64,000 nt of DNA, from the NCBI GenBank assembly GCA_963422465.1, contig OY730170.1:1984001-2048000 (forward strand), read 5' to 3'. The translations under genes were made by a program, and so were the position numbers. The notes beneath the pieces are model-generated. The model worked only from the letters and a program-made list of their open reading frames with translations, was not told the DNA's origin and ran no database searches. This document shows positions 1-64,000 of the stretch, piece by piece. The number at the start of each line of letters is the position of its first letter. Position 1 is the stretch's first letter. The DNA is from Lichina pygmaea (lineage: Eukaryota > Ascomycota > Lichinomycetes > Lichinales > Lichinaceae).

Positions 1-952
1 TGGTATAAGCACCAGAGAATTATTCTTCAAAAAGCTCAGAAAGCACTTTCCTCTCTTTCTAGAACTTCATATTCTACTTGGGGTTTCCCAGTCCTCACAT
101 CACGTCTTGTGTACACTGCAATACTCAGATCTTTACTGAGTTATGCTGTGGGGATCTGGTTCAATCCTCTAAGAAAATCTTCTAATATCTCTTCTCTTAG
201 CATATTCCAGAATAAATACCTGAGACTTATTGGAGGTGCCTTCAAACCCACTCCATCTTTCTTATTAGAGAGTGAGCTTTTTCTTTTACCTCTAGATCTC
301 TATTTTAAATTTCACAGTCTGTTTTCTCTCTTCTATCCAAACCTCCTCTCTGAAAACACTTCTGGACAATATCTTTTCCAATATCTCCCACTATGCCTCT
401 TCTGTGAAGAAACCTTTAAAGGAATCCTCAACTATCTCCCCCTATTGGAAGTTCACTTGGTTAAACCAATTAACTACTAACCAGGCTAGTTCAAAGAAAA
501 AACTACAGAAACTCTTTGTTAAAGAGTGGGAAAACCAATGGGAGGAGAAGAAAAGAAGAAGCTACTCTGGGTGGCAGGTGTTTTGTCAAAAGCCTCACCA
601 CAACAACCTGAAGCTCTACAAAAAGCTACAGAAAGCTGAGGCAAGTCTACTACTACAAACCAGAACTGGGAGAATTAGCCTGGCAAGTTTTTCATTCAGA
701 GCTGGAGTTCCAGATTTTTCTACCCCTTTATGTGTCTGTGGTCAAGCAGAAGAGACAGTGAAACATATCACCTCTTCATACTCTTTTTATTCAAGTCAAA
801 GACAGCAAGCTCCTTTTAATTCTCAAGATTTCACTTCTATTATTTCAAACCCAGAGCTTCTACAGAAGTTTCTATACTGGTTCATGTCTTTGAAAAGACT
901 GAACCAGTTTAATCTGGCTTTCAAACTCCACTATTCACACTCTAATATCTAG
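1..952 (+). pseudogene. LINE-A ORF2 C-terminal fragment (A1)
   Basis: This is the region downstream of the RT core of a LINE endonuclease/RT protein. The stretch after RT (SYAVGIWFNPL and RLIGG motifs) is read in frame 1 up to about 310, where loss of 2 nt relative to other copies shifts the rest into frame 2. The C-terminus, from about 404 to the TAG at 950-952, contains the cysteine/histidine motif CVCGQAEETVKH typical of these proteins. The endonuclease and the RT catalytic block are outside the window. The frameshift means it cannot encode a full protein. Confidence 0.85.
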
Positions 953-1127
953 AAGTTTTCTTTCTACCAGTCACTACAAGATTTCCTTTTGCTACATCCT
1001 CTAGTCACCCCCAGTCTTCAGTTTTTATTTCTCTAAAAGTTTTCTGAAGAAAATCACTCTTAGCTAGAAGATCTGCATGGCTGAAAAGCTACTATCAGAG
1101 TAAGAATCAAATAAAAAATAAATAAAT
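1..1127 (+). mobile_element. LINE-A copy A1, 3' part (cut by window edge)
   Basis: The segment holds the C-terminal part of a family A ORF2 followed by a 3' UTR, the terminal hairpin (1078-1091) and an A-rich tail from about 1100. Beyond the tail the sequence changes to a minus-strand family A ORF1 (A2), so A1 was inserted into A2. The left end of A1, and therefore its TSD, lies outside the window. Confidence 0.9.
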
Positions 1128-2287
1128 AAAATATATTTCCCTGAGTGTGTGTTCCATGCTTCCCTTGCCTTCATGGCTACTTCTTGGTGTACTGGGCAGG
1201 CACTGGCCCAGGCTGGGTGAGCTCCTCCACAGTTGCAGCACTTTGGCTTGAGAAGATGCTCTGGAACTTTGCAAGCTCTTCTTTTATGCTGGCCTCCACA
1301 GGCACCACAAGCAGCTTTGTTCTTGCAGAAGTGGGCTTGGTGTCCATAGCCAAAGTACTTAAAACATTGTGCAATAACTGTGTCTGCCAGAAAAAGTTCT
1401 GCTTCATGCATTCTATGCCCTATCACTAGCCCACTCTCAATCAAGAGGTTAGCTTGTTCAGGGGTAGCAAGATCCAGATAGAGAGATGTGACTGGCTTTT
1501 TCTGGGTAATAGCTTTCTTAGACCAGTAAGCTCTCAGAATAGTGATTTGCTTGCTCAGTGATAGGTTGCTGTTCTGGATTGTCTGGCAGGTTTTCTCCAG
1601 ATTTTCAGACTGGATATCTTCAGTTCTGACTCCGTAGATCAGGACTGGGAATCTCTTGGGCTGGATAGTTGCTTCCTTTGTGAAGATAGCTAATACTCAG
1701 GTGGAGTCTCTCTCCAGGAAGGTCTTGGTTTCTTGGCTTTCTGTGTTGATAAGAATATTCCCTGAGAGAAGTTTTCTTATTGCTCTGACCTGCTTGTTGT
1801 AGAGGCTGGGTAGTCTATCTTGTAGAGCTTGGAAAAGCTGGATGTGAGTTCTGTTAGCTATGTCAGGTGTCTGGCTGCCAGGGTGCACAAGGACTTCTTT
1901 GAGAATTCTTGAGGGTAGAGGGATTTGTGCTGGAATAGATTTCTGGACAGCCTGGGCATATGATAGCTTGGCTTCTTGTTTGTCCAGCCACTTGTTGATG
2001 TTCTCCAGCTTCTAAAAGATCCTGTTAGTAAGACCAGTGGAGCCAGACTGGACTTCTGTAGAGAGAGAGTTCTTTTTGATATTCTCCCAGCTTTTCAGAA
2101 TAGATTCTGGAGCTGTTTGGGTTTTGATCCAGGAGTCCACTAGTTTGTAGTCACTCTGGAGAGCTGGTTAGGAAGTGACAAGACTGGACTGGGTGGTAGC
2201 CAGACTGAGGACTGGTTGGGAAAGAATAGCTGGTATAGCTTTGGGGTTGCTTTCAGAGAAAGTGAGTTTTTTCTTCTTGGAGACTAT
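1128..2287 (-). pseudogene. LINE-A ORF1 (gag-like) pseudogene, A2
   Basis: ORF1 of a non-LTR element: an RNA-binding protein that would coat the element RNA. Three cysteine knuckles are readable between about 1200 and 1370 (CFKYFGYGHQAHFC with the second Cys replaced by Tyr; CGACGGQHKRRAC; CCNCGGAHPAWASAC). The start codon expected near 2287 is ATA instead of ATG. In-frame stops occur near 2165, 2010 and 1690. The C-terminus is cut by the A1 insertion at 1128. It cannot be expressed as a whole protein. Confidence 0.8.
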
Positions 2288-2575
2288 GTTGGGAGTTTGG
2301 CACTGGTTGTGTGTTTCCTGTCTGCAGGGTACTGCCAGAGAGAAGGGTAACCTGGTTTCCCAGCAGTAATAATCTAATCCTGGAACTAATCCCCAAGACT
2401 AGACTTTCCTGGGCAGCTTTTTCCAACTAAGCTCTGGGTAAAGCTAGGAGTATTCACCTAGACTAGGGACCAGACTCCCTATCTAGACTTTCCTTAAGTC
2501 AAAGACTCTGCTAGCTCCAGAGTCTGTCAGACTCTAACCAATTCTCTTATCCTGGGACTCTTTCTCTCTGGTTGT
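1128..2575 (-). mobile_element. LINE-A related copy A2, 5' part, diverged
   Basis: Minus-strand LINE with ORF1 and part of its 5' UTR. ORF2 would lie left of the window, beyond the A1 insertion. The 5' UTR resembles that of intact family A copies only up to about 2570, so the element is 5' truncated or strongly diverged. It abuts a gypsy leader at about 2580. It is more divergent than the other family A copies and probably an old insertion. Confidence 0.75.
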
Positions 2576-2579
2576 AGAT

Positions 2580-2857
2580 AGATTGCTCAGTCTCTAATGT
2601 ATAGAACACTAGCTTAATACAATAGCAGATCCACACAACTCTACCTTTTCACAGGTAGGCTGTGCCCAGACTGTACCTCAGATGCAAGCCCAGATGCCAC
2701 TTACCCCTACCACCCTTACCTTACCTCCAAAGCTGTTGAAGGTAGGTATGCCAAAAAGGTATAATAGATCACAAGGAGGATTGGAATTATTCTTCTCTCA
2801 GCTTGAGCTTTACTACAGGTTTAACACTGTACAATTCCTGACCAAAAAGAAGAAGGT
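2580..2857 (+). pseudogene. Gypsy leader and gag N-terminus, GypB-related remnant
   Basis: The plus strand reads a leader very like that between LTR and gag of GypB (compare 35965-36005 on the other strand), then a gag start with LELFFSQLELYY, the same motif as GypB gag (RGGLELFFSQLELYY). The reading stops abruptly at 2857 where the GypA 3' LTR begins, so GypA inserted inside this gag. The five bases before the LTR (2853-2857, AAGGT) should be one copy of the GypA TSD. No 5' LTR of this remnant is visible; the truncated LINE A2 lies in its place. Confidence 0.75.
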
Positions 2858-3802
2858 TGTTAAGAGCCAGTTCACACTCACACAGAATGTGGGTGGTCTG
2901 TGTGTCTGGGTAAGAAGGGCAGGAACTTAATAGATGAATAGCAAGGTGAGTAACTTTCTTGCTATTGTCTTTGGTTATATATGTTCAGCCTGGAGAGCTA
3001 CTCTCTCCAGCCATCTGAGTTCTCTTATATACAGAAGTCTGAGAGGGAGGAGTTCTCTCCAAGAAGTATCAGCTTTCTGTGTAGCAGAGTTGGATAAGAA
3101 GTGCTCTTCTCTGCCACCTCTGCCACTTTGGCAGAGTTGGCAAAGCTGGTTCTATCTCTGCTATCTCAGAAGAAACTCTTCCCAGTAACACTACATTCAA
3201 GGACCATCACTTCTGATAATCACCACACCTTGTCAGAAGTCCTGGAAACCAAGTGAGCATCTGTCTGCAACCACCAAAACCTTAAAGTGAAAACCCATCA
3301 CTTTAGGTAACCTCGCCTGTTTGTCAAAAGTTGTGATCTCTGAATCTTTGATCTTTAACTTCAACAACCAACAGACTACTTATAACAAGGCAGAGAGTGG
3401 CCAGTGATATTCTGAAAGACTGGGGACAGGCCCCAATTACCTAGAAACACTCAGTCTTGGGGTGTGGTCTCAGGATTGAGCAAGTACTCCCAGTCTGACA
3501 GAGATAACAGCTTGAATCTCTCTCAAGAGAAACATCTAGCACCAAGAAGATCAGGGCTCCCAGGATAAGAGAAATAGTTTAGAGCTTACCTCTAGTGCTG
3601 GTAGAGTTGAAAAACTCTAGGAAAGCTTAGGCAGGGAGTGTGGTCCCCAGCTTGAGTCAATACAGCCAGATTTCCCTAGAGTCTAGTTGGAAAAGACTGC
3701 TCAGAAAAGTACAGTCTTGGGGAGTGGGCCCAGGATTGTGCAACTACTGCTAGGAACCAGGTGACTCTTTGTGAACAACCAGCTGTGCAGGGCACATACT
3801 CT

Positions 3803-5204
3803 ATGCCTGCCAAAAAGAAGAAACCAGATTCCTCCCAGAACCTCACCAGAACAGCAACACCTTCTTCAACAATGCCAGCTCCCAGTTCTGCTAGCACTCA
3901 GCCCAGCTCTTCTACTCCCCAACCAGCTCTCCAGCATGACTACAATCTACTGGACTCATGGCTCAAGACTCAAGCTACCCCAGAATCTATACTGAAAAGC
4001 TGGGAGAATATCAAGAAAAACTCTCCTGCTACTGAAGCCCAGTCTACCAAAACCCAGTCTCTCTCCACTGGTCTGACCAACAAGATTTTCCAGAAGCTGG
4101 AGAATATTAACAAGTGGCTATACAAGCAAGAATCTAAGCTATCATATGCCCAGGCAGTCCAAAAACATATCCCAGCTCAAATCCCTCTAGCTTTAAGCAT
4201 TCTGAAGGAAGTTCTTGTTCACCCTGGTAACTAGACACCTGACATAGCCAACAGAACTCACATCCAGTTATTCCAAGCTCTCCAAGACAGACTTCCCAGC
4301 CCCTACGACAAGCAAGTCAGAGCAGTAAGAAAGCTTCCCTCAGAGGATATTCTTATTAACACTGAAACTCAAGAAACCAAGACTTTCCTGAAGAACGACT
4401 GCCTGGATATCAGCTATCTTTACCAAGAAAGTAACTATCCAACCCAAGAGATTTCCAGTCCTGATTCATGGAGTCAGAACTACAGACATCCAACCAGAAA
4501 ACCTGGAAAGAACCTGCCAGACTATCAAGAACAGCAATCCATCTCTGAGCAAGCAAATCACTATTCTGAGAGTCTACTGGTCAAAGAAGACTATAGCTCA
4601 AAAGAAACCAGTTACCTCACTGCACCTAGATCTGGCCACTCCTGAACAGGCCAATCTTCTAATTAAGAGTGAAGTAGTGCTGGGCCACAGATTGCATGAG
4701 GCAGAGCTCTTTCTGGCTAACACAGTGGTGGCACAATACTTCAAGTGCTTTGGGTATAGACACCAAGCTTGCCTGTGCAGGAATCAAGCTGTTTGTGGGG
4801 CCTGTGGAAGCCAGCATGAAAGAAGAACCTGCCAAATCCCTGAGCAGCTGCTAAAGCCAAAATGCAGCAACTGCAAAGAAGCTCACCCAGCCTGGGCTAG
4901 CATATACCCAGTACACCAAGAGGCAGTCAAGAAGGCAAGAGAGGTATAGATCTTCCACCCAGGGAAGTATAAGATCTCTACTACCACCTCTGTCCCAGTC
5001 ACACAGTCTCCAGATGTCACCTTCCCTTTCACACAGACTCTTCCAGGGGGAAAAAGACAGAAAACCACAGAGCCAACCAGAAGCTCAGAGAGACTCAGAG
5101 GAGAGTCTCCAGAAGTGCAAATTCTGTCTACAAGATCAACAAACACAGGGGGAAAGCAGTCAGCCAACCTCTTCAAGATCTTTGAAGATGAAATATCTAC
5201 ATGA
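3803..5204 (+). pseudogene. LINE-A ORF1 pseudogene (A3)
   Basis: Gag-like RNA-binding ORF1, about 467 codons in intact relatives. It starts at the ATG of MPAKKKK at 3803, where the intact A4 copy also starts. It runs open to a TAG at 4232-4234 and then continues in shifted frames. The zinc knuckles are near 4740-4910 (CRNQAVCGACGSQHERRTC is readable; the first knuckle has Cys replaced by Tyr). Its end, TGA at 5202-5204, overlaps the ORF2 ATG by four bases (ATGA), the arrangement of all family A copies seen here. Confidence 0.85.
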
Positions 5205-8200
5205 AGACTACAAAGCTTACACTTCTTCAATACAATTTGCAAAAAAGCCAATTAGTTCAAGAGCTACTTCTAGCAACCCCAACTCTCCAAGAAGTAGATA
5301 TTATTGCACTTCAAGAACTCTGGAAGAATCCTCACCTTCAAACCAGCACCTCAACTGTTTTTCCTTCTTTTCTTTCTTTATATTCCCCAGAGATTAGTAG
5401 AACTCTTTTTCTTATTAACAAAAACCTGAAACTATTATCTCTTCACTCTACTTTCTGGAGCAAAGACTTAATTTCACTTGAAATCCACCTGGAAAACACC
5501 TCTACTTCTCTCTGAGTGTATAATCTATACTTCACTCCCTCAAGTTAAGAGAACTACTCAGAAGTATCAGAAGCTCTTCTCTGTCTACTCCAAAATGCTT
5601 TACAAGCAAAAGGGCAGTATATTCTTCTCACAGACTCAAATCTTCACCACCCTGACTGGTCAAAGAAAAGAAGACTTTACTCTGACACTGCACACAAGTT
5701 CTAAACTCTGATGAAGAACCCAAATCTGGAGTTAGCTATTGCACCCTTTACACCCACAAGAGCTAGATCTCTTTCCCACAAACTCTGTTCACCTATTGAT
5801 CTCTCCTTTATATCTTCTTCTTCTTCTAACTCTTTTATCTTTTCTAAAATTGCTTTGCACTTCTTTCATGAGTCTGACCACAGACCTGTGCTAACTAGCC
5901 TGGACCTGGACTCACCAAGAAAAACCTGGAAGCCAGAAAAGAACTGGAAAACACTGGACACAAACCTGGCAAGACAAGAGTGTAATAATTTGCAGCTGCC
6001 CTTCTACTTTCAAGATAAATATAAAGTGGATAAGTACTTGGAATGTCTTAACCACTTTCTCCAAGAAATAGCAGACAGATTTACAGAACTCCAGAAGCAA
6101 TCTAGCCACTCAGTCCTCTGGTGGAACCAAGAGATCCAAACTAAAGTTAAGTAGGAAAGAAGAATAAGAAGACAAGTGCTCAGAGGACAGGCAAGCCAAG
6201 AAGAGCTAGAAGAAGCAACTAAGCTCAAGAAGAAAGCTGTCAGAGAAGGCAAACAGAACACCTTCAGAAAACAAGTTCATGAGCTAGCCAGTTCCTCAAA
6301 ATTCTGGAAGCTTGCAAAGTGGGGAAAATCAAAAGCTAACAAGACCCCTGATCTTCCTCTGGTCCCTGATCTGGAAACTCAAGAAGGAGTAGCCAAAAGC
6401 TTTGAGGAGAAGACAAAAACTTTCTCAGCTTAATTCTTTCCAAAAGCACTTGTTCCAGAACCAGATACAGAAAGTCACCAGAGTACTCCAGAGATCCAGC
6501 TCTCCCAGAAGATTACCACTGAAGAAGTGGAGCAAATTCTGAGCAAGAAGAAACTTTTTACAGCAGGAGGAAAAGACAAGCTGCCAAATAGATTCCTGAA
6601 AGCTCTGGGTCCCAAGTTCTGCCAAGCTATAGCTGTTCTCACATCAACATGCTGGAGACTGGAATACTTTCCAGAAAAGTTTAAGAATGCAAAAACAGTC
6701 TGTCTAAGAAAACCTGGCAAAGGAATCTATAACCAAGCTAAAGTCTGGTGCTCTATAGCTCTGCTAAACATAACTGGCAAGCTGATAGAAGCTATTAAAG
6801 CAGCCAGACTAAGCAAGGTAGCAGAAGAGGCCAAACTCTTGCCAGAAATCCAGATAGGGTTCATGAAAGGCAGATCAACTGAATCAGCACTTTTTCTTCT
6901 AACTTCCCAAGTGGAAAAAGTCTGGAAAGAAGGCATGGTTGCATCCCTACTTTCTCTGGACATCTCAGGAGCATATGATAGAGTTCTTCCAGAGATTCTT
7001 CAAAAGATTCTGGAGAGAAAAGAAATCCCTCTCTGGCTAACTTCTTAGATCTTCTCTTTCTGTACCAGATGTACCACCACCCTAGTTTTTGATGACTCTA
7101 AGTTCTCTTCTTTTCCTATTCACTGTGGAGTTCCCCAAGGTTCCTCTTTGTCTTCTATTCTTTTTCTATTCTATATTTCTGAACTTCATGAGACTGTACA
7201 TTCTCCTACTACTGGTGTTTCTGCTCTGGGATTTGCAGATGATACAAATCTGCTTGCATTTAGACACTCTCTTAAAAGCAACCTTCTGAAGTTGAAGAAC
7301 ACATATCTTAAATGTCTATCTTGGGCTGCAAGACATGGAATAGTCTTCTCTCCTGACAAATATAAGACTCTTTATTTTTCCAGATGAAGATCAGACAATT
7401 TGCAGCTCAAGCTTAGACTTGGGAATGTGATTCTAAAACCAAAAGAAGAAGTGTGAGTATTGGGAGTGTACCTGGATGCCAAACTCCACTGGCACAAACA
7501 CCAGAGAATTATTCTTCAAAAAGCACAAAAAGCACTATCTTCTCTTTCTAGAACCTCTTACTCCACCTGGGGCTTTCCAGTTCTCACAGCATGCCTTGTG
7601 TACACTGCAATACTCAGATCTGTACTGAGCTATGCAGTGGGAATTTGGTTCAACCCACTCAGAAAATCCTCTAATATTTCCTCTCTTATCATATTCCAAA
7701 ACAAATGTCTGAGACTTATTGGGGGTACTTTCAAAGCCACTCCTTCTTTTCTATTGGAGAGTGAGCTTTTCCTTTTACCTCTAGATCTCTATTTTAAATT
7801 TTGCACAGTCTGTTTTCTCTTTTCTATCCAAACCTCCTTTCTGAAAGACTTTCTTGACAGTACCTTTTCCACTATTTCTTCCTATACTTCTTCACTAAGG
7901 AAATTTCTAAAGAAATCCTCCACTATCTGTCCTAATTGGAAGTTCACTTGGTTAAGTCAAATAACTACTAACCAGGCTAGTTCAAAGAAAGAACTACAAA
8001 TACTCTTTACTAAAGAGTAGGAAAACCAATAGGAGAAGAAGAAAAGAAAAAGCTATGCTGGGTGGCAGGTGTTTTGCCAAAAACCTCACTACAACAATCT
8101 GAAGCTCTACAAAGAGCTGCAGAAAGCTGAGGCAAGTCTGCTACTGCAAACCAGAACTGGGAGAATTGGTCTAGCAAGTTTTCTTTTCAGAGCTGGAGTC

Positions 8201-8443
8201 CCTGACTTCCCTACCTCTTTATGCATGTGTGGTCAAGCAGAAGAGACAGTAAAGTATATTACCTCTTCATGCTCTCTCTACTCAAGTCAAAGACAACATA
8301 CTTTCTTCAACTCTCAAGATTTCAGTACTATTATTTTAAATCCAGAGCTTCTACAGAAGTTTCTGTACTGGTTTATGTTTTTGAAAAGACTAAACTAATT
8401 TAATCTGGCTATCAAGCTTCACTATTCACACTCCAACATCTAG
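5201..8443 (+). pseudogene. LINE-A ORF2 (endonuclease-RT) pseudogene, A3
   Basis: ORF2 starts at ATG 5201. The apurinic-type endonuclease is recognisable by LLQYN, IIALQELW and the ESDHRPVL motif near 5870. RT follows: ITGKLIEAI near 6770, LDISGAYDR near 6955 and the catalytic GFADDTN near 7230. The C-terminal CMCGQAEETVKY lies near 8220. It is interrupted by many stops (for example TGA 5515, TAG 6152-6154, TAA near 6431, TAG 7046-7048, TGA near 7385, TAG near 8020, TAA 8396-8398). The TAG at 6152-6154 is CAG in A4, a C-to-T change. Not functional. Confidence 0.9.
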
Positions 8444-8719
8444 AAGCTTTTTCTACCAGATACTATAAGATTTCCTTTTGCTACACTTTCTGGTCACCCC
8501 TAAGTCTTCAGTTTTTATTCTTTTAAAGGTTTTCTAAAGAAGCTCACTATTAGCCAGAAGATCTGCATGGCTGTAAAGCCACAATCAGTGTAAGAATCAA
8601 ATAAAAAATAAAAAATAAAAATCTCTGCTATCTCTGCCACCAGGTCAGGTGAACATTGTTCTGTGTATCTCTGTACACTTGCTTAAGTCAGCTCAGCTAT
8701 TCTGGTCTGCGTCTTAACA

Positions 8720-8829
8720 CTATCCTCTCCTTCCATAACTTCTGTTCCCAGATTCTCTCACTTCTCTCACCATGCCCTGGATGTTTTGCAATAACTGTTG
8801 TGGAGCTTTTAGTTCTTAAGTTGGCAAGA
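8720..8829 (-). pseudogene. GypA polyprotein C-terminus and polypurine tract
   Basis: On the minus strand this segment continues the basic tail after the GypA chromodomain (reading LRTKSSTTVIAKH) and ends at a purine run complementary to 8720-8735, directly before the 3' LTR. The tract (GGAAGGAGAGGATAG) nearly matches that of GypB (GGAGGGAGAGGATAG). LINE B1 separates it from the chromodomain proper at 19824. No antisense Zn-cluster ORF is present here, unlike in GypB. Confidence 0.6.
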
Positions 8830-10486
8830 TTTTTATTTTTTTTTATTTTATTCTTACACTGATTTAGGTGTAGAGCCATGCAGAACTTCAAGGTACATGT
8901 TTGTTTCTCCAGAAAACCTTTGGAGGAATAAAAACTGGAGCTTGGGAAAGACTAGGGAAAATCTTGTGGAATATGCAGTAGCTAAGGAAATTTGTACATG
9001 TAGCTATTTGTTAAAACAAACAGTTGACTTGGTAGAGCTTAGAAAGAGAGTTGGTGGGCTAGGTTGAACTGGTCAAGTCTTTTCAAAGACATAAACCAGA
9101 AAAGAAGTTTAGGAAGTAGCTTGGAGGAGAATAAGATAGATGGGAAATCTTGTAGAGAGAATTGGGCTTGTTGTCTTTGGTTTGAAAATTTGTTACAGAA
9201 AAAAGTGATGTGTTGGGCTGTTTCTTCTCCAAAACCACAGTTGCATAGAGGGGAGTTAAAGTCTGGAACATTTACTCTGAAAAGAAAACTGGCCAGTCCT
9301 ATTCTTGCTGACAGAATTTGAAGAAATAGACTAGACTTAGCTTTTCTCAAATCTTTAAAGATATTGAGATTTTTCTTCTGTGGCCTTCTGGTGAACATGT
9401 CCCAAATAGCAGAACAATTTCCTCTGCTTACCTGCTATCTGGCTTCCCATTCTTTGTGGAAAACCTCCTGTAGACTTTTCTTTGAGAAGTCTTGGTTAGT
9501 AGTTAGTTGTTCCAGCCAGACTGTTCTCCAGTTTAGAGAAATAGTTGTCAGAGACTTTGGTGTAATTCTGAGAGAAGAAACATAGAGAGAAATTTGACTG
9601 TGTAGTTTGTGGAGAAGTGTAGAAGGAGAGTTGGGTAGTGTGTTTGAATAGAAAGATAAAAGAAAATATGCTGTTCTCAGCTTGAAGTATAAGTCTAGAG
9701 GGGGTAGAAATAGTTCTGATTCAAGTAGGAAAATAGGAGTGGCTTTAAAGACACCTCCTATAGTTCTTAAACATTTATTTTGGAAAGTAGATAATAAAAT
9801 AATATTAGAGAGTTTCTTTTGGGGATTGAACCAGACTCCTACTGCATAACTAAGAAGAGATCTTAGTATAGGAGTGTAGACATGATGTGCTGTTAGGACT
9901 GGTAGTCCCCAAGTAGGGTAGGTTGTTCTGGATAAAGCTGAGAAATATTTGGAAGCTTTCTATAACATGATTTTTTGGTGTTTTTTCCAGACAAGTTTTG
10001 AGTCAAAGTAAAGTCCCAAGATACGCACTTCTTCTTTCGGTTGAAGTACCACTTCTTGAAGTCTTAGACTGAGCTGAAGATTGTCTCTTCTTCTTCTAGA
10101 AAAATGGAGAAGTTCATACTTTTCAGGTGCAAACTTCATACTATGTTTTCTTGCCCAGTCCTGACATTTGGAATGTGTAGACTTCAACTTGAGAAGGTTG
10201 CTTTTCAAGGAAGAGGAGAATGCAAGAAGATTAGTGTCATCTGCAAAACCAAGTGCTGAAACTCCTTTCTCAGGGGTGTGTACAGTATTGTGCAGTTCTG
10301 AGATTTTTTGATTTTGATTTTGATTTGATTGGATTCTTACACTGTTTGTAGCTTTACAGCCATGCTGATCTTCCAGCTAATAGTGAACTTCTTCAGAAAA
10401 CCTTTAAAGGAATAAAAACTGAAGACAGGGAGGTGACTAGAAAGTGTAGCAAAAGAAAATCTTGTAGTGTCTGGTAGGAAAACCTT

Positions 10487-13400
10487 CTAGATGTTGGAGT
10501 GTGAATAGTGAAGTTTGAAAGCCAGACTAAATTGGTTTAGTCTTTTCAAAGACATAAACCAGTACAGAAACTTCTGTAGAAGCTCTGGGTTTGAAATAAT
10601 AGTAGTGAAATCTTGGGGGTTAAAGAGAGCATGTTGTCTTTGACTTGAGTAGAGAGAGCATGAAGAGGTAATATACTTTACTGTCTCTTCTGCTTGACCA
10701 CACATGCATAGGGGGGTAGGAAAGTCAGGGACTCCAGCTCTGAAAAGAAAACTTGCTAGACCAATTCTCCCAATTCTGGTTTGCAGTAGTAGACTTGCCT
10801 CAGCTTTCTGTAGCTCTTTGTAGAGCTTTAGGTTGTTGTAGTGAGGTTTTTGGCAAAACACCTGCCATCCAGGATAGCTTTTTCTTTTCTTCTCCTCCTA
10901 TTGGTTTTCCCACTCTTTAGTAAAGAGTATTTGTAGTTCTTTCTTTGAACTAGCCTGGTTAGTAGTTATTTGACTTAACCAAGTGAACTTCCAATTAGGA
11001 GAGATAGTTGAGGATTTCTTTAAAGATTTCCTCAGTGAAGAAGTATAGGAAGAAATAGTAGAAAAGGTACTGTCAAGAAAGTCTTTCAGAGAGAACGTTT
11101 GGATAGAAGATAGAAAACAAGCTGTGCGAAATTTAAAATAGAGATCTGGAGGTAAAAGAAAAAGCTCACTCTCTAATAGAAAAAAAGGAGTGGCTTTGAA
11201 AGCACCCCCAATAAGTCTCAGACATTTGTTTTGGAATATGATAAGAGAGGAAATATTAGAGAATTTTCTGAGTGGGTTGAACCAAATTCCCACTGCATAG
11301 CTCAGTACAGATCTGAGTATTGCAGTGTACACAAGGCGTGCTGTGAGAACTGGAAAGCCCCAGGTGGAGTAAGAGGTTCTAGAAAGAGAAGATAGTGCTT
11401 TTTGTACTTTTTGAAGAATAATTCTCTGGTGTTTGTGCCAGTGGAGTTTGGCATCCAGGTACACTCCCAATACTCGCATTTCGTCTTTTGGTTTTAGAAT
11501 CACATTCCCAAGTCTAAGCTTGAGCTGCAGATTGTCTGATCTTCTGGAAAAATGAAGTATTTCATATTTCTCAGGAGAGAAGATCATTCCATGTCTTGCA
11601 GCCCAAGATAGACATTTAAGATGTGTATTCTTCAACTTCAGAAGGTTGCTTTTAAGAGAGTGTCCAAATGCAAGCAGATTTGTATTATCTGCAAATCCCA
11701 GAGCAGAAACACCAGTAGTAGGAGAATGTACAGTCTCATGAAGTTCAGAAATATAGAATAGAAAAAAGAATAGGAGACAAAGGGGAACCTTGGGGGACTC
11801 CACAGTGAATAGGAATAGAAGAGGACTCAGAGTCATCAAAAACTAGGGTGGTGGTACATCTGGTACAGAAAGAGAAGATCCAAGAAGTTAGCCAGAGAGG
11901 GATTTCTTTTCTCTCCAGAATCTTTTGAAGAATCTCTGGGAGAACTCTGTCATATGCTCCTGAGATGTCCAGAGAAAGTAGAGATGCAACCATGCCTTCT
12001 TTCCAGACTTTTTCCACTTGGGAAGTTAGAAGGAAAAGTGCTGATTCAGTTGATCTGCCTTTCCTGAACCCTATCTGGATTTCTGGCAAGAGTTTGGCCT
12101 CTTCTGCTACCTTGCTTAGTCTGGCTGCTGTAATAGCTTCTATCAGCTTGCCAGTTGTGTTTAGCAGAGCTATAGGGCGCCAGGCTTTAGCTTGGTTATA
12201 GATTCTCTTGCCAGGTTTTCTTAGACAGACTGTTTTGGTATTCTTGAATTTCTCTGGAAAGTATTCCAGTCTCCAGCATGTTGATGTGAGAACAGCTATA
12301 GCTTGGCAGAACTTGGGACCCAGAGCTTTCAGAAATCTATTTGGCAGCTTGTCTTTTCCTCCTGCTGTAAAAGGTTTCTTCTTGTTCAGCATTTGCTCCA
12401 CTTCTTCAGTGGTAACCTCCTGAGAAAGCTGGATATCTGGGGTACTCTGGTGACTTTCTGTACTTGGTTCTGGAACACGTGCTTCTGGAAAGAATTGAGC
12501 TGAGAAAGATTTTGTCTTCTCCTCAAAGCTTTTGGCTAGTCCTTCTTGAGTCTCCAGATCAGGGACCAGAGGAAGATCAGGGGTCTTGTTAGCTTTTGAT
12601 TTTCCCCACTTTGCAAGCTTCCAGAATTTTGAGGAACTGGCTAGCTCATGAACTTGTTTTCTGAAGGTGTTCTGTTTGTCTTCTCTGACAGCTTTCTTCT
12701 TGAGCTTAGTTGCTTCTTCTAGCTCTTCTTGGCTTGCCTGTCCTCTGAGCACTTGTCTTCTTATTCTTCTTTCCTGCTTAACTTTAGTTTGGATCTCTTG
12801 GTTCCACCAGGAGACTGAGTGGCTAGATTACTTCTGGAGTTCTGTGCATCTGTCTGCTATTTCTTGGAGAAAGTGGTTAAGATATTCCAAGTACTTATCC
12901 ACTTCATGTTTATCTTGAAAGTGGAAGGGCAGCTGCAAATTATTACACTCTTGTTTTGCCAGATTTGCGTCCAGTGTTTTCCAGTTCTTTTCTGGCTTCC
13001 AGGTTTTTCTTGGTGAGTCCAGGTCCAGGCTAGTTAGCACAGGTCTGTGGTCAGACCCATGAAAGAACTGCAAAGCAATTTTAGAAAAGATTAGAGAGTT
13101 AGAAAGAGAAGAAGATATAAAGAAAAGATCAATAGGTGAACAGGGTTTGTGGGAAAGAGATCTAGCTCTTGTGGGTGTAAAAGGTGCAATAGCTAACTGC
13201 AGATTTTAGTTTTTCATTAGAGTTTGGAACTTGTGTGCAGTGTCAGAAGATAGTCTTCTTTTCTTTGACCAGTCAGGGTGGTGAAGATTTGAGTCTGTAA
13301 GAAGAATATACTGCCTTTTTGCTTGTAAAGCATTTTGGAGTAGACAGAGAAGAGCTTCTGATCCTTGTAGGTAGTTCTCTTGACTTGAGGGAGTGAAGTA

Positions 13401-13727
13401 TAGATTATGCACCCACAGAGAAGTAGAGGTGTTTTCCAGATGAATTTCAAGAGAAACAAAGTCTTTACTCCAGAAAGTAGAGTGGAGAGATGACAGTTTC
13501 AGGTTTTTGTTAATAAGAAAAAGAGTTCTGCCAATCTCTGGAGAATATAAAGAAAGAAAAGAAGAAAAAACAGTTGAGGTGCTGGTTTGAAGGTGAGGAT
13601 TCTTCCAGGGTTCTTGAAGTGCAATAATATCTACTTCTTGAAGAGTTGAGGTTGCTAGAAGTAGCTCTTGGACTGATTAGCTTTTCTGCACATTGTATTG
13701 AAGAAGTGTGAACTTTGTATTCTTCAT
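10487..13727 (-). pseudogene. LINE-A ORF2 (endonuclease-RT) pseudogene, A4
   Basis: Start ATG at 13727, overlapping the ORF1 TGA by 4 nt. Long open pieces remain: 11745-12752 (335 codons, LDISGAYDR to VPQGSPLSP), 10898-11839 (the RT catalytic motif reads GFADNTN, with the second Asp changed to Asn) and 10487-10861 (C-terminal CMCGQAEETVKY). The endonuclease segment has stops near 13206. A frameshift near 11750-11840 joins the two RT frames. The D-to-N change would by itself abolish polymerase activity. Confidence 0.88.
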
Positions 13728-15124
13728 GTAGACATTTCATCTTCAAAGATCTTGAAGGGGTTGACTGACTGCTTTCTCTCTGTGTTTGTTGATCTTGTAG
13801 ACAGAATTTGCACTTCTGGAGACTCTCCTCTGAGTCTCTGTGAGCTTCTAGTTGGCTCTGTGGTTTTCTGTCTTTTTCCCCCTGGAAGAGTCTGTATAAA
13901 GGGGAAAGTAACTGGAGACTGTGTGACTGGGACAGTGGTAGCAGTGGAGATCTCATACTTCCCTGGGCAGGAAATCCATGCCTCTCTTGCCTTCTTGACT
14001 GCTTCTTGGCGTACTGGGCATGTGCTAGCCCAGGCTGGGTGAGCTCCTTTGCAGTTGCTGCATTTTGGCTTTAGCAGTTGCTCAGGGATTTGGCAGGTTC
14101 TTCTTTCATGCTGGCCTCCGCAGGCACCACATACAGCTTGATTCCTGCACAGGCGAGCTTGGTGTCCATACCCAAAGCACTTCAAGCATTGTGCCACTAC
14201 TGTGTTAGCCAGAAAAGGCTCTGCCTCATGCAATCTGTCGCCCAACACTACTCCACTCTCAATTAGAAGATTGGCCTGTTCCGGGGTGGCCAGATCCAGG
14301 TGGAGTGAAGTAACTGGTTTCTTTTGAGCTATAGCCTTCTTTGACCAGTAGGCTCTTAGAATAGTGATTTGCTTGCTCAGAGATGGGTTGCTGTTCTGGA
14401 TAGTCTGGCGAGTTTTTTCCAGGTTTTCTGGCTGGATGTCTGTGGTTCTGACTCCATGAATCAACACTGGTAATCTCTTGGGTTGGATAGTTGCTTCCTT
14501 GGTAAAAATAGCTGATATCCAGGCAGAGTCTTTCTCCAGAAAACTCTTACTCTCTTGGGTTTCAGTGTTAATAAGGATGTCCCCTGAGGGAAGTTTTCTT
14601 ACTGCTCTGACTTGTTTATTATAGAGACTGGGGAGTCTGTCTTGGAGTGCTTGAAAAAGCTGGATGTGGGTCCTGTTGGCTATATCAGGTGTCTGGTTAC
14701 CAGGGTCGACAAGAACTTCCTTCAGAATTCTTGGAGCTAGAGGGATTTGAGATGGGATATGTTTCTGAACTGACTGGGCATATGATGGCTTAGATTCTTG
14801 CTTTTCTAGCCGCTTGTTAATATTCTCCAGCTCCTGGAAAATGTTGTTGGTCAGACCAGTGGGGAGAGACTGGGTTTTGGTGGACTGGGCTTCATTAGTA
14901 AAAGAGTTTTTCTTAATATTCTCCCAGCTTTTCAGTACAGATTCTGGGGTAGCTTGGGTCTTGAGCCATGAGTCCAGTAGGTTGTAGTCATTCTGGAGAG
15001 CTTGATAGGGGGTAGAAGAACTAGGCTGAGTACCAGCAGAACTGGGAGCTGGCATTGTTGGAGAAGGTGTTGTTTTTCTGGTAGTGTTCTGGGAGAAGTC
15101 TGGTTTCTTCTTTTTGACAGGCAT
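13724..15124 (-). CDS. LINE-A ORF1, intact gag-like nucleic-acid-binding protein (A4)
   Basis: Open frame of 466 codons. I chose MPVKKKK at 15124 because every family A copy conserves a start with this basic patch there; an in-frame ATG six codons upstream is also possible. Layout: Ser/Thr/Pro-rich N-terminus (1-45); helical region (45-115); a globular part (about 215-305) that could be the RRM-like fold seen in ORF1 of jockey/I-type LINEs (inference); then three zinc knuckles C313-C316-H321-C326, C332-C335-H339-C344 and C355-C358-H362-C369; and a variable C-terminus. It would bind element RNA in the cytoplasmic particle. The TGA overlaps the ATG of ORF2 (ATGA), suggesting coupled translation. 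Confidence 0.9.
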   Translation of the reverse strand: MPVKKKKPDFSQNTTRKTTPSPTMPAPSSAGTQPSSSTPYQALQNDYNLLDSWLKTQATPESVLKSWENIKKNSFTNEAQSTKTQSLPTGLTNNIFQELENINKRLEKQESKPSYAQSVQKHIPSQIPLAPRILKEVLVDPGNQTPDIANRTHIQLFQALQDRLPSLYNKQVRAVRKLPSGDILINTETQESKSFLEKDSAWISAIFTKEATIQPKRLPVLIHGVRTTDIQPENLEKTRQTIQNSNPSLSKQITILRAYWSKKAIAQKKPVTSLHLDLATPEQANLLIESGVVLGDRLHEAEPFLANTVVAQCLKCFGYGHQARLCRNQAVCGACGGQHERRTCQIPEQLLKPKCSNCKGAHPAWASTCPVRQEAVKKAREAWISCPGKYEISTATTVPVTQSPVTFPFIQTLPGGKRQKTTEPTRSSQRLRGESPEVQILSTRSTNTERKQSVNPFKIFEDEMST

Positions 15125-17740
15125 AGGGTAGGTAACCTGCACAGTGGGTTGTTCACAAAGGGTCAGCTGGTTCCTAGCAGTAATTGCACAATCCTGGGAC
15201 CACTCCCCAAGACTGTACTTTCCTGGGCAGTCTTTTCCAACTAGACTCTAGGGAAATCTGGCTGCATTAACTCAAGCTGGAGACCACACCCCCTGCCTGA
15301 GCTTTCCTAGAGTTTTTCAACTCTACCAGCACTAGAGGTAAGCTCTAAACTATTTCTCTTATCCTGAGAGCCCTGATCTTCTTGATGCTAGATGTTTCTC
15401 TTAAGAGAAGTTCAAGCTGTTATCTCTGTCTGACTGGGAGTACTTGCTCAATCCTGGGACCACACCCCAAGACTGAGTGTTCCTAGGTAATTGGGGCCTG
15501 TCCCGTGTCTTTCAGAATCCCACTGGCCACTCTCTGCCTTGTTATAGGTAGTCTGTTGGTTGTTGAAGTTGAAGATCAAATATTCAGAGATCACAACTTT
15601 TGACAAACAGGCTGGGTTACCCAAAGTGATGGGTTTTCACCTTAAGGTTTTGGTGGTTCCCAACAGATACTCGCTTGGTTTCCAGAACTTCTGACAAAGT
15701 CCGGTGAATATCAGAAGTGATGGTCCTTCAACGTAGTGGTACTGGGAAGAGTTGGCAGTTCTGAGATATAGAAAAGAAATAGAATAGGAGAGAACAGTGA
15801 TCCTTGAGGGACTCCACAGTATATAGGGAACTGGGGGGATTCTGAGTCATCAAACACCAGAGAGGTAGTACGTGAAGTAGTGAAGGAAAAGATCCAGGAT
15901 ACAAACCACTTAGGAATCTTTCTCTTAATCAGGATCTTTCTGAGAACTTCTGGCAAGACTCTGTCATAGGCTCCAGAGATGTCTAGAGAGAGAAGACTAG
16001 CAACCATTCCTTCTTTCCAGATCTTTTCTACCTGGAAGGTCAGAAGGAAAAGTGCTGATTCTGTTGATCTTTCTTTTCTGAATCCCATCTGGATTTCTGG
16101 CAAGAGATTTTCTTTCTCAGCTAGTTCACTTAGTCTTGCAGCTGCAATAGCTTCTATTAGCTTCCCAATTGTATTCAGGAGAGCTATAGGGCGCCATGCT
16201 TTTGCTTGACAGTAGGATCCCTTGCCAGGTTTCCTTAGGCAGATTGTCTTGGCTGACTTGTACCTGTCTGGAAAGTATTCCAGTCTCCAGCAAGCCTCCA
16301 AAACCTTAGCAATTCTTTTGTTGAAAGGGTCTCCCAGTGCTCTTAGAAATCCATTTGGTAGAGTATCTTGGCCTGGTGCTGAGAGAGGTTTTTTCTTCTT
16401 TAGAACCTCTTGTACTTCTTCCTTGGAGACTTCTTGGGATAGTTGCCATTCCTGGGTTTCTTCTGGCAGGTCCTGTTCCTCTGGCTCTGGCTGTAGGGGA
16501 AGAGGGAAGAATTGAGTCCTGAAAGCTTCTGTTTTCTCTTCAAAACACTTTGCCAGCTGTCCTTGTTGTCCTATAAGTTCTGGGACTATTGGTAGGTCAG
16601 GAACTTTGCCAGCTTTTTCTTTTCCCTATTTGGCAATTCTCCAGTAGTCCTGGGTTTCTGCTAGCTGGTGGAGATGTGTTCTGAATGTCTTTCTTTTGGC
16701 CTGTCTGATCAGACTCTTTTTCTTTTTAGTTATCTCCTCTAGTCTGGTGGTTTCCTCTTGGCCTTGGAGTACTTTTCTTCTTAATTTTCTTTCCTCCTGG
16801 ATTATTTCTTTAATTTCCTGGTTCCACCATGGTACTGCATACCTGGACTCTTTGCAAGGTTGGGTTGTCTTGTTTGCAATTTCTTGGAGAGTTTTGTCCA
16901 GTCTTTCCAGGTAATCATCCACTTCTTTCTTGCTGGTTAGAGATAGAATAGGTGGTAGGTTATCAGCTTCTTGTCTTGCTTGACTAGCATCCAGAGTTCT
17001 CCAGTTCTTTTTGTCTGTTCTGGTTTTTCTTGGAGTCTCCAGACTGAGAATTGTGTGCACTGGTCTGTGGTCTGACTCTGTGTGGAATCTCATGTTAATT
17101 TGTGAGTAAAAAAGAGAATTAAGTAAAGAACTTGAAATAAAAGAAAGATCAATTGCTGATGAAGGTGGTTCTAGAAGAGTTCTTGCTCTTGTTGGTGTGT
17201 AGGGAGCTATTGGCAGCTCTAGTCCCCATTTGTCTGTTAGGTTCTTGAAGGATAAGGCCAGTTCTGAGTATAGCTGGCTTGACTTTGACCAACTTGGGTA
17301 GTAGAGATTTGAGTCTGTCAGGAGAATATGTTCACCCTCTTTTTGGATAGCTTGTTCCAGTAGGTCTAGAAGAGTCTGAGCTGACTCCCTATAGTTCCTT
17401 TGGCTTGTTGGTATGAAATAGAGGTTGTGGATCCAGAATGACTTTGTTTGAACTCTTATCTCCAAGGAGACTAGACCTTTACTCCAGAAAATTAGGCTTA
17501 TAGATGACCGCAAAATTCTTCTGTTAACAAGAACAAGTGTTCTCCCTAGCTTCTGGCTTTGTAAAAGGTAGAAGGCTGAGAATGTTGTGGAGATGCTTGA
17601 TTCTTGGTGGGGGTTTTTCCAGAGTTCTTGCAGAGTGATGATGTCCACTTCCTGTAGTCTAGAGTTTGCCAGTAGAAGTTCTTGGCATATCTGGCTTTTC
17701 TGGACATTGTACTGGAGAAGGTTAAGTGTGGAGTAACTCA

Positions 17741-19140
17741 TTAATCTTGGCTAGAGTCTTCCAAGATCTCAGTAGCTTTTTTTCTGGGTATGTTGATTTG
17801 GAACTCTGAGTTCTGTGCAAGTGGGAAAGTGGGGAGCTGAGTGTTCAGTCTTGAGCTTGAGCATGCTCTTAGTACTTCCCCTTGTTTTCTTTTCTTAGCT
17901 TCTTGTCTGTCTTGTAGACTTGGCCTTTTTTCTTGTGTTGAGGAAGTCTGAGGTAGAGCTAGTCTGGGAGCTGTTGTGTACCTCCCTGGTCTTGCTAGCT
18001 ATACCTCTCTTGCTTTCTGGATTGCTTCCTGTTTTTTCTGGCAGGACTTTGACCAGGCTGGGTGGTTTCCCTTGCAGTTTGCACATTTTGGTGTTAGAGT
18101 TTCTGGAGAAGTCTGGCAGTCTCTTCTGGCATGCTTTCCTCCACAGGCTGTGCACTGGGCTTGGGCTTGGCAAGTGTGTGCTTGGTGTCCAAACCTAGCA
18201 TATTTGTAGCACTGGGTGACTGATGTTGCTAGCAGGGCTGGTTCTACTTCATGTAGAGTGTATCCTAGAACTACTCCTTTCTCAATTAGGAGGTTTGCTT
18301 GCTCTGGGGTAGCTAGATCCAGATGTAGAGATGTGACTGGCTTCTGGAGGAGTTTGGCTTTTCTGGACCAGTAGGTTCTTAGGATGTTGACTTTACTTTC
18401 CATCCCAGGGTTTTGGGAGAAGATTGTCTTTTTTGTTTCCTCCAGGTTTTCTGGCTTGAAGTCTTTTGTCTGCGCCCTATGGACTAGCACTGTAAAGATT
18501 CTGGGTGATATCTTGGCCTCTGCTGTAAAGACAGCTGGGATCCAGTCCTTGTTTTCCTCTAGCTGAGTCTTGGCTTGAGGAGTTTCCAGAGAGATTATAA
18601 TATCTCCTGAGGGTAGTTTTCTGGCTGCTCTTATTTCTTTTTGGCAGGAGAGTGGTGTTTTCTTCTTGAGAGCTTCCATAAGCTGGGCTGGTGTTCTGTT
18701 TGCTAGCTGGCCAGTCTGAGTTCCAGGTCTGATAGTGATTTCACTGTGGATTCTGGTTGGAACAGGGATTTCCTGTCCTACTGTTTTCTGGGCTGCCTGG
18801 GCATATGTTGGCTTGGTGTTTTGTTTTTGGACTTGTTTCTCAATACTGTCCAGTCTCTCAAGTATCTTCTGGAGACTCTGGGAGTTAGGTGAGTGAGTGG
18901 AGACATCTTTGTCCAGAGCTTCTGCCACTTTGGACAGAATACTATCCTATACTTTTTGATGTGTTGGGGAGCTTTTGTGTGGATAAGCTATTCTTCCACT
19001 AGCTGGGGAGGTGTCAGCCCCTTCTCTTCTTCTTTTTCTTGAGTCTGGGATTGGTCTGTCAGGGAGTTAGCCACTGGGGGTTGCTGGGAGCTTGGAGAAG
19101 ACTGGTTTTTTTTCTTTTTCTCTGGTTTTTTCTTTGACAT
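17741..19140 (-). pseudogene. LINE-B ORF1 (gag-like) of B1, frame broken
   Basis: ORF1 of family B. A start MSKKKPEKKKK at 19140 matches the Lys-rich starts of families A and C, but a TAG near 18988 follows; the same stop is in B2. The frame is open again from MAEALDKDV at 18928 to 17999, with three zinc knuckles around 18060-18210 (CYKYARFGHQAHTC with one Cys lost, CTACGGKHARRDC, CANCKGNHPAWSKSC), and then shifts. The end (TAA at 17741) overlaps the ORF2 ATG by one base. Translation may start at MAEALDKDV in this family. Confidence 0.8.
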
Positions 19141-19823
19141 TGTGTGATTTTGGGTGTCTTCCAGCAGTTCTTTTTGGCTGGGATTGGTGAGGCTCTTTTG
19201 GAGGCTTCTTCCAGTTGTTCGCAAAGAGTCACCTGGTTCCTAGCAGTAGTTGCACAATCCTGGGACCACTCCCCAAGATTGTACTTTCCTGGGCAGTCTT
19301 TTCCAACTAGACTCTAGGGAAATCTGGTTGTATTAACTCAAGCTAGGGACCACACCCCCTGCCTGAGCTTTCCTAGAGTTTTTCAACTCTACCAGCACTA
19401 GAGCCAAGCTCTAAACTATTCTTCTTATTCTGGGAGCCCTGATCTCCTTGTTGGTGGATGTTTCTCACTTTTAGGAGAGGTTTGGTGTTTTATCTCTGAT
19501 AGACTGGGAGTACTGGCTTAATCCTGAGTTTTGGTCTCAGGGCTGATTGTTCCAAGGTAGGTAGGGCTTTGCCCAGTCCTTCAGGATACCTCTGGTCCCT
19601 CTCACTCTTGTTGTGGCTGGGTGGTTGGTAGTTGAAGCAAGAAGACATAAGTTCTGGGATCACAACTTTTGACCAAATAGCCTGATTCAGAAAAGTGATG
19701 GGTTTTCACTCTTGGGAAGTGGGTGGTTTCAGCAAGAGTCACAACTGGTTTCCAGGACTTATGATAAAACCCGCTGATTATCAAAAGTGATGGTCCTTTG
19801 ATGATGTGGTACTTGGAAGAGTT

Positions 19824-20592
19824 TTTAGCTTGTGGGGGTAGTTCTCATAGTAGACTTCAGTAGCCTTATTGTCCTATAGGTAGTTATCAGGTTCCCAGCT
19901 ATTGCTGTCCTCTGGGTAGTCTTCCTACTTGACCAGGTACTGCAAGCACCTGTAACAGTAGTGACTATCAAGAACTTGCTCCACCACCTATTCCTCTTTG
20001 TTGTCCACAATAATAGGTGGGGGCTGAGAGTTCTTGTAGTTGGCACTGTGAAAAGACTCAAGCAGTGACACATGGAAGACTGGGTGTATCTTCATTGTAG
20101 GTGGAAGCCAGAGTCTGTAAGCCTGCTTCCCAATCTTTTGCAGAATCTTGAAAAACCTATAGTACTTATTATCCAGCTTCTTGCTTGGTTGTACTGTCTT
20201 CAGGTTCTTGCCTGACAGCCACACCTGGTCACCTACTGCAAACTTCTGTGGGGATGTCTTTGCTTGCTTGAAGACTCCTTACACTCACCAGACTTTCACC
20301 TATTGCTTCTGGAGTGTGGTGCACATCTTCAGCAAAGTGTCTGCCCAGTCCCTGGCAGCTGGCACCTTATGAAGGTGCTTCTCTAGTGCTCTAATATTCT
20401 TATAAATTTCAGGGTTCTGCCCCATGAGTGTATAGAACAGCAAACAGCCAATAGCCAGGTTCCAGCTGTTGTAGGCAAATTCAGTTATCAGTAGCCACTT
20501 CTTCCAGTCATCCTGCTGATACACTATGTAGGCATGCAGGTATTGTTCCAAGGTCTGGTTATACCTCTCTGTCTGTCTATCTGTTTGAGGAC
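19824..20592 (-). pseudogene. GypA integrase C-terminus and chromodomain remnant
   Basis: Minus-strand reading: IN C-terminal (GPY/F-type) block with KLDNKYYRFFKIL and LPPTMKIHPVFHVSLL (19988-20224), then a linker and a chromodomain reading YLVKWEDYPEDSNSWEP once stops are ignored (about 19830-19960). Such chromodomains target new copies to heterochromatin marks in chromoviruses. Stops and frame changes disrupt it. B1 splits off its last residues at 19823 and SINE-1 cuts the integrase on the right. Confidence 0.75.
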
Positions 20593-21027
20593 AGGGTGGC
20601 ATGGTGTAGTGGGAAGCTGGTGAGAGTTTCCCACTACGTGGCACCCATGACCCAGAACTAGTGGTGTCAGACCTGGAGAACCTGACTAAACTAGTTGTTA
20701 GTTCAAATCTGACCCACCCCACATTCTGCCACAAAAACCTCCGAGATTCATAGAACTTGTCTAAGATGTACTCCTCGCAAGATGTATGAAAACTCCCAAG
20801 AAATAGCTCACCCAATATCTGTCAAGATCCACAAAACCCTCATTACTGTGGTTTTCCTATTTCCCCTACAGGGTTTGGGGTTTTCCCACAGTACGTACAC
20901 TACAAACCACGAGGTGTACAGTAAATGCGTGAGGTCCCCAAGTCAAGTCTACCAGAGACAAAAATCCTTCAAGAAGTTCTGCATGGCTTAACAGCCAAAT
21001 CAGTGTAAGAATCAAATCAAAATCAAA
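20592..21027 (+). mobile_element. SINE copy 1 (tRNA-headed, LINE-tailed)
   Basis: About 436 bp with a 13 bp TSD ATCTGTTTGAGGA at 20579-20591 and 21028-21040. The insertion splits the YPQTD motif of the GypA integrase. The head has an A-box-like TGGTGTAGTGGG at 20602-20613, a T-arm with loop TTCAAAT at 20702-20708 (the B box region) and CCACCCC at 20714-20720, able to pair with the GGGTGG start as an acceptor stem. The body is unrelated to the LINEs. The 3' end has the LINE hairpin TGGCT-TAAC-AGCCA (20984-20997), CAGTGTAAGAATC, and AAATC repeats. It encodes no protein. Confidence 0.9.
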
Positions 21028-21600
21028 ATCTGTTTGAGGATAGAAAGCTGTGGAGAGGCTATGCCAGATCCACAGGTGAAAGCACAAGGCTGACCAGAAC
21101 TTCAAGGTGAAGACTAGTCTCTGATCAGATACAATAGTCTGGGGGAAGCCTGCTCCCCACAGTACATACTTATACATAACCAGTTCAGCAAGCTCTGCTA
21201 CATCAATATCCTTTCTGGTCACTATATAGTGTGCTATCTTGGTGTACTGATCAACAATAACAAGTATTAAGTTGTAGACTTGCTTCTTCCTTGAGACCTC
21301 TGGAAAGTTAGTGATAAAGTCTATTGTAATGTCTGTGAAAAAGTCTGCAGGTATAGGCAGTGTCTGCATTTTGCCAAAAAGTTTGTGACAAGCTGATTTT
21401 ATCTTTTAGCAGACTGTACACTTTGTTACATAGTCCTTCACATCTTGGGCTATACCCAGCCAGACATATTTACACTGGATAAGCTCCAGTGTTCATGCAA
21501 ATCCAAAATGTCTGGCTAGGGAGTTATTGTAGTGTATCCTTAACACCTCCACTCTAGCACTGTTCACAGGGGGTATGTACATCTTGCTATTGTAACACAC
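21028..21600 (-). pseudogene. GypA integrase core remnant
   Basis: Minus-strand reading of an rve-type integrase: the first catalytic Asp in ITIDFITNFP, the second in TIVSDQRLVFTLKFW, and the start of the third motif, FYPQTD, which is broken by SINE-1; the Glu region lies at 20580-20560 beyond the SINE (DRQTERYNQTLEQYL). It would have inserted element DNA into the genome. Frame changes around 21030 come from the SINE. Confidence 0.82.
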
Positions 21601-23157
21601 CAAGTCTATTGGTGTGACATGCTATAGTGGACTGTACTTCTCCACCTGGATCTTGGACTCAGCTTTACAGAGTCTTGGACTGTGCTTTTCACTGTGTTCA
21701 GCTTGTGCTGTGATGATCTTCTTGGCCAAAGAGGCATCAAGCTGCAGTCACTTAAGTAGTTCCAGGAAGCTTTCCAGAGGCTCCATGTATACTGTTTCAC
21801 CTGTGGAGACTTCTACTCTAACAGAGTATACCACAAGTTGCTTGTGATCACCAGTGGTAGTAGTCAACAAGGTAGCTGAAAGCCAGTCCTGTACAGCTGT
21901 TTTGATTGTCAGATCTATAGTGTGATATATGTCTGCATTACAGATTCTGGGCAGTCTGAATTCAAAAGTACCTGCCAGGCTGTGTGTGGACTCCTGGTAG
22001 TCAGGGCACCTTAAAGGTCTGTCTATAGAATTGTACTTCCCAGGTTGGTAGATGATATTAATATCAAACACTGACAAAGCTTCCCACCAGTGTGTCTTGC
22101 AGCCAGTGAGAGATTTCTTTGTGAGAAACCACTTCAGATTCTCATGATCTGTAAGAACAGTAAACAGATACCTTATGCTTTCTAGATAGTGGTGCCAATA
22201 CTTGCACAATATAACGATTGCCAGCAACTCCTGTTCACCAACACTATAGTTTTGTTCAGCTGGCTGCACTCTTCTTGACCAGAATATGACTGGATGCCAG
22301 TGCTGCTCTGTAGACAGGCTGTCATAGGGTCTTGTGGCAGTCTTGACAGTTTCAGCACTCTGTCCTAGTTTTGTGATTTTCATTTCTTCTTTGGAGGAGA
22401 ATTAATTATAGCAGACATCCCAGTGTCTCTGCTGCTATCTTGCTAAGATAAAATCCCTGTAATAGCAAACTCTGAGGCATCAACCTCCAGTCTGATAGGC
22501 TTATCAGGGTCAAACTGATGGAGCACCAGGGCAGTCTGGAAAACCACTTTAAGAGTGTTGAATGCCACCTTTGCCTTGTCAGTTATTTGCAATACCTTGC
22601 TCTTGAACTTGCCTGCTTTGCCACTCTTCAGTAGCTCAGTCAGAGGGCTGGTGACTTTTGAGAAATTTTTGATGAACTGTCTGTAGAAGTTTGCAAACTC
22701 AATAAACACTTGAATATTATGGTGGGTGTGTGGCTTCAGCCAATCTTTGATCATGGCCACACAGTTATCCTCTATTGCAACACTATCTGGTGAAACAACA
22801 AATCCAACAAATCTGACTTTCTTGACTGAGAACTTGCACTTCTCAAGTTTGCAGTAGAGGCCAGTATTGCAAAGTCTTGAAAGAAGTTTCTGGACATACT
22901 CCTTGTGATCTGCTTCAACCTCAGAATAGATCAGAATGTTGTTGAGGTATACAATACAGAACTTGTCCAGGAAGTCACACAGAGTTTGATTGATATAGCC
23001 CTGGAACATCACTGGAGTGGTGGCAAGGCCAAACAGTATAACAAGATATTCAAAGTGGTTGTAACAGGTTCTGAACACTGTCTTCCACTTATCTCTTTTT
23101 TTGATGCAAATCAGATTGTACACAGACTGGATATCCAGCCTGGTATACACCTTCCCA
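21601..23157 (-). pseudogene. GypA RT (second half), RNase H and connection
   Basis: 22443-23150 reads the RT palm: YTRLDIQSVYNL, then FGLATTPVMFQGYIN and the active site as YLNNILIYS, where chromoviruses have Y-V/I-DD; both Asp codons have become Asn. RNase H follows (RLEVDASEFAITG near 22480; ELLAIVILCKYW; VLTDHENLKWFL near 22140). 21748-22383 is open. A stop/frameshift near 22384-22442 separates the blocks. The element is incapable of DNA synthesis. Confidence 0.88.
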
Positions 23158-24060
23158 GACTTATTGGAGGTGTCTTCAAAGCCACTCCATCTTTCTTATT
23201 AGAGAGTGAGCTTTTTCTTTTACCTCTAGATCTCTATTTCAAATTTTACACAGCCTGTTTTCTCTCTTCTATTCAAACCTCCTCTCTGAAAACACTTCTG
23301 GACAATATCTTTTCCAATATCTCCCACTATATCTCTTCTGTGAAGAAACCTTTAAAGGAATCCTCAACTATCTCTCCCTATTAGAAGTTCACTTGGTTAA
23401 ACTAATTAACTACTAACCAGACTAGTTCAACAAAAGAACTACAGAAACTCTTTGTTAAAGAGTGGGAAAACCAATAGGAGGAGAAGAAAAGAAGAAGCTA
23501 CTCTGGGTGGCAGGTGTTTTGTCAAAAGCCTCACCACAACAACCTGAAGCTCTACAAAAAGCTACAGAAAGCTGAGGCAAGTCTACTACTACAAACCAGA
23601 ACTGGGAGAATTGGCCTGGCAAGTTTTCTATTCAGAGCTGGAGTTCCAGATTTTCCAACCTCTTTATGTGTCTGTGGTCAAGCAGAAAAGACAGTGAAAC
23701 ATATCACCTCTTCATACTCTCTCTATTCAAGTCAAAGACAGTAAACTTCTTTTAATTCTCAAGATTTCACTTCTATTATTTCAAACCCAGAGCTTCTACA
23801 GAAGTTTCTATACTGGTTCATGTCTTTGAAAAGACTGAACCAGTTTAATCTGGCTTTCAAACTCCACTATTCACACTCTAATATCTAGAAGTTTTCTCTC
23901 TGCCAGTCACTACAAGATTTCCTTTTGCTACATTCTCTAGTCACCCCCAGTCTTCAGTTTTTATTCCTCTAAAGATTTTCTGAAGAAAATCACTCTTAGC
24001 TAGAAGATCTGCATGGCTGAAAAGCTACTATCAGTGTAAGAATCAAATAAAAATAAAAAA
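23158..24060 (+). mobile_element. LINE-A copy A5, 5'-truncated, inserted in GypA RT
   Basis: A 903 bp 3' end of family A: C-terminal ORF2 from RLIGGVFKATPSF, 3' UTR, hairpin TGGCT-GAAA-AGCTA near 24013-24030, and tail. It is flanked by a 13 bp TSD with one mismatch (ATACACCTTCCCA 23145-23157; ATACACTTTCCCA 24061-24073). The T/C difference shows decay after insertion. The ORF2 piece (to TAG near 23888) has stops near 23393-23405 and 23743. Confidence 0.92.
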
Positions 24061-24322
24061 ATACACTTTCCCACCAACAAGACAGTTAAGTGCTTCACTA
24101 ATCAATAGTAGAGGATACTGGTTCTTAATTGTCATTGTATTTAAATCTCTATAATCAACACACAGCCACAGACTCCTATCTTTCTTCTTAACAAATAGAA
24201 TAAGAGTGTCTGATAGTGATGTACTCCACTGGATAAACTTCTTCTCAAGGTTCTTCTTAATGTAGTCCTGCAGTACCTGCAACTCCATAGAGAAAAGATT
24301 GTAAACAGGTCTAAAAGAAGGT
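24061..24322 (-). pseudogene. GypA RT, first half
   Basis: The minus strand reads the N-terminal RT block: LQVLQDYIKKNLEKKFI, LILFVKKKDRSLWLCVDYRDLN and IKNQYPLLLISE, running into the A5 insertion exactly where the YTRLDI motif resumes at 23150. On the right it is cut by GypB (TSD GTTTT at 24323-24327 and 36802-36806); the region upstream of RT resumes at 36807. Confidence 0.88.
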
Positions 24323-24327
24323 GTTTT

Positions 24328-25114
24328 TGTTAAAGGCCGGGCCGGGTTCACACAGAAATCGGTACAGTCTGTTGCTTCGCAGGGCGGATTCTAGACAGAG
24401 ACTTGATAGGTGAATAGACAGGTGGGTAGCTCTCCCTGTTTTTTTTGATTTGATTCTTACACTGATTTGGCTGTTAAGCCATGCAGAACTTCTTGAAGAA
24501 TTTTTGTCTCTGGTAGACTTGACTTGGGGACCTCACACATTTACTGTACACCCTGTGGTTTGTAGTGTATGTACTGTGGGAAAACCCCAAACCCTGTAGG
24601 GGAAATAGGAAAACCACAGTAATAAGGGTTTTGTGGATCTTGACAGATATTGGGTGAGCTATTTCTTGGGGGTTTTCATACATCTTGCAAGGAGTACATC
24701 TTAGACAAGTTCTATGAATCTCGGGGGTTTTTGTGGCAGAATATAGGGTGGGTCAGGTTTGAACTGACAACTAGTTTAGTCAGGTTCTCCAGGCCTGACA
24801 CCACTAGTTCCGGGTCATGGGTGCCACGTAGTGGGAAACTCTCACCAGCTTCCCGCTACACCATGCCACCCCTAGCTCTCCCTGTACTATTGTTCTAATA
24901 TGATGTTCAGCCTGGAGAGCTAATCTCTCTAGGCTTTTGGGGTGGTCTTTATACAGATACCCAAGGGGGGAGATCTTCCTTGAGGGGTATTGTCCTTTCG
25001 TGTGGTCAAGCTCCTCACTTAGCTCCTGCTTGTCCTCCGGTCAGTCGGATGTTATTCTGTGTGACTAACACACCTCTGTCACTTACCTAGACTGTTCCAG
25101 CCTAGGCCTTAACA
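24328..25114 (-). repeat. GypB 3' LTR (with SINE-2 inside)
   Basis: Ends TGTTAAAGGC / GGCCTTAACA. SINE-2 occupies 24440-24872. Many differences from the 5' LTR are at CpG sites (for example GGCCGGGCCGGG here against GGCTGGGCCAGG). The SINE-3 insertion point of the other LTR is uninterrupted here at about 24380-24410, an empty site. Confidence 0.92.
24440..24872 (-). mobile_element. SINE copy 2, inserted in GypB 3' LTR
   Basis: Perfect 13 bp TSD TAGCTCTCCCTGT at 24427-24439 and 24873-24885. The same target is unoccupied in the other GypB LTR (36557-36575 region), an internal empty site. Sense is minus: tail at 24440-24455, hairpin near 24473-24486, tRNA-like head ending GGGGTGG (complement of 24866-24872). 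Several CpGs kept in copies 1 or 3 are TpG or CpA here. Confidence 0.92.
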
Positions 25115-25131
25115 CTATCCTCTCCCTCCAA
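25115..25131 (-). other. GypB polypurine tract
   Basis: On the element strand this reads GGAGGGAGAGGATAG directly before the 3' LTR start TGTTAAGG, the usual place of the plus-strand DNA primer of LTR retrotransposons. It proves that the element reads on the minus strand and that this LTR is its 3' one. Confidence 0.8.
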
Positions 25132-25175
25132 GAGTTCTGTCCGCAGATCCTTTTGCTGCTCCTCCCTCTTTTGTC

Positions 25176-25748
25176 ATGAACCAAGATCAAGCAACTTGTA
25201 CTCACCGTCACAGTTCTCTCTCTTGTCGTATTGGCAAAATAGGCAAGGAATCAAAAATCACATGCAGTGCTTGTCATCGTGACCACGCTAAGTGTGTTGT
25301 TAGTTCCGCATTGTCTTCTTGTAGTCAGTGTATCAAGAAGGGTCACCGCTGTGACCTTCATCTCTTGGAATCAGAATGGAAGAAGATGGAACTTGAGCGC
25401 AAGCAGCTTGAAGATCAGCTGCAGGAGACTGATGATCAATTGTCAAGGTTACTTCCCCGGCAGATCTGTCTCTGTCAGCAGCTGGGTCATCTTTCACAGA
25501 AGGAGGCTGATGCTATCCAACATAAGCTGTCGGCTGTCAAGGATCAAGAGTCCCTTGACGCTCAGGAGCAAGAGGCTATCCATGTTATTCGCGAACAGGA
25601 GGCCAGGCAGGCTGCTGCTCCACTGTCTTTTGAGGACATCTTCTCTTCAGAGGCTTTGGCTTCTCTTGAGCTGTTGTCCCTGTCAGACCTGGTTGCTGCG
25701 GGTTTGCTTGGTGGTAATCCACCAGCTTCTGGTTCATCGCAGGGCTGA
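25176..25748 (+). CDS. Antisense ORF of GypB with Zn2Cys6-type cysteine cluster and coiled coil
   Basis: An intact 190-codon frame on the strand opposite to GypB gag-pol, inside the element between chromodomain and 3' LTR. C30, C33, C40, C49, C52 and C59 have spacing C-x2-C-x6-C-x8-C-x2-C-x6-C, which fits the fungal Zn(II)2Cys6 binuclear cluster; three other Cys/His residues precede it. Residues about 65-150 are charged and Gln/Glu-rich, probably a coiled coil, followed by a hydrophobic acidic segment and a Gly/Ser end. Start: first ATG, 61 bases beyond the LTR, so LTR antisense promoter activity could drive it (inference). Its last 164 bases overlap the chromodomain ORF tail-to-tail. The function is unknown; it could bind DNA or RNA. 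It is not broken although the pol around it is, which is odd. GypA has nothing like it. Confidence 0.75.
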   Translation: MNQDQATCTHRHSSLSCRIGKIGKESKITCSACHRDHAKCVVSSALSSCSQCIKKGHRCDLHLLESEWKKMELERKQLEDQLQETDDQLSRLLPRQICLCQQLGHLSQKEADAIQHKLSAVKDQESLDAQEQEAIHVIREQEARQAAAPLSFEDIFSSEALASLELLSLSDLVAAGLLGGNPPASGSSQG

Positions 25749-25899
25749 AGTTCTCAGTTGGTTCCCACAAATTCTCCTCCTTGTCAAATCCTAACCACTT
25801 CACCAGGTACTCAGTTTTCTGTCTGTTTCTTCGACTATCCAGAATCTTGTCAATATTGTACTCCTCTTTGTTATCCTTGAAGTTCCATTCTGTCTTCAT
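25585..25899 (-). pseudogene. GypB chromodomain and C-terminal tail
   Basis: Open frame of 104 codons at the end of the GypB polyprotein: EYNIDKILDSRR, then TEYLVKWLGFDKEENLWEP and a basic tail (KPKPLKRR). The aromatic/acidic pattern YLVKW...NxWEP is that of a chromodomain, expected to steer integration to methylated-histone chromatin. Its C-terminal 54 codons lie antisense to the Zn-cluster ORF. Stops upstream (25900-26245) separate it from integrase. Confidence 0.85.
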
Positions 25900-27200
25900 C
25901 TCTGCGTCGCTGGGTGCTGGTTCAAGCAGTGAGACGTGGAATACTCAGTGTATCCTTGCTTTTTGTGGTAGTCTCAGTTGATAGTTGACCTTCCCAGTGT
26001 GCTTCTTGATTTCGAATAGTCTGATTTGTACGTGGTCCAGCTTTTTGCTCAGTCACTTTGAGCACAGGTTTTTTGTTGATAGGTAGACCTTATCCCCTTT
26101 TTCCAAGGTTGGTCTCTTCAACCTTTTGTTGTGTAATCAGCGGGTGGTGGTGTTCTGGGCATGGGCAATCATTGTTTTTATCATCTTGTGCATAGCAGTG
26201 AGTTTGTTAACATCAACAACATTGCCTCCTGCTGTTGCCTGCCATCAGGAGTTTCTTCCGTGGTTCGCAAAGAACAGTGTTGTCCCTGTCACACTGTGTT
26301 GCTGGTTGTTGTACACAAACTGGGCTATTGGTAGCAGTTCCACCCAGTTATCCTGCTGGTGGTTGATGTAGTGTTGTAGATACTGCTCCATCGTCTGGTT
26401 TGTCTGCTCAGTTTGTCCATCAGTTTGTGGGTGGTAGGCTGTTGACATCCTTGTATCAATGCCAAGTTGCCTTGTCCACATGTTCCAGAATTTCAAGATG
26501 AAGAGTTTGTCTTGATCTGAGATGATCATCTTTGGTAGCCCTCAGTGGCTTACCAGCTTTTTGAGTAGGACACTTGCAAGTTTGTTTGTGGTTCCTGACT
26601 CTTTCCACAGGACCAGGTGGGTGTATTTGGTGAGCTTATCAACAACCACCAAAATACTATCGTATACCACCTTTGTTGCTGGGTCTATTGACTTTGGCAA
26701 CTTGACCACAAAATCCATCATGATAGTTTCCCATAGTGCCTTGGGTAGGTCTATTTGCTGTGCCTGCCCATAGGGCTTATGTCTTGATGGTTTGTTCTTT
26801 GCACACTGTTCACAGTTGTGGATGAACTCTGTCACCTTGCACTTCATTCTGTTGAAGCAGTAGTTCCTTTGGATTTTCTCCAAGGTTTTATCTTGCCCGG
26901 GGTGTCTGTGCAAAGGCCTGTCATGGTGCCTCCAGATCACCTCCTCTTGTGCTCTTTCTGGCACAATTTCCTTTTTGTTTGCCACCTTGTGGCCAAGAGT
27001 AAGGAGTGGACTCTTTGTTTCAGTTGTTGCCAGTTGGGGTTGGGTATAGACCAGGGTTTGTCCTTTTGTCACTAGGATTGGGTGTTCCTCTGTTGTTTTC
27101 TTGTCCATCAGGTCTGGTCGCCTGCTGAGTGCATCCACTCAAGCATTTTCAGTGCCCTTCCGGTAGAGGATTTGAAAGTTGTATGATGCCAACAGCTCCA
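25900..27200 (-). pseudogene. GypB integrase remnant
   Basis: Minus-strand blocks: the zinc-binding HHCC domain (HRHPG, then CEQCAKNK, near 26790-26950), catalytic Asp in MMDFVVKLPKS (about 26700), second Asp in MIISDQDKLFILKFW (about 26520), and Glu in YHPQTDGQTEQTNQT (about 26400). The C-terminal GPY/F region at 25900-26240 has several stops and frame breaks. Two long open pieces remain (26542-27138 and 26245-26529), broken by a stop or frameshift near 26535. Confidence 0.85.
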
Positions 27201-28512
27201 CCCATCAAACTTGTTGTCAGTTTAGCTTCTTTGTTGTTGTGAAGTAAGCTAAGTTCTTGTGGTCTGAGTACATGTCTACCGTGTGATTTGCCCCCTCCAA
27301 GTAAGGCCTCCATTCTTGGAATATGTTGACAATTGCTAACAGCTCTTTGTTGTGAACATCATACCTCAGTTCTGGGCCAGAGAACTTTCTTGATCAATAT
27401 GCGACAGGGTGTAAGTGATTCTCAGTGTCTGGTTGACACAAGCAGGATCCCAAAGCTTGATCTGAGGCATCAGTCTCCAGAATAATCCTCTTCTCGGAGT
27501 CAAAAGATGCCAAAATAAGTGCAGAGATGAATTTATTCTTCAACTCCTGGAAGGCTCCTTGTTGGCTCTCCCCCCACCTGAAAGATTCCTTCTTTCTGGT
27601 TAACTCTGTCAAGGCTGCTGCTGTTCTTGAGTAGTCCTTGATGAATTGTCAGTAGAAGTTTGCAAATCCCAGAAAGGATTGTACTTCTCTGAGGTTTTTG
27701 GGTGTTGGCCAGTCTTGCACTACTATAGTTTTTGTGTCGTCTATTCGGATTCCTTCTGTTGTCAGGATTGACCCCAAATATTCCACTTCTTTTGTGTGGA
27801 AAACACTTTTATCAAGGCGTAACCTCATGCCTGCTTTCTGGAGTGCATGTAGGATTGTTTTAATATGCTGTTTATACTCCTCCAAGGTTCCATTGGTGTA
27901 TACCAAGATATTGTCAATATAAGCGGTGATGAATATGTCCAGGTATTGTCGGAGGACAGTGTTAATAAGTGATTGGAATGTCGCCAGTGCATTCGTAAGG
28001 CTGAATAGCATCACAGTATACTTGTAGTGCCTGTACCTTGTACGAAAGGCTGTCTTCCATTCCTCACCATCTTTCATCCTAACCAGGTTAAGAGCACTTC
28101 AAATATCAAACTTGGTAAACTATTTGGCTCCTTGGATCTGGTCTTGGATTTCTGATATCAATGGTGGCAGGTAGCAGTTTTTCACTGTGATTGTATTTAG
28201 CCGCTGATAATCAACACACAGTTGAAGTTTGCCATCTTTCTTTGGCACAAACAATATCAGGTATCCAGCTGGTGATGTTGAAGGTCTTATGAACCCTTTC
28301 ACTAGGTTCTTGTCCAGGTAATCTCTCAGGGCCTCAAGCTCTTTTGCTGACAGAGCATAGATAGGACTATGTGTGGGTTTTTTTCTGTCTTCCAGCAGAA
28401 TCTTGTGGTCCCACTCCTGATGTTCTGGTAGTGTCATGATCACTGTTTCTTCGAACATCTCCTGGTATTCTTTATACTCACTTGGCAACTGTGGTGCCTG
28501 AGTCTTGCCCAC
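27201..28512 (-). pseudogene. GypB RT and RNase H remnant
   Basis: 28120-28512 reads the fingers of RT (LRDYLDKNLVKGFI, LCVDYQRLNTITVKN). 27649-28077 reads the palm (FRTRYRHYKYTVMLF) and the active site as AYIDNILVYTN, where YIDD is expected: one D-to-N change. RNase H starts at 27394-27612 (ILETDASDQALG) and continues, broken, to about 27200. Stops at 28118 and 27646 come between. Inactive. Confidence 0.87.
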
Positions 28513-28542
28513 AGCATCTTGCGTGGTGCAAAGTTGTTGGGT

Positions 28543-29196
28543 TCAGGGTTTCATCCAGGCCACACAGACCTGCCCGTGCTGGTGGTATTTCTTCCAACAT
28601 GTCAGTGAGATTTCTTTAATCGTCACCCCTGGTTCTGACGTGACCAGTGTTCTGTCCAGAAAGACTAGTTGCCTTCTTCTCCAGTCAATTCTTGGGTTTT
28701 GTTTTTCCAACCACGGAAGTCCCAATATAACTTTGTGTGGTATTCAGACCAAGTTGAATTCCTCTGTTCTGATCATCATGCCATAGACACTCAGTCTCAG
28801 GCTTTTGGTCTCCTTCATCACTTGTCTCTTGTCTTTGGAGAGTGGTGTTCTGTCCACCACTGTCAACTGGTAGAGATCTTTCTTGCCTTGGACTGGAACC
28901 TTGTTTCTTCTGGCAAAGCTTTCTGACATGAAGTTGCCAGTCACACCAGAGTTGATCATGGCCTTAGCCAACCACCCATTGACTCTGATCTTGATGCGAA
29001 AGTGCAGGCTGCAGGCTGTCACATCAAGGCTTGGCTTGACTCCTTCCTCCCGGGGTGTTGTCTTGCCTGCTCTTCTGACCCCAGTTTTGGAGAGCACTGC
29101 TAGTTTTTTGAGCTGCCTAGGCCCTGGGCCTGACACTCTGCCACGTGTTGTTTGCATCGTGTGGTGAGGCATTGTTCCCACAGATCTTGGTTGCAA
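28543..29196 (-). pseudogene. GypB protease remnant
   Basis: 28744-29196 carries a retropepsin-like domain: AKAMINSGVTGNFMSESF, with the catalytic triplet reading NSG instead of DSG. The second half, with the hydrophobic GLPWL motif, is at 28543-28725 after a stop at 28744. D-to-N by G-to-A would destroy the protease. It lies between gag and RT, as in other gypsy elements. Confidence 0.8.
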
Positions 29197-29639
29197 TCGT
29201 CTTGTTCAGGGTTGACCCTTTGGATGTGCATATTCCATCATGCTTCCACCTTGGACTCTGGGAACCACATCTTCTTTCTTTTCTCTAGAAGGTGTTCCTT
29301 GCAGTGGTTGTCTTCGCACACCTTCCAATAAGGTTGTCCGCAGACTGCTGTTGTAGCCTGGTGTAGATCCACTTGTGTGGTGATGTCTCTGACCTGTGTG
29401 ATGCTGAGGGTATTGTCGACCTATCGTGACACTTGTGTCTCCCCTATTTCTGATAGGGTCACATCCTGTCATTAAAGGACAGGTTTGTCAGGGACTGGGG
29501 GTGGCTTGGCTTCCTTGTTGTCAGCCAGTTCCTCTATATAGCTGGTTGTGTCAAGCTTGGAGATCAGGTCTTCCTCCCAGTGGATTCTGTCAACCTTTCT
29601 TTGGATCTTGTTGAAGTGATCCAAGATTTCCTGAAGCAT

Positions 29640-29912
29640 GTTCTCAAGTTTTTTGGTGTATTGTCAGAGGTTGTCCTCTCTGAGGAGTGCTGCCTCAGAG
29701 TGATTGTGGGGCAGTGTGCCTTGGGGGACTCTCTGGGGCTCCTCTGTCTCCTTGCCTTTCCAGGCGCTTGTGGTGTTCAACTGCTTCCTTTTGCCCTTCT
29801 TGTTCTTCTTCTTGCCCCTGCAGTTCACCGCAAGGTGGCCCACTTTCTGACAGTTGTAACACTTCTGTGTCTCCTTTTTTTGTGGTTCTGCTGTGTTGAT
29901 TTCCATGGGTAC
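29640..29912 (-). pseudogene. GypB gag C-terminus with zinc knuckle
   Basis: The minus strand reads CYNCQKVGHLAVNC, a CCHC knuckle (C-x2-C-x4-H-x4-C) in a Lys-rich context (GKKKNKKGKRK), then an acidic tail. It is the rest of the gag whose first part is at 35231-35964; GypC with TSD GGTAC (29908-29912, 35231-35235) lies between. The protein would package element RNA. Confidence 0.88.
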
Positions 29913-30183
29913 TGTGACGAGGCAATAGCAGAGCAGAACTCAAGTCTAACTGATTTGGTAACCTTGACCTGACTTGGCTTGAGGCTTGAGACTTGGATTG
30001 ATGTACAAGGCGAAAGACGAGGAAGGAAAAGAGAAAAGAAGAGAAGAAGCTGGGGGAGCAGGAGAAGTTCTTATAGGCAGGGGATCAGGCAACGGCAGAG
30101 CAAACAGGCAAACAGTGCAGATGGGACTTCCCGGCAAGGTGCGTGGCTTGTGCCAGATATGCAACTGGGCCAGAACTGTGACA
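29913..30183 (-). repeat. GypC 3' LTR
   Basis: 271 bp direct repeat of 34960-35230. On the element strand it is preceded by the purine run GAAGGAGGGGGGTAA (complement of about 30184-30198), the polypurine tract. Confidence 0.95.
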
Positions 30184-31005
30184 TTACCCCCCTCCTTCAC
30201 ATGGTGAACTCCTGTGAGCCTCAGGCCGCTCGTGGGTGTAGTTCCGTGGCTGTGGTTTCCTTGGGTATTTCTCATGGAAGTTGTAGATGGCGTCTTTGGT
30301 GTTGTCAAGATGCTCAATAGACTCTTCAGTGGTATCTTTGATTGGCCATCCAGACTATTTGACCAGGTACTTGAACTTCTGTCAAGATGTTGCTGGCTTG
30401 GAGTCAAGGATTTCTTCAACCTGGAACTCTTCATCTGTGTCTTGACCAATGACAGGGCCAGGGTGTTCATTTGATTAGCCAGGGATAGGATTAGCAGGTG
30501 TCAGACGTAGAAGGGAAACGTGAAAGACAGGGTGGATCTTGAGAGTGTGTGGAAGCTCCAGATGGCAGGCACAGCTTCCGACTGTCTTCAACACCTTGAA
30601 TGGTCTAATCCACTTGTCGTCAAGCTTTTTGCATGGGCGGCGTGTCCTGATGTTCTTGGTATTCAGCCAAACAAGATCTCCAGTTTGATAGGATGGTGAC
30701 AGGACTTGATGCAAATTGGTGGCGTGAGCTTGAGCTTCCTGGGATAGTCGGAGTTCAGCTTGCAACTGTTCCAGAATCTGCGTCATTTCTCCAGAGATTT
30801 CCATAGCATCTTGGTCGCAGGCTTCACCCATGGGTGTGATGCTGAGCTGTGGATGGAACCCTTTGTTGGCAAAGAACAGTGACATGCCAGAGAAATCAGA
30901 CTGGGAGTTGTTCTGCGTGAACTCTGCCAGAGGAAGCCATTGGACCCAGTCATCTTGGAGATAGTTGACATAGGATCTCAGGTAGCGTTCAAGCTCCTGA
31001 TTCTC
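30184..31005 (-). pseudogene. GypC integrase C-terminus and chromodomain, with stops
   Basis: Continuation of the GypC pol frame after the TGA at 31006-31008. 30475-30885 is open and reads ANKGFHPQLSI, the knot LSPSYQTGDLVWLNTKNI and KIHPVFHVSLL of the integrase C-terminus. After a TAA at 30475 the frame goes on with a chromodomain (EFQVEEILDSKP, FKYLVK) broken by TGA near 30410 and TAG near 30360. Each stop fits one C-to-T or G-to-A change of CAA, CGA or TGG. The frame then runs on to the polypurine tract. Confidence 0.85.
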
Positions 31006-33471
31006 TCATTCTGTCTGACCATCTGTCTCTGGGTGGTGTCCTAAGGATAGTCGTAGCATGACGTCAAGATGGGCACAGAGTGCTTTCCAGAATAAGCTGA
31101 CAAACTGACCTCCTCTGTCTGAGACAATGCTCCTGGGCAAGCCATGGGTACAGACAACAAACTGGATGAACACCCGGACAAGATGCGAGGTTGTCATCTC
31201 AGCACATGGCACAAAGTGGTGTTCTTTGGTGAGACAGTCAGTGATGACCCAGATGTGCTTGGCACCAGGGAAGCAGGCATCTCTTGACTTGGGCAAGTCA
31301 GTAATGAAATCCATAGCCAGATCCTGCCAACATTGCTGAGGCATGGGAAGAGACAGCAGCTCTCCTTGGCAATCACGGGCAGGCTTTGCTTGAGAGCAGA
31401 CATGACAATTCCTGATGTACTGCTGTATGATGTTCACCATCTTTGGCCAATAGTACCAACAAGACAGAAGATTGTGGGTCTTGGCAATCCCAGTGTGGCC
31501 AGCCATTGCTTGGTCATGGGCTTCTTGGAACAGGCGTAGGTGTAGCTCATCGTTCTCAGAGATCCAGAGTCGGTTCTTGTAGAAGAGACAGTTATTTTCC
31601 AAGCTGCAGTCTGAGAGAGACACTTCTCGACTGTGCCTGACACTATCCCTTAGCATCTGTGACACTGTTGCCACTGGATCACCTTCAGCAAGGTTGTTAT
31701 AGGCAGCTTGGATAATGTCTGAAAGAGGTGTAGCATCAGGTTCAGTGTCAACTGGTGCAGCTTCTGAACATCTCAGGATCTGGATGGGCTTGACTTGAAC
31801 CTCTGAATGTGTAAGATTCTTGGGCTTGAGGATGACTTGCTCCATGAAGTCTTGACAGGGATCACTGTCTGACAGGAGGTCTTGGGAACATCGAGTGAGG
31901 GTGTCGGCCTTGCACTGACTGCCTGGACAGTAGCTGATCTTGAAATTGAAGTGTGACAAGAACTTGCTCCAACAGGCTTGACGGCAGGAAAGGCGCTTTG
32001 ACGACATGAAGTACTCCAAGTTCTTGTGATCAGAGATCACTTTGACAGGTTCTGGAGATCCTTCAAGCTCTGCTCGCCATTCTTCAAAGGCACAGACAAT
32101 TGCCAGCAACTCTTTGTCGTAGATTTCGTAGTTGCATTCTGCCGGCAGGTGGCGGTGTGACAAGAAGGCAACAGGGCGTAGAACTCCTTCATGGTCTGGC
32201 TGTGACAGGACAGCACCAGAGATGTAGTCAGAAGCGTCAGTCTCAACAACACACTCCTTCTCTGGATCAAAGTGCTGCAGGATGGGTGCAGTGCTGAACA
32301 CCTTCTTGATGCTTTCAAACAAGCGCTGCTCTGGGGTTTCCCACTTGAAGGCAATATTCTTCTTGGTCAGAGCTGTGAGCGGGGATGCAAGCTTGGTAAA
32401 GTCTTTGATGAACCAGTGGTAGAAGTTTGCAAAGGCAATGAAGCTCTGCACTTCCTTGAGACTGGCAGGAGGCTTCCACTCCTTGATGGTGTCAGTCTTG
32501 GCTGGGTCCATACTCACAGATCCAGGTCGGCCGTCTTCAGTGGCAGACTGAATGATGAGGCCAAGGTACTTGACTTGATGGACTTCAAAGTCACACTTGG
32601 AGATGTCAACTTGCAGGCTTGCATCTTGTAGTCGACTGAGAACAAGCTTGACATGCTTCTGGTGTTCCTTGAGTGTCTGACTGTAGATAAGGATGTCATC
32701 CACATAGGCAGTGCCAAAGACATCAAGGATGTCAGGTCCCAAAACATCATTGATGTAGTTCTGGAACGTGCTTGGAGCATTGGCAAGACCAAAGGGCATG
32801 ACAAGGTATTCGTAGAGGCCTGAGCGTGTGCGGAACGCAGTCTTCCATTCTTCACCTTCCTTCATCCAGATACGGTTGAAGGCACCAACAATGTCAAGCT
32901 TGGTGTACCACACAGCTTTGCAAAGCTGGTCCAACATCTCCCGGATCAGTGGTAGGGGGTAACAGTTCTTGATGGTGATAGTGTTGAGTGCTCTGTAGTC
33001 TACACAGAAACGCAATCCACCTCCTGGCTTCTTGACAAAGAGGACTGGTGCAGCAGCAGGTGATGAAGATGCTTGAATGAAGCCCTTGTTCAGGTTCTCT
33101 GTCAGGTATTTCTTGAGAACTTCAAGTTCTTCTCTGCTCATGCCGTACAGAGGTCCAGAGGGTGCCTGGGTTCCTGGTTCCATCTTGATCTCGTGGTCAA
33201 CTCCTGGGCGTAGAGGAGGAAGCTTGTCAGCGTCATCCTTGCTGAAGACGTCCAGGAACTTGTGGTACTGAGCAGAGAGAAGTGTGGCAGGGTCCACACA
33301 CTTCTTTGGCTTCAACGCCTGCTCAATGTCTCTCAGAGAAACACTGAACACCTGGTGATCTGGCTTGGCAGCAAGGAGAGAAAATGCGGCAGCATTGATG
33401 GGGATTGGCGTGGCAGAAAGAGGCTTGGGATCCTGAGGCTTTCCAGCAGACGTCTTGGCTTCAAGATCCAA
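31006..33471 (-). CDS. GypC pol core: RT, RNase H, integrase (cut by one stop each side)
   Basis: 821 codons open. RT: LRFCVDYRALN (153-163), YTKLDIVGAFNR (189-200), active site YVDD at 256-259. RNase H: D412, E454, D481. Integrase: zinc ligands H652, H659, C689, C692; catalytic D721 (MDFITDLP) and D785 (VSDRGGQF); the frame ends at a TGA right after PETDGQTE, whose last residue is the likely third acid. All key residues seen are intact. Protease lies in the same frame upstream, 13 codons beyond a TGA at 33511-33513, so the original polyprotein was continuous. The start given is only the first possible one after that stop. It would copy element RNA to DNA and insert it. Confidence 0.88.
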   Translation of the reverse strand: MDLEAKTSAGKPQDPKPLSATPIPINAAAFSLLAAKPDHQVFSVSLRDIEQALKPKKCVDPATLLSAQYHKFLDVFSKDDADKLPPLRPGVDHEIKMEPGTQAPSGPLYGMSREELEVLKKYLTENLNKGFIQASSSPAAAPVLFVKKPGGGLRFCVDYRALNTITIKNCYPLPLIREMLDQLCKAVWYTKLDIVGAFNRIWMKEGEEWKTAFRTRSGLYEYLVMPFGLANAPSTFQNYINDVLGPDILDVFGTAYVDDILIYSQTLKEHQKHVKLVLSRLQDASLQVDISKCDFEVHQVKYLGLIIQSATEDGRPGSVSMDPAKTDTIKEWKPPASLKEVQSFIAFANFYHWFIKDFTKLASPLTALTKKNIAFKWETPEQRLFESIKKVFSTAPILQHFDPEKECVVETDASDYISGAVLSQPDHEGVLRPVAFLSHRHLPAECNYEIYDKELLAIVCAFEEWRAELEGSPEPVKVISDHKNLEYFMSSKRLSCRQACWSKFLSHFNFKISYCPGSQCKADTLTRCSQDLLSDSDPCQDFMEQVILKPKNLTHSEVQVKPIQILRCSEAAPVDTEPDATPLSDIIQAAYNNLAEGDPVATVSQMLRDSVRHSREVSLSDCSLENNCLFYKNRLWISENDELHLRLFQEAHDQAMAGHTGIAKTHNLLSCWYYWPKMVNIIQQYIRNCHVCSQAKPARDCQGELLSLPMPQQCWQDLAMDFITDLPKSRDACFPGAKHIWVITDCLTKEHHFVPCAEMTTSHLVRVFIQFVVCTHGLPRSIVSDRGGQFVSLFWKALCAHLDVMLRLSLGHHPETDGQTE

Positions 33472-33510
33472 AGAGATTGGATAGCCATTGTTTGACTTGA
33501 GGCATGCGGA

Positions 33511-33940
33511 TCAGCAGTGATCTGACTTGAACATGATTGAGGTGTTTGCCCAATCAATGTGTGGCCTGTGCTTCTGGAGCCATGGCATCCCCAGAATCAC
33601 ATCATAGTGAAGACCAGGAGACACAAAGAGAGAGACTTCTTCCTGGTGCACACCATGTGCTGTGGTCATGATTGTCTTGGTGAGATGTGTGGTTTGTGAC
33701 ATCTTGCCATTGAACGATCGCAATGTGCGTGGGTAGGGGAGAGGTTCTTGGTGAAGAGATTGCGCAAAGGAAGCACCAATGCAGCCAAATGCTGAACAGC
33801 CAGAGTCAATAAGAGCATTGCACTTGAATTTCCCATCTAGGATACAAGGAAGAAACAAGCACTTGCTGTCCAATTGCTGGTCTGGAGACAGATAGCCAAC
33901 ATGGAGATCCTTTTCATGTTCTTGGGTGCGACGATGACCA
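33511..33940 (-). pseudogene. GypC protease region
   Basis: 33511-33873 reads a retropepsin-like domain: CNALIDSGCSAFGCIG holds the catalytic DSG, and YDVILGMPWLQKH the conserved second half. It ends at TGA 33511-33513 and resumes in the same frame into the RT ORF. Upstream it runs in a frame different from gag, overlapping the gag end near 33945. Catalytic residues look intact. Confidence 0.85.
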
Positions 33941-33944
33941 AGGA

Positions 33945-34901
33945 CTACTTGTTTTCCGACTCTGGAGTAGTCTCAACAGTGGCAGACTTGGTGGTGGTCA
34001 TGGTGGTGGCAACAACAGGCATACTTTTCACTGGACAGAAGGTTGAGACGTGATCTTGGTTCCCACAGTAGAAGCAGAGGCCTTTGCTTCGGTGATGTTC
34101 TCACTTTTCTGGTGTCAGCTTAGAGTGGCTGAGATCCATAGTAGGACTTGGTGGCTGTGGTGTGAAGACTGGCTTGATGAACCCTGGACGCAGAACTGAA
34201 GCTCCTGACTGTGGAACTGAGGCTTGGGTGGGAGGTGCTTGACGTGGACGGCGAGAGTTGGCAGAAGTGGCACGCAACTGGTTGTCCTGCAGCTGGCATT
34301 CCTCAACAAGCTTCTGATAGCTGATGTCCTTGAGGTTGATGCTGACAAGCTGCTTGGCAAGCTCTTCAGAGATAGCACATCGAAGATGGCACTTCAAGGC
34401 CTTGTCATTGAAGCCTGTGTGTGGAGTATACTGATTGAACTCTGTGAAGAACTCAGCAAAGGAACAGTTGGCCTGACGTAAGGTGATAAGCTTCCTCTGA
34501 GCTAGGAACTCTGGGTCTGGGTCGGAGAAGGCGTTCCGGAGATCTTGGACGATGTCGTGCCAGTCAATGTACTGGCCAGCCGTGATCTTAGCTGAGATGT
34601 AGGACTGCGCAGTGCCAGTCGTGCGTGAAAAGACGTACGCAATCTGCGATGTTTCCGTGGGGTACCAGTCAGTGTTGAGCGTCATCTTGAGTGACAGTGA
34701 TGTGATGAAGCTCTCAAGCTTCTCATGCGTGATTTCCGTGTTTCCGCCATCGCCACTGAAGATCTCTGGGTCAGCAGTGTGTTCGGACTTGGACTTGGGA
34801 GTAGTGTTAGTAGCTTGAATTCGCATGAACTCTGCAAACATGTTGCGAAGGAACTCGTCATTTCCAGCAACTGGCATAGCTTGGTCTGGTTGTTGAGACA
34901 T
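33945..34901 (-). pseudogene. GypC gag with one internal stop
   Basis: 266 codons open from MSQQPDQAM (34901) to TGA at 34101-34103, then in the same frame a zinc knuckle CFYCGNQDHVSTFC (about 34040-34085) and a Thr-rich end to TAG at 33945-33947. The middle part (WHDIVQDLRNAFSDPDPE, FAEFFTEFNQY) matches the capsid-like retrotransposon gag domain. The stop is explained by CGA to TGA. Restoring it is not needed for recognition: gag is 319 codons overall. It forms the particle that packages element RNA. Confidence 0.9.
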
Positions 34902-34959
34902 GACAAGGATGTGAACGTGGCTTGGTGAAGTGTGTTATGGTTGGGTAGGTCTTTCGCAG

Positions 34960-35230
34960 TGTGACAAGGCAATAGCAGAGCAGAACTCAAGCCTAACTGA
35001 TTTGGTAACCTTGACCTGACTTGGCTTGAGACTTGAGACTTGGATTGATGTACAAGGCGAAAGACGAGGAAGGAAAAGAGAAAAGAAGAGAAGAAGCTGG
35101 GGGAGCAGGAGAAGTTCTTATAGGCAGGGGATCAGGCAACAGTGGAGCAAACAGGCAAACAGTGCAGATAGGACTTCCCGGCAAGGTGCGTGGCTTGTGC
35201 CAGATATGCAACTGGGCCAGAACTGTGACA
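34960..35230 (-). repeat. GypC 5' LTR
   Basis: 271 bp, direct repeat of 29913-30183. It should contain the promoter and the transcript start. The primer binding site is expected just below 34960, but I recognise no tRNA match there. The gag ATG lies 58 bases further on. Confidence 0.93.
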
Positions 35231-35964
35231 GGTACCAAGCTGTAGTTATCTTTGGTGGGTGTTGGCTTTTTCTTCAGCCATAGTTTTGTCTGCTTGTCTT
35301 ACTTCTCAAGCTCTCTCTCAAACTATCAGTTATCAATGTGAGCTGCAGTCTTGATTATTTCATAGAGCTCAGTGGGTCAGTCTCCTTGTGCGATGTCATC
35401 TTTGACTTGTTCCTTAAGGCCTTGGTAGAATAGTGCTGTTAGTGTGCTATCCCCCCACTGGGTCCTTACTGCTAGTTGTTGGAACTTTGCTGTGAATTCT
35501 GATGCTGATCCAGTTTGCTGCAGTGCTTGGAGCTTTCGTTCCGCATCTCTTTCCTCATCAAGGATCCTGAACATCTTCCTCATGGCTGTCTTAAAGGTTT
35601 TCAAGCTCTCCATAACCTGTCGGGTATTGTCTTCTTGCTTCTTGGGGTCTGCTTGATTGTCAAGATAATCTCTCAAATAGACATTAAACCAAGCGAAGGC
35701 CAGTCCTTCCAGGTAGGAGGCTGCGAACAGCACCTTCTCCTGGTCTGTTGGGAACTGGGCTGTGTTGAACCCATAGTAAAGCTCAAGTTGTGAGAAGAAC
35801 AACTCCAGTCCTCCTCTGGATCCATCGTACCTCTTCAGCACTCCTACCTTCAAGGGCTTCAGTGGTAGGTTGACAATAGGTGCTGCCTGGACAGCCTGAG
35901 CCTGAGCCACCTGAGCAGTCTGAGCTTGAGCTGCCTGAGAAAGGGTAGGGCTTTGTGGATCCAC
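35231..35964 (-). pseudogene. GypB gag N-terminal part
   Basis: Gag starting MDPQSPTLSQ at 35964. A Gln/Ala-rich N-terminus is followed by the capsid-like domain (RYDGSRGGLELFFSQL, AASYLEGLAFAWF, ASEFTAKFQQLAVRTQW). It is open to a TGA at 35377-35379, then stops in the reading toward 35236. It is interrupted at 35230 by GypC and resumes with the zinc knuckle at 29912. A related gag start lies at 2682-2857. Confidence 0.9.
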
Positions 35965-36005
35965 TATTATATCAAGTCAGTGTCCTATATGTTAGAGGCT
36001 GAAAC

Positions 36006-36801
36006 TGTTAAAGGCTGGGCCAGGTTCACACAGAAATCAGTACAGTCTGTTGCTTTGCAGGGTGGATTCTAGACAGGGACTTGATTTTGATTTTTGATTT
36101 TTGATTTGATTCTTACACTGATTCGGCTGTTAAGCCATGCAGAACTTCTTGAAGGATTTTTGTCTCTGGTAGACTTGACTTGGGGACCTCACACATTTAC
36201 CGTACACCTTGTGGTTTGTAGTGTACGTACTGTGGGAAAACCCCAAACCCCGTAGGGGAAATAGGAAAACCACAGTAATGAGGGTTTTGTGGATCTTGAC
36301 AGATATTGGGTGAGCTATTTCTTGGGGGTTTTCATACATCTTGCGAGGAGTACATCTTAGACAAGTTCTATGAATCTCGGAGGTTTTTGTGGCAGAATGT
36401 GGGGTGGGTCAGATTTGAACTGACGACTAGTTTAGTCAGGTTCTCCAGGCCTGACACCACTAGTTCCGGGTCATGGGTGCCACGTAGTGGGAAACTCTCA
36501 CCAGCTTCCCGCTACACCATGCCACCCCACAGGGACTTGATAGGTGAATATACAGGTGGGTAGCTCTCCCTGTACTATTGTTCTAATACAATGTTCAGCC
36601 TGGAGAGCTAATCTCTCTAGACTTTTGGGGTGGTCTTTATACAGATGCCCAAGAGGGGGGTCTTCCTTGAGGGGTATTGTCCTTTCGCGTGGTCAAGCTC
36701 CTCGCTTATCTTCTGCTTGTTCTCCGGTCAGTCGGACGTTGTTCTGTGTGACTAACACACCTCCCTCACTTACCTAGGCTGTTCCAGCCTAGGCCTTAAC
36801 A
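36006..36801 (-). repeat. GypB 5' LTR (with SINE-3 inside)
   Basis: TGTTAAAGGC at 36006 to GGCCTTAACA at 36801, with SINE-3 at 36086-36528. The TSD GTTTT follows at 36802-36806. It lies 41 bases from the gag start codon, so the leader is very short; no convincing primer binding site is seen in it. Confidence 0.92.
36086..36528 (-). mobile_element. SINE copy 3, inserted in GypB 5' LTR
   Basis: 443 bp, perfect 13 bp TSD ACAGGGACTTGAT at 36073-36085 and 36529-36541. It has the best preserved tRNA-like head of the three: T-arm stem GTCAG/CTGAC with loop TTCAAAT (complement of 36408-36424), and acceptor-like GGGGTGG/CCACCCC at the head ends (36522-36528 and 36401-36407 in complement). The tail is ATCAAAAATC-type repeats; the hairpin is near 36125-36140. 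Confidence 0.93.
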
Positions 36802-36806
36802 GTTTT

Positions 36807-37741
36807 ATCTCTGTCCAGGTTAATTGCATGATCTTGGGGTCTGTGTTTTGGGAGTTTGTTGGCCTCAGTCTCTGAGAAGACACAAGCAAACTCTTAGTAC
36901 TGTAGTGGAAGCTTGGGTTTGCAGTTAGTCTGCAAGGTGAGTCCACAGTCACTTGAAGGTTGTGCAAGCTCAGCCACCTTAATAGTGTAGCTGCAGTGCT
37001 CTCACTTCACAAGCACTGTAAATACTTGTGTGCTGACTATGCCAATTGATGGGAGTGTTGCTGCTCTGTCATCTTGTCAGAGCTGCTATGTCTGGTCAGT
37101 CTAATAGATGTCCAGGTTATACTTCTTCAGCCATAGCATACTGAGAACAATATTGTATCCAGCTATATCAGCCACAACAAGCTTCTCTGCAGACTTCTTA
37201 ACAGTCTCTTGTGTATCAGTCACCTTTAACAGTGGTTTGAAAATGTGTGAGGTCTGCAGGTCGTTTCTATTGATTGTGCAGACAGTCAGAGCTGTAGTGC
37301 TCTTGACCAGCAGCATGCTATATTTCTTGGCACAAAACTCTGTAACAAAGTTCCTGGTTGCTCCAGTATCAACTAAGACTTCCAGTACTGTAACCCCACT
37401 GGCAAGACTCTGTACCTCCACTAGCAAGATAATATACTTATTTGTGTCTAGTTCACAACTTACCAGAATTAACACTATATCAAGACAGCCAGATCTTTTG
37501 TCTCTGGAGTTTTCTTTGGCTTCACTTTGGAGAAGTGGTACTGCTTCTGTGTGTGGTCTCTCTTGCCACAATTGTAACAAAATAGTAGTCCTGATAACCT
37601 CTTAGTCTTGTCCTGGAGTGTCACACTGTTCTTCCAGTTGGCATAATCACTCTTGTCTCTCAAGGTACTAGCTGTGTTGGTGTCCATGGTGTCAGAGCCA
37701 CCACTCCACAACTTGCCAGAAGTCTTCCTCTGGCTGTGCAA
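36807..37741 (-). pseudogene. GypA protease and gag zinc knuckle
   Basis: 37101-37580 reads a retropepsin-like domain with an intact active site (VLEVLVDTGATRNFV) and the ending NIVLSMLWLKKYN. 37475-37741 reads the gag end with the CCHC-like knuckle CYNCGKRDHTQKQYH, its last Cys replaced by Tyr. The two overlap in different frames. 36807-37100 is the linker to RT, degraded, cut by GypB at 36806. Confidence 0.85.
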
Positions 37742-38462
37742 ACCACCTTCACCTTCTTTGCCTTGGTGAGAGTTTGAGTTATCAGCTATGTGGTCAGCTG
37801 ATTCAACTTGTATAGCAAGGTCAACTGTACCACTGTAGGTCTCTGTCAGAGTGCCACTGGCAGCAATCCTTCAGAGAAGCTCTGGCCACAGGTTTGTCAG
37901 GAAGTGCAGGATGTGTTGCAGCTCTGCAAAAGTGATGCTGACAAGCTTCTCAGTCTCTTCCAAGCACTGCGCAAACTTCAAGACTATTTCATGCAGCTTT
38001 TGAGTCTGGTTCTTCCACTTCTAGACTTTGACTACCTGTACAGCAGCTGGATTGATCATGTTGACCAGTATTTCTTGAAAGCTGTCCTATGTCATGTCCA
38101 CCCAAGACATCTTGTCCTTCCACCAGCTCTACACACACTGCATGTTGTCTTGCAGATGTGACACAGTGAAGAAGATCTTCAACAAGTCTGTGGTGTAGCT
38201 CTTCAAGCAGATCTCAAACACCAAATTGTATTAGTGAATGAACTTCTCAAGCTTGGGCAACAAAGTCCCACTGTATTTGTCTGGTGGGACAATGTAAAGG
38301 TGGTTCTCTGGAGTACTTTTGCAGAGGTGTTTAGTCTCTGGCAAGACATCTTTGAAGATGCTGTCAGAGCAGTCTCTGATCAGGGCTACACCCCCACCAG
38401 CTTCCACCTTAGCTACATGTCACTGAAAGTAGTTGATCTTCTTATCTATTTGAAGAATCTTA
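37742..38462 (-). pseudogene. GypA gag middle part
   Basis: Reading through stops, the minus strand gives a gag-like protein (IVPPDKYSGTLLPKLEKFIH, YNLVFEICLKSYTTDLL, LEETEKLVSITFAELQ), with TGA/TAG stops near 38420, 38235, 38155, 38080 and 38020. It joins the knuckle at 37741. On the right it is cut by LINE C1; its N-terminus resumes at 60019 with the TSD as hinge. Larger plus-strand open frames here are chance shadows. Confidence 0.75.
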
Positions 38463-38627
38463 TTTATTTATTTTATTTTATTCTTACTCTGATTTGGCTG
38501 GTGAGCTATGCAGAACTTCTAGATACATGCTTGTTTTCCCAGAAAACTTTTGAAGGAATAAAAACTAAGACTTGGGTAAGACTAGGGAATTATCTGGAAG
38601 AATATACAGTGTCTGGAGAAAATAAAA

Positions 38628-41600
38628 TCACAGAGATGATAGATTTTCTGGCAAGAGTTGGTGTGCTAAGTTGAACTGGTCTAGTCTTTTCAAAGACATA
38701 AACCAGACAAGAAATTCTTTAAGCACTTTAGGCTTTTGAAGTGAAGTAGAGAAATTGTAGGAAAGAAAAGTGGCTTGCTGTCTTTGACTAAGAAACTTGT
38801 TACAAGAGAAAGTGATATATCAAGCAGTCTCTTCTCCAAAACCACAGGAACATAGAGAGGATTAGGAGTCTGGAACATTTACTCTGAAAAGAAAGCTGGC
38901 TAGTCCTATCCTTGCTGATAGAATCTGCAAGTAAAGACTAGCTTCAGCTTTTCTCAAGTCTTTGAAAACTTTGAGATTTTTCCTTTGGGGTAGTCTGCAA
39001 AATAGCTTCCAGACTGGAGAACACTTCTGTCTGTTTGCCTGCTATCTGGCTTCCTATTTTTTCTGAAACACTTCTTGAAATTGTTTCTTAGAGTAATCTT
39101 GGTTAGTGGTTAGTTCTTCTAGCTATCTTACTTTCCGGTTAGGTGTGACAGTAGACAGAGACTTTAGAGGTGTTCTCAGAGTAGAAACAAAAACAGTGAT
39201 CTGGGAAAAGAGCTTATAAAGAAGTGAGAAAAAAGGATTAGAAGAAGTATTAGAAAAATAGAAAGATTGTAGGAAAGTTGCTGTTCTGAATTTGAAATAA
39301 AGATCAAGAGGTGGTAGGAATAGTTCTCCTTCAATAAGAAATATAGAAGTAGCTTTAAAGACACCTCCTATAGTTTTTAGACACTTAGTCTGGAAAAGAT
39401 TTAGAGAAGAAATATTAGAAAGTTTTTGGTAGGGATTAAACCAGACTTCTACTGCATAGCTGAGAAGTGATCTCAGTATTGCAGTGTAGACAAGTCTAGC
39501 AGAGAGAACAGGTAGACCCCATGTAGAAAAAGTAGTTCTGGAAAGTGCTGAGAAAAACTTGGAAGCTTTCTGTAACATGATTTTCTGGTGTTTTTTCTAG
39601 AGAAGCTTGGAATTATAGTGTAGTCCCAGAATACATACTTCTTCCTTAGGCTATAGTACTACTTCTCCAAGTCTTAGACTAAGCTGAAGATTATCTGTTC
39701 TTCTTCTAGAAAAATAGAGAAGTTTATACTTTTCAGGTGTAAACTTCATTCTATATTTTCTTGCCCAGTCTAAACACTTGGAGTGAGTAGACTTTAGCTT
39801 CAGGAGGTTACTTTTAAGAGAGGAGGAAAATACCAGAAGGTTTGTATCATCTGCAAAGCCCAGAGCTGATACACTTTTCTCTGGTGTATGAACAATATTA
39901 TGAAGATCTGAAATATAGAAAAGAAATAAAATAGGAGAGAGAGGTGAACCTTGGGGAACTCCACAGTGTACTGGAAAAAGAGAAAACTCTGAATCATCAA
40001 AAACAAGAGAGGTTTTTTTTGAGTAGTGAAAGAAAAGATCTAGTTAACAAACCAGCTGGGAATTCCTTTTCTCTCCAGGATCTTCTTGAGAATTTCTGGC
40101 AGAACTCTATCATAAGCTCCTGAGATATCCAGAGAAAGAAGACTGGCTACTATTCCTTCCTTCCAGACTTTTTCAACTTGGGAAGTGAGTAGAAATTGTG
40201 CAGACTCAGTTGATCTTTCTTTTCTGAAGTCTATCTGGATTTCTGGTAGTAGGTTTTCTTTCTCTACCAGTTCACTTAGCTTTGTGGCTGCCAGAGCTTC
40301 CATCAGCTTCCCAATTATGTTGAGAAGTGCTATTGGCCTCCAAGCTTTGGCATAGTAATAGGATCCTTTGCTAGACTTTCTCAAGTATATTGTTCTGGCT
40401 GCTTTGTATCTGTCAGGGAAATATTCTAGCTTCCAGCAGGCCTCCAGAACTTTGGCTATCTTTTTATTGAAAGAGTCTCCTAATATCTTTAGAAATCTAT
40501 TGGGTAGAGTATCTTTCCCAGAAGCTGTAAAAGAGGTTTTCTTTTTCAAAATATTGTGAATATCTTCTTTGGAGATTTCCTGAGATAGCTGGTGTTGTTA
40601 GTGGTTGGCTGGCTGGTCCTGGGATTCTGGTGCTGGCTGGAGAGATAGAGAGAAGAACTGGGTTTTGAATACTTCTACTTTTTCTGTGAAAGTTCTGGCA
40701 GTTTCTCCATCTTACTTTGTGAGCTCTGGAATAATTAGAAGTTCTGGTGGTTTACCAGCTTTTTCTTTACCCCACTTGGCTATTTTCCAGTGCTTTTGTG
40801 TTTCAGCCAGGTTCTGAAGTTGTTCTTTGAACATCTTTCTTTTAGTATTCTTGATCAGGTGTTTCTTTTTCTTTATTACCTTCTCAAGTTTATAGACTGG
40901 TTCTTGGTTTTAGAAGACTTTTCTTCTTAGTTTTCTTTCCTCTTTGATTTTCTCTTTAATCTCTTGGTTCCACCAGAGAACAGTGTACTTTAAGTCTCTC
41001 AGAGGTCTTGTTATCTTGTCAGCCAGTTCTTGAAGAGCTTTGTCCAAATTCTCTAGGTAGTTGTCCACTTCCTCTCTGTTAAGTAGTGGTGGAATAGGGG
41101 GAAGATTCTTAGCTTCTTGACTTGGTCCAGATCTAGTGTTCTCCAGTTTCTTTGGTGTTTCCAGACTTAGAATTGTCTGAACTGGTCTGTGGTCTGAACC
41201 TGTGTGGAAGTCTAGGTTAATCTGGGAAGAAATAAAGAAATTAAGAAGTGATATAGAAATAAAAGATAAGTCAATAGCAGAGGAGGGAGACTCTGCCAGT
41301 GTTCTTGCTCTTGTTGGTGTGAAAGGTGCTATTGCCAGCTCTAGTCCTTGATTATCTGTGAGTTCTTTGAACTTAGTAGCTAGTTCAGAGTAGAGTTGGG
41401 AGGATTTTTACTAGGATGGGTGGTGGAGGTTTGAGTCAGTCAGAAGAATATATTCTTCTTCTTTCTCCAGTGCCTGGGCCAGTACATCCAGTAGAGCTTC
41501 TGCTGATACTCTGTAGTTTTCCTGGCTTGTAGGTGTGAAGTACAGGTTATGTACCCAGAACACTTTTGCTTGCACTCTTATCTCCAGTGATGTTAAATCC

Positions 41601-41863
41601 TCACTCCAGAACACAGAGGTTATAGCTGACCTCTGTATTCTTCTGTTGATTAGAACTAGAGTTCTCCCTAACACTTGGTCTTGAAGAGGGTAAAAGACTG
41701 AGAAGACTGTTGAGGTACTTGTTTCCTGGTATAGATTTCTCCAAGGTTCTTGAAGTGTAATCAGATCTGCTTCCCAGAGTCTGGGGTTAGCTAGTAGAAG
41801 ATCTTGACATGTCTGGCTTTCCTGCACATTATACTGGACAAGGTTGAGAGTTGGTGTACTTAT
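38628..41863 (-). pseudogene. LINE-C ORF2 (endonuclease-RT) pseudogene, C1
   Basis: The expected start overlaps the ORF1 TAA as TAATA, so the ATG of TAATG is now ATA (41861-41863). Endonuclease at 41411-41827 (LITLQEPW, LLTDSNLHHPS). RT at 40040-40549 (RPIALLNIIGK, LDISGAYDR) and 39800-40006 (VPQG/FADD region in shifted frame). Post-RT block 39123-39578 (SYAVEVWFNPY). C-terminal Cys/His region about 38690-38900. It ends at TGA 38628-38630, the position of the C2 stop. Many stops and frameshifts. Confidence 0.87.
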
Positions 41864-43424
41864 TAAATCTCTGGGTTAGAATCCACAAGTAACTCAATAG
41901 AATTTTGTTTTAGAAGATTAGTGGTAATCTTCAGGTTTTGCAGAAAGGTTACTTGGGAGCTAAGTCTTGCACTTGATCTGGTTCTCACCAGCTCTCCCTG
42001 TTTTCTTTTCTTCCTATCCTCTCTATCAGATAGATTATTAATCTAGCTTTCAAACTCCACTATTCCCAATCCAATACCTAGATTCTCTTCTCTTACCAGA
42101 AACTTCAAGATTTCTTTTGTTACATTCCCTAGTCACACCCTGCCTTCAGTTTTTATCCCTTCAAAGGTTTTCTGAAGGAGTTCACTATTAGCTAGAAGAT
42201 CTGCATGGCTGTAAAGCTACTACCAGTGTAAGAATCAAATAAAAATAAAAATAAAAATCAGATAGATTAGGGCCACTTCCAGTATTAGTAGTCTGGCTTG
42301 GAGAGAAGATAAATGTGGAAGAGATGTTTTCTAGAGTGGTGTATCTTCCAGGTCTGGTGAGCCAGGATTCTCTAGCTTTCTGTGTAGCCTCCTACTTTTT
42401 AGGGCAGACTTTTTCCCCAGCAGAGTGCTTCCCTCCACAGTTAGCACATTTAGAGACTAGTTTTTCTTGAGGAATTAGGCAATCTCTTCTGGCATGTTTT
42501 CCTACACATGCCAGGCACTGTGCTTGAGCTTGGCAGGTTCTTGCCTGGTATCCAAACTTTGAGTATTTGTAGTATTGAACCACTAATGTATCCAGAAGTG
42601 CTGGCTCCACTTCATGGATCATGTGGCCAAGTACAACTTCTCTCTTGATCAGTAGATTAGCTTGCTCAGGTGTTGCAAGATCTATGTGCAGAGATGTCAT
42701 AGATTTCTTCAGAAGTTTGAACTTTCTGGTCCAGTAGGTTCTCAGGATTTTGATTTGGTTTTCCATACCAGGGTTTTGTCTGAAGATAGTCTTAGTTATC
42801 TCTTCCAGGTTGTCTGGGTTGAAGTTTTTTGTTTGAATTCTATGAACCATGACTGGGAAGATTCTGGAAGAGATCTTGGCTTCTTCAGAGAACACTGCAG
42901 AGATCCAGTCTTTGTTCTGCTCTAGTTAGGTCTTGGCTGAGGGAGATTCCAGAGAGATGATAATATCACCAGAAGGGAGCTTTCTGACTGCTCTGATGTC
43001 TTTCTGGCAAGGTGTAGGGAGTTTGTTTTTGAAAGTCTGCACAACCTGGGAAGGTGTTCTGTTTCCTGTCTGTGCTGTTTGGACTCCAGGTCTGATAGTA
43101 ATCTCACTGAAGATTCTCTGGGGAACTGGAATTTCTTGACCTGTAGCTTTCTGGACTGCTTGAGTATAGAAGAGATTAGATGCTGGTGTTTGTATATTCT
43201 TCTTGATTCTGTCCAGTCTCTGGAGAACTTTCTGGATCTCTTGTCCAGTGGTAGCAGATGTGGCTGTGTGGCTTGCTAGCTGGGTGGTGATTTTCTTCTA
43301 TACTGCCTGTACCTTTGGGGGAGCTTTAAACTGGTTTAGCCAGACTTCAACAATCTGGGATACTGGCAGTGTGTTTTCTCCAGCTTGTTGATCTGGTGTT
43401 ACTAGAGAGGTATCTTGTTGGCTT
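41863..43424 (-). pseudogene. LINE-C ORF1 main part, C1 (interrupted by A6)
   Basis: ORF1 continues here from its first 37 codons at 58779-58889 beyond A7. 42392-42895 is open, with knuckles related to those of family B: CQAQAQCLACVGKHARRDC and CANCGGKHSAGEKVC, the first one having Cys replaced by Tyr. 42922-43107 is another open piece. A6 (42038-42256) sits in the C-terminal part. It ends at TAA 41863-41865. Broken by several stops. Confidence 0.82.
42038..42256 (+). mobile_element. LINE-A copy A6, 219 bp 3' end fragment
   Basis: A severely 5'-truncated family A copy: the last codons of ORF2 (NLAFKLHYS-like), 3' UTR, hairpin and AAATAAAA tail. Perfect 13 bp TSD ATCAGATAGATTA at 42025-42037 and 42257-42269. 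Such 5' truncation is typical of target-primed reverse transcription that stops early. Confidence 0.93.
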
Positions 43425-45703
43425 GTCTCTGTGGGAATTTTTTATTTTTTTATTTTTTATTTGATTCTTACACTGATAGTAGCTTTTCAGCTATGCAGAT
43501 CTTCTAGCTAAGAGTGATTTTCTTCAGAAAACCTTTAGAGGAATAAAAACTGAAGACTGGGGGTGACTAGAGGATGTAGCAAAAGAAAATCTTGTAGTTT
43601 TTTGATTTGATTTGATTCTTACACTGTTTGTAGCTTTACAGTCATGCAGATCTTCCAGCTAATAGTGAACTTCTTCAGAAAACCTTTAAAGGAATAAAAA
43701 CTGAAGACAGGGAGGTGACTAGAAAGTGTAGCAAAAGGAAATCTTGTAGTGTCTGGTAGGAAAAGCTTCTAGATGTTGGAGTGTGAATAGTGAAGTTTGA
43801 AAGCCAGATGAAATTGGTTTAGTCTTTTCAAAGACATAAACCAGTACAGAAACTTTTGTAGAAGCTCTGGGTTTAAAATAATAGTAGTGCAATCTTGAGG
43901 GTTAAAGAGAGTATGTTCTCTTTGACTTGAGTAGAGAGAGCATGAAAAGGTAATATACTTTACTGTCTCTTCTACTTGACCACACATGCATAGGGGGGTA
44001 GGAAAGTCAGGGACTCCAGCTCTGAAAAGAAAACTTGCTAGACCAATTCTCCCAGTTCTAGTTTGCAGTAGTAGACCTGCCTCAGCTTTCTGTAGCTCTT
44101 TGTAGAGCTTTAGGTTATTGTAGTGAGGTTTTTTGGCAAAACACCTGCCATCCAGCATAGCTTTTTCTTTTCTTCTCCTCCCATTGGTTTTCCCACTCTT
44201 TAGTAAAGAGTATTTGTAGTTCTTTCTTTGAACTAGCCTAGTTAGTAGTTATTTGACTTAACCAAGTGAACTTCCAATTAGGAGAGATAATTGAGGATTT
44301 CTTTAAAAGTTTCCTCAGTGAAGAAGTATAGGAAGAAATAGTAGAAAAGGTACTGTCAAGAAAGTCTTTCAGAGAGGAGGTTTAGATAGAAGATAGAAAA
44401 CAAGCTGTGCAAAATTTAAAATAGAGATCTAGAAGTAAAAGAAAAAGCTCACTCTCTAATACAAAAGAAGGAGTGGCTTTGAAAGCACCACCAATAAGTC
44501 TCAGATATTTGTTTTGGAATATGATAAGAGAGGAAATATTAGAGGATTTTCTGAGTGGGTTGAACCAAATTCCCACTGCATAGCTCAGTACAGATCTGAG
44601 TATTGCAGTGTACACAAGGTATGCTGTGAGAACTGGAAAGCCCCAGGTGGAGTAAGAGGTTCTAGAAAGAGAAGATAGTGCTTTTTGTGCTTTTTGAAGA
44701 ATAATTCTCTGGTGTTTGTGCCAGTGGAGTTTGGTATCCAGGTACAATCCCAATACTTGCACTTCTTCTTTTGGTTTTAGAATCACATTCCCAAGTCTAA
44801 GCTTGAGCTGCAGATTGTCTGATCTTCTTCTGGAAAAATGAACTATTTCATATTTCTCAGGAGAGAAGACTATTCCATGTCTTGCAGCCCAAGATAGACA
44901 TTTAAGATGTGTATTCTTCAACTTCAGAAAGTTACTTTTAAGAGAGTGTCCAAATGCGAGCAGATTTGTATCATCTGCAAATCCCAGAGCAGAAACACCA
45001 GTAGTAGGAGAATGTACAGTCTCATGAAGTTCAGAAATATAGAATAGAAAAAGAATAGGAGACAAAGGGGAATCTTGGGGGACTCCACAGTGAATAGGAA
45101 TAGAAGAGGACTCAGAGTCATCAAAAACTAGAGTGGTGGTATGTCTGGTACAGAAAGAGAGGATCCAAGAAGTTAGCCAGAGAGAGATTCCTTTTCTCTT
45201 CAGAATCTTTTGAAGAATCTCTGGAAGAACTCTGTCATATGCTCCTGAGATCTCCAGAGAAAGTAGAGATGCAACCATGCCTTCTTTCCAGACTTTTTCC
45301 ACTTGGGAAGTTAGAAGGAAAAGTGCTGATTCAGTTGATCTGCCTTTCCTGAACCCCATCTGAAATTCTGGCAAGAGTTTAGCCTCTTCTGCTACCTTGC
45401 TTAGTCTGGCTGCTGTAATAGCTTCCATCAGCTTGCCAGTTGTGTTTAGCAGAGCTATAGGGCACCAGGCTTTAGCTTGGTTATTTTTTTTTATTTTTTT
45501 ATTTTTTTTATTTTATTCTTACACTGATTTAGCTGTAGAGCCATGCAGAACTTCTAGGTACATGTTTGTTTCTCCAGAAAACCTTTGGAGGAATAAAAAC
45601 TGGAGCTTGGGAGAGACTAGGGAAAATCTTGTGGAATATGCAGTAGCTAAGGAAATTTGTACATGTAGCTATTTGTTAAAACAAACAGTTGACTTGGTAG
45701 AGC

Positions 45704-48700
45704 TTAGAAAGAGAGTTGGTGGGCTAGGTTGAACTGGTCAAGTCTTTTCAAAGACATAAACCAGAAAAGAAGTTTAGTAAGTAGCTTGGAGGAGAATAAG
45801 ATAGATGGGAAATTTTGTAGAGGGAATTGGACTTGTTGTCTTTGGTTTGAAAATTTGTTACAGAAAAAAGTGATGTGTTGGGCTGTTTCTTCTCCAAAAC
45901 CACATGTGCATAGAGGGGGGTTAAAGTCTGGAACATTTGCTCTGAAAAGAAAACTGGCCAGTCCTATTCTTGCTGACAGAATTTGAAGAAATAGACTAGA
46001 CTCAGCTTTTCTCAAATCTTTGAAGATATTGAGGTTTTTCTTCTGTGGCCTTCTGGTGAACAGGTCCCAAATAGCAGAACAATTTCCTCTGCTTACCTGC
46101 CATCTGGCTTCCTATTCTTTGTGGAAAACCTCCTCTAGACTTTTCTTTGAGAAGTCTTGGTTAGTAGTTAGTTGTTCCAGCCAGACTGTTCTCCAGTTTA
46201 GAGAAATAGTTGTCAGAGACTTTGGTGTAGTTCTGAGAGAGGAAACATAGAGAGAAATTTGACTGTGTAGTTTGTGGAGAAGTGTAGAAGGAGAGTTGGG
46301 TAGTGTGTTTGAATAGAAAGATGAAAGAAAACATGCTGTTCTCAGCTTGAAGTATAAGTCTAGAGGGGGTAGAAATAGTTCTGATTCAAGTAGGAAAATA
46401 GGAGTGGCTTTAAAGACACCTCCTATAGTTCTTAAACATTTATTTTGGAAAGTAGATAATGAAATAGTATTAGAGAGTTTCTTTTGGGGATTGAACCAGA
46501 CTCCTACTGCATAACTAAGAAGAGATCTTAGTATAGCAGTGTAGACATGACGTGCTGTTAGCACTGGTAGTCCCCAAGTAGAGTAGGTTGTTCTGGATAA
46601 AGCTGAGAAATATTTGGAGACTTTCTGTGACATGATTTTTTGGTGTTTCTTCCAGACAAGTTTTGAGTCAAAGTGAAGTGCCAAGATGCGCACTTCTTCT
46701 TTTGGTTGAAGTACCACTTTTCCAAGTCTTAGACTGAGCTGAAGATTGTCTCTTCTTCTTCTAGAAAAATGGAGAAGTTCATACTTTTCAGGTGCAAACT
46801 TCATACTATGTTTTCTTGCCCAGTCCTGACATTTGGAATGTGTAGACTTCAACTTGAGAAGGTTGCTTTTCAAGGAGGAGGAGAGTGCAAGAAGATTAGT
46901 GTCATCTGCAAAACCAAGTGCTGAAACTCCTTTCTCAGGGGTGTGTACAGTATTGTGCAGTTCTGAGATATAGAAAAGAAATAGAATAGGAGAGAAAGGT
47001 GATCCTTGAGGGACTCCACAGTATATAGGGAACTGGGGGGATTCTGAGTCATCAAACACCAGAGAGGTAGTATGTGAAGTAGTGAAGGAAAAGATCCAGG
47101 ATACAAACCACTTAGGAATCTTTCTCTTAATCAGGATCTTTCTGAGAACTTCTGGCAAGACTCTGTCATAGGCTCCAGAGATGTCTAGAGAGAGAAGACT
47201 AGCAACCATTCCTTCTTTCCAGATCTTTTCTACCTGGGAGGTCAGAAGAAAAAGTGCTGATTCTGTTGATCTTCCTTTTCTGAATCCTATCTGGATTTCT
47301 GGCAAGAGATTTTCTTTCTCAGCTAGTTCACTTAGTCTTGCAGCTGCAATAGCTTCCATTAGCTTCCCAATTGTATTCAGGAGAGCTATAGGGCACCATG
47401 CTTTTGCTTGACAGTGGGATCTCTTGCCAGGTTTCCTTAGGCAGATTGTCTTGGCTGACTTGTACCTGTCTGGAAAGTATTCCAGTCTCCAGCAAGCCTC
47501 CAAAACCTTCGCAATTCTTTTGTTGAAAGGGTCTCCCAGTGCTCTTAGAAATCCATTTGGTAGAGTATCTTGGCCTGGTGCTGAGAGAGGTTTTTTCTTC
47601 TTTAGAACCTCTTGTACTTCTTCCTTGGAGACTTCTTGGGATAGGTGCTATTCCTGGGTTTCTTCTGGCAGGTTCTGTTCCTCTGGCTCTGGCTGTAGGG
47701 GAAGAGGGAAGAATTGAGTCCTGAAAGCTTCTGTTTTCTCTTCAAAAGACTTTGCCAGCTGTCCTTGTTGTCCTATAAGTTCTGGGACTATTGGTAGGTC
47801 AGGAACTTTGCCAGCTTTTTCTTTTCCCTATTTGGCAATTCTCCAGTAGTCCTGGGTTTCTGCTAGCTGGTGGAGATGTGTTCTGAATGTGTTTCTTTTG
47901 GCTTGTCTGATCAGACTCTTTTTCTTTTTAGTTATCTCCTCTAGTCTGGTGGTTTCCTCTTGGCCTTGGAGTACTTTTCTTCTTACTTTTCTTTCCTCCT
48001 GGATTATTTCTTTGATTTCCTGGTTCCACCATGGTACTGCATACCTGGCCTCTTTGCAAGGTTGGGTTGTCTTGTTTGCAATTTCTTGGAGAGTTTTGTC
48101 CAGTCTTTCCAGGTAATCATCCACTTCTTTCTTGCTAGTAAGAGATGGAATAGGTGGTAGGTTATCAGCTTCTTGTCTTGCTTGACTAGCATCCAGAGTT
48201 CTCCAGTTCTTTTTGTCTGTTCTGGTTTTTCTTGGAGTCTCCAGACTGAGAATTGTGTGCACTGGTCTGTGGTCTGACCCTATGTGGAATCTCATGTTAA
48301 TTTGTGAGTAAAAAAGAGAATTAAGTAAAGAACTTGAAATAAAAGAAAGATCAATTGCTGATGAAAGTGGTTCTAGAAGAGTACTTGCTCTTGTTGGTTT
48401 GTAGGGAGCTATTGGCAGCTCTAGTCCCCATTTGTCTGTTAGGTTCTTGAAGGATAAGGCCAGTTCTGAGTATAGCTGGCTTGACTTTGACCAACTTGGG
48501 TGGTGGAGATTTGAGTCTGTCAGGAGAATATGTTCACCCTCTTTTTGGATAGCTTGTTCCAGTAGGTCTAGAAGAATCTGAGCTGACTCTCTATAGTTCC
48601 TTTGGCTTGTGGGTGTGAAATAGAGGTTGTGGATCCAGAATGACTTTGTTTGAACTCTTATCTCCAAGGAGACTAGATCTTTACTCCAGAAAATTAGGCT

Positions 48701-48943
48701 TATAGATGACCGCAAAATTCTTCTGTTAACAAGAACAAGTGTTCTCCCTAGCTCCTGGCTTTGTAAAGGGTAGAAGGCTGAGAATGTTGTAGAGATGCTT
48801 GATTCTTGGTGGGGGTTTTTCCAGGGTTCTTGCAGAGTGATGATGTCCACTTCCTGTAGTCTAGGGTTTGCCAGTAGAAGTTCTTGGCATATCTGCCTTT
48901 TCTGGACATTGTACTGGAGAAGGTTAAGTGTGGAGTAACTCAT
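45704..48943 (-). pseudogene. LINE-B ORF2 (endonuclease-RT) pseudogene, B2
   Basis: ATG at 48943 overlaps the ORF1 TAA by 1 nt. 371 codons are open to TAG at 47828: LLQYNVQKR, IITLQEPW, LLTDSNLHHPSW, IGSDHRPV (endonuclease). Then a TAG near 47650 and an open block 46112-47503 with RPIALLNTIGK-type motifs, LDISGAYDR, VPQGSPFSP and GFADDTNLLA; a stop at 46112; then 45704-46015 with the C-terminal CTCGFGEETAQH. Three stops in all, so it is close to intact. The TAG at 47828 is shared with B1 and the others are not. Confidence 0.9.
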
Positions 48944-50133
48944 TAATCCTCTTGGCTAGAGTCTTCCAAGATCTCAGTAGCTTTTTTTCTGGGTATGTTG
49001 ATTTGGAACTCTGAGTTCTGTGCAAGTGGGAAAGTGGGGAGCTGAGTGTTCAGTCTTGAGCTTGAGTATACTCTTAGTACTTCCCCTTGTTTTCTTTTCT
49101 TAGCTTCTTGTCTGTCTTGTAGACTTGGCCCTTTTTCTTGTGTTGAGGGAGTCTGAGGTAGAGCTAGTCTGGGAGCTATTGTGTACCTCCCTGGTCTTGC
49201 TAGCCATACCTCTCTTGCTTTCTGGATTGCTTCCTGTTTTTTCTGGCAGGACTTTGACCAGGCTGGGTGGTTTCCCTTGCAGTTTGCACATTTTGGTGTT
49301 AGAGTTTCTGGAGAAGTCTGGCAGTCTCTTCTGGCATGCTTTCCTCCACAGGCTGTGCACTGGGCTTGGGCTTGGCAAGTGCGTGCTTGGTGTCCAAACC
49401 TAGCACATTTGTAGCACTGGGTGACTGATGTTGCTAGCAGGGCTGGTTCTACTTCATGTAGAGTGTATCCTAGAACTACTCCTTTCTCAATTAGGAGGTT
49501 TGCTTGCTCTGGGGTGGCTAGATCCAGATGTAGAGATGTGACTGGCTTCTGGAGGAGTTTGGCTTTTCTGGACCAGTAGGTTCTTAGGATGTTGACCTTA
49601 CTTTCCATTCCAGGGTTTTGGGAGAAGATTTTCTTTTTTGTTTCCCCCAGGTTTTCTGGCTTGAAGTCTTTTGTCTGCACCCCATGGACTAGCACTGGAA
49701 AGATTCTGGGTGATATCTTGGCCTCTGCTGTAAAGACAGCTGGGATCCAGTCCTTGTTTTCCTCTAGCTGAGTCTTGGCTTGAGGAGTTTCCAGAGAGAT
49801 TATAATATCTCCTGAGGGTAGTTTTCTGGCTGCTCTTATTTCTTTTTGGCAGGAGAGTGGTGTTTTCTTCTTGAGAGCTTCCATGAGCTGGGCTGGTGTT
49901 CTGTTTGCTAGCTGGCCAGTCTGAGTTCCAGGTCTGATAGTGATTTCACTGTGGATTCTGGTTGGAACAGGGATTTCCTGTCCTACTGTTTTCTGGGCTG
50001 CCTGGGCATATGTTGGCTTGGTGTTTTGTTTTTGGACTTGTTTCTCAATACTGTCCAGTCTCTCAAGTATCTTCTGGAGACTCTGGGAGTTAGGTGAGTG
50101 AGTAGAGACATCTTTGTCCAGAGCTTCTGCCAC
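48943..50133 (-). CDS. LINE-B ORF1, gag-like nucleic-acid-binding protein (B2)
   Basis: 396 codons open from MAEALDKDV. N-terminal heptad-like segment (IEKQVQKQ), a globular middle that may be RRM-like as in other LINE ORF1 proteins (inference), three zinc knuckles (CYKCARFGHQARTC, CTACGGKHARRDC, CANCKGNHPAWSKSC) with all Cys/His present, and a basic/Ser-rich end. Upstream, the Lys-rich start seen in B1 is spoilt by stops, so MAEALDKDV may be the true or a secondary start. The stop TAA and the ORF2 ATG form TAATGA. It binds element RNA. Confidence 0.85.
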   Translation of the reverse strand: MAEALDKDVSTHSPNSQSLQKILERLDSIEKQVQKQNTKPTYAQAAQKTVGQEIPVPTRIHSEITIRPGTQTGQLANRTPAQLMEALKKKTPLSCQKEIRAARKLPSGDIIISLETPQAKTQLEENKDWIPAVFTAEAKISPRIFPVLVHGVQTKDFKPENLGETKKKIFSQNPGMESKVNILRTYWSRKAKLLQKPVTSLHLDLATPEQANLLIEKGVVLGYTLHEVEPALLATSVTQCYKCARFGHQARTCQAQAQCTACGGKHARRDCQTSPETLTPKCANCKGNHPAWSKSCQKKQEAIQKAREVWLARPGRYTIAPRLALPQTPSTQEKGPSLQDRQEAKKRKQGEVLRVYSSSRLNTQLPTFPLAQNSEFQINIPRKKATEILEDSSQED

Positions 50134-52571
50134 TTTGGACAGAATACTATCCCATGCTTTTTTGATGTGTTGGGGAGCTTTTGTGTGGATAAGCTATTCT
50201 TCCACTAGCTGGGGAGGTGTCAGCCCCTTCTCTTCTTCTTTTTCTTGAGTCTGGGATTGGTCTGTCAGGGAGTTAGCCACTGGGGGTTGCTGGGAGCTTG
50301 GAGAAGGCTGGTTTTCTTTCTCTTTCTCTGGTTATTTCTTTGACATTATGTGATTTTGGGTGTCTTCCAGCAGTTCTTTTTGGCTGGGATTGGTGAGGCT
50401 CTTTTGGAGGCTTCTTCCAGTTGTTCGCAAAGAGTCACCTGGTTCCTAGCAGTAGTTGCACAATCCTGGGACCACTCCCCAAGACTGTACTTTCCTGGGC
50501 AGTCTTTTCCAACTAGGCTCTAGGGAAATCTGGTTGTATTAACTCAAGCTAGGGACCACACCCCCTGCCTGAGCTTTCCTACAGTTTTTCAACTCTACCA
50601 GCACTAGAGGCAAGCTCTAAACTATTCCTCTTATCCTGGGAGCCCTGATCCCCTTGTTGGTGGGTGTTTCTCACTTTTAGGAGAGGTTTTGTGTTTTATC
50701 TCTGATAGACTGGGAGTGCTGGCTCAATCCTGAGTTTTAGTCTCAGGGCTGATTGTTCCAAGGTAGGTAGGGCTTTACCCAGTCCTTCAGAATACCTCTG
50801 GTCCCTCTCACTCTTGTTGTGGCTGGGTGGTTGGTAGTTGAATCAAGAAGACATGAGTTCTGGGATCACAACTTTTGAGCAATAGGGCTGATTCAGAAAA
50901 GTGATGGGTTTTCACTCTTGGGAAGTGGGTGGTTTCAGCAAGCTTCACGACTGGTTTCCAGGACTTATGACCAAATCCGCTGATTGTCAAAAGTGATGGT
51001 CCTTTGACGATGTGGTACTGGGAAGAGTTTTCTGTTAGCTTGGTTATAGATTCCCTTGCCAGGTTTTCTTAGACAGACTGTTTTTGCGTTCTTGAATCTC
51101 TCTGGAAAGTATTCTAGTCTCCAGCATGTTGATGTGAGAACAGCTATAGCTTGGCAGAACTTGGGACCCAGAGTTTTCAGAAATCTATTTGGCAGCTTGT
51201 CTTTTCCTCCTGCTGTAAAAGGTTTCTTCTTGTTCAGAATTTACTCCACTTCTTCAGTGGTAACCTCCTGAGAAAGCTGGATCTCTGGGGTACTCTGGTG
51301 ACTTTCTGTACTTGGTTCTGGAACAAGTGCTTCTGGAAAGAATTAAGCTGAGAAAGATTTTGTCTTCTCCTCAAAGCTTTTGGCTAGTCCTTCTTGAGTC
51401 TCCAGATCAGGGACCAGAGGAAGATCAGAGGTCTTGTTAGCTTTTGATTTTCCCCACTTTGCAAGCTTCCAGAATTTTGAGGAACTGGCTAGCTCATGAA
51501 CTTGTTTTCTGAAGGTGTTCTGTTTGCCTCCTCTGACAGCTTTCTTCTTGAGCTTAGTTGCTTCTTCTAGCTCTTCTTGGCTTGCCTGTCCTCTGAGCAC
51601 TTGTCTTCTTATTCTTCTTTCCTACTTAACTTTAGTTTGGATCTCTTGGTTCCACCAGGGGACTGAGTGGCTAGATTGCTTCTGGAGTTCTGTGCATCTG
51701 TTTGCTATTCCTTGGAGAAAGTGGTTAAGATATTCCAAGTACTCATCCACTTCATGTTTATCTTGAAAGTGGAAGGGCAGCTGCAAATTATTACACTCTT
51801 GTTTTGCCAGATTTGTGTCCAGTGTTTTCCAGTTCCTTTCTGGCTTCCAGGTTTTTCTTGGTGAGTCCAGGTCCAGGCTAGTTAGCACAGGTCTGTGGTC
51901 AGACCCATGAAAGAACTGCAAAGCAATTTTAGAAAAGATTAGAGAGTTAGAAAGAGAAGAAGATATAAAGGAAAGATCAATAGGTGAACAGGGTTTGTGG
52001 GAAAGAGATCTAGCTCTTGTGAGTGTAAAAGGTGTAATAGCTAACTCCAGATTTGAGTTTTTCATTAGAGTTTGGAACTTGTGTGCAGTGTCAGAATATA
52101 GTCTTCTTTTCTTTGACCAGTCGGGGTGGTGAAGATTTGAGTCTGTAAGAAGAATATGCTGCCCTTTTGCTTGTAAAGTATTTTGGAGTAGACAGAGAAG
52201 AGCTTCTGATCCTTGTAGGTAGTTCTCTTGACTTGAGGGAGTGAAGTATAGATTATGCACCCACAGAGAAGTAGAGGTGTTTTCCAGATGAATTTCAAGA
52301 GAAACAAAGTCTTTACTCCAGAAAGTAGGGTGGAGAGATGACAGTTTCTGGTTTTTGTTAATAAGAAAAAGAGTTCTACCAATCTCTGGAGAATATAAAG
52401 GAAGAAAAGAAGAAAAAACAGTTGAGGTGCTGGTTTGAAGGTGAGGATTCTTCCAGGGTTCTTGAAGTGCAATAATATCTACTTCTTGAAGACTTGGGGT
52501 TGCTAGAAGTAGCTCTTGGACTGATTGGCTTTTCTGCGCATTGTATTGAAGAAGTGTGAACTTCGTATTCT

Positions 52572-53972
52572 TCATGTAGATATTTCATCTTCAAAGATCT
52601 TGAAGGGGTTGACTGACTGCTTTCCCCCTGTGTTTGTTGATCTTGTAGACAGAATTTGCACTTCTGGAAACCCTTCTCTGAGTCTCTCTGAGCTTCTAGT
52701 TGGCTCTGTGGTTTTCCGTCTTTTTCCCCCAGGAAGAGTCTGTATGAAGGGGAAAGTAACTGGAGACTGTATGACTGGGACAGTGGTAGCAGTGGAGATC
52801 TCATACTTCTCTGGGTGGGAAATCCATGTGTCCCTTGCCTTCTTGACTGCTTCTTGGCGTACTGGGCATGTACTAGCCCAGGCTGGGTGAGCTTCTTTGG
52901 AGTTATTGTATTTTGGCTTTAGCAGCTGCTCAGGGATTTGGCAGGTCCTTCTTTCATGCTGGCCTCCACAGGCACCACATACAGCTTGATTCCTGCACAG
53001 GTGAGCTTGGTGTCCATACCCAAAGCACTTGAAGTATTGTGCCACCACTGTGTTAGCCAGAAAAGACTCTGCCTTATGCAATCTGTGGCCCAGCACTACT
53101 CCACTCTCAATTAGAAGATTAGCCTGTTCCGGGGTGGCCAGATCCAGGTGGAGTGAAGTAACTTGTTTCTTTTGAGCTATAGCCTTCTTTGACCAGTAGG
53201 CTCTTAGAATAGTGATTTGCTTGCTCAGGGATAGGTTGCTGTTCTTGATAGTCTGGCAAGTGTTTTCCAGGTTTTCTGGCTGGATGTCTGTGGTTCTGAC
53301 TCCATGAATCAACACTGGGAATCTCTTGGGTTGGATAGTTGCTTCCTTGGTAAAAATAGCTGATATCCAGGCAGAGTCTTTCTCCAGAAAACTCTTAGTC
53401 TCTTGTGTTTCAGTGTTAATAAGAATGTCCCCTGAGGGAAGCTTTCTCACTGCTCTGACTTGTTTATTATAGAGACTGGGGAATCTGTCTTGGAGAGCTT
53501 GAAAAAGCTGGATGTGAGTCCTGTTGGCTAGATCAGGTGTCTGGTTACCAGGGTGGACAAGAACTTCCTTCAGAATCCTTGGAGCTAGAGAGATTTGAGC
53601 TGGGATATGTTTCTGAACAGCCTGGGCATATGATGGCTTAGATTCTTGCTTGTCTAGCCACTTGTTAATATTCTCCAGCTTCTAGAAAATCTTGTTGGTC
53701 AGACTAGTGGGGAGAGACTGGGTTTTGGTGAACTGGGCTTCATTAGTACAAGATTTTATCTTAATATTCTCCCAGCTTTTCAGTACAGATTCTGGGGTAG
53801 CTTGAGTCTTGAGCCATGAGTCCAGTAGGTTGTAGTTATTCTGGAGAGCTGGATAGGGGGTAGAAGAGCTACGCTGAATACCAGCAGAACTGGGAGCTGG
53901 CATTGTTGGAGAAGGTGTTGTTTTTCTGGTAGTGTTCTGGGAGGAGTCTGGTTTCTTCTTTTTGACAGGCAT
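52572..53972 (-). pseudogene. LINE-A ORF1 pseudogene, A8
   Basis: Start MPVKKKK at 53972. Open to TAG near 53682 (NKIF then stop), then open again from about 53450 to the TGA at 52572-52574. Knuckles at about 52850-53040: CFGYGHQAHLC (the first Cys is now Tyr), CGACGGQHERRTC, and a third where KCSNC has become KYNNS. So all of the last knuckle's paired Cys are lost. The end overlaps ORF2 by ATGA. Confidence 0.87.
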
Positions 53973-54634
53973 AGGGTAGGTAACCTGCACAGTGGGTTGT
54001 TCACAAAGGGTGGCCTGGTTCCTAGCAGTAATTGCACAATCCTGGGACTACTCCCCAAGACTGTACTTTCCTGGGCAGTCTTTTCCAACTAGACTCTAGG
54101 GAAATCTGGCTGTATTAACTCAAGCTGGAGACCACACCCTCTGCCTGAGCTTTCCTAGAGTTTTTCAACTCTACCAGCACTAGAGGCAAGCTCTAAACTA
54201 TTTCTCTTATCCTGGGAGCTCTGATCTCCTTGATGCTAGATGTTTCTCTTAAGAGAAGTTCAAGCTGTTATCTCTGTCTGACTGGGAGTACTTGCTCAAT
54301 CCTGGGACCACAACCCAAGACTGAGTGTTCCTAGGTAATTGGGGTCTGTCCCTGGTCTTTCAGAATCCCACTGGCCACTCTCTGCCTTGTTATAGACAGT
54401 CTGTTGGTTGTTGAAGTTAAAGATCGAAGATTCAGAGATCACAACTTTTGACAAACAGGCTGGGTTACCCAAAGTGATGGGTTTTCACCTTATGGTTTTC
54501 GTGGTTCCCAACAGATACTCACTTGGTTTCCAGAACTTCTGACAAAGTCCGGTGAATATCAGAAGTGATGGTCCTTCAATGTAGTGGTACTGGGAAGAGT
54601 TGAAATCTTGTAGTGACTGGTAAAAAGAAAACTT

Positions 54635-55108
54635 CTAGATATTAGAGTGTGAATAGTGGAGTTTGAAAGCCAGATTAAACTGGTTCAGTCTTTTCAAAGA
54701 CCTGAACCGGTATAGAAACTTCTGTAGAAGCTCTGGGTTTGAAATAATAGAAGTGAAATCTTGAGAATTGAAAGAAGCTTGCTGTCTTTGACTTGAATAA
54801 AGAGAGCATGAAGAGGTGATATGTTTCACTGTCTCTTCTGCTTGACCACAGACACATAAAGAGGTAGGAAAATCTAGAACTCCAGCTCTGAATAGACAAC
54901 TTGCCAGGCCAATTCTCCCAGTTCTGGTTTGTAGTAGCAGACTTACCTCAGCTTTCTGTAGCTTTTTGTAGAGCTTCAAGTTGTTGTGGTGAGGCTTTTG
55001 ACAAAACACCAGCCACCCAGAGTAGCTTCTTCTTTTCTTCTTCTCCTATTGGTTTTTCCACTCTTTAATAAAGAGTTTCTGTAGTTCTTTCTTTGAACTA
55101 GTCTGGTT
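54635..55108 (-). pseudogene. LINE-A ORF2 C-terminus, A7, right-hand piece
   Basis: The C-terminal 124 codons of ORF2 (54635-55009) with the Cys/His motif CVCGQAEETVKH, ending SHSNI and TAG. The N-terminal continuation up to 55108 is out of frame or stopped and then cut by C2. It resumes at 58319 beyond C2. Confidence 0.85.
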
Positions 55109-55293
55109 TTTATTTATTTATTTATTTGTTTATTTATTTATTTTATTCTTACTCTGATTTGGCTGGTGAGCCATGCAGAACTTCTAGATACATGCTTTTG
55201 TTTTCCAGAAAACTTTTGAAGGAATAAAAACTGAGACTTGGGTAAGACTAGAGAATTATCTGCAAGAATATGCAGTGTCTGGAGAAAATAAAA

Positions 55294-57300
55294 TCACAGA
55301 GATGATAGGTTTTCTGGTAAGAGTTGGTGTGCTAAGTTAAACTGGTCTAGTCTTTTCAAAGACATAAACCAGAGAAGAAATTCTTTAAGCACTTTAGACT
55401 TTTCAAGTAAAGTAGAGAAATTGTAGGAAAGAAAAGTGGCTTGCTGTCTTTGAGTAAGAAACTTGTTACAAGAGAAAGTAATATGTTGAGCAGTCTCTTC
55501 TCCAAAACTACAGGAACATAGAGGGGATTGGAAGTCAGGAACATTTGCTCTGAAAAGAAAGCTGGCTAGTCCTATCCTTGCTGATAGAATCTGCAAGTAA
55601 AGACTAGTTTCAGCTTTTCTCAAGTCTTTGAAAACTTTGAGATTTTTCCTTTGGGGTAGTCTGCAAAATACCTCCCAGACTGAAGAACATTTCTGTCTGT
55701 TTGCCTGCCATCTGGCTTCCCACTCTTTCTGAAACACTTCTTGAAATTGTTTCTTAGAGTAATCTTGGTTAGTGGTTAGTTCTTCTAGCCATCTTGCTTT
55801 CCAGTTAGGTGTGATAGTAGACAGAGACTTTGGAGGTGTTCTCAGAGTAGACACAAAAACAGTCATCTGGGAAAAGAGCTTATAGAGAAGTGAGAAGAGA
55901 GGATTAGAAGAACTATTGGAAAAATAGAAAGATTGTAGGAAAGTTGCTGTTCTAAATTTGAAATAAAGATCAAGAGGTGGTAGGAATAGTTCTCCTTCAA
56001 TAAGAAATATAGGAGTAGCTTTGAAGACACCTCCTATAGTTTTTAGACACTTAGTCTGGAAAAGATTTAGAGAAGAAATATTAGAAGGTTTTTTGTGGGG
56101 ATTGAACCAGACTCCTACTGCATAGCTGAGAAGTGATCTCAGTATTGCAGTGTAGACAAGTCTAGCAGAGAGAACAGGTAGACCCCATGTAGAAAAAGTA
56201 GTTCTGGAAAGTGCTGAGAAAAACTTGGAAGCTTTCTCTAACATGATTTTCTGGTGTTTTTTCCAGAGAAGCTTGGAATCATAGTGTAGTCCCAGAATAC
56301 ACACTTCTTTCTTAGACTGTAGTACCACTTCTCCAAGTCTTAGACTGAGCTGAAGATTATCTGTTCTTCTTCTAGAAAAATAGAGAAGTTCATACTTTTC
56401 AGGTGCAAACTTCATTCCATGTTTTCTTGCCCAGTCTAAACACTTGGAGTGAGTAGACTTTAGCTTCAGGAGATTGCTTTTGAGAGAAGGGGAAAATGCC
56501 AGAAGGTTTGTGTCATCTGCAAAGTCCAGAGCTGATACACCTTTCTCTGGTGTATGAACAGTATTATGAAGATCTGAAATATAGAAAAGAAATAAAATAG
56601 GAGAGAGAGGTGAACCTTGAGAGACTCCACAGTGTACTGGAAAAAAAGAAGACTCTGAATCATCAAAGACAAGAGAGGTTTTTCTTTGGGTAGTGAAAGA
56701 AAAGATCCAGTTAACAAACCAGCTGGGGATTCCTTTTCTCTCCAGGATTTTCTTGAGAATTTCTGGCAGAACTCTATCATAAGCTCCTGAGATATCCAGA
56801 GAAAGAAGACTGGCTACCATTCCTTTCTTCCAGACTTTTTCAACTTGGGAAGTGAGTAGAAATAGTGCAGACTCAGTTGATCTTCCTTTTCTAAAGCCCA
56901 TCTGGATTTCTGGTAGTAGGTTTTCTTTCTCAGCCAGTTCACTTAGCTTTGTGGCTGCCAGAGCTTCCATCAGCTTCCCAATTGTGTTGAGAAGTGCTAT
57001 TGGCCTCCAAGCTTTGGCATAGCAATAGGATCCTTTGCTAGACTTTCTCAAGCATATTGTTCTGGCTGCTTTGTATCTGTCAGGGAAATATTCTAGCTTC
57101 CAGCAGGCCTCCAGAACTTTGGCTATCTTTTCATTGAAAGAGTCTCCTAATACCTTTAGAAATCCATTGGGTAGAGTGTCTTTCCCAGGCCACAGTTGTA
57201 GTATGCCAGAACATAGTGTAGAGTTGGCACCCTCCCACAGGGTCTCTACCACACTTTCCCACAGTCCCGAGGTCTCTTGCACTCTGCTGTACATACTCAC
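55294..57300 (-). CDS. LINE-C RT open frame fused to 5' UTR-derived start (C2)
   Basis: 668 codons open. About the first 38 are read from 5' UTR sequence (start MSMYSRVQET at 57300); from KDTLPNGFLK on it is a family C ORF2: RPIALLNTIGKLM, LDISGAYDR, VSQGSPLSPILF, the catalytic FADD (in LDFADDTNLL), the post-RT block SYAVGVWFNPH, and the C-terminal CSCSFGEETAQH. No stop or frameshift in 2 kb. It lacks the endonuclease, so it could at most supply RT. Whether a 5' UTR ATG is used is unknown. The junction lacks splice signals, so I read it as a deletion or template switch. Confidence 0.8.
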   Translation of the reverse strand: MSMYSRVQETSGLWESVVETLWEGANSTLCSGILQLWPGKDTLPNGFLKVLGDSFNEKIAKVLEACWKLEYFPDRYKAARTICLRKSSKGSYCYAKAWRPIALLNTIGKLMEALAATKLSELAEKENLLPEIQMGFRKGRSTESALFLLTSQVEKVWKKGMVASLLSLDISGAYDRVLPEILKKILERKGIPSWFVNWIFSFTTQRKTSLVFDDSESSFFPVHCGVSQGSPLSPILFLFYISDLHNTVHTPEKGVSALDFADDTNLLAFSPSLKSNLLKLKSTHSKCLDWARKHGMKFAPEKYELLYFSRRRTDNLQLSLRLGEVVLQSKKEVCILGLHYDSKLLWKKHQKIMLEKASKFFSALSRTTFSTWGLPVLSARLVYTAILRSLLSYAVGVWFNPHKKPSNISSLNLFQTKCLKTIGGVFKATPIFLIEGELFLPPLDLYFKFRTATFLQSFYFSNSSSNPLFSLLYKLFSQMTVFVSTLRTPPKSLSTITPNWKARWLEELTTNQDYSKKQFQEVFQKEWEARWQANRQKCSSVWEVFCRLPQRKNLKVFKDLRKAETSLYLQILSARIGLASFLFRANVPDFQSPLCSCSFGEETAQHITFSCNKFLTQRQQATFLSYNFSTLLEKSKVLKEFLLWFMSLKRLDQFNLAHQLLPENLSSL

Positions 57301-58305
57301 CCCTGGGATCCTGCTTCAGACCACTGGGTCACCAGCCCAGAGCCGACACTCCAACTGTAGTTTGCTCTCTGAGCTTGTTGTTTGGAGCCTAAGCCTGCAC
57401 TCCGTACAAACCGGCATGCACATCTGTCCTCTCAGGCTATATAGACAGTCTTGTAGTAGGCCCAGGCCCTACCTCTGTCACTGCCATTATATGCCACACC
57501 TCGCAGTTGTTAACTGTTTTGTGTTACTTTCGCAGATCTCTCGTACAAAGGCTGACTATGCCTCGCAGACCTTACGGATCCTGCAGGCTGCGCCAGCACC
57601 TGCAGGGCTGCCTTTCCAGCCCACTAACCAAGTAGGGAGGAGTTCTTCTTGGTCCGCTGTCACCTGTGGGGCCCCGGTTGCACCTGTTGGCCCACTGGAT
57701 AACCCAGTCCCCTGGCCCCAGATTGTGGATTGTACGAAGAGACTTTGTGGCAAGGCCTTAGGTAAAACCATCAAGCCAGGACTTTGACTATCACACAGCC
57801 CTTAGGCACTGGAGCAGTGATGTCTCCTCGTACGACCACTCTCCTTCTTTAACAGGTGGTCCCTGTTTGATTAACAACACCGCAGTGCCAAGGCCACTCC
57901 CCCCCTAGCAGATCCTCACATGTTAGCTGGAGACTCTGCTAGAAGAGTGATGTGACGAGAACTTCTCTCGACTACTCCAGAGGTGCCCTATCAGACGTCT
58001 AGACTTCACATCCACTAGCTGTGGGGCTGGCTTCGGGCTGTAGCGTACATAGTAGTTGTCTGTCAGGTCGTTTTCCTCTCCCAAGCTTGGTCGCAGTCCT
58101 CTGTTCTGCTGTAGCTGTTTCACAGGGGCATCCAGGGTGCCTGCGTGACACCTCCGGTGGCCTGTCACTCCGCAACACCAGCAGCTCGACTGGTGACTTG
58201 ATTAGCTCTTGGTGCAGCGACTACGAGCAGTCTGGGAAGCCACCCGCCATCGACTGCCCCGAGGTTCCCAGCCTGCACCACGTGGAGGTTCGAGTTGTTG
58301 CAGGC
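57188..58305 (-). promoter_or_regulatory. LINE-C 5' UTR (C2), CpG-rich
   Basis: 1.1 kb between the 5' TSD and the ORF2 junction; the equivalent in C1 is 58890-60018. LINEs carry internal promoters in their 5' UTR, so this is the likely promoter region, but I identify no specific element. It is notably richer in CG dinucleotides than all the LINE sequence around it. Confidence 0.55.
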
Positions 58306-58318
58306 CAACTAGTCTGGT

Positions 58319-58764
58319 TAGTAGTTAATTAGTTTAACCAAGTGAACTTCCAATAGAGGGAGATAGTTGAGAATTTCTTTAAAGGTTTCTTCACAGAAGA
58401 GGTATAGTGGGAGATATTGGAAAAGATATTGTGCAGAAGTGTTTTCAGAGAGGAAGTTTGAATAGAAGAGAGAAAACAGACTGTGCGAAATTTGAAATAG
58501 AGATCTAGAGGTAAAAGAAACAGCTCACTCTCTAATAAGAAAGATGGAGTGGCTTTGAAGGCATCTCCAATAAGTCTCAGGCATTTGTTGTGGAATGTGC
58601 TAAGAGAAGAGATATTAGAAGATTTTCTTAGAGGATTGAACCAGATCCCCACAGTATAACTCAGTAAAGATCTGAGTATTGCAGTGTACACAAGACATGA
58701 TGTGAGGACTGGAAAACCCCAAGTAGAATATGAAGTTCTAGAAAGAGAGGAAAGTGCTTTCTGA
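58319..58764 (-). pseudogene. LINE-A ORF2 post-RT segment, A7, 5' end
   Basis: Reads QKALSSLSRTSYSTWGF, SYTVGIWFNPLRK, CLRLIGDAFKATPSF and on to KWKFTWLN-like residues, in one open frame to 58329. Through the insertion junction at 58765 this frame is fused by chance to the first codons of C1 ORF1, giving a chimeric open frame 58329-58901. Confidence 0.88.
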
Positions 58765-58778
58765 GTCTCTGTGGGAAT

Positions 58779-58889
58779 AGATAAAGAAGAAGAGCTGGAT
58801 TGGATGTTGGAAGATCTGGGAGCCAGTATAGAGATTGGTGCTCTAGAGTTGTTTTGAGGAGGACTAGGTTTTTTCTTTTTTGAAGCCAT
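58779..58889 (-). pseudogene. LINE-C ORF1 N-terminus (C1)
   Basis: The first 37 codons of C1 ORF1, starting MASKKKKPSPPQ at 58889, with the Lys-rich start shared by ORF1 of all three families; an ATG four codons upstream is also possible. It is cut by A7 (TSD GTCTCTGTGGGAAT) and goes on at 43424. Confidence 0.85.
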
Positions 58890-60018
58890 AGCTCTGGCCA
58901 CAGTTGAGCTATGCCAAAGTATAGCGCAGAGTCACTATCCCTTGCAGAGTCTCTGCCACACTTCCCCACAGTCCTGAGGTTTTTTGCACTCTGCTATATA
59001 CACTCACCCCTAGATCCTGCTTCAGAGTGCTGGGTTACCAGCCTGGAGCCCACACTCCAACTGCAGTTTATTTCTTGATCCTGTTATTTGCAGTCTGAGC
59101 CTGCACTCTGTACAGACTGGCATGTGCTTCTGTCCTCTCAGGCTATATAGACAGTCTTATAGTAGGCCCAGACCCTACTGCCATCACTGCTATTATATGC
59201 CACACCCCACAGCTCTCACTGTTTTGTGTTACCTCTGTAGATCTTTTGTACAGAGACTGACCATGCCTTGCAGACTCTACAGACTCTGCAGGCTATACCA
59301 GCACCTGCAGGACTACCTTTCCAGCCCACTAACCAAGTAGGGAGAAGTCTCTGTCTGCCTGCTGTCACCTGTGGGGTTCCAGTTGTACGTGGTGGCCCAC
59401 TGGAGATCCAGTGCTCTGGCCCCAGTCTGTAGGTAGCCTGAAGACAATCTGTGGCAAGAACTTAGGCAAAACCATCAAGCCAGCACTTTGACTATCACAC
59501 AGCTCTTAGGTACTGGAGTGGTGGAAACTCTTCATACCACCTGCTCACCTTCTTTAACATGTAGTCTCTGTTTGATTAACAACACTGTGGTACAGACATC
59601 ACCCCCCTTCTAGAACAAGATCCTTGATGCATCAGCTGCTGAAGACTCTGCTAGAAGGGGGGTGTGTGATAGGAACTCCTCTCATCTACTCCAGAGATAC
59701 TCTGTCAGGTGTCTAGACTTCACATCCACCAGTTGCAAGACTGGCTTCAGACTGTAGTGTACATAGTAGACATCTGTCAGGTGGTTTTCATAACCAGTTT
59801 GGTTGAAGTTCTCTGTTCTGCTGATGTCACTTCATAGGAGTGTCCAGAGTGCCTGCGCAACACCTCCAGTGGCCTGTCACTCTGCAGGCACCAGCAGCTT
59901 GACTGGTGACTTAATTAGCTTTTGGTGCAGTGACTACAAGCAGCTTGGGAGACTGCCTGCCATCACTACCCTGAGGTTTCCAGTCTGCACTGTGTGGAGG
60001 TTTGAGTCATCACAGACC
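58890..60018 (-). promoter_or_regulatory. LINE-C 5' UTR (C1), CpG-depleted
   Basis: Homologous over its whole length to the C2 5' UTR, but CpG sites of C2 are largely TpG or CpA here (for example GACGAGAACTTCTCTCGAC in C2 against GATAGGAACTCCTCTCATC). Probably the internal promoter region by analogy with other LINEs. No gene lies in it; open frames on the plus strand here are chance. Confidence 0.55.
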
Positions 60019-60119
60019 TGAAGAACCTTAAGTCTAGCTTTAAGCTCACAAACCCACTCACACTTAAGCTGTACCTCTTCCTCTAAGTGAGGTGTTGCAG
60101 GTGACTCAGACTCAGCCAC
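60019..60119 (-). pseudogene. GypA gag N-terminus
   Basis: MAESESPATPHLEEEVQL at 60119 runs to CELKARLKVLQ and meets the C1 insertion. Across C1 the reading goes on as KILQIDKKINYFQ at 38462, a charged helical segment, which is how the gag start was fixed. An upstream in-frame start is not excluded. Confidence 0.65.
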
Positions 60120-60613
60120 TCAGCCCTTGCCTTTATCTACCTGACCTGCATAGCCACTTGCAGCAGTCTGTACAGAGATGTCAAAAGTGACACCTGAAGT
60201 GCCTGAGAGTCCACCAACCTTGTCTTGTGACAGTCAGATTGCCAGGTGACCTGTGGACCTTCCTGCAGAAGCTGTGTTGTTATTATCTGGCAACTCACCT
60301 GCAGAGCTTCCATCATCTGGTGATAGACTTCTATTGTGATCATGTAATAGACTTCAAGTAGCAGCTGTGTCAGTGCTCTGGCAGGCAGCTACACAGTGGG
60401 TTGTTACACTCTGTTGCTAGTCAGTTATGATCATGAAGATTTCACAATCAAATCACCACTCTAGACTGCTTCCTTGAAGAAAAAAGTTGTCAGAACTGTA
60501 AGAGTGCTAGTCTTAGCAGAACAGAGTTGTGATAAAGACCTGTTCCCTAGGCAGCTACTGAAAAGTGTCTGGAAGATGTTGTCAAGTAAGTCTGTAGAGT
60601 ATCACTCAATAGA
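60120..60613 (-). other. GypA leader region, no gene recognised
   Basis: Between the gag ATG and the A9 tail. I see no LTR end and no clear primer binding site, so the 5' LTR must lie beyond A9, outside the window. A 68-codon minus frame (60137-60343) has no recognisable features. Confidence 0.5.
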
Positions 60614-63600
60614 TTTTTTATTTTATTTTTATTTTATTTGATTCTTACACTGGTAGTAGCTTTACAGCCATGCAGATCTTCTAGCTAATAGTGAACTCCT
60701 TCAGAAAACCTTTGAAGGGATAAAAACTGAAGGCAGGGTGTGACTAGGGAATGTAACAAAAGGAATCTTGAAGTTTCTGGTAAGAGAAGAGAATCTAGGT
60801 ATTGGATTGGGAATAGTGGAGTTTTAAAGCTAGATTAAACTGGTTTAGTCTTTTCAAAGACATAAACCAGTACAAGAACTTCTGTAGTAGCTCTGGGTTT
60901 GAAATAATAGTGGTGAAGTCTTGGGGATTAAAAGAGACTTGTTGTCTTTGTCTTGAATAAAGAGAGCATGAAGAGGTGATATGTTTTGCAGTTTCTTCTG
61001 CTTGGCCACACACACATAGTGGGGTAGGGAAGTCAGGAGCTCCAGCTCTGAAAAGAAAACTTGCCAGACCAATTCTTCCAGTCCTGATTTGCAGTAGGAG
61101 ACTTGCCTCAGCTTTCTGTAACTCTTTGTAGAGCTTCAGATTGTTTTTGTGTGGCTTTTGACAGAAAGTCTGCCAGCCTGGATAGCTTCTTCTTTTCTTC
61201 TCTTCCCATTGGTCTTCCCACTCTTTAGTAAAGAGCTTTTGTAGTTCTTTCTTTGAACTAGCCTGGTTAGTAGTTATTTGACTTAACCAAGTGAATTTCC
61301 ACTTAGGAGAGATAGTTGAGGATTCCTTTAAAGGTTTCTTCAAGAGAGAGGCATAGCTGGAAATAGTGGAAAAGATACTGTCAAGAAAGTATTTGAGAGG
61401 GGAGTTTTGAATAGAAGAAAGAAAACAGGCAGTGTGAAATTTAAAGTATAGGTCTAGAGGTAGAAGAAAAAGCTCACTCTCTAATAGAAAAGAAGGAGTG
61501 GCTTTGAAGGCACCCCCAATAAGTCTTAGGCATCTGTTTTGAAATGAAACAAGAGAAGAGATATTGGAGGATTTTCTTAGAGGGTTAAACCAGATCCCCA
61601 CTGCATAGCTCAGTAGAGATCTCAGTATAGCAGTGTACACCAGACGTGATGTGTGAACTGGAAAGCCCCAAGTAGAATAGGAAGTTCTAGAAAGAGAAGA
61701 GAGTGCTTTCTGTGCTTTTTGAAGAATAATCCTCTGGTGTTTGTGCCAGTGGAGCTTTGCATCTAGGTACACTCCAAGTACTCGCACTTCTTCTTTTGAT
61801 TTGAGAATCACATTCCCCAGTCTGAGCTTGAGCTGAAGATTGTCTGATCTTCTTCTGGAAAAATGAAGTATTTCATATTTCTCAGGTGAGAAGACTATTC
61901 CATGTCTTGCAGCCCAGGATAGACATTTGTGGTGTGTGTTCTTTAACTTCAGAAGGTTACTTTTCAAGGAGTGACCAAAAGCAAGCAGATTTGTATCATC
62001 TGCAAACCCCAGGGCAGATACACCAGAAGAGGGAGTATGCACAGTCTCATGCAATTCAGAAATGTAGAATAGAAAAAGAATAGGGGATAATGGAGAACCT
62101 TGAGGAACTCCACAATGAATAGGAATAGAATAAGACTCAGAATCATCAAAGACAAGAGTGGTAGAGCGCTTATCACAGAAGGAGTAGATCCAGGAAGCTA
62201 GCCAGGCAGGTATTCCTTTTCTTTTCAGAATTTGCTGTAGTATCTTGGGGAGAACTCTGTCATAGGCTCCTGAGATATCCAGTGAGAGTAGGGATGCAAC
62301 CATGCCTTCCTTCCAGACTTTTTCCACTTGGGAGGTTAGAAGGAAAAGTGCTGCTTCTGTGGATCTTCCTTTCCTAAAGCCCATCTGGATATCTGGCAAT
62401 AGTCCAGCTTCTTCTGCTATCTTGCTTAGTCTGGCTGCAGCAATAGCTTCCATCAGCTTGCCTGTTGTGTTTAGCAGAGCTATAGGGCGCCAGGCTTTAG
62501 CTTGATTGTAGGTTCCCTTGCCAGGTTTCCTCAAGCAGACTGTTTTTGCACTCTTAAATCTTTCAGGGAAGTACTCCAGTTTCCAGCATGTTGAAGTCAG
62601 AATAGCTAGAGCTTGGCAGAACCTAGGCCCCAGAGCTCTCAGAAATCCATTTGGCAGCTTATCTCTCCCTCCTGCTGTGAAAGGTTTCTTCTTGGCCAGA
62701 ATTTGCTCCACTTCTTCACATGTTACCTCCTGGGAGAGCTGTATCTCAGAGATAGTCTGGGAGCTTTCTGAGCCTGGTTCTGGAACTAGAGCTTTTGGAA
62801 AGAACTGTTGTGAGAAGGCTTTAGTCTTTTCCTCAAAGGTTTTGGCTATTCCTTCTTGTGTTTCCAGGTCAGGAACCAGAGGAAGATCAGGAGTCTTGTT
62901 GGCTTTGGACTTTCCCCACTTTGCAAGCTTCCAGAACTTTGAAGAGCTGGCCAGCTCATGGATTTGGTGTCTGAAAGTGTTCTGTTTTCCATCTCTGACT
63001 GCCTTTTTCTTGAGCTTAGTTGCTTGCTCAAGTTCCTCTTGACTTGCTTGCCTTTTTTGCACTTTTCTTCTTACTCTTCTTTCCTCTTTAACCTTGTTTT
63101 GGATCTCTTGATTCCACCAGGGAACTGAGTGGCCAGATTGCTTCTGGAGCTGTGTGGATTTGCTTGCTATTTCTTGGAGAAAGTTGTCAAGATACTCCAA
63201 GTACTCATCCACTTCATATTTGTCTTGGAAGTGGAAGGGCAGGTGTAGCTTCTCACACTCTACTCTTGCAAGGTTTGAGTCCAGTGTTCTCCAGTTTCTT
63301 TCTGGTTTCCAGATTTTCCTTGGAGGATCCAGGTCCAGGCAGGTTAGTACAGGTCTGTGGTCAGACCCATGAAAGAACTGAAGAGCCACTTTAGAGAAAA
63401 TCAGAGAGTTAGAAAGAGAAGAAGAAATAAAAGACAGATCAATAGAAGAACATGGTTTTTCAGAAAGAGATCTTGCTCTGGTAGGGGTGAAAGGTGCAAT
63501 AGCTAAATCCAGATTTAAATCTTTTATTAGGTCTTGAAACTTGTTTGCAGTCTCAGAGTACAGTTTTCTTTTCTTTGACCAGTCTGGGTGGTGAAGATTT

Positions 63601-64000
63601 GAGTCTGTAAGAAGAATATGTTGTCCTTGTTCTTGTAAAGCATTTTGGAGTAAACAGAGAAGAGCTTCTGATGCCTCTGTGTAGTTTTCTTGACTTGATG
63701 GGGTGAAGTAGAGATTATGTACCCAAAGAGAAGTAGAAGAGTTTTCCAAGTAGATTTCAAGAGAAACAAAGTCTTTATTCCAGAAGGTAGGATGAAGAGA
63801 AGAGAGTTTCAGATTTTTATTAATAAGAAAAAGTGTTCTGCCAATCTCTGAACAGTAGAGAGGAAGAAAGGAAGAGAAAACAGTTGAAGTGCTTGTTTCT
63901 AGGTGAGGGTTTTTCCAGGGCTCTTGAAGTGCAATAATGTCCACCTCTTGGAGAGCTGAGGTTGCTAGCAGTAGCTCTTGGACTGATTCGCTTTTTTGCA
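60614..64000 (-). mobile_element. LINE-A copy A9, runs off the right edge
   Basis: The 3' tail at 60614-60640 is (AAAAT)-rich, the hairpin TGGCT-GTAA-AGCTA (complement) lies at about 60657-60675, then the 3' UTR and an open ORF2. ORF1 and the 5' UTR lie outside. The TSD cannot be checked. It is the only family A copy with an uninterrupted ORF2 and differs from A4/A8 enough to be a separate subfamily. Confidence 0.92.
60795..64000 (-). CDS. LINE-A ORF2, endonuclease-reverse transcriptase, open (A9, start outside)
   Basis: 1068 codons open to the window edge; by comparison with A8 only about 13 residues are missing. Numbering from the Asp of DIIALQEPW as residue 2: endonuclease E8, D115/N117 (LLTDSN) and D195/H196 (SDHRP); RT RPIALLNTTGK (486-496), LDISGAYDR (555-563), GVPQGSPLSP (612-621) and FADD (648-651); post-RT block; C-terminal C977-x-C979-x8-H988-x4-C993. 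No RNase H domain is recognisable. It would nick the target and prime reverse transcription of the element RNA. All catalytic residues seen are present, so this may be an active or recently active copy. Confidence 0.92.
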   Translation of the reverse strand, partial: QKSESVQELLLATSALQEVDIIALQEPWKNPHLETSTSTVFSSFLPLYCSEIGRTLFLINKNLKLSSLHPTFWNKDFVSLEIYLENSSTSLWVHNLYFTPSSQENYTEASEALLCLLQNALQEQGQHILLTDSNLHHPDWSKKRKLYSETANKFQDLIKDLNLDLAIAPFTPTRARSLSEKPCSSIDLSFISSSLSNSLIFSKVALQFFHGSDHRPVLTCLDLDPPRKIWKPERNWRTLDSNLARVECEKLHLPFHFQDKYEVDEYLEYLDNFLQEIASKSTQLQKQSGHSVPWWNQEIQNKVKEERRVRRKVQKRQASQEELEQATKLKKKAVRDGKQNTFRHQIHELASSSKFWKLAKWGKSKANKTPDLPLVPDLETQEGIAKTFEEKTKAFSQQFFPKALVPEPGSESSQTISEIQLSQEVTCEEVEQILAKKKPFTAGGRDKLPNGFLRALGPRFCQALAILTSTCWKLEYFPERFKSAKTVCLRKPGKGTYNQAKAWRPIALLNTTGKLMEAIAAARLSKIAEEAGLLPDIQMGFRKGRSTEAALFLLTSQVEKVWKEGMVASLLSLDISGAYDRVLPKILQQILKRKGIPAWLASWIYSFCDKRSTTLVFDDSESYSIPIHCGVPQGSPLSPILFLFYISELHETVHTPSSGVSALGFADDTNLLAFGHSLKSNLLKLKNTHHKCLSWAARHGIVFSPEKYEILHFSRRRSDNLQLKLRLGNVILKSKEEVRVLGVYLDAKLHWHKHQRIILQKAQKALSSLSRTSYSTWGFPVHTSRLVYTAILRSLLSYAVGIWFNPLRKSSNISSLVSFQNRCLRLIGGAFKATPSFLLESELFLLPLDLYFKFHTACFLSSIQNSPLKYFLDSIFSTISSYASLLKKPLKESSTISPKWKFTWLSQITTNQASSKKELQKLFTKEWEDQWEEKKRRSYPGWQTFCQKPHKNNLKLYKELQKAEASLLLQIRTGRIGLASFLFRAGAPDFPTPLCVCGQAEETAKHITSSCSLYSRQRQQVSFNPQDFTTIISNPELLQKFLYWFMSLKRLNQFNLALKLHYSQSNT

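What the first reader, a model, noticed from the sequence alone, without database searches (positions are those of the whole stretch)
25176..25899. Antisense Zn2Cys6-type gene carried inside a gypsy retrotransposon, overlapping the chromodomain ORF tail-to-tail
The sequence shows an open 190-codon plus-strand frame within GypB, whose gag-pol is on the minus strand. The cysteine spacing C-x2-C-x6-C-x8-C-x2-C-x6-C fits the fungal Zn(II)2Cys6 rule, followed by a charged Gln/Glu-rich likely coiled coil. It starts 61 bases from the 3' LTR, and its last 164 bases are antisense to the chromodomain ORF. It is open while the gag-pol around it carries many stops. Antisense extra ORFs are known in some plant gypsy elements; one with a Zn cluster would be an element-encoded regulator or a captured host gene. 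Function is inference.
Basis: partly seen in the sequence, partly recalled or inferred. Interest (0 to 1): 0.82.

Follow-up and report, generated by a model that had tools for sequence, protein, structure and literature searches.

The report
Jumping gene's own opposite-strand regulator
A likely fungal jumping gene carries, on the opposite strand beside one of its ends, a conserved gene whose product likely binds DNA and would control the element's own promoter, and this gene and that promoter appear to have been exchanged together between different copies.

Summary
In detail: an open 190-codon plus-strand frame begins 61 bases inside the 3' LTR of a minus-strand chromodomain gypsy element; its last 164 bases lie opposite the chromodomain frame. 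It is not chance. All 150 scored candidates in this genome match; 76 of 80 pol copies examined carry a copy near a fixed distance. Outside the overlap, dN/dS between subfamilies is 0.21-0.27 (0.30-0.82 within), lowest over the zinc cluster. The six cysteines are about 98% conserved. A structure model's eight best Foldseek PDB matches are all Zn2Cys6 DNA-binding domains, each weak alone; Pfam stays just under its cut-off.

New: pol backbones 98-100% alike carry two antisense genes only about 58% alike (18 and 22 copies). In the one pair read finely, the R/U5 part of the LTR follows gag-pol, while U3 follows the antisense gene. U3 holds tandem repeats and, in both subfamilies, a CCG-N3-CGG motif.

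Best explanation: an element-encoded Zn2Cys6 factor acting on its own U3 (inferred). Antisense extra genes are known in plant elements and in fungal Boty (brtn), function unknown: new variant of a known kind. No expression or binding data; no homologue found outside close relatives.

The parts
24328..36801 (-). chromodomain Ty3/gypsy element (GypB), gag-pol on the minus strand
   Evidence: LTRs with 5-bp target duplication; chromodomain, integrase zinc domain, RT, gag by Pfam, protease only weakly
24328..25114 (-). 3' LTR; its high-coordinate part is U3 and faces the antisense gene
25037..25048 (+). CGG-type triplets in U3 (CCGGTCAGTCGG); the CCG-N3-CGG form seen in other copies is not present in this copy
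25115..25134 (.). polypurine tract of the minus strand; read on the plus strand a CT-rich run followed by CAAG, candidate start region of an antisense RNA (inferred)
   Evidence: read; nearly the same in A and B
25176..25748 (+). antisense gene, 190 codons
25263..25352 (+). Zn2Cys6 zinc cluster, residues 30-59
25368..25616 (+). long helix, residues 65-147, likely coiled coil
   Evidence: AlphaFold2 model; modest heptad periodicity
25585..25944 (-). last open piece of pol with the chromodomain (25717-25860)
25585..25748 (.). 164-base tail-to-tail overlap of antisense gene and pol
36006..36801 (-). 5' LTR

Best explanation
The 190-codon plus-strand frame is a gene of the gypsy element itself, kept by purifying selection across element subfamilies, and it encodes a protein predicted to be a Zn(II)2Cys6-coiled-coil dimer that would bind CGG-type sites in the U3 of the element's own LTRs and set their transcription. 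Shown: the gene, its place, its presence in most copies examined, the selection, the cysteine conservation, and that gene type and U3 type go together while gag-pol type does not. Predicted: the zinc-cluster fold and the coiled coil. Inferred: antisense transcription from the 3' LTR, zinc and DNA binding, U3 as target, and regulation as the function. The sign of the effect is open; I lean to activation, because zinc cluster factors are mostly activators (recalled) and the C-terminus keeps acidic and hydrophobic stretches, but repression as by HTLV HBZ is nearly as likely. The position would keep regulator and target matched: reverse transcription copies the U3 of the 3' end into both new LTRs, so one template switch in the chromodomain region would replace the gene and both copies of U3 at once.
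For: Selection outside the overlap: median dN/dS 0.265 (A1-A2, 60 pairs), 0.231 (A2-B, 255), 0.214 (A1-B, 68); without CpG-type changes, synonymous excess at p<0.01 in 120 of 120 A2-B, 32 of 32 A1-B and 28 of 32 A1-A2 pairs tested. pN/pS lowest over the zinc cluster, 0.18-0.22 for A-B. Six cysteines kept in 38-40 of 40 copies each. Model with two short cluster helices and one long helix; eight best Foldseek PDB matches all Zn2Cys6 domains. 76 of 80 pol copies have the gene. Gene type and U3 type agree in 40 of 40 loci; CCG-N3-CGG in U3 of 6 of 20 A and 14 of 20 B-side copies against 0.035 and 0.058 expected. U3 tandem repeats. Mosaic structure.
Confidence: 0.55

Rival explanations
1. Accessory protein of integration or nuclear entry: a DNA-binding dimer that helps the preintegration complex or tethers it to chromatin beside the chromodomain, not a factor for the LTR.
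For: Sits opposite the chromodomain, and the exchanged block includes the 3' end of pol; a review proposes nuclear or retrotransposition roles for such plant proteins (PMC7264820).
Against: The constrained core is a zinc cluster, a transcription-factor type domain; CGG-type sites lie in the adjacent U3.
Confidence: 0.2
2. Decoy or dominant-negative factor: it dimerises with, or competes against, host zinc cluster proteins, as HBZ does with CREB-2, and acts mainly on host regulation or silencing.
For: Short protein with cluster and dimer helix only; HBZ works partly by blocking a host factor (PMC10186651, passages).
Against: No host partner known; the U3 motifs suggest a target within the element.
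Confidence: 0.11
3. The antisense RNA is what matters, by double-stranded RNA or interference with pol; the protein is incidental.
For: Antisense RNAs of other elements have been proposed to do this (PMC7264820).
Against: Codon-level purifying selection outside the overlap; the other five frames are closed.
Confidence: 0.05
4. A host zinc cluster gene captured by the element and carried passively.
For: Zn2Cys6 is a domain of host genes; 34 matches to PF00172 in this genome, all over the cut-off.
Against: Many copies on two gag-pol backbones, under selection; no host-like relative among 80 proteins found at E<=10. An old capture put to later use is not excluded.
Confidence: 0.04

Closest known systems
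brtn of Boty-like retrotransposons, Botrytis cinerea (Zhao et al. 2011; paper not held, known here through citing passages)
   Same: Antisense extra gene in a fungal LTR element whose gag-pol ends in a chromodomain, between pol and the 3' LTR
Antisense extra ORFs of plant elements: Grande gene23, RIRE2, Retand (TRP28), PvRetro13 (PMC7264820, PMC11963269)
   Same: Same place and orientation, in most copies of a family, some products nuclear or probably DNA-binding, function unknown
   Different: Other protein domains; plant hosts; Retand is not a chromovirus
HBZ and APH genes of HTLV (PMC10186651)
   Same: Antisense gene expressed from the 3' LTR, dimer-forming DNA-binding type protein (HBZ) that feeds back on the 5' LTR
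   Different: bZIP, not a zinc cluster; retrovirus of primates; HBZ acts through host factors
Zn(II)2Cys6 transcription factors (Gal4, Hap1, Leu3, Put3, Ppr1)
   Same: Cysteine pattern, predicted fold, linker and dimer helix
   Different: Lies in a retrotransposon; about 190 residues, no room for a large regulatory domain; Pfam score just under the cut-off
Immunity regions of lambdoid phages (recalled)
   Same: Regulator and its sites swap as one block between nearly identical backbones
   Different: Analogy only; whether A and B proteins act only on their own U3 is untested

Membership tests
Zn(II)2Cys6 zinc cluster | six cysteines in C-x2-C-x6-C-x5-12-C-x2-C-x6-8-C spacing (rule recalled) | tested here: met
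   C30-C59 pattern, each kept in 38-40 of 40 copies
Zn(II)2Cys6 zinc cluster | sequence match over Pfam's curated cut-off for PF00172 | tested here: inconclusive
   best 20.0 bits, E 7.6e-4, against a cut-off of 21; 7 of 16 members match at E<=1
Zn(II)2Cys6 zinc cluster | cluster fold with two short helices, then linker and dimer helix | tested here: met
Zn(II)2Cys6 zinc cluster | binds two zinc ions and CGG triplets | not testable with these tools
   needs purified protein
antisense extra gene between pol and 3' LTR (aORF-3R) | antisense to gag-pol, next to the 3' LTR | tested here: met
   window and 19 of 19 other A copies read; it overlaps the end of pol by 164 bases
antisense extra gene between pol and 3' LTR (aORF-3R) | present in most copies and conserved | tested here: met
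   76 of 80 pol copies; selection
antisense extra gene between pol and 3' LTR (aORF-3R) | antisense transcript | not testable with these tools
   no RNA data on hand
chromovirus (Ty3/gypsy with chromodomain) | chromodomain at the C-terminal end of pol | tested here: met
   PF00385 E 8.3e-13 on the last open piece of pol, with integrase, RT and gag matches upstream
brtn family | sequence homology to BRTN | not tested
   BRTN sequence not available here
HBZ | C-terminal bZIP domain | tested here: not met
   no bZIP family in the Pfam scans; only weak coiled-coil likeness to Jun (E 0.56). Not a member; working like HBZ remains open

The most novel reading that the evidence does not exclude
An LTR retrotransposon lineage has an immunity-like cassette: a Zn2Cys6 regulator gene and the U3 enhancer array that it reads, locked together by their place at the 3' end, have split into specificity classes A and B and are swapped as a block between almost identical gag-pol backbones, so that a copy can escape, or exploit, the regulator of resident copies, as lambdoid phages do with repressor and operators.
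Probability: 0.18. Interest if true: 0.92.

Novelty: new variant of a known kind. Interest (0 to 1): 0.72.

Why it matters
Antisense extra genes beside the 3' LTR have been described in plant elements and in fungal Boty, and a 2020 review says that their function is not known (PMC7264820). This one has a recognisable DNA-binding type of domain, measured selection, and candidate sites about a hundred bases away, so the old question becomes a simple binding and reporter test. The joint movement of gene and U3 also suggests why such genes sit where they do: reverse transcription keeps a 3'-end gene and both copies of U3 together.

Tried and rejected
Chance open frame: rejected. Overlap with pol as the cause of conservation: rejected for the 136 codons outside the overlap; inside it no synonymous excess was found, and selection on the two strands cannot be told apart. 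Faster mutation of the 3' end instead of exchange: disfavoured, because the R/U5 part of the LTR agrees at 115 of 120 columns while U3 differs, and because the pol tree rejects A2 as one clade (p 2e-79). Against a clean picture: the gene tree does not reject the K backbone as one clade (p 0.099; L061 is one long branch); identity past the gene rises gradually, from 41 of 60 to 59 of 60 columns over about 360 bases, not at a sharp border; and this was read in one pair only, L038 with L061. Relatives in IMG/VR with the antisense protein and with a pol alignment: none. The sigma-70 type promoter scan does not suit this organism. A spliced upstream exon as the true start was considered, not tested. 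Sequence searches against the PDB gave only weak hits. Paper searches for a zinc cluster gene in a retrotransposon: searches gave no paper; one search gave 3, seen only as listing and abstract starts; some searches were seen as listings, from which I read what is cited; subscription journals are mostly not held.

Sampling: the 19 other A copies read with flanks are the most similar of the 150 scored; the 20 B-side copies are the 14 best of 61 B copies, three weaker B copies, and three of a further group called B'. L033 was left out of the dN/dS groups, and L058-L060 were used only against B. The permutation test used 8 members of the second group in each comparison. The U3 class tags and the CCG-N3-CGG motif were chosen after reading. 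Searches scored 40 of 662 and 40 of 341 candidates. Heptad periodicity was computed for 10 of 16 sequences.

Full report
What was checked. The frame at 25176-25748 is as described: 190 codons, plus strand, six cysteines in the fungal binuclear-cluster spacing. The element around it runs from 24328 to 36801 on the minus strand, with two LTRs and a perfect 5-bp target duplication. The frame starts 61 bases inside the 3' LTR; its last 164 bases lie opposite a frame with a clear chromodomain (E 8.3e-13). Gag, RT and integrase pieces are recognisable in this copy, a protease only weakly, and another LTR element sits inside at 29913-35230.

Copies. In this genome (32.5 Mb held, 8 contigs, host not named) 150 of 278 candidates were scored and all 150 match the window's protein at 74-100% identity. 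A second subfamily, B, found with its relative P0068, has 61 copies at 85-100% identity to that query, 53 of them without a stop inside. Of 19 other A copies read with flanks, 19 have the LTR edge about 60 bp upstream and 14 have a second LTR in line within the 10-kb stretch. The chromodomain frame ends at the same place, giving the same 164-base overlap, in 11 of 20 copies, the window included. Starting from pol instead, the 40 best matches to one backbone (98-100% identical; 40 of 662 candidates scored) all have the gene near the expected distance, and 36 of the 40 best matches to the window's backbone (93-100%; 40 of 341 scored) do; the other 4 have none in the scored lists.

Selection. Outside the overlap, median dN/dS is 0.265 between A1 and A2, 0.231 between A2 and B and 0.214 between A1 and B; inside A1, A2 and B, where changes in dead copies weigh more (inference), it is 0.64, 0.30 and 0.82. 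With CpG-type changes left out, synonymous changes exceed random placement at p<0.01 in 120 of 120 A2-B pairs, 32 of 32 A1-B pairs and 28 of 32 A1-A2 pairs tested; in the overlap in none of them. By segment, A-B pN/pS is 0.96-1.15 for codons 1-21, 0.18-0.22 for the zinc cluster, 0.36 for the helix outside the overlap, and 0.53-0.59 for the overlap. The other five frames are almost always closed: 0, 0, 0, 0 and 1 of 40 copies lack a stop there. The 12-codon gap between A and B keeps the frame. So this is a protein-coding gene whose most constrained part is the zinc cluster. Its start is unsettled: codon 8 is TGA in 10 of 20 A copies, while the four A1 copies have isoleucine, not methionine, at residue 22.

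Cassette exchange. One B element (L061) and the A element L038 share 94-98% identity in the nine stretches from 830 bp past the LTR edge to 4.5 kb, but 71% in the antisense gene outside the overlap. L028 and L038 show the reverse: gene 91-93%, pol 74-86%, 64% in the last stretch. A tree of 14 pol sequences splits two backbones, W and K, at full support and rejects A2 as one clade (p 2e-79); the gene tree groups A2 at 77/93, not starred, and does not reject K as a clade (p 0.099). Genome-wide, 40 pol copies 98-100% identical to that of L038 carry 18 A and 22 B genes, which are about 58% alike in protein sequence. At fine scale, in this one pair, the first about 116 bases of the LTR (R/U5 side) agree at 115 of 120 columns, U3 and gene differ, and identity climbs back to about 97% by some 720-780 bp past the ATG, over the chromodomain region. 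That is what a template switch followed by normal copying of U3 would give. U3 type and gene type agree in 40 of 40 loci, as adjacency alone would also give.

Candidate target. U3 carries tandem units, 35 bp in L038 and 47 bp in L061, varying in number between copies. By eye, A2 and B share CGTCCACCGG[A/G]TCGG and TTGTTCCG in otherwise different U3s. CCG-N3-CGG occurs in 6 of 20 A and 14 of 20 B-side copies, against 0.035 and 0.058 expected per U3, the copies being related. CpG is strongly depleted (o/e 0.10 in the window), and the window's copy lacks the motif. Zinc cluster dimers read CGG triplets in inverted, everted or direct order (PMC5082525, passage). Binding is inference.

Precedent. 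[quoted passage not shown] Retand proteins mostly carry TRP28 (PMC11963269, passages). Boty's brtn is cited in PMC8365987, PMC4227169 and PMC5987419 (passages); the original paper is not held. HBZ and the APH proteins act on HTLV transcription from the antisense strand (PMC10186651, passages). My searches for a zinc cluster gene in such a place showed no report, within an open-access library.

Range. The 80 relatives found at E<=10 are all from ENA-derived sources, unnamed, and at 50% identity or more to the window's protein over the aligned part (only the 7995 candidates sharing most words were scored). Pol relatives are found widely: 7227 at E<=1e-10, the 120 listed at 43-64% identity, the named ones mostly Ascomycota. 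Small antisense genes are often not annotated (brtn itself is missing from a later genome annotation), so this absence is weak evidence for a recent origin.

Verdict. Real, conserved, and a new variant of a known kind: an antisense accessory gene coding for a likely Zn2Cys6 factor, moving together with U3. Regulation of its own LTR is the best reading (0.55) and is untested.

Noticed in passing
window about 24439-24873 and 36096-36528; inverted copy 20594-21022: A repeat of about 430 bp, SINE-like by eye (tRNA B-box type sequence), lies in both LTRs of this element at different positions with different short flanking duplications, as if inserted twice independently; other LTR copies lack it. 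It was not tested with a tRNA or Rfam scan.
   Followed up: partly
window 29913-35230: A second gypsy-type element with its own LTRs is nested inside this one; Pfam shows RT, integrase and a Tf2-like SH3 domain, and the listed frames leave no room for an antisense gene between its pol and 3' LTR.
   Followed up: partly
window 44385-62453: A run of reverse transcriptase and endonuclease frames, LINE-like, all on the minus strand.
   Followed up: no
L061:6487-7488: A second B-length open frame of 194 codons begins just after the 5' LTR, as if two elements in tandem shared one LTR.
   Followed up: no
L026:2912-3373: A second, inverted piece of the same gene and LTR faces the first, a fold-back arrangement.
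   Followed up: no
window 25115-25160 and the same place in L022-L060: The stretch from the polypurine tract to CCCCAGATCCT is nearly the same in A and B although A-B dS in the gene is about 1: a shared cis signal, possibly antisense start, splice acceptor or priming site.
   Followed up: no
whole window: CpG is at about a tenth of expectation, which fits heavy loss of methylated CpG in repeats.
   Followed up: no
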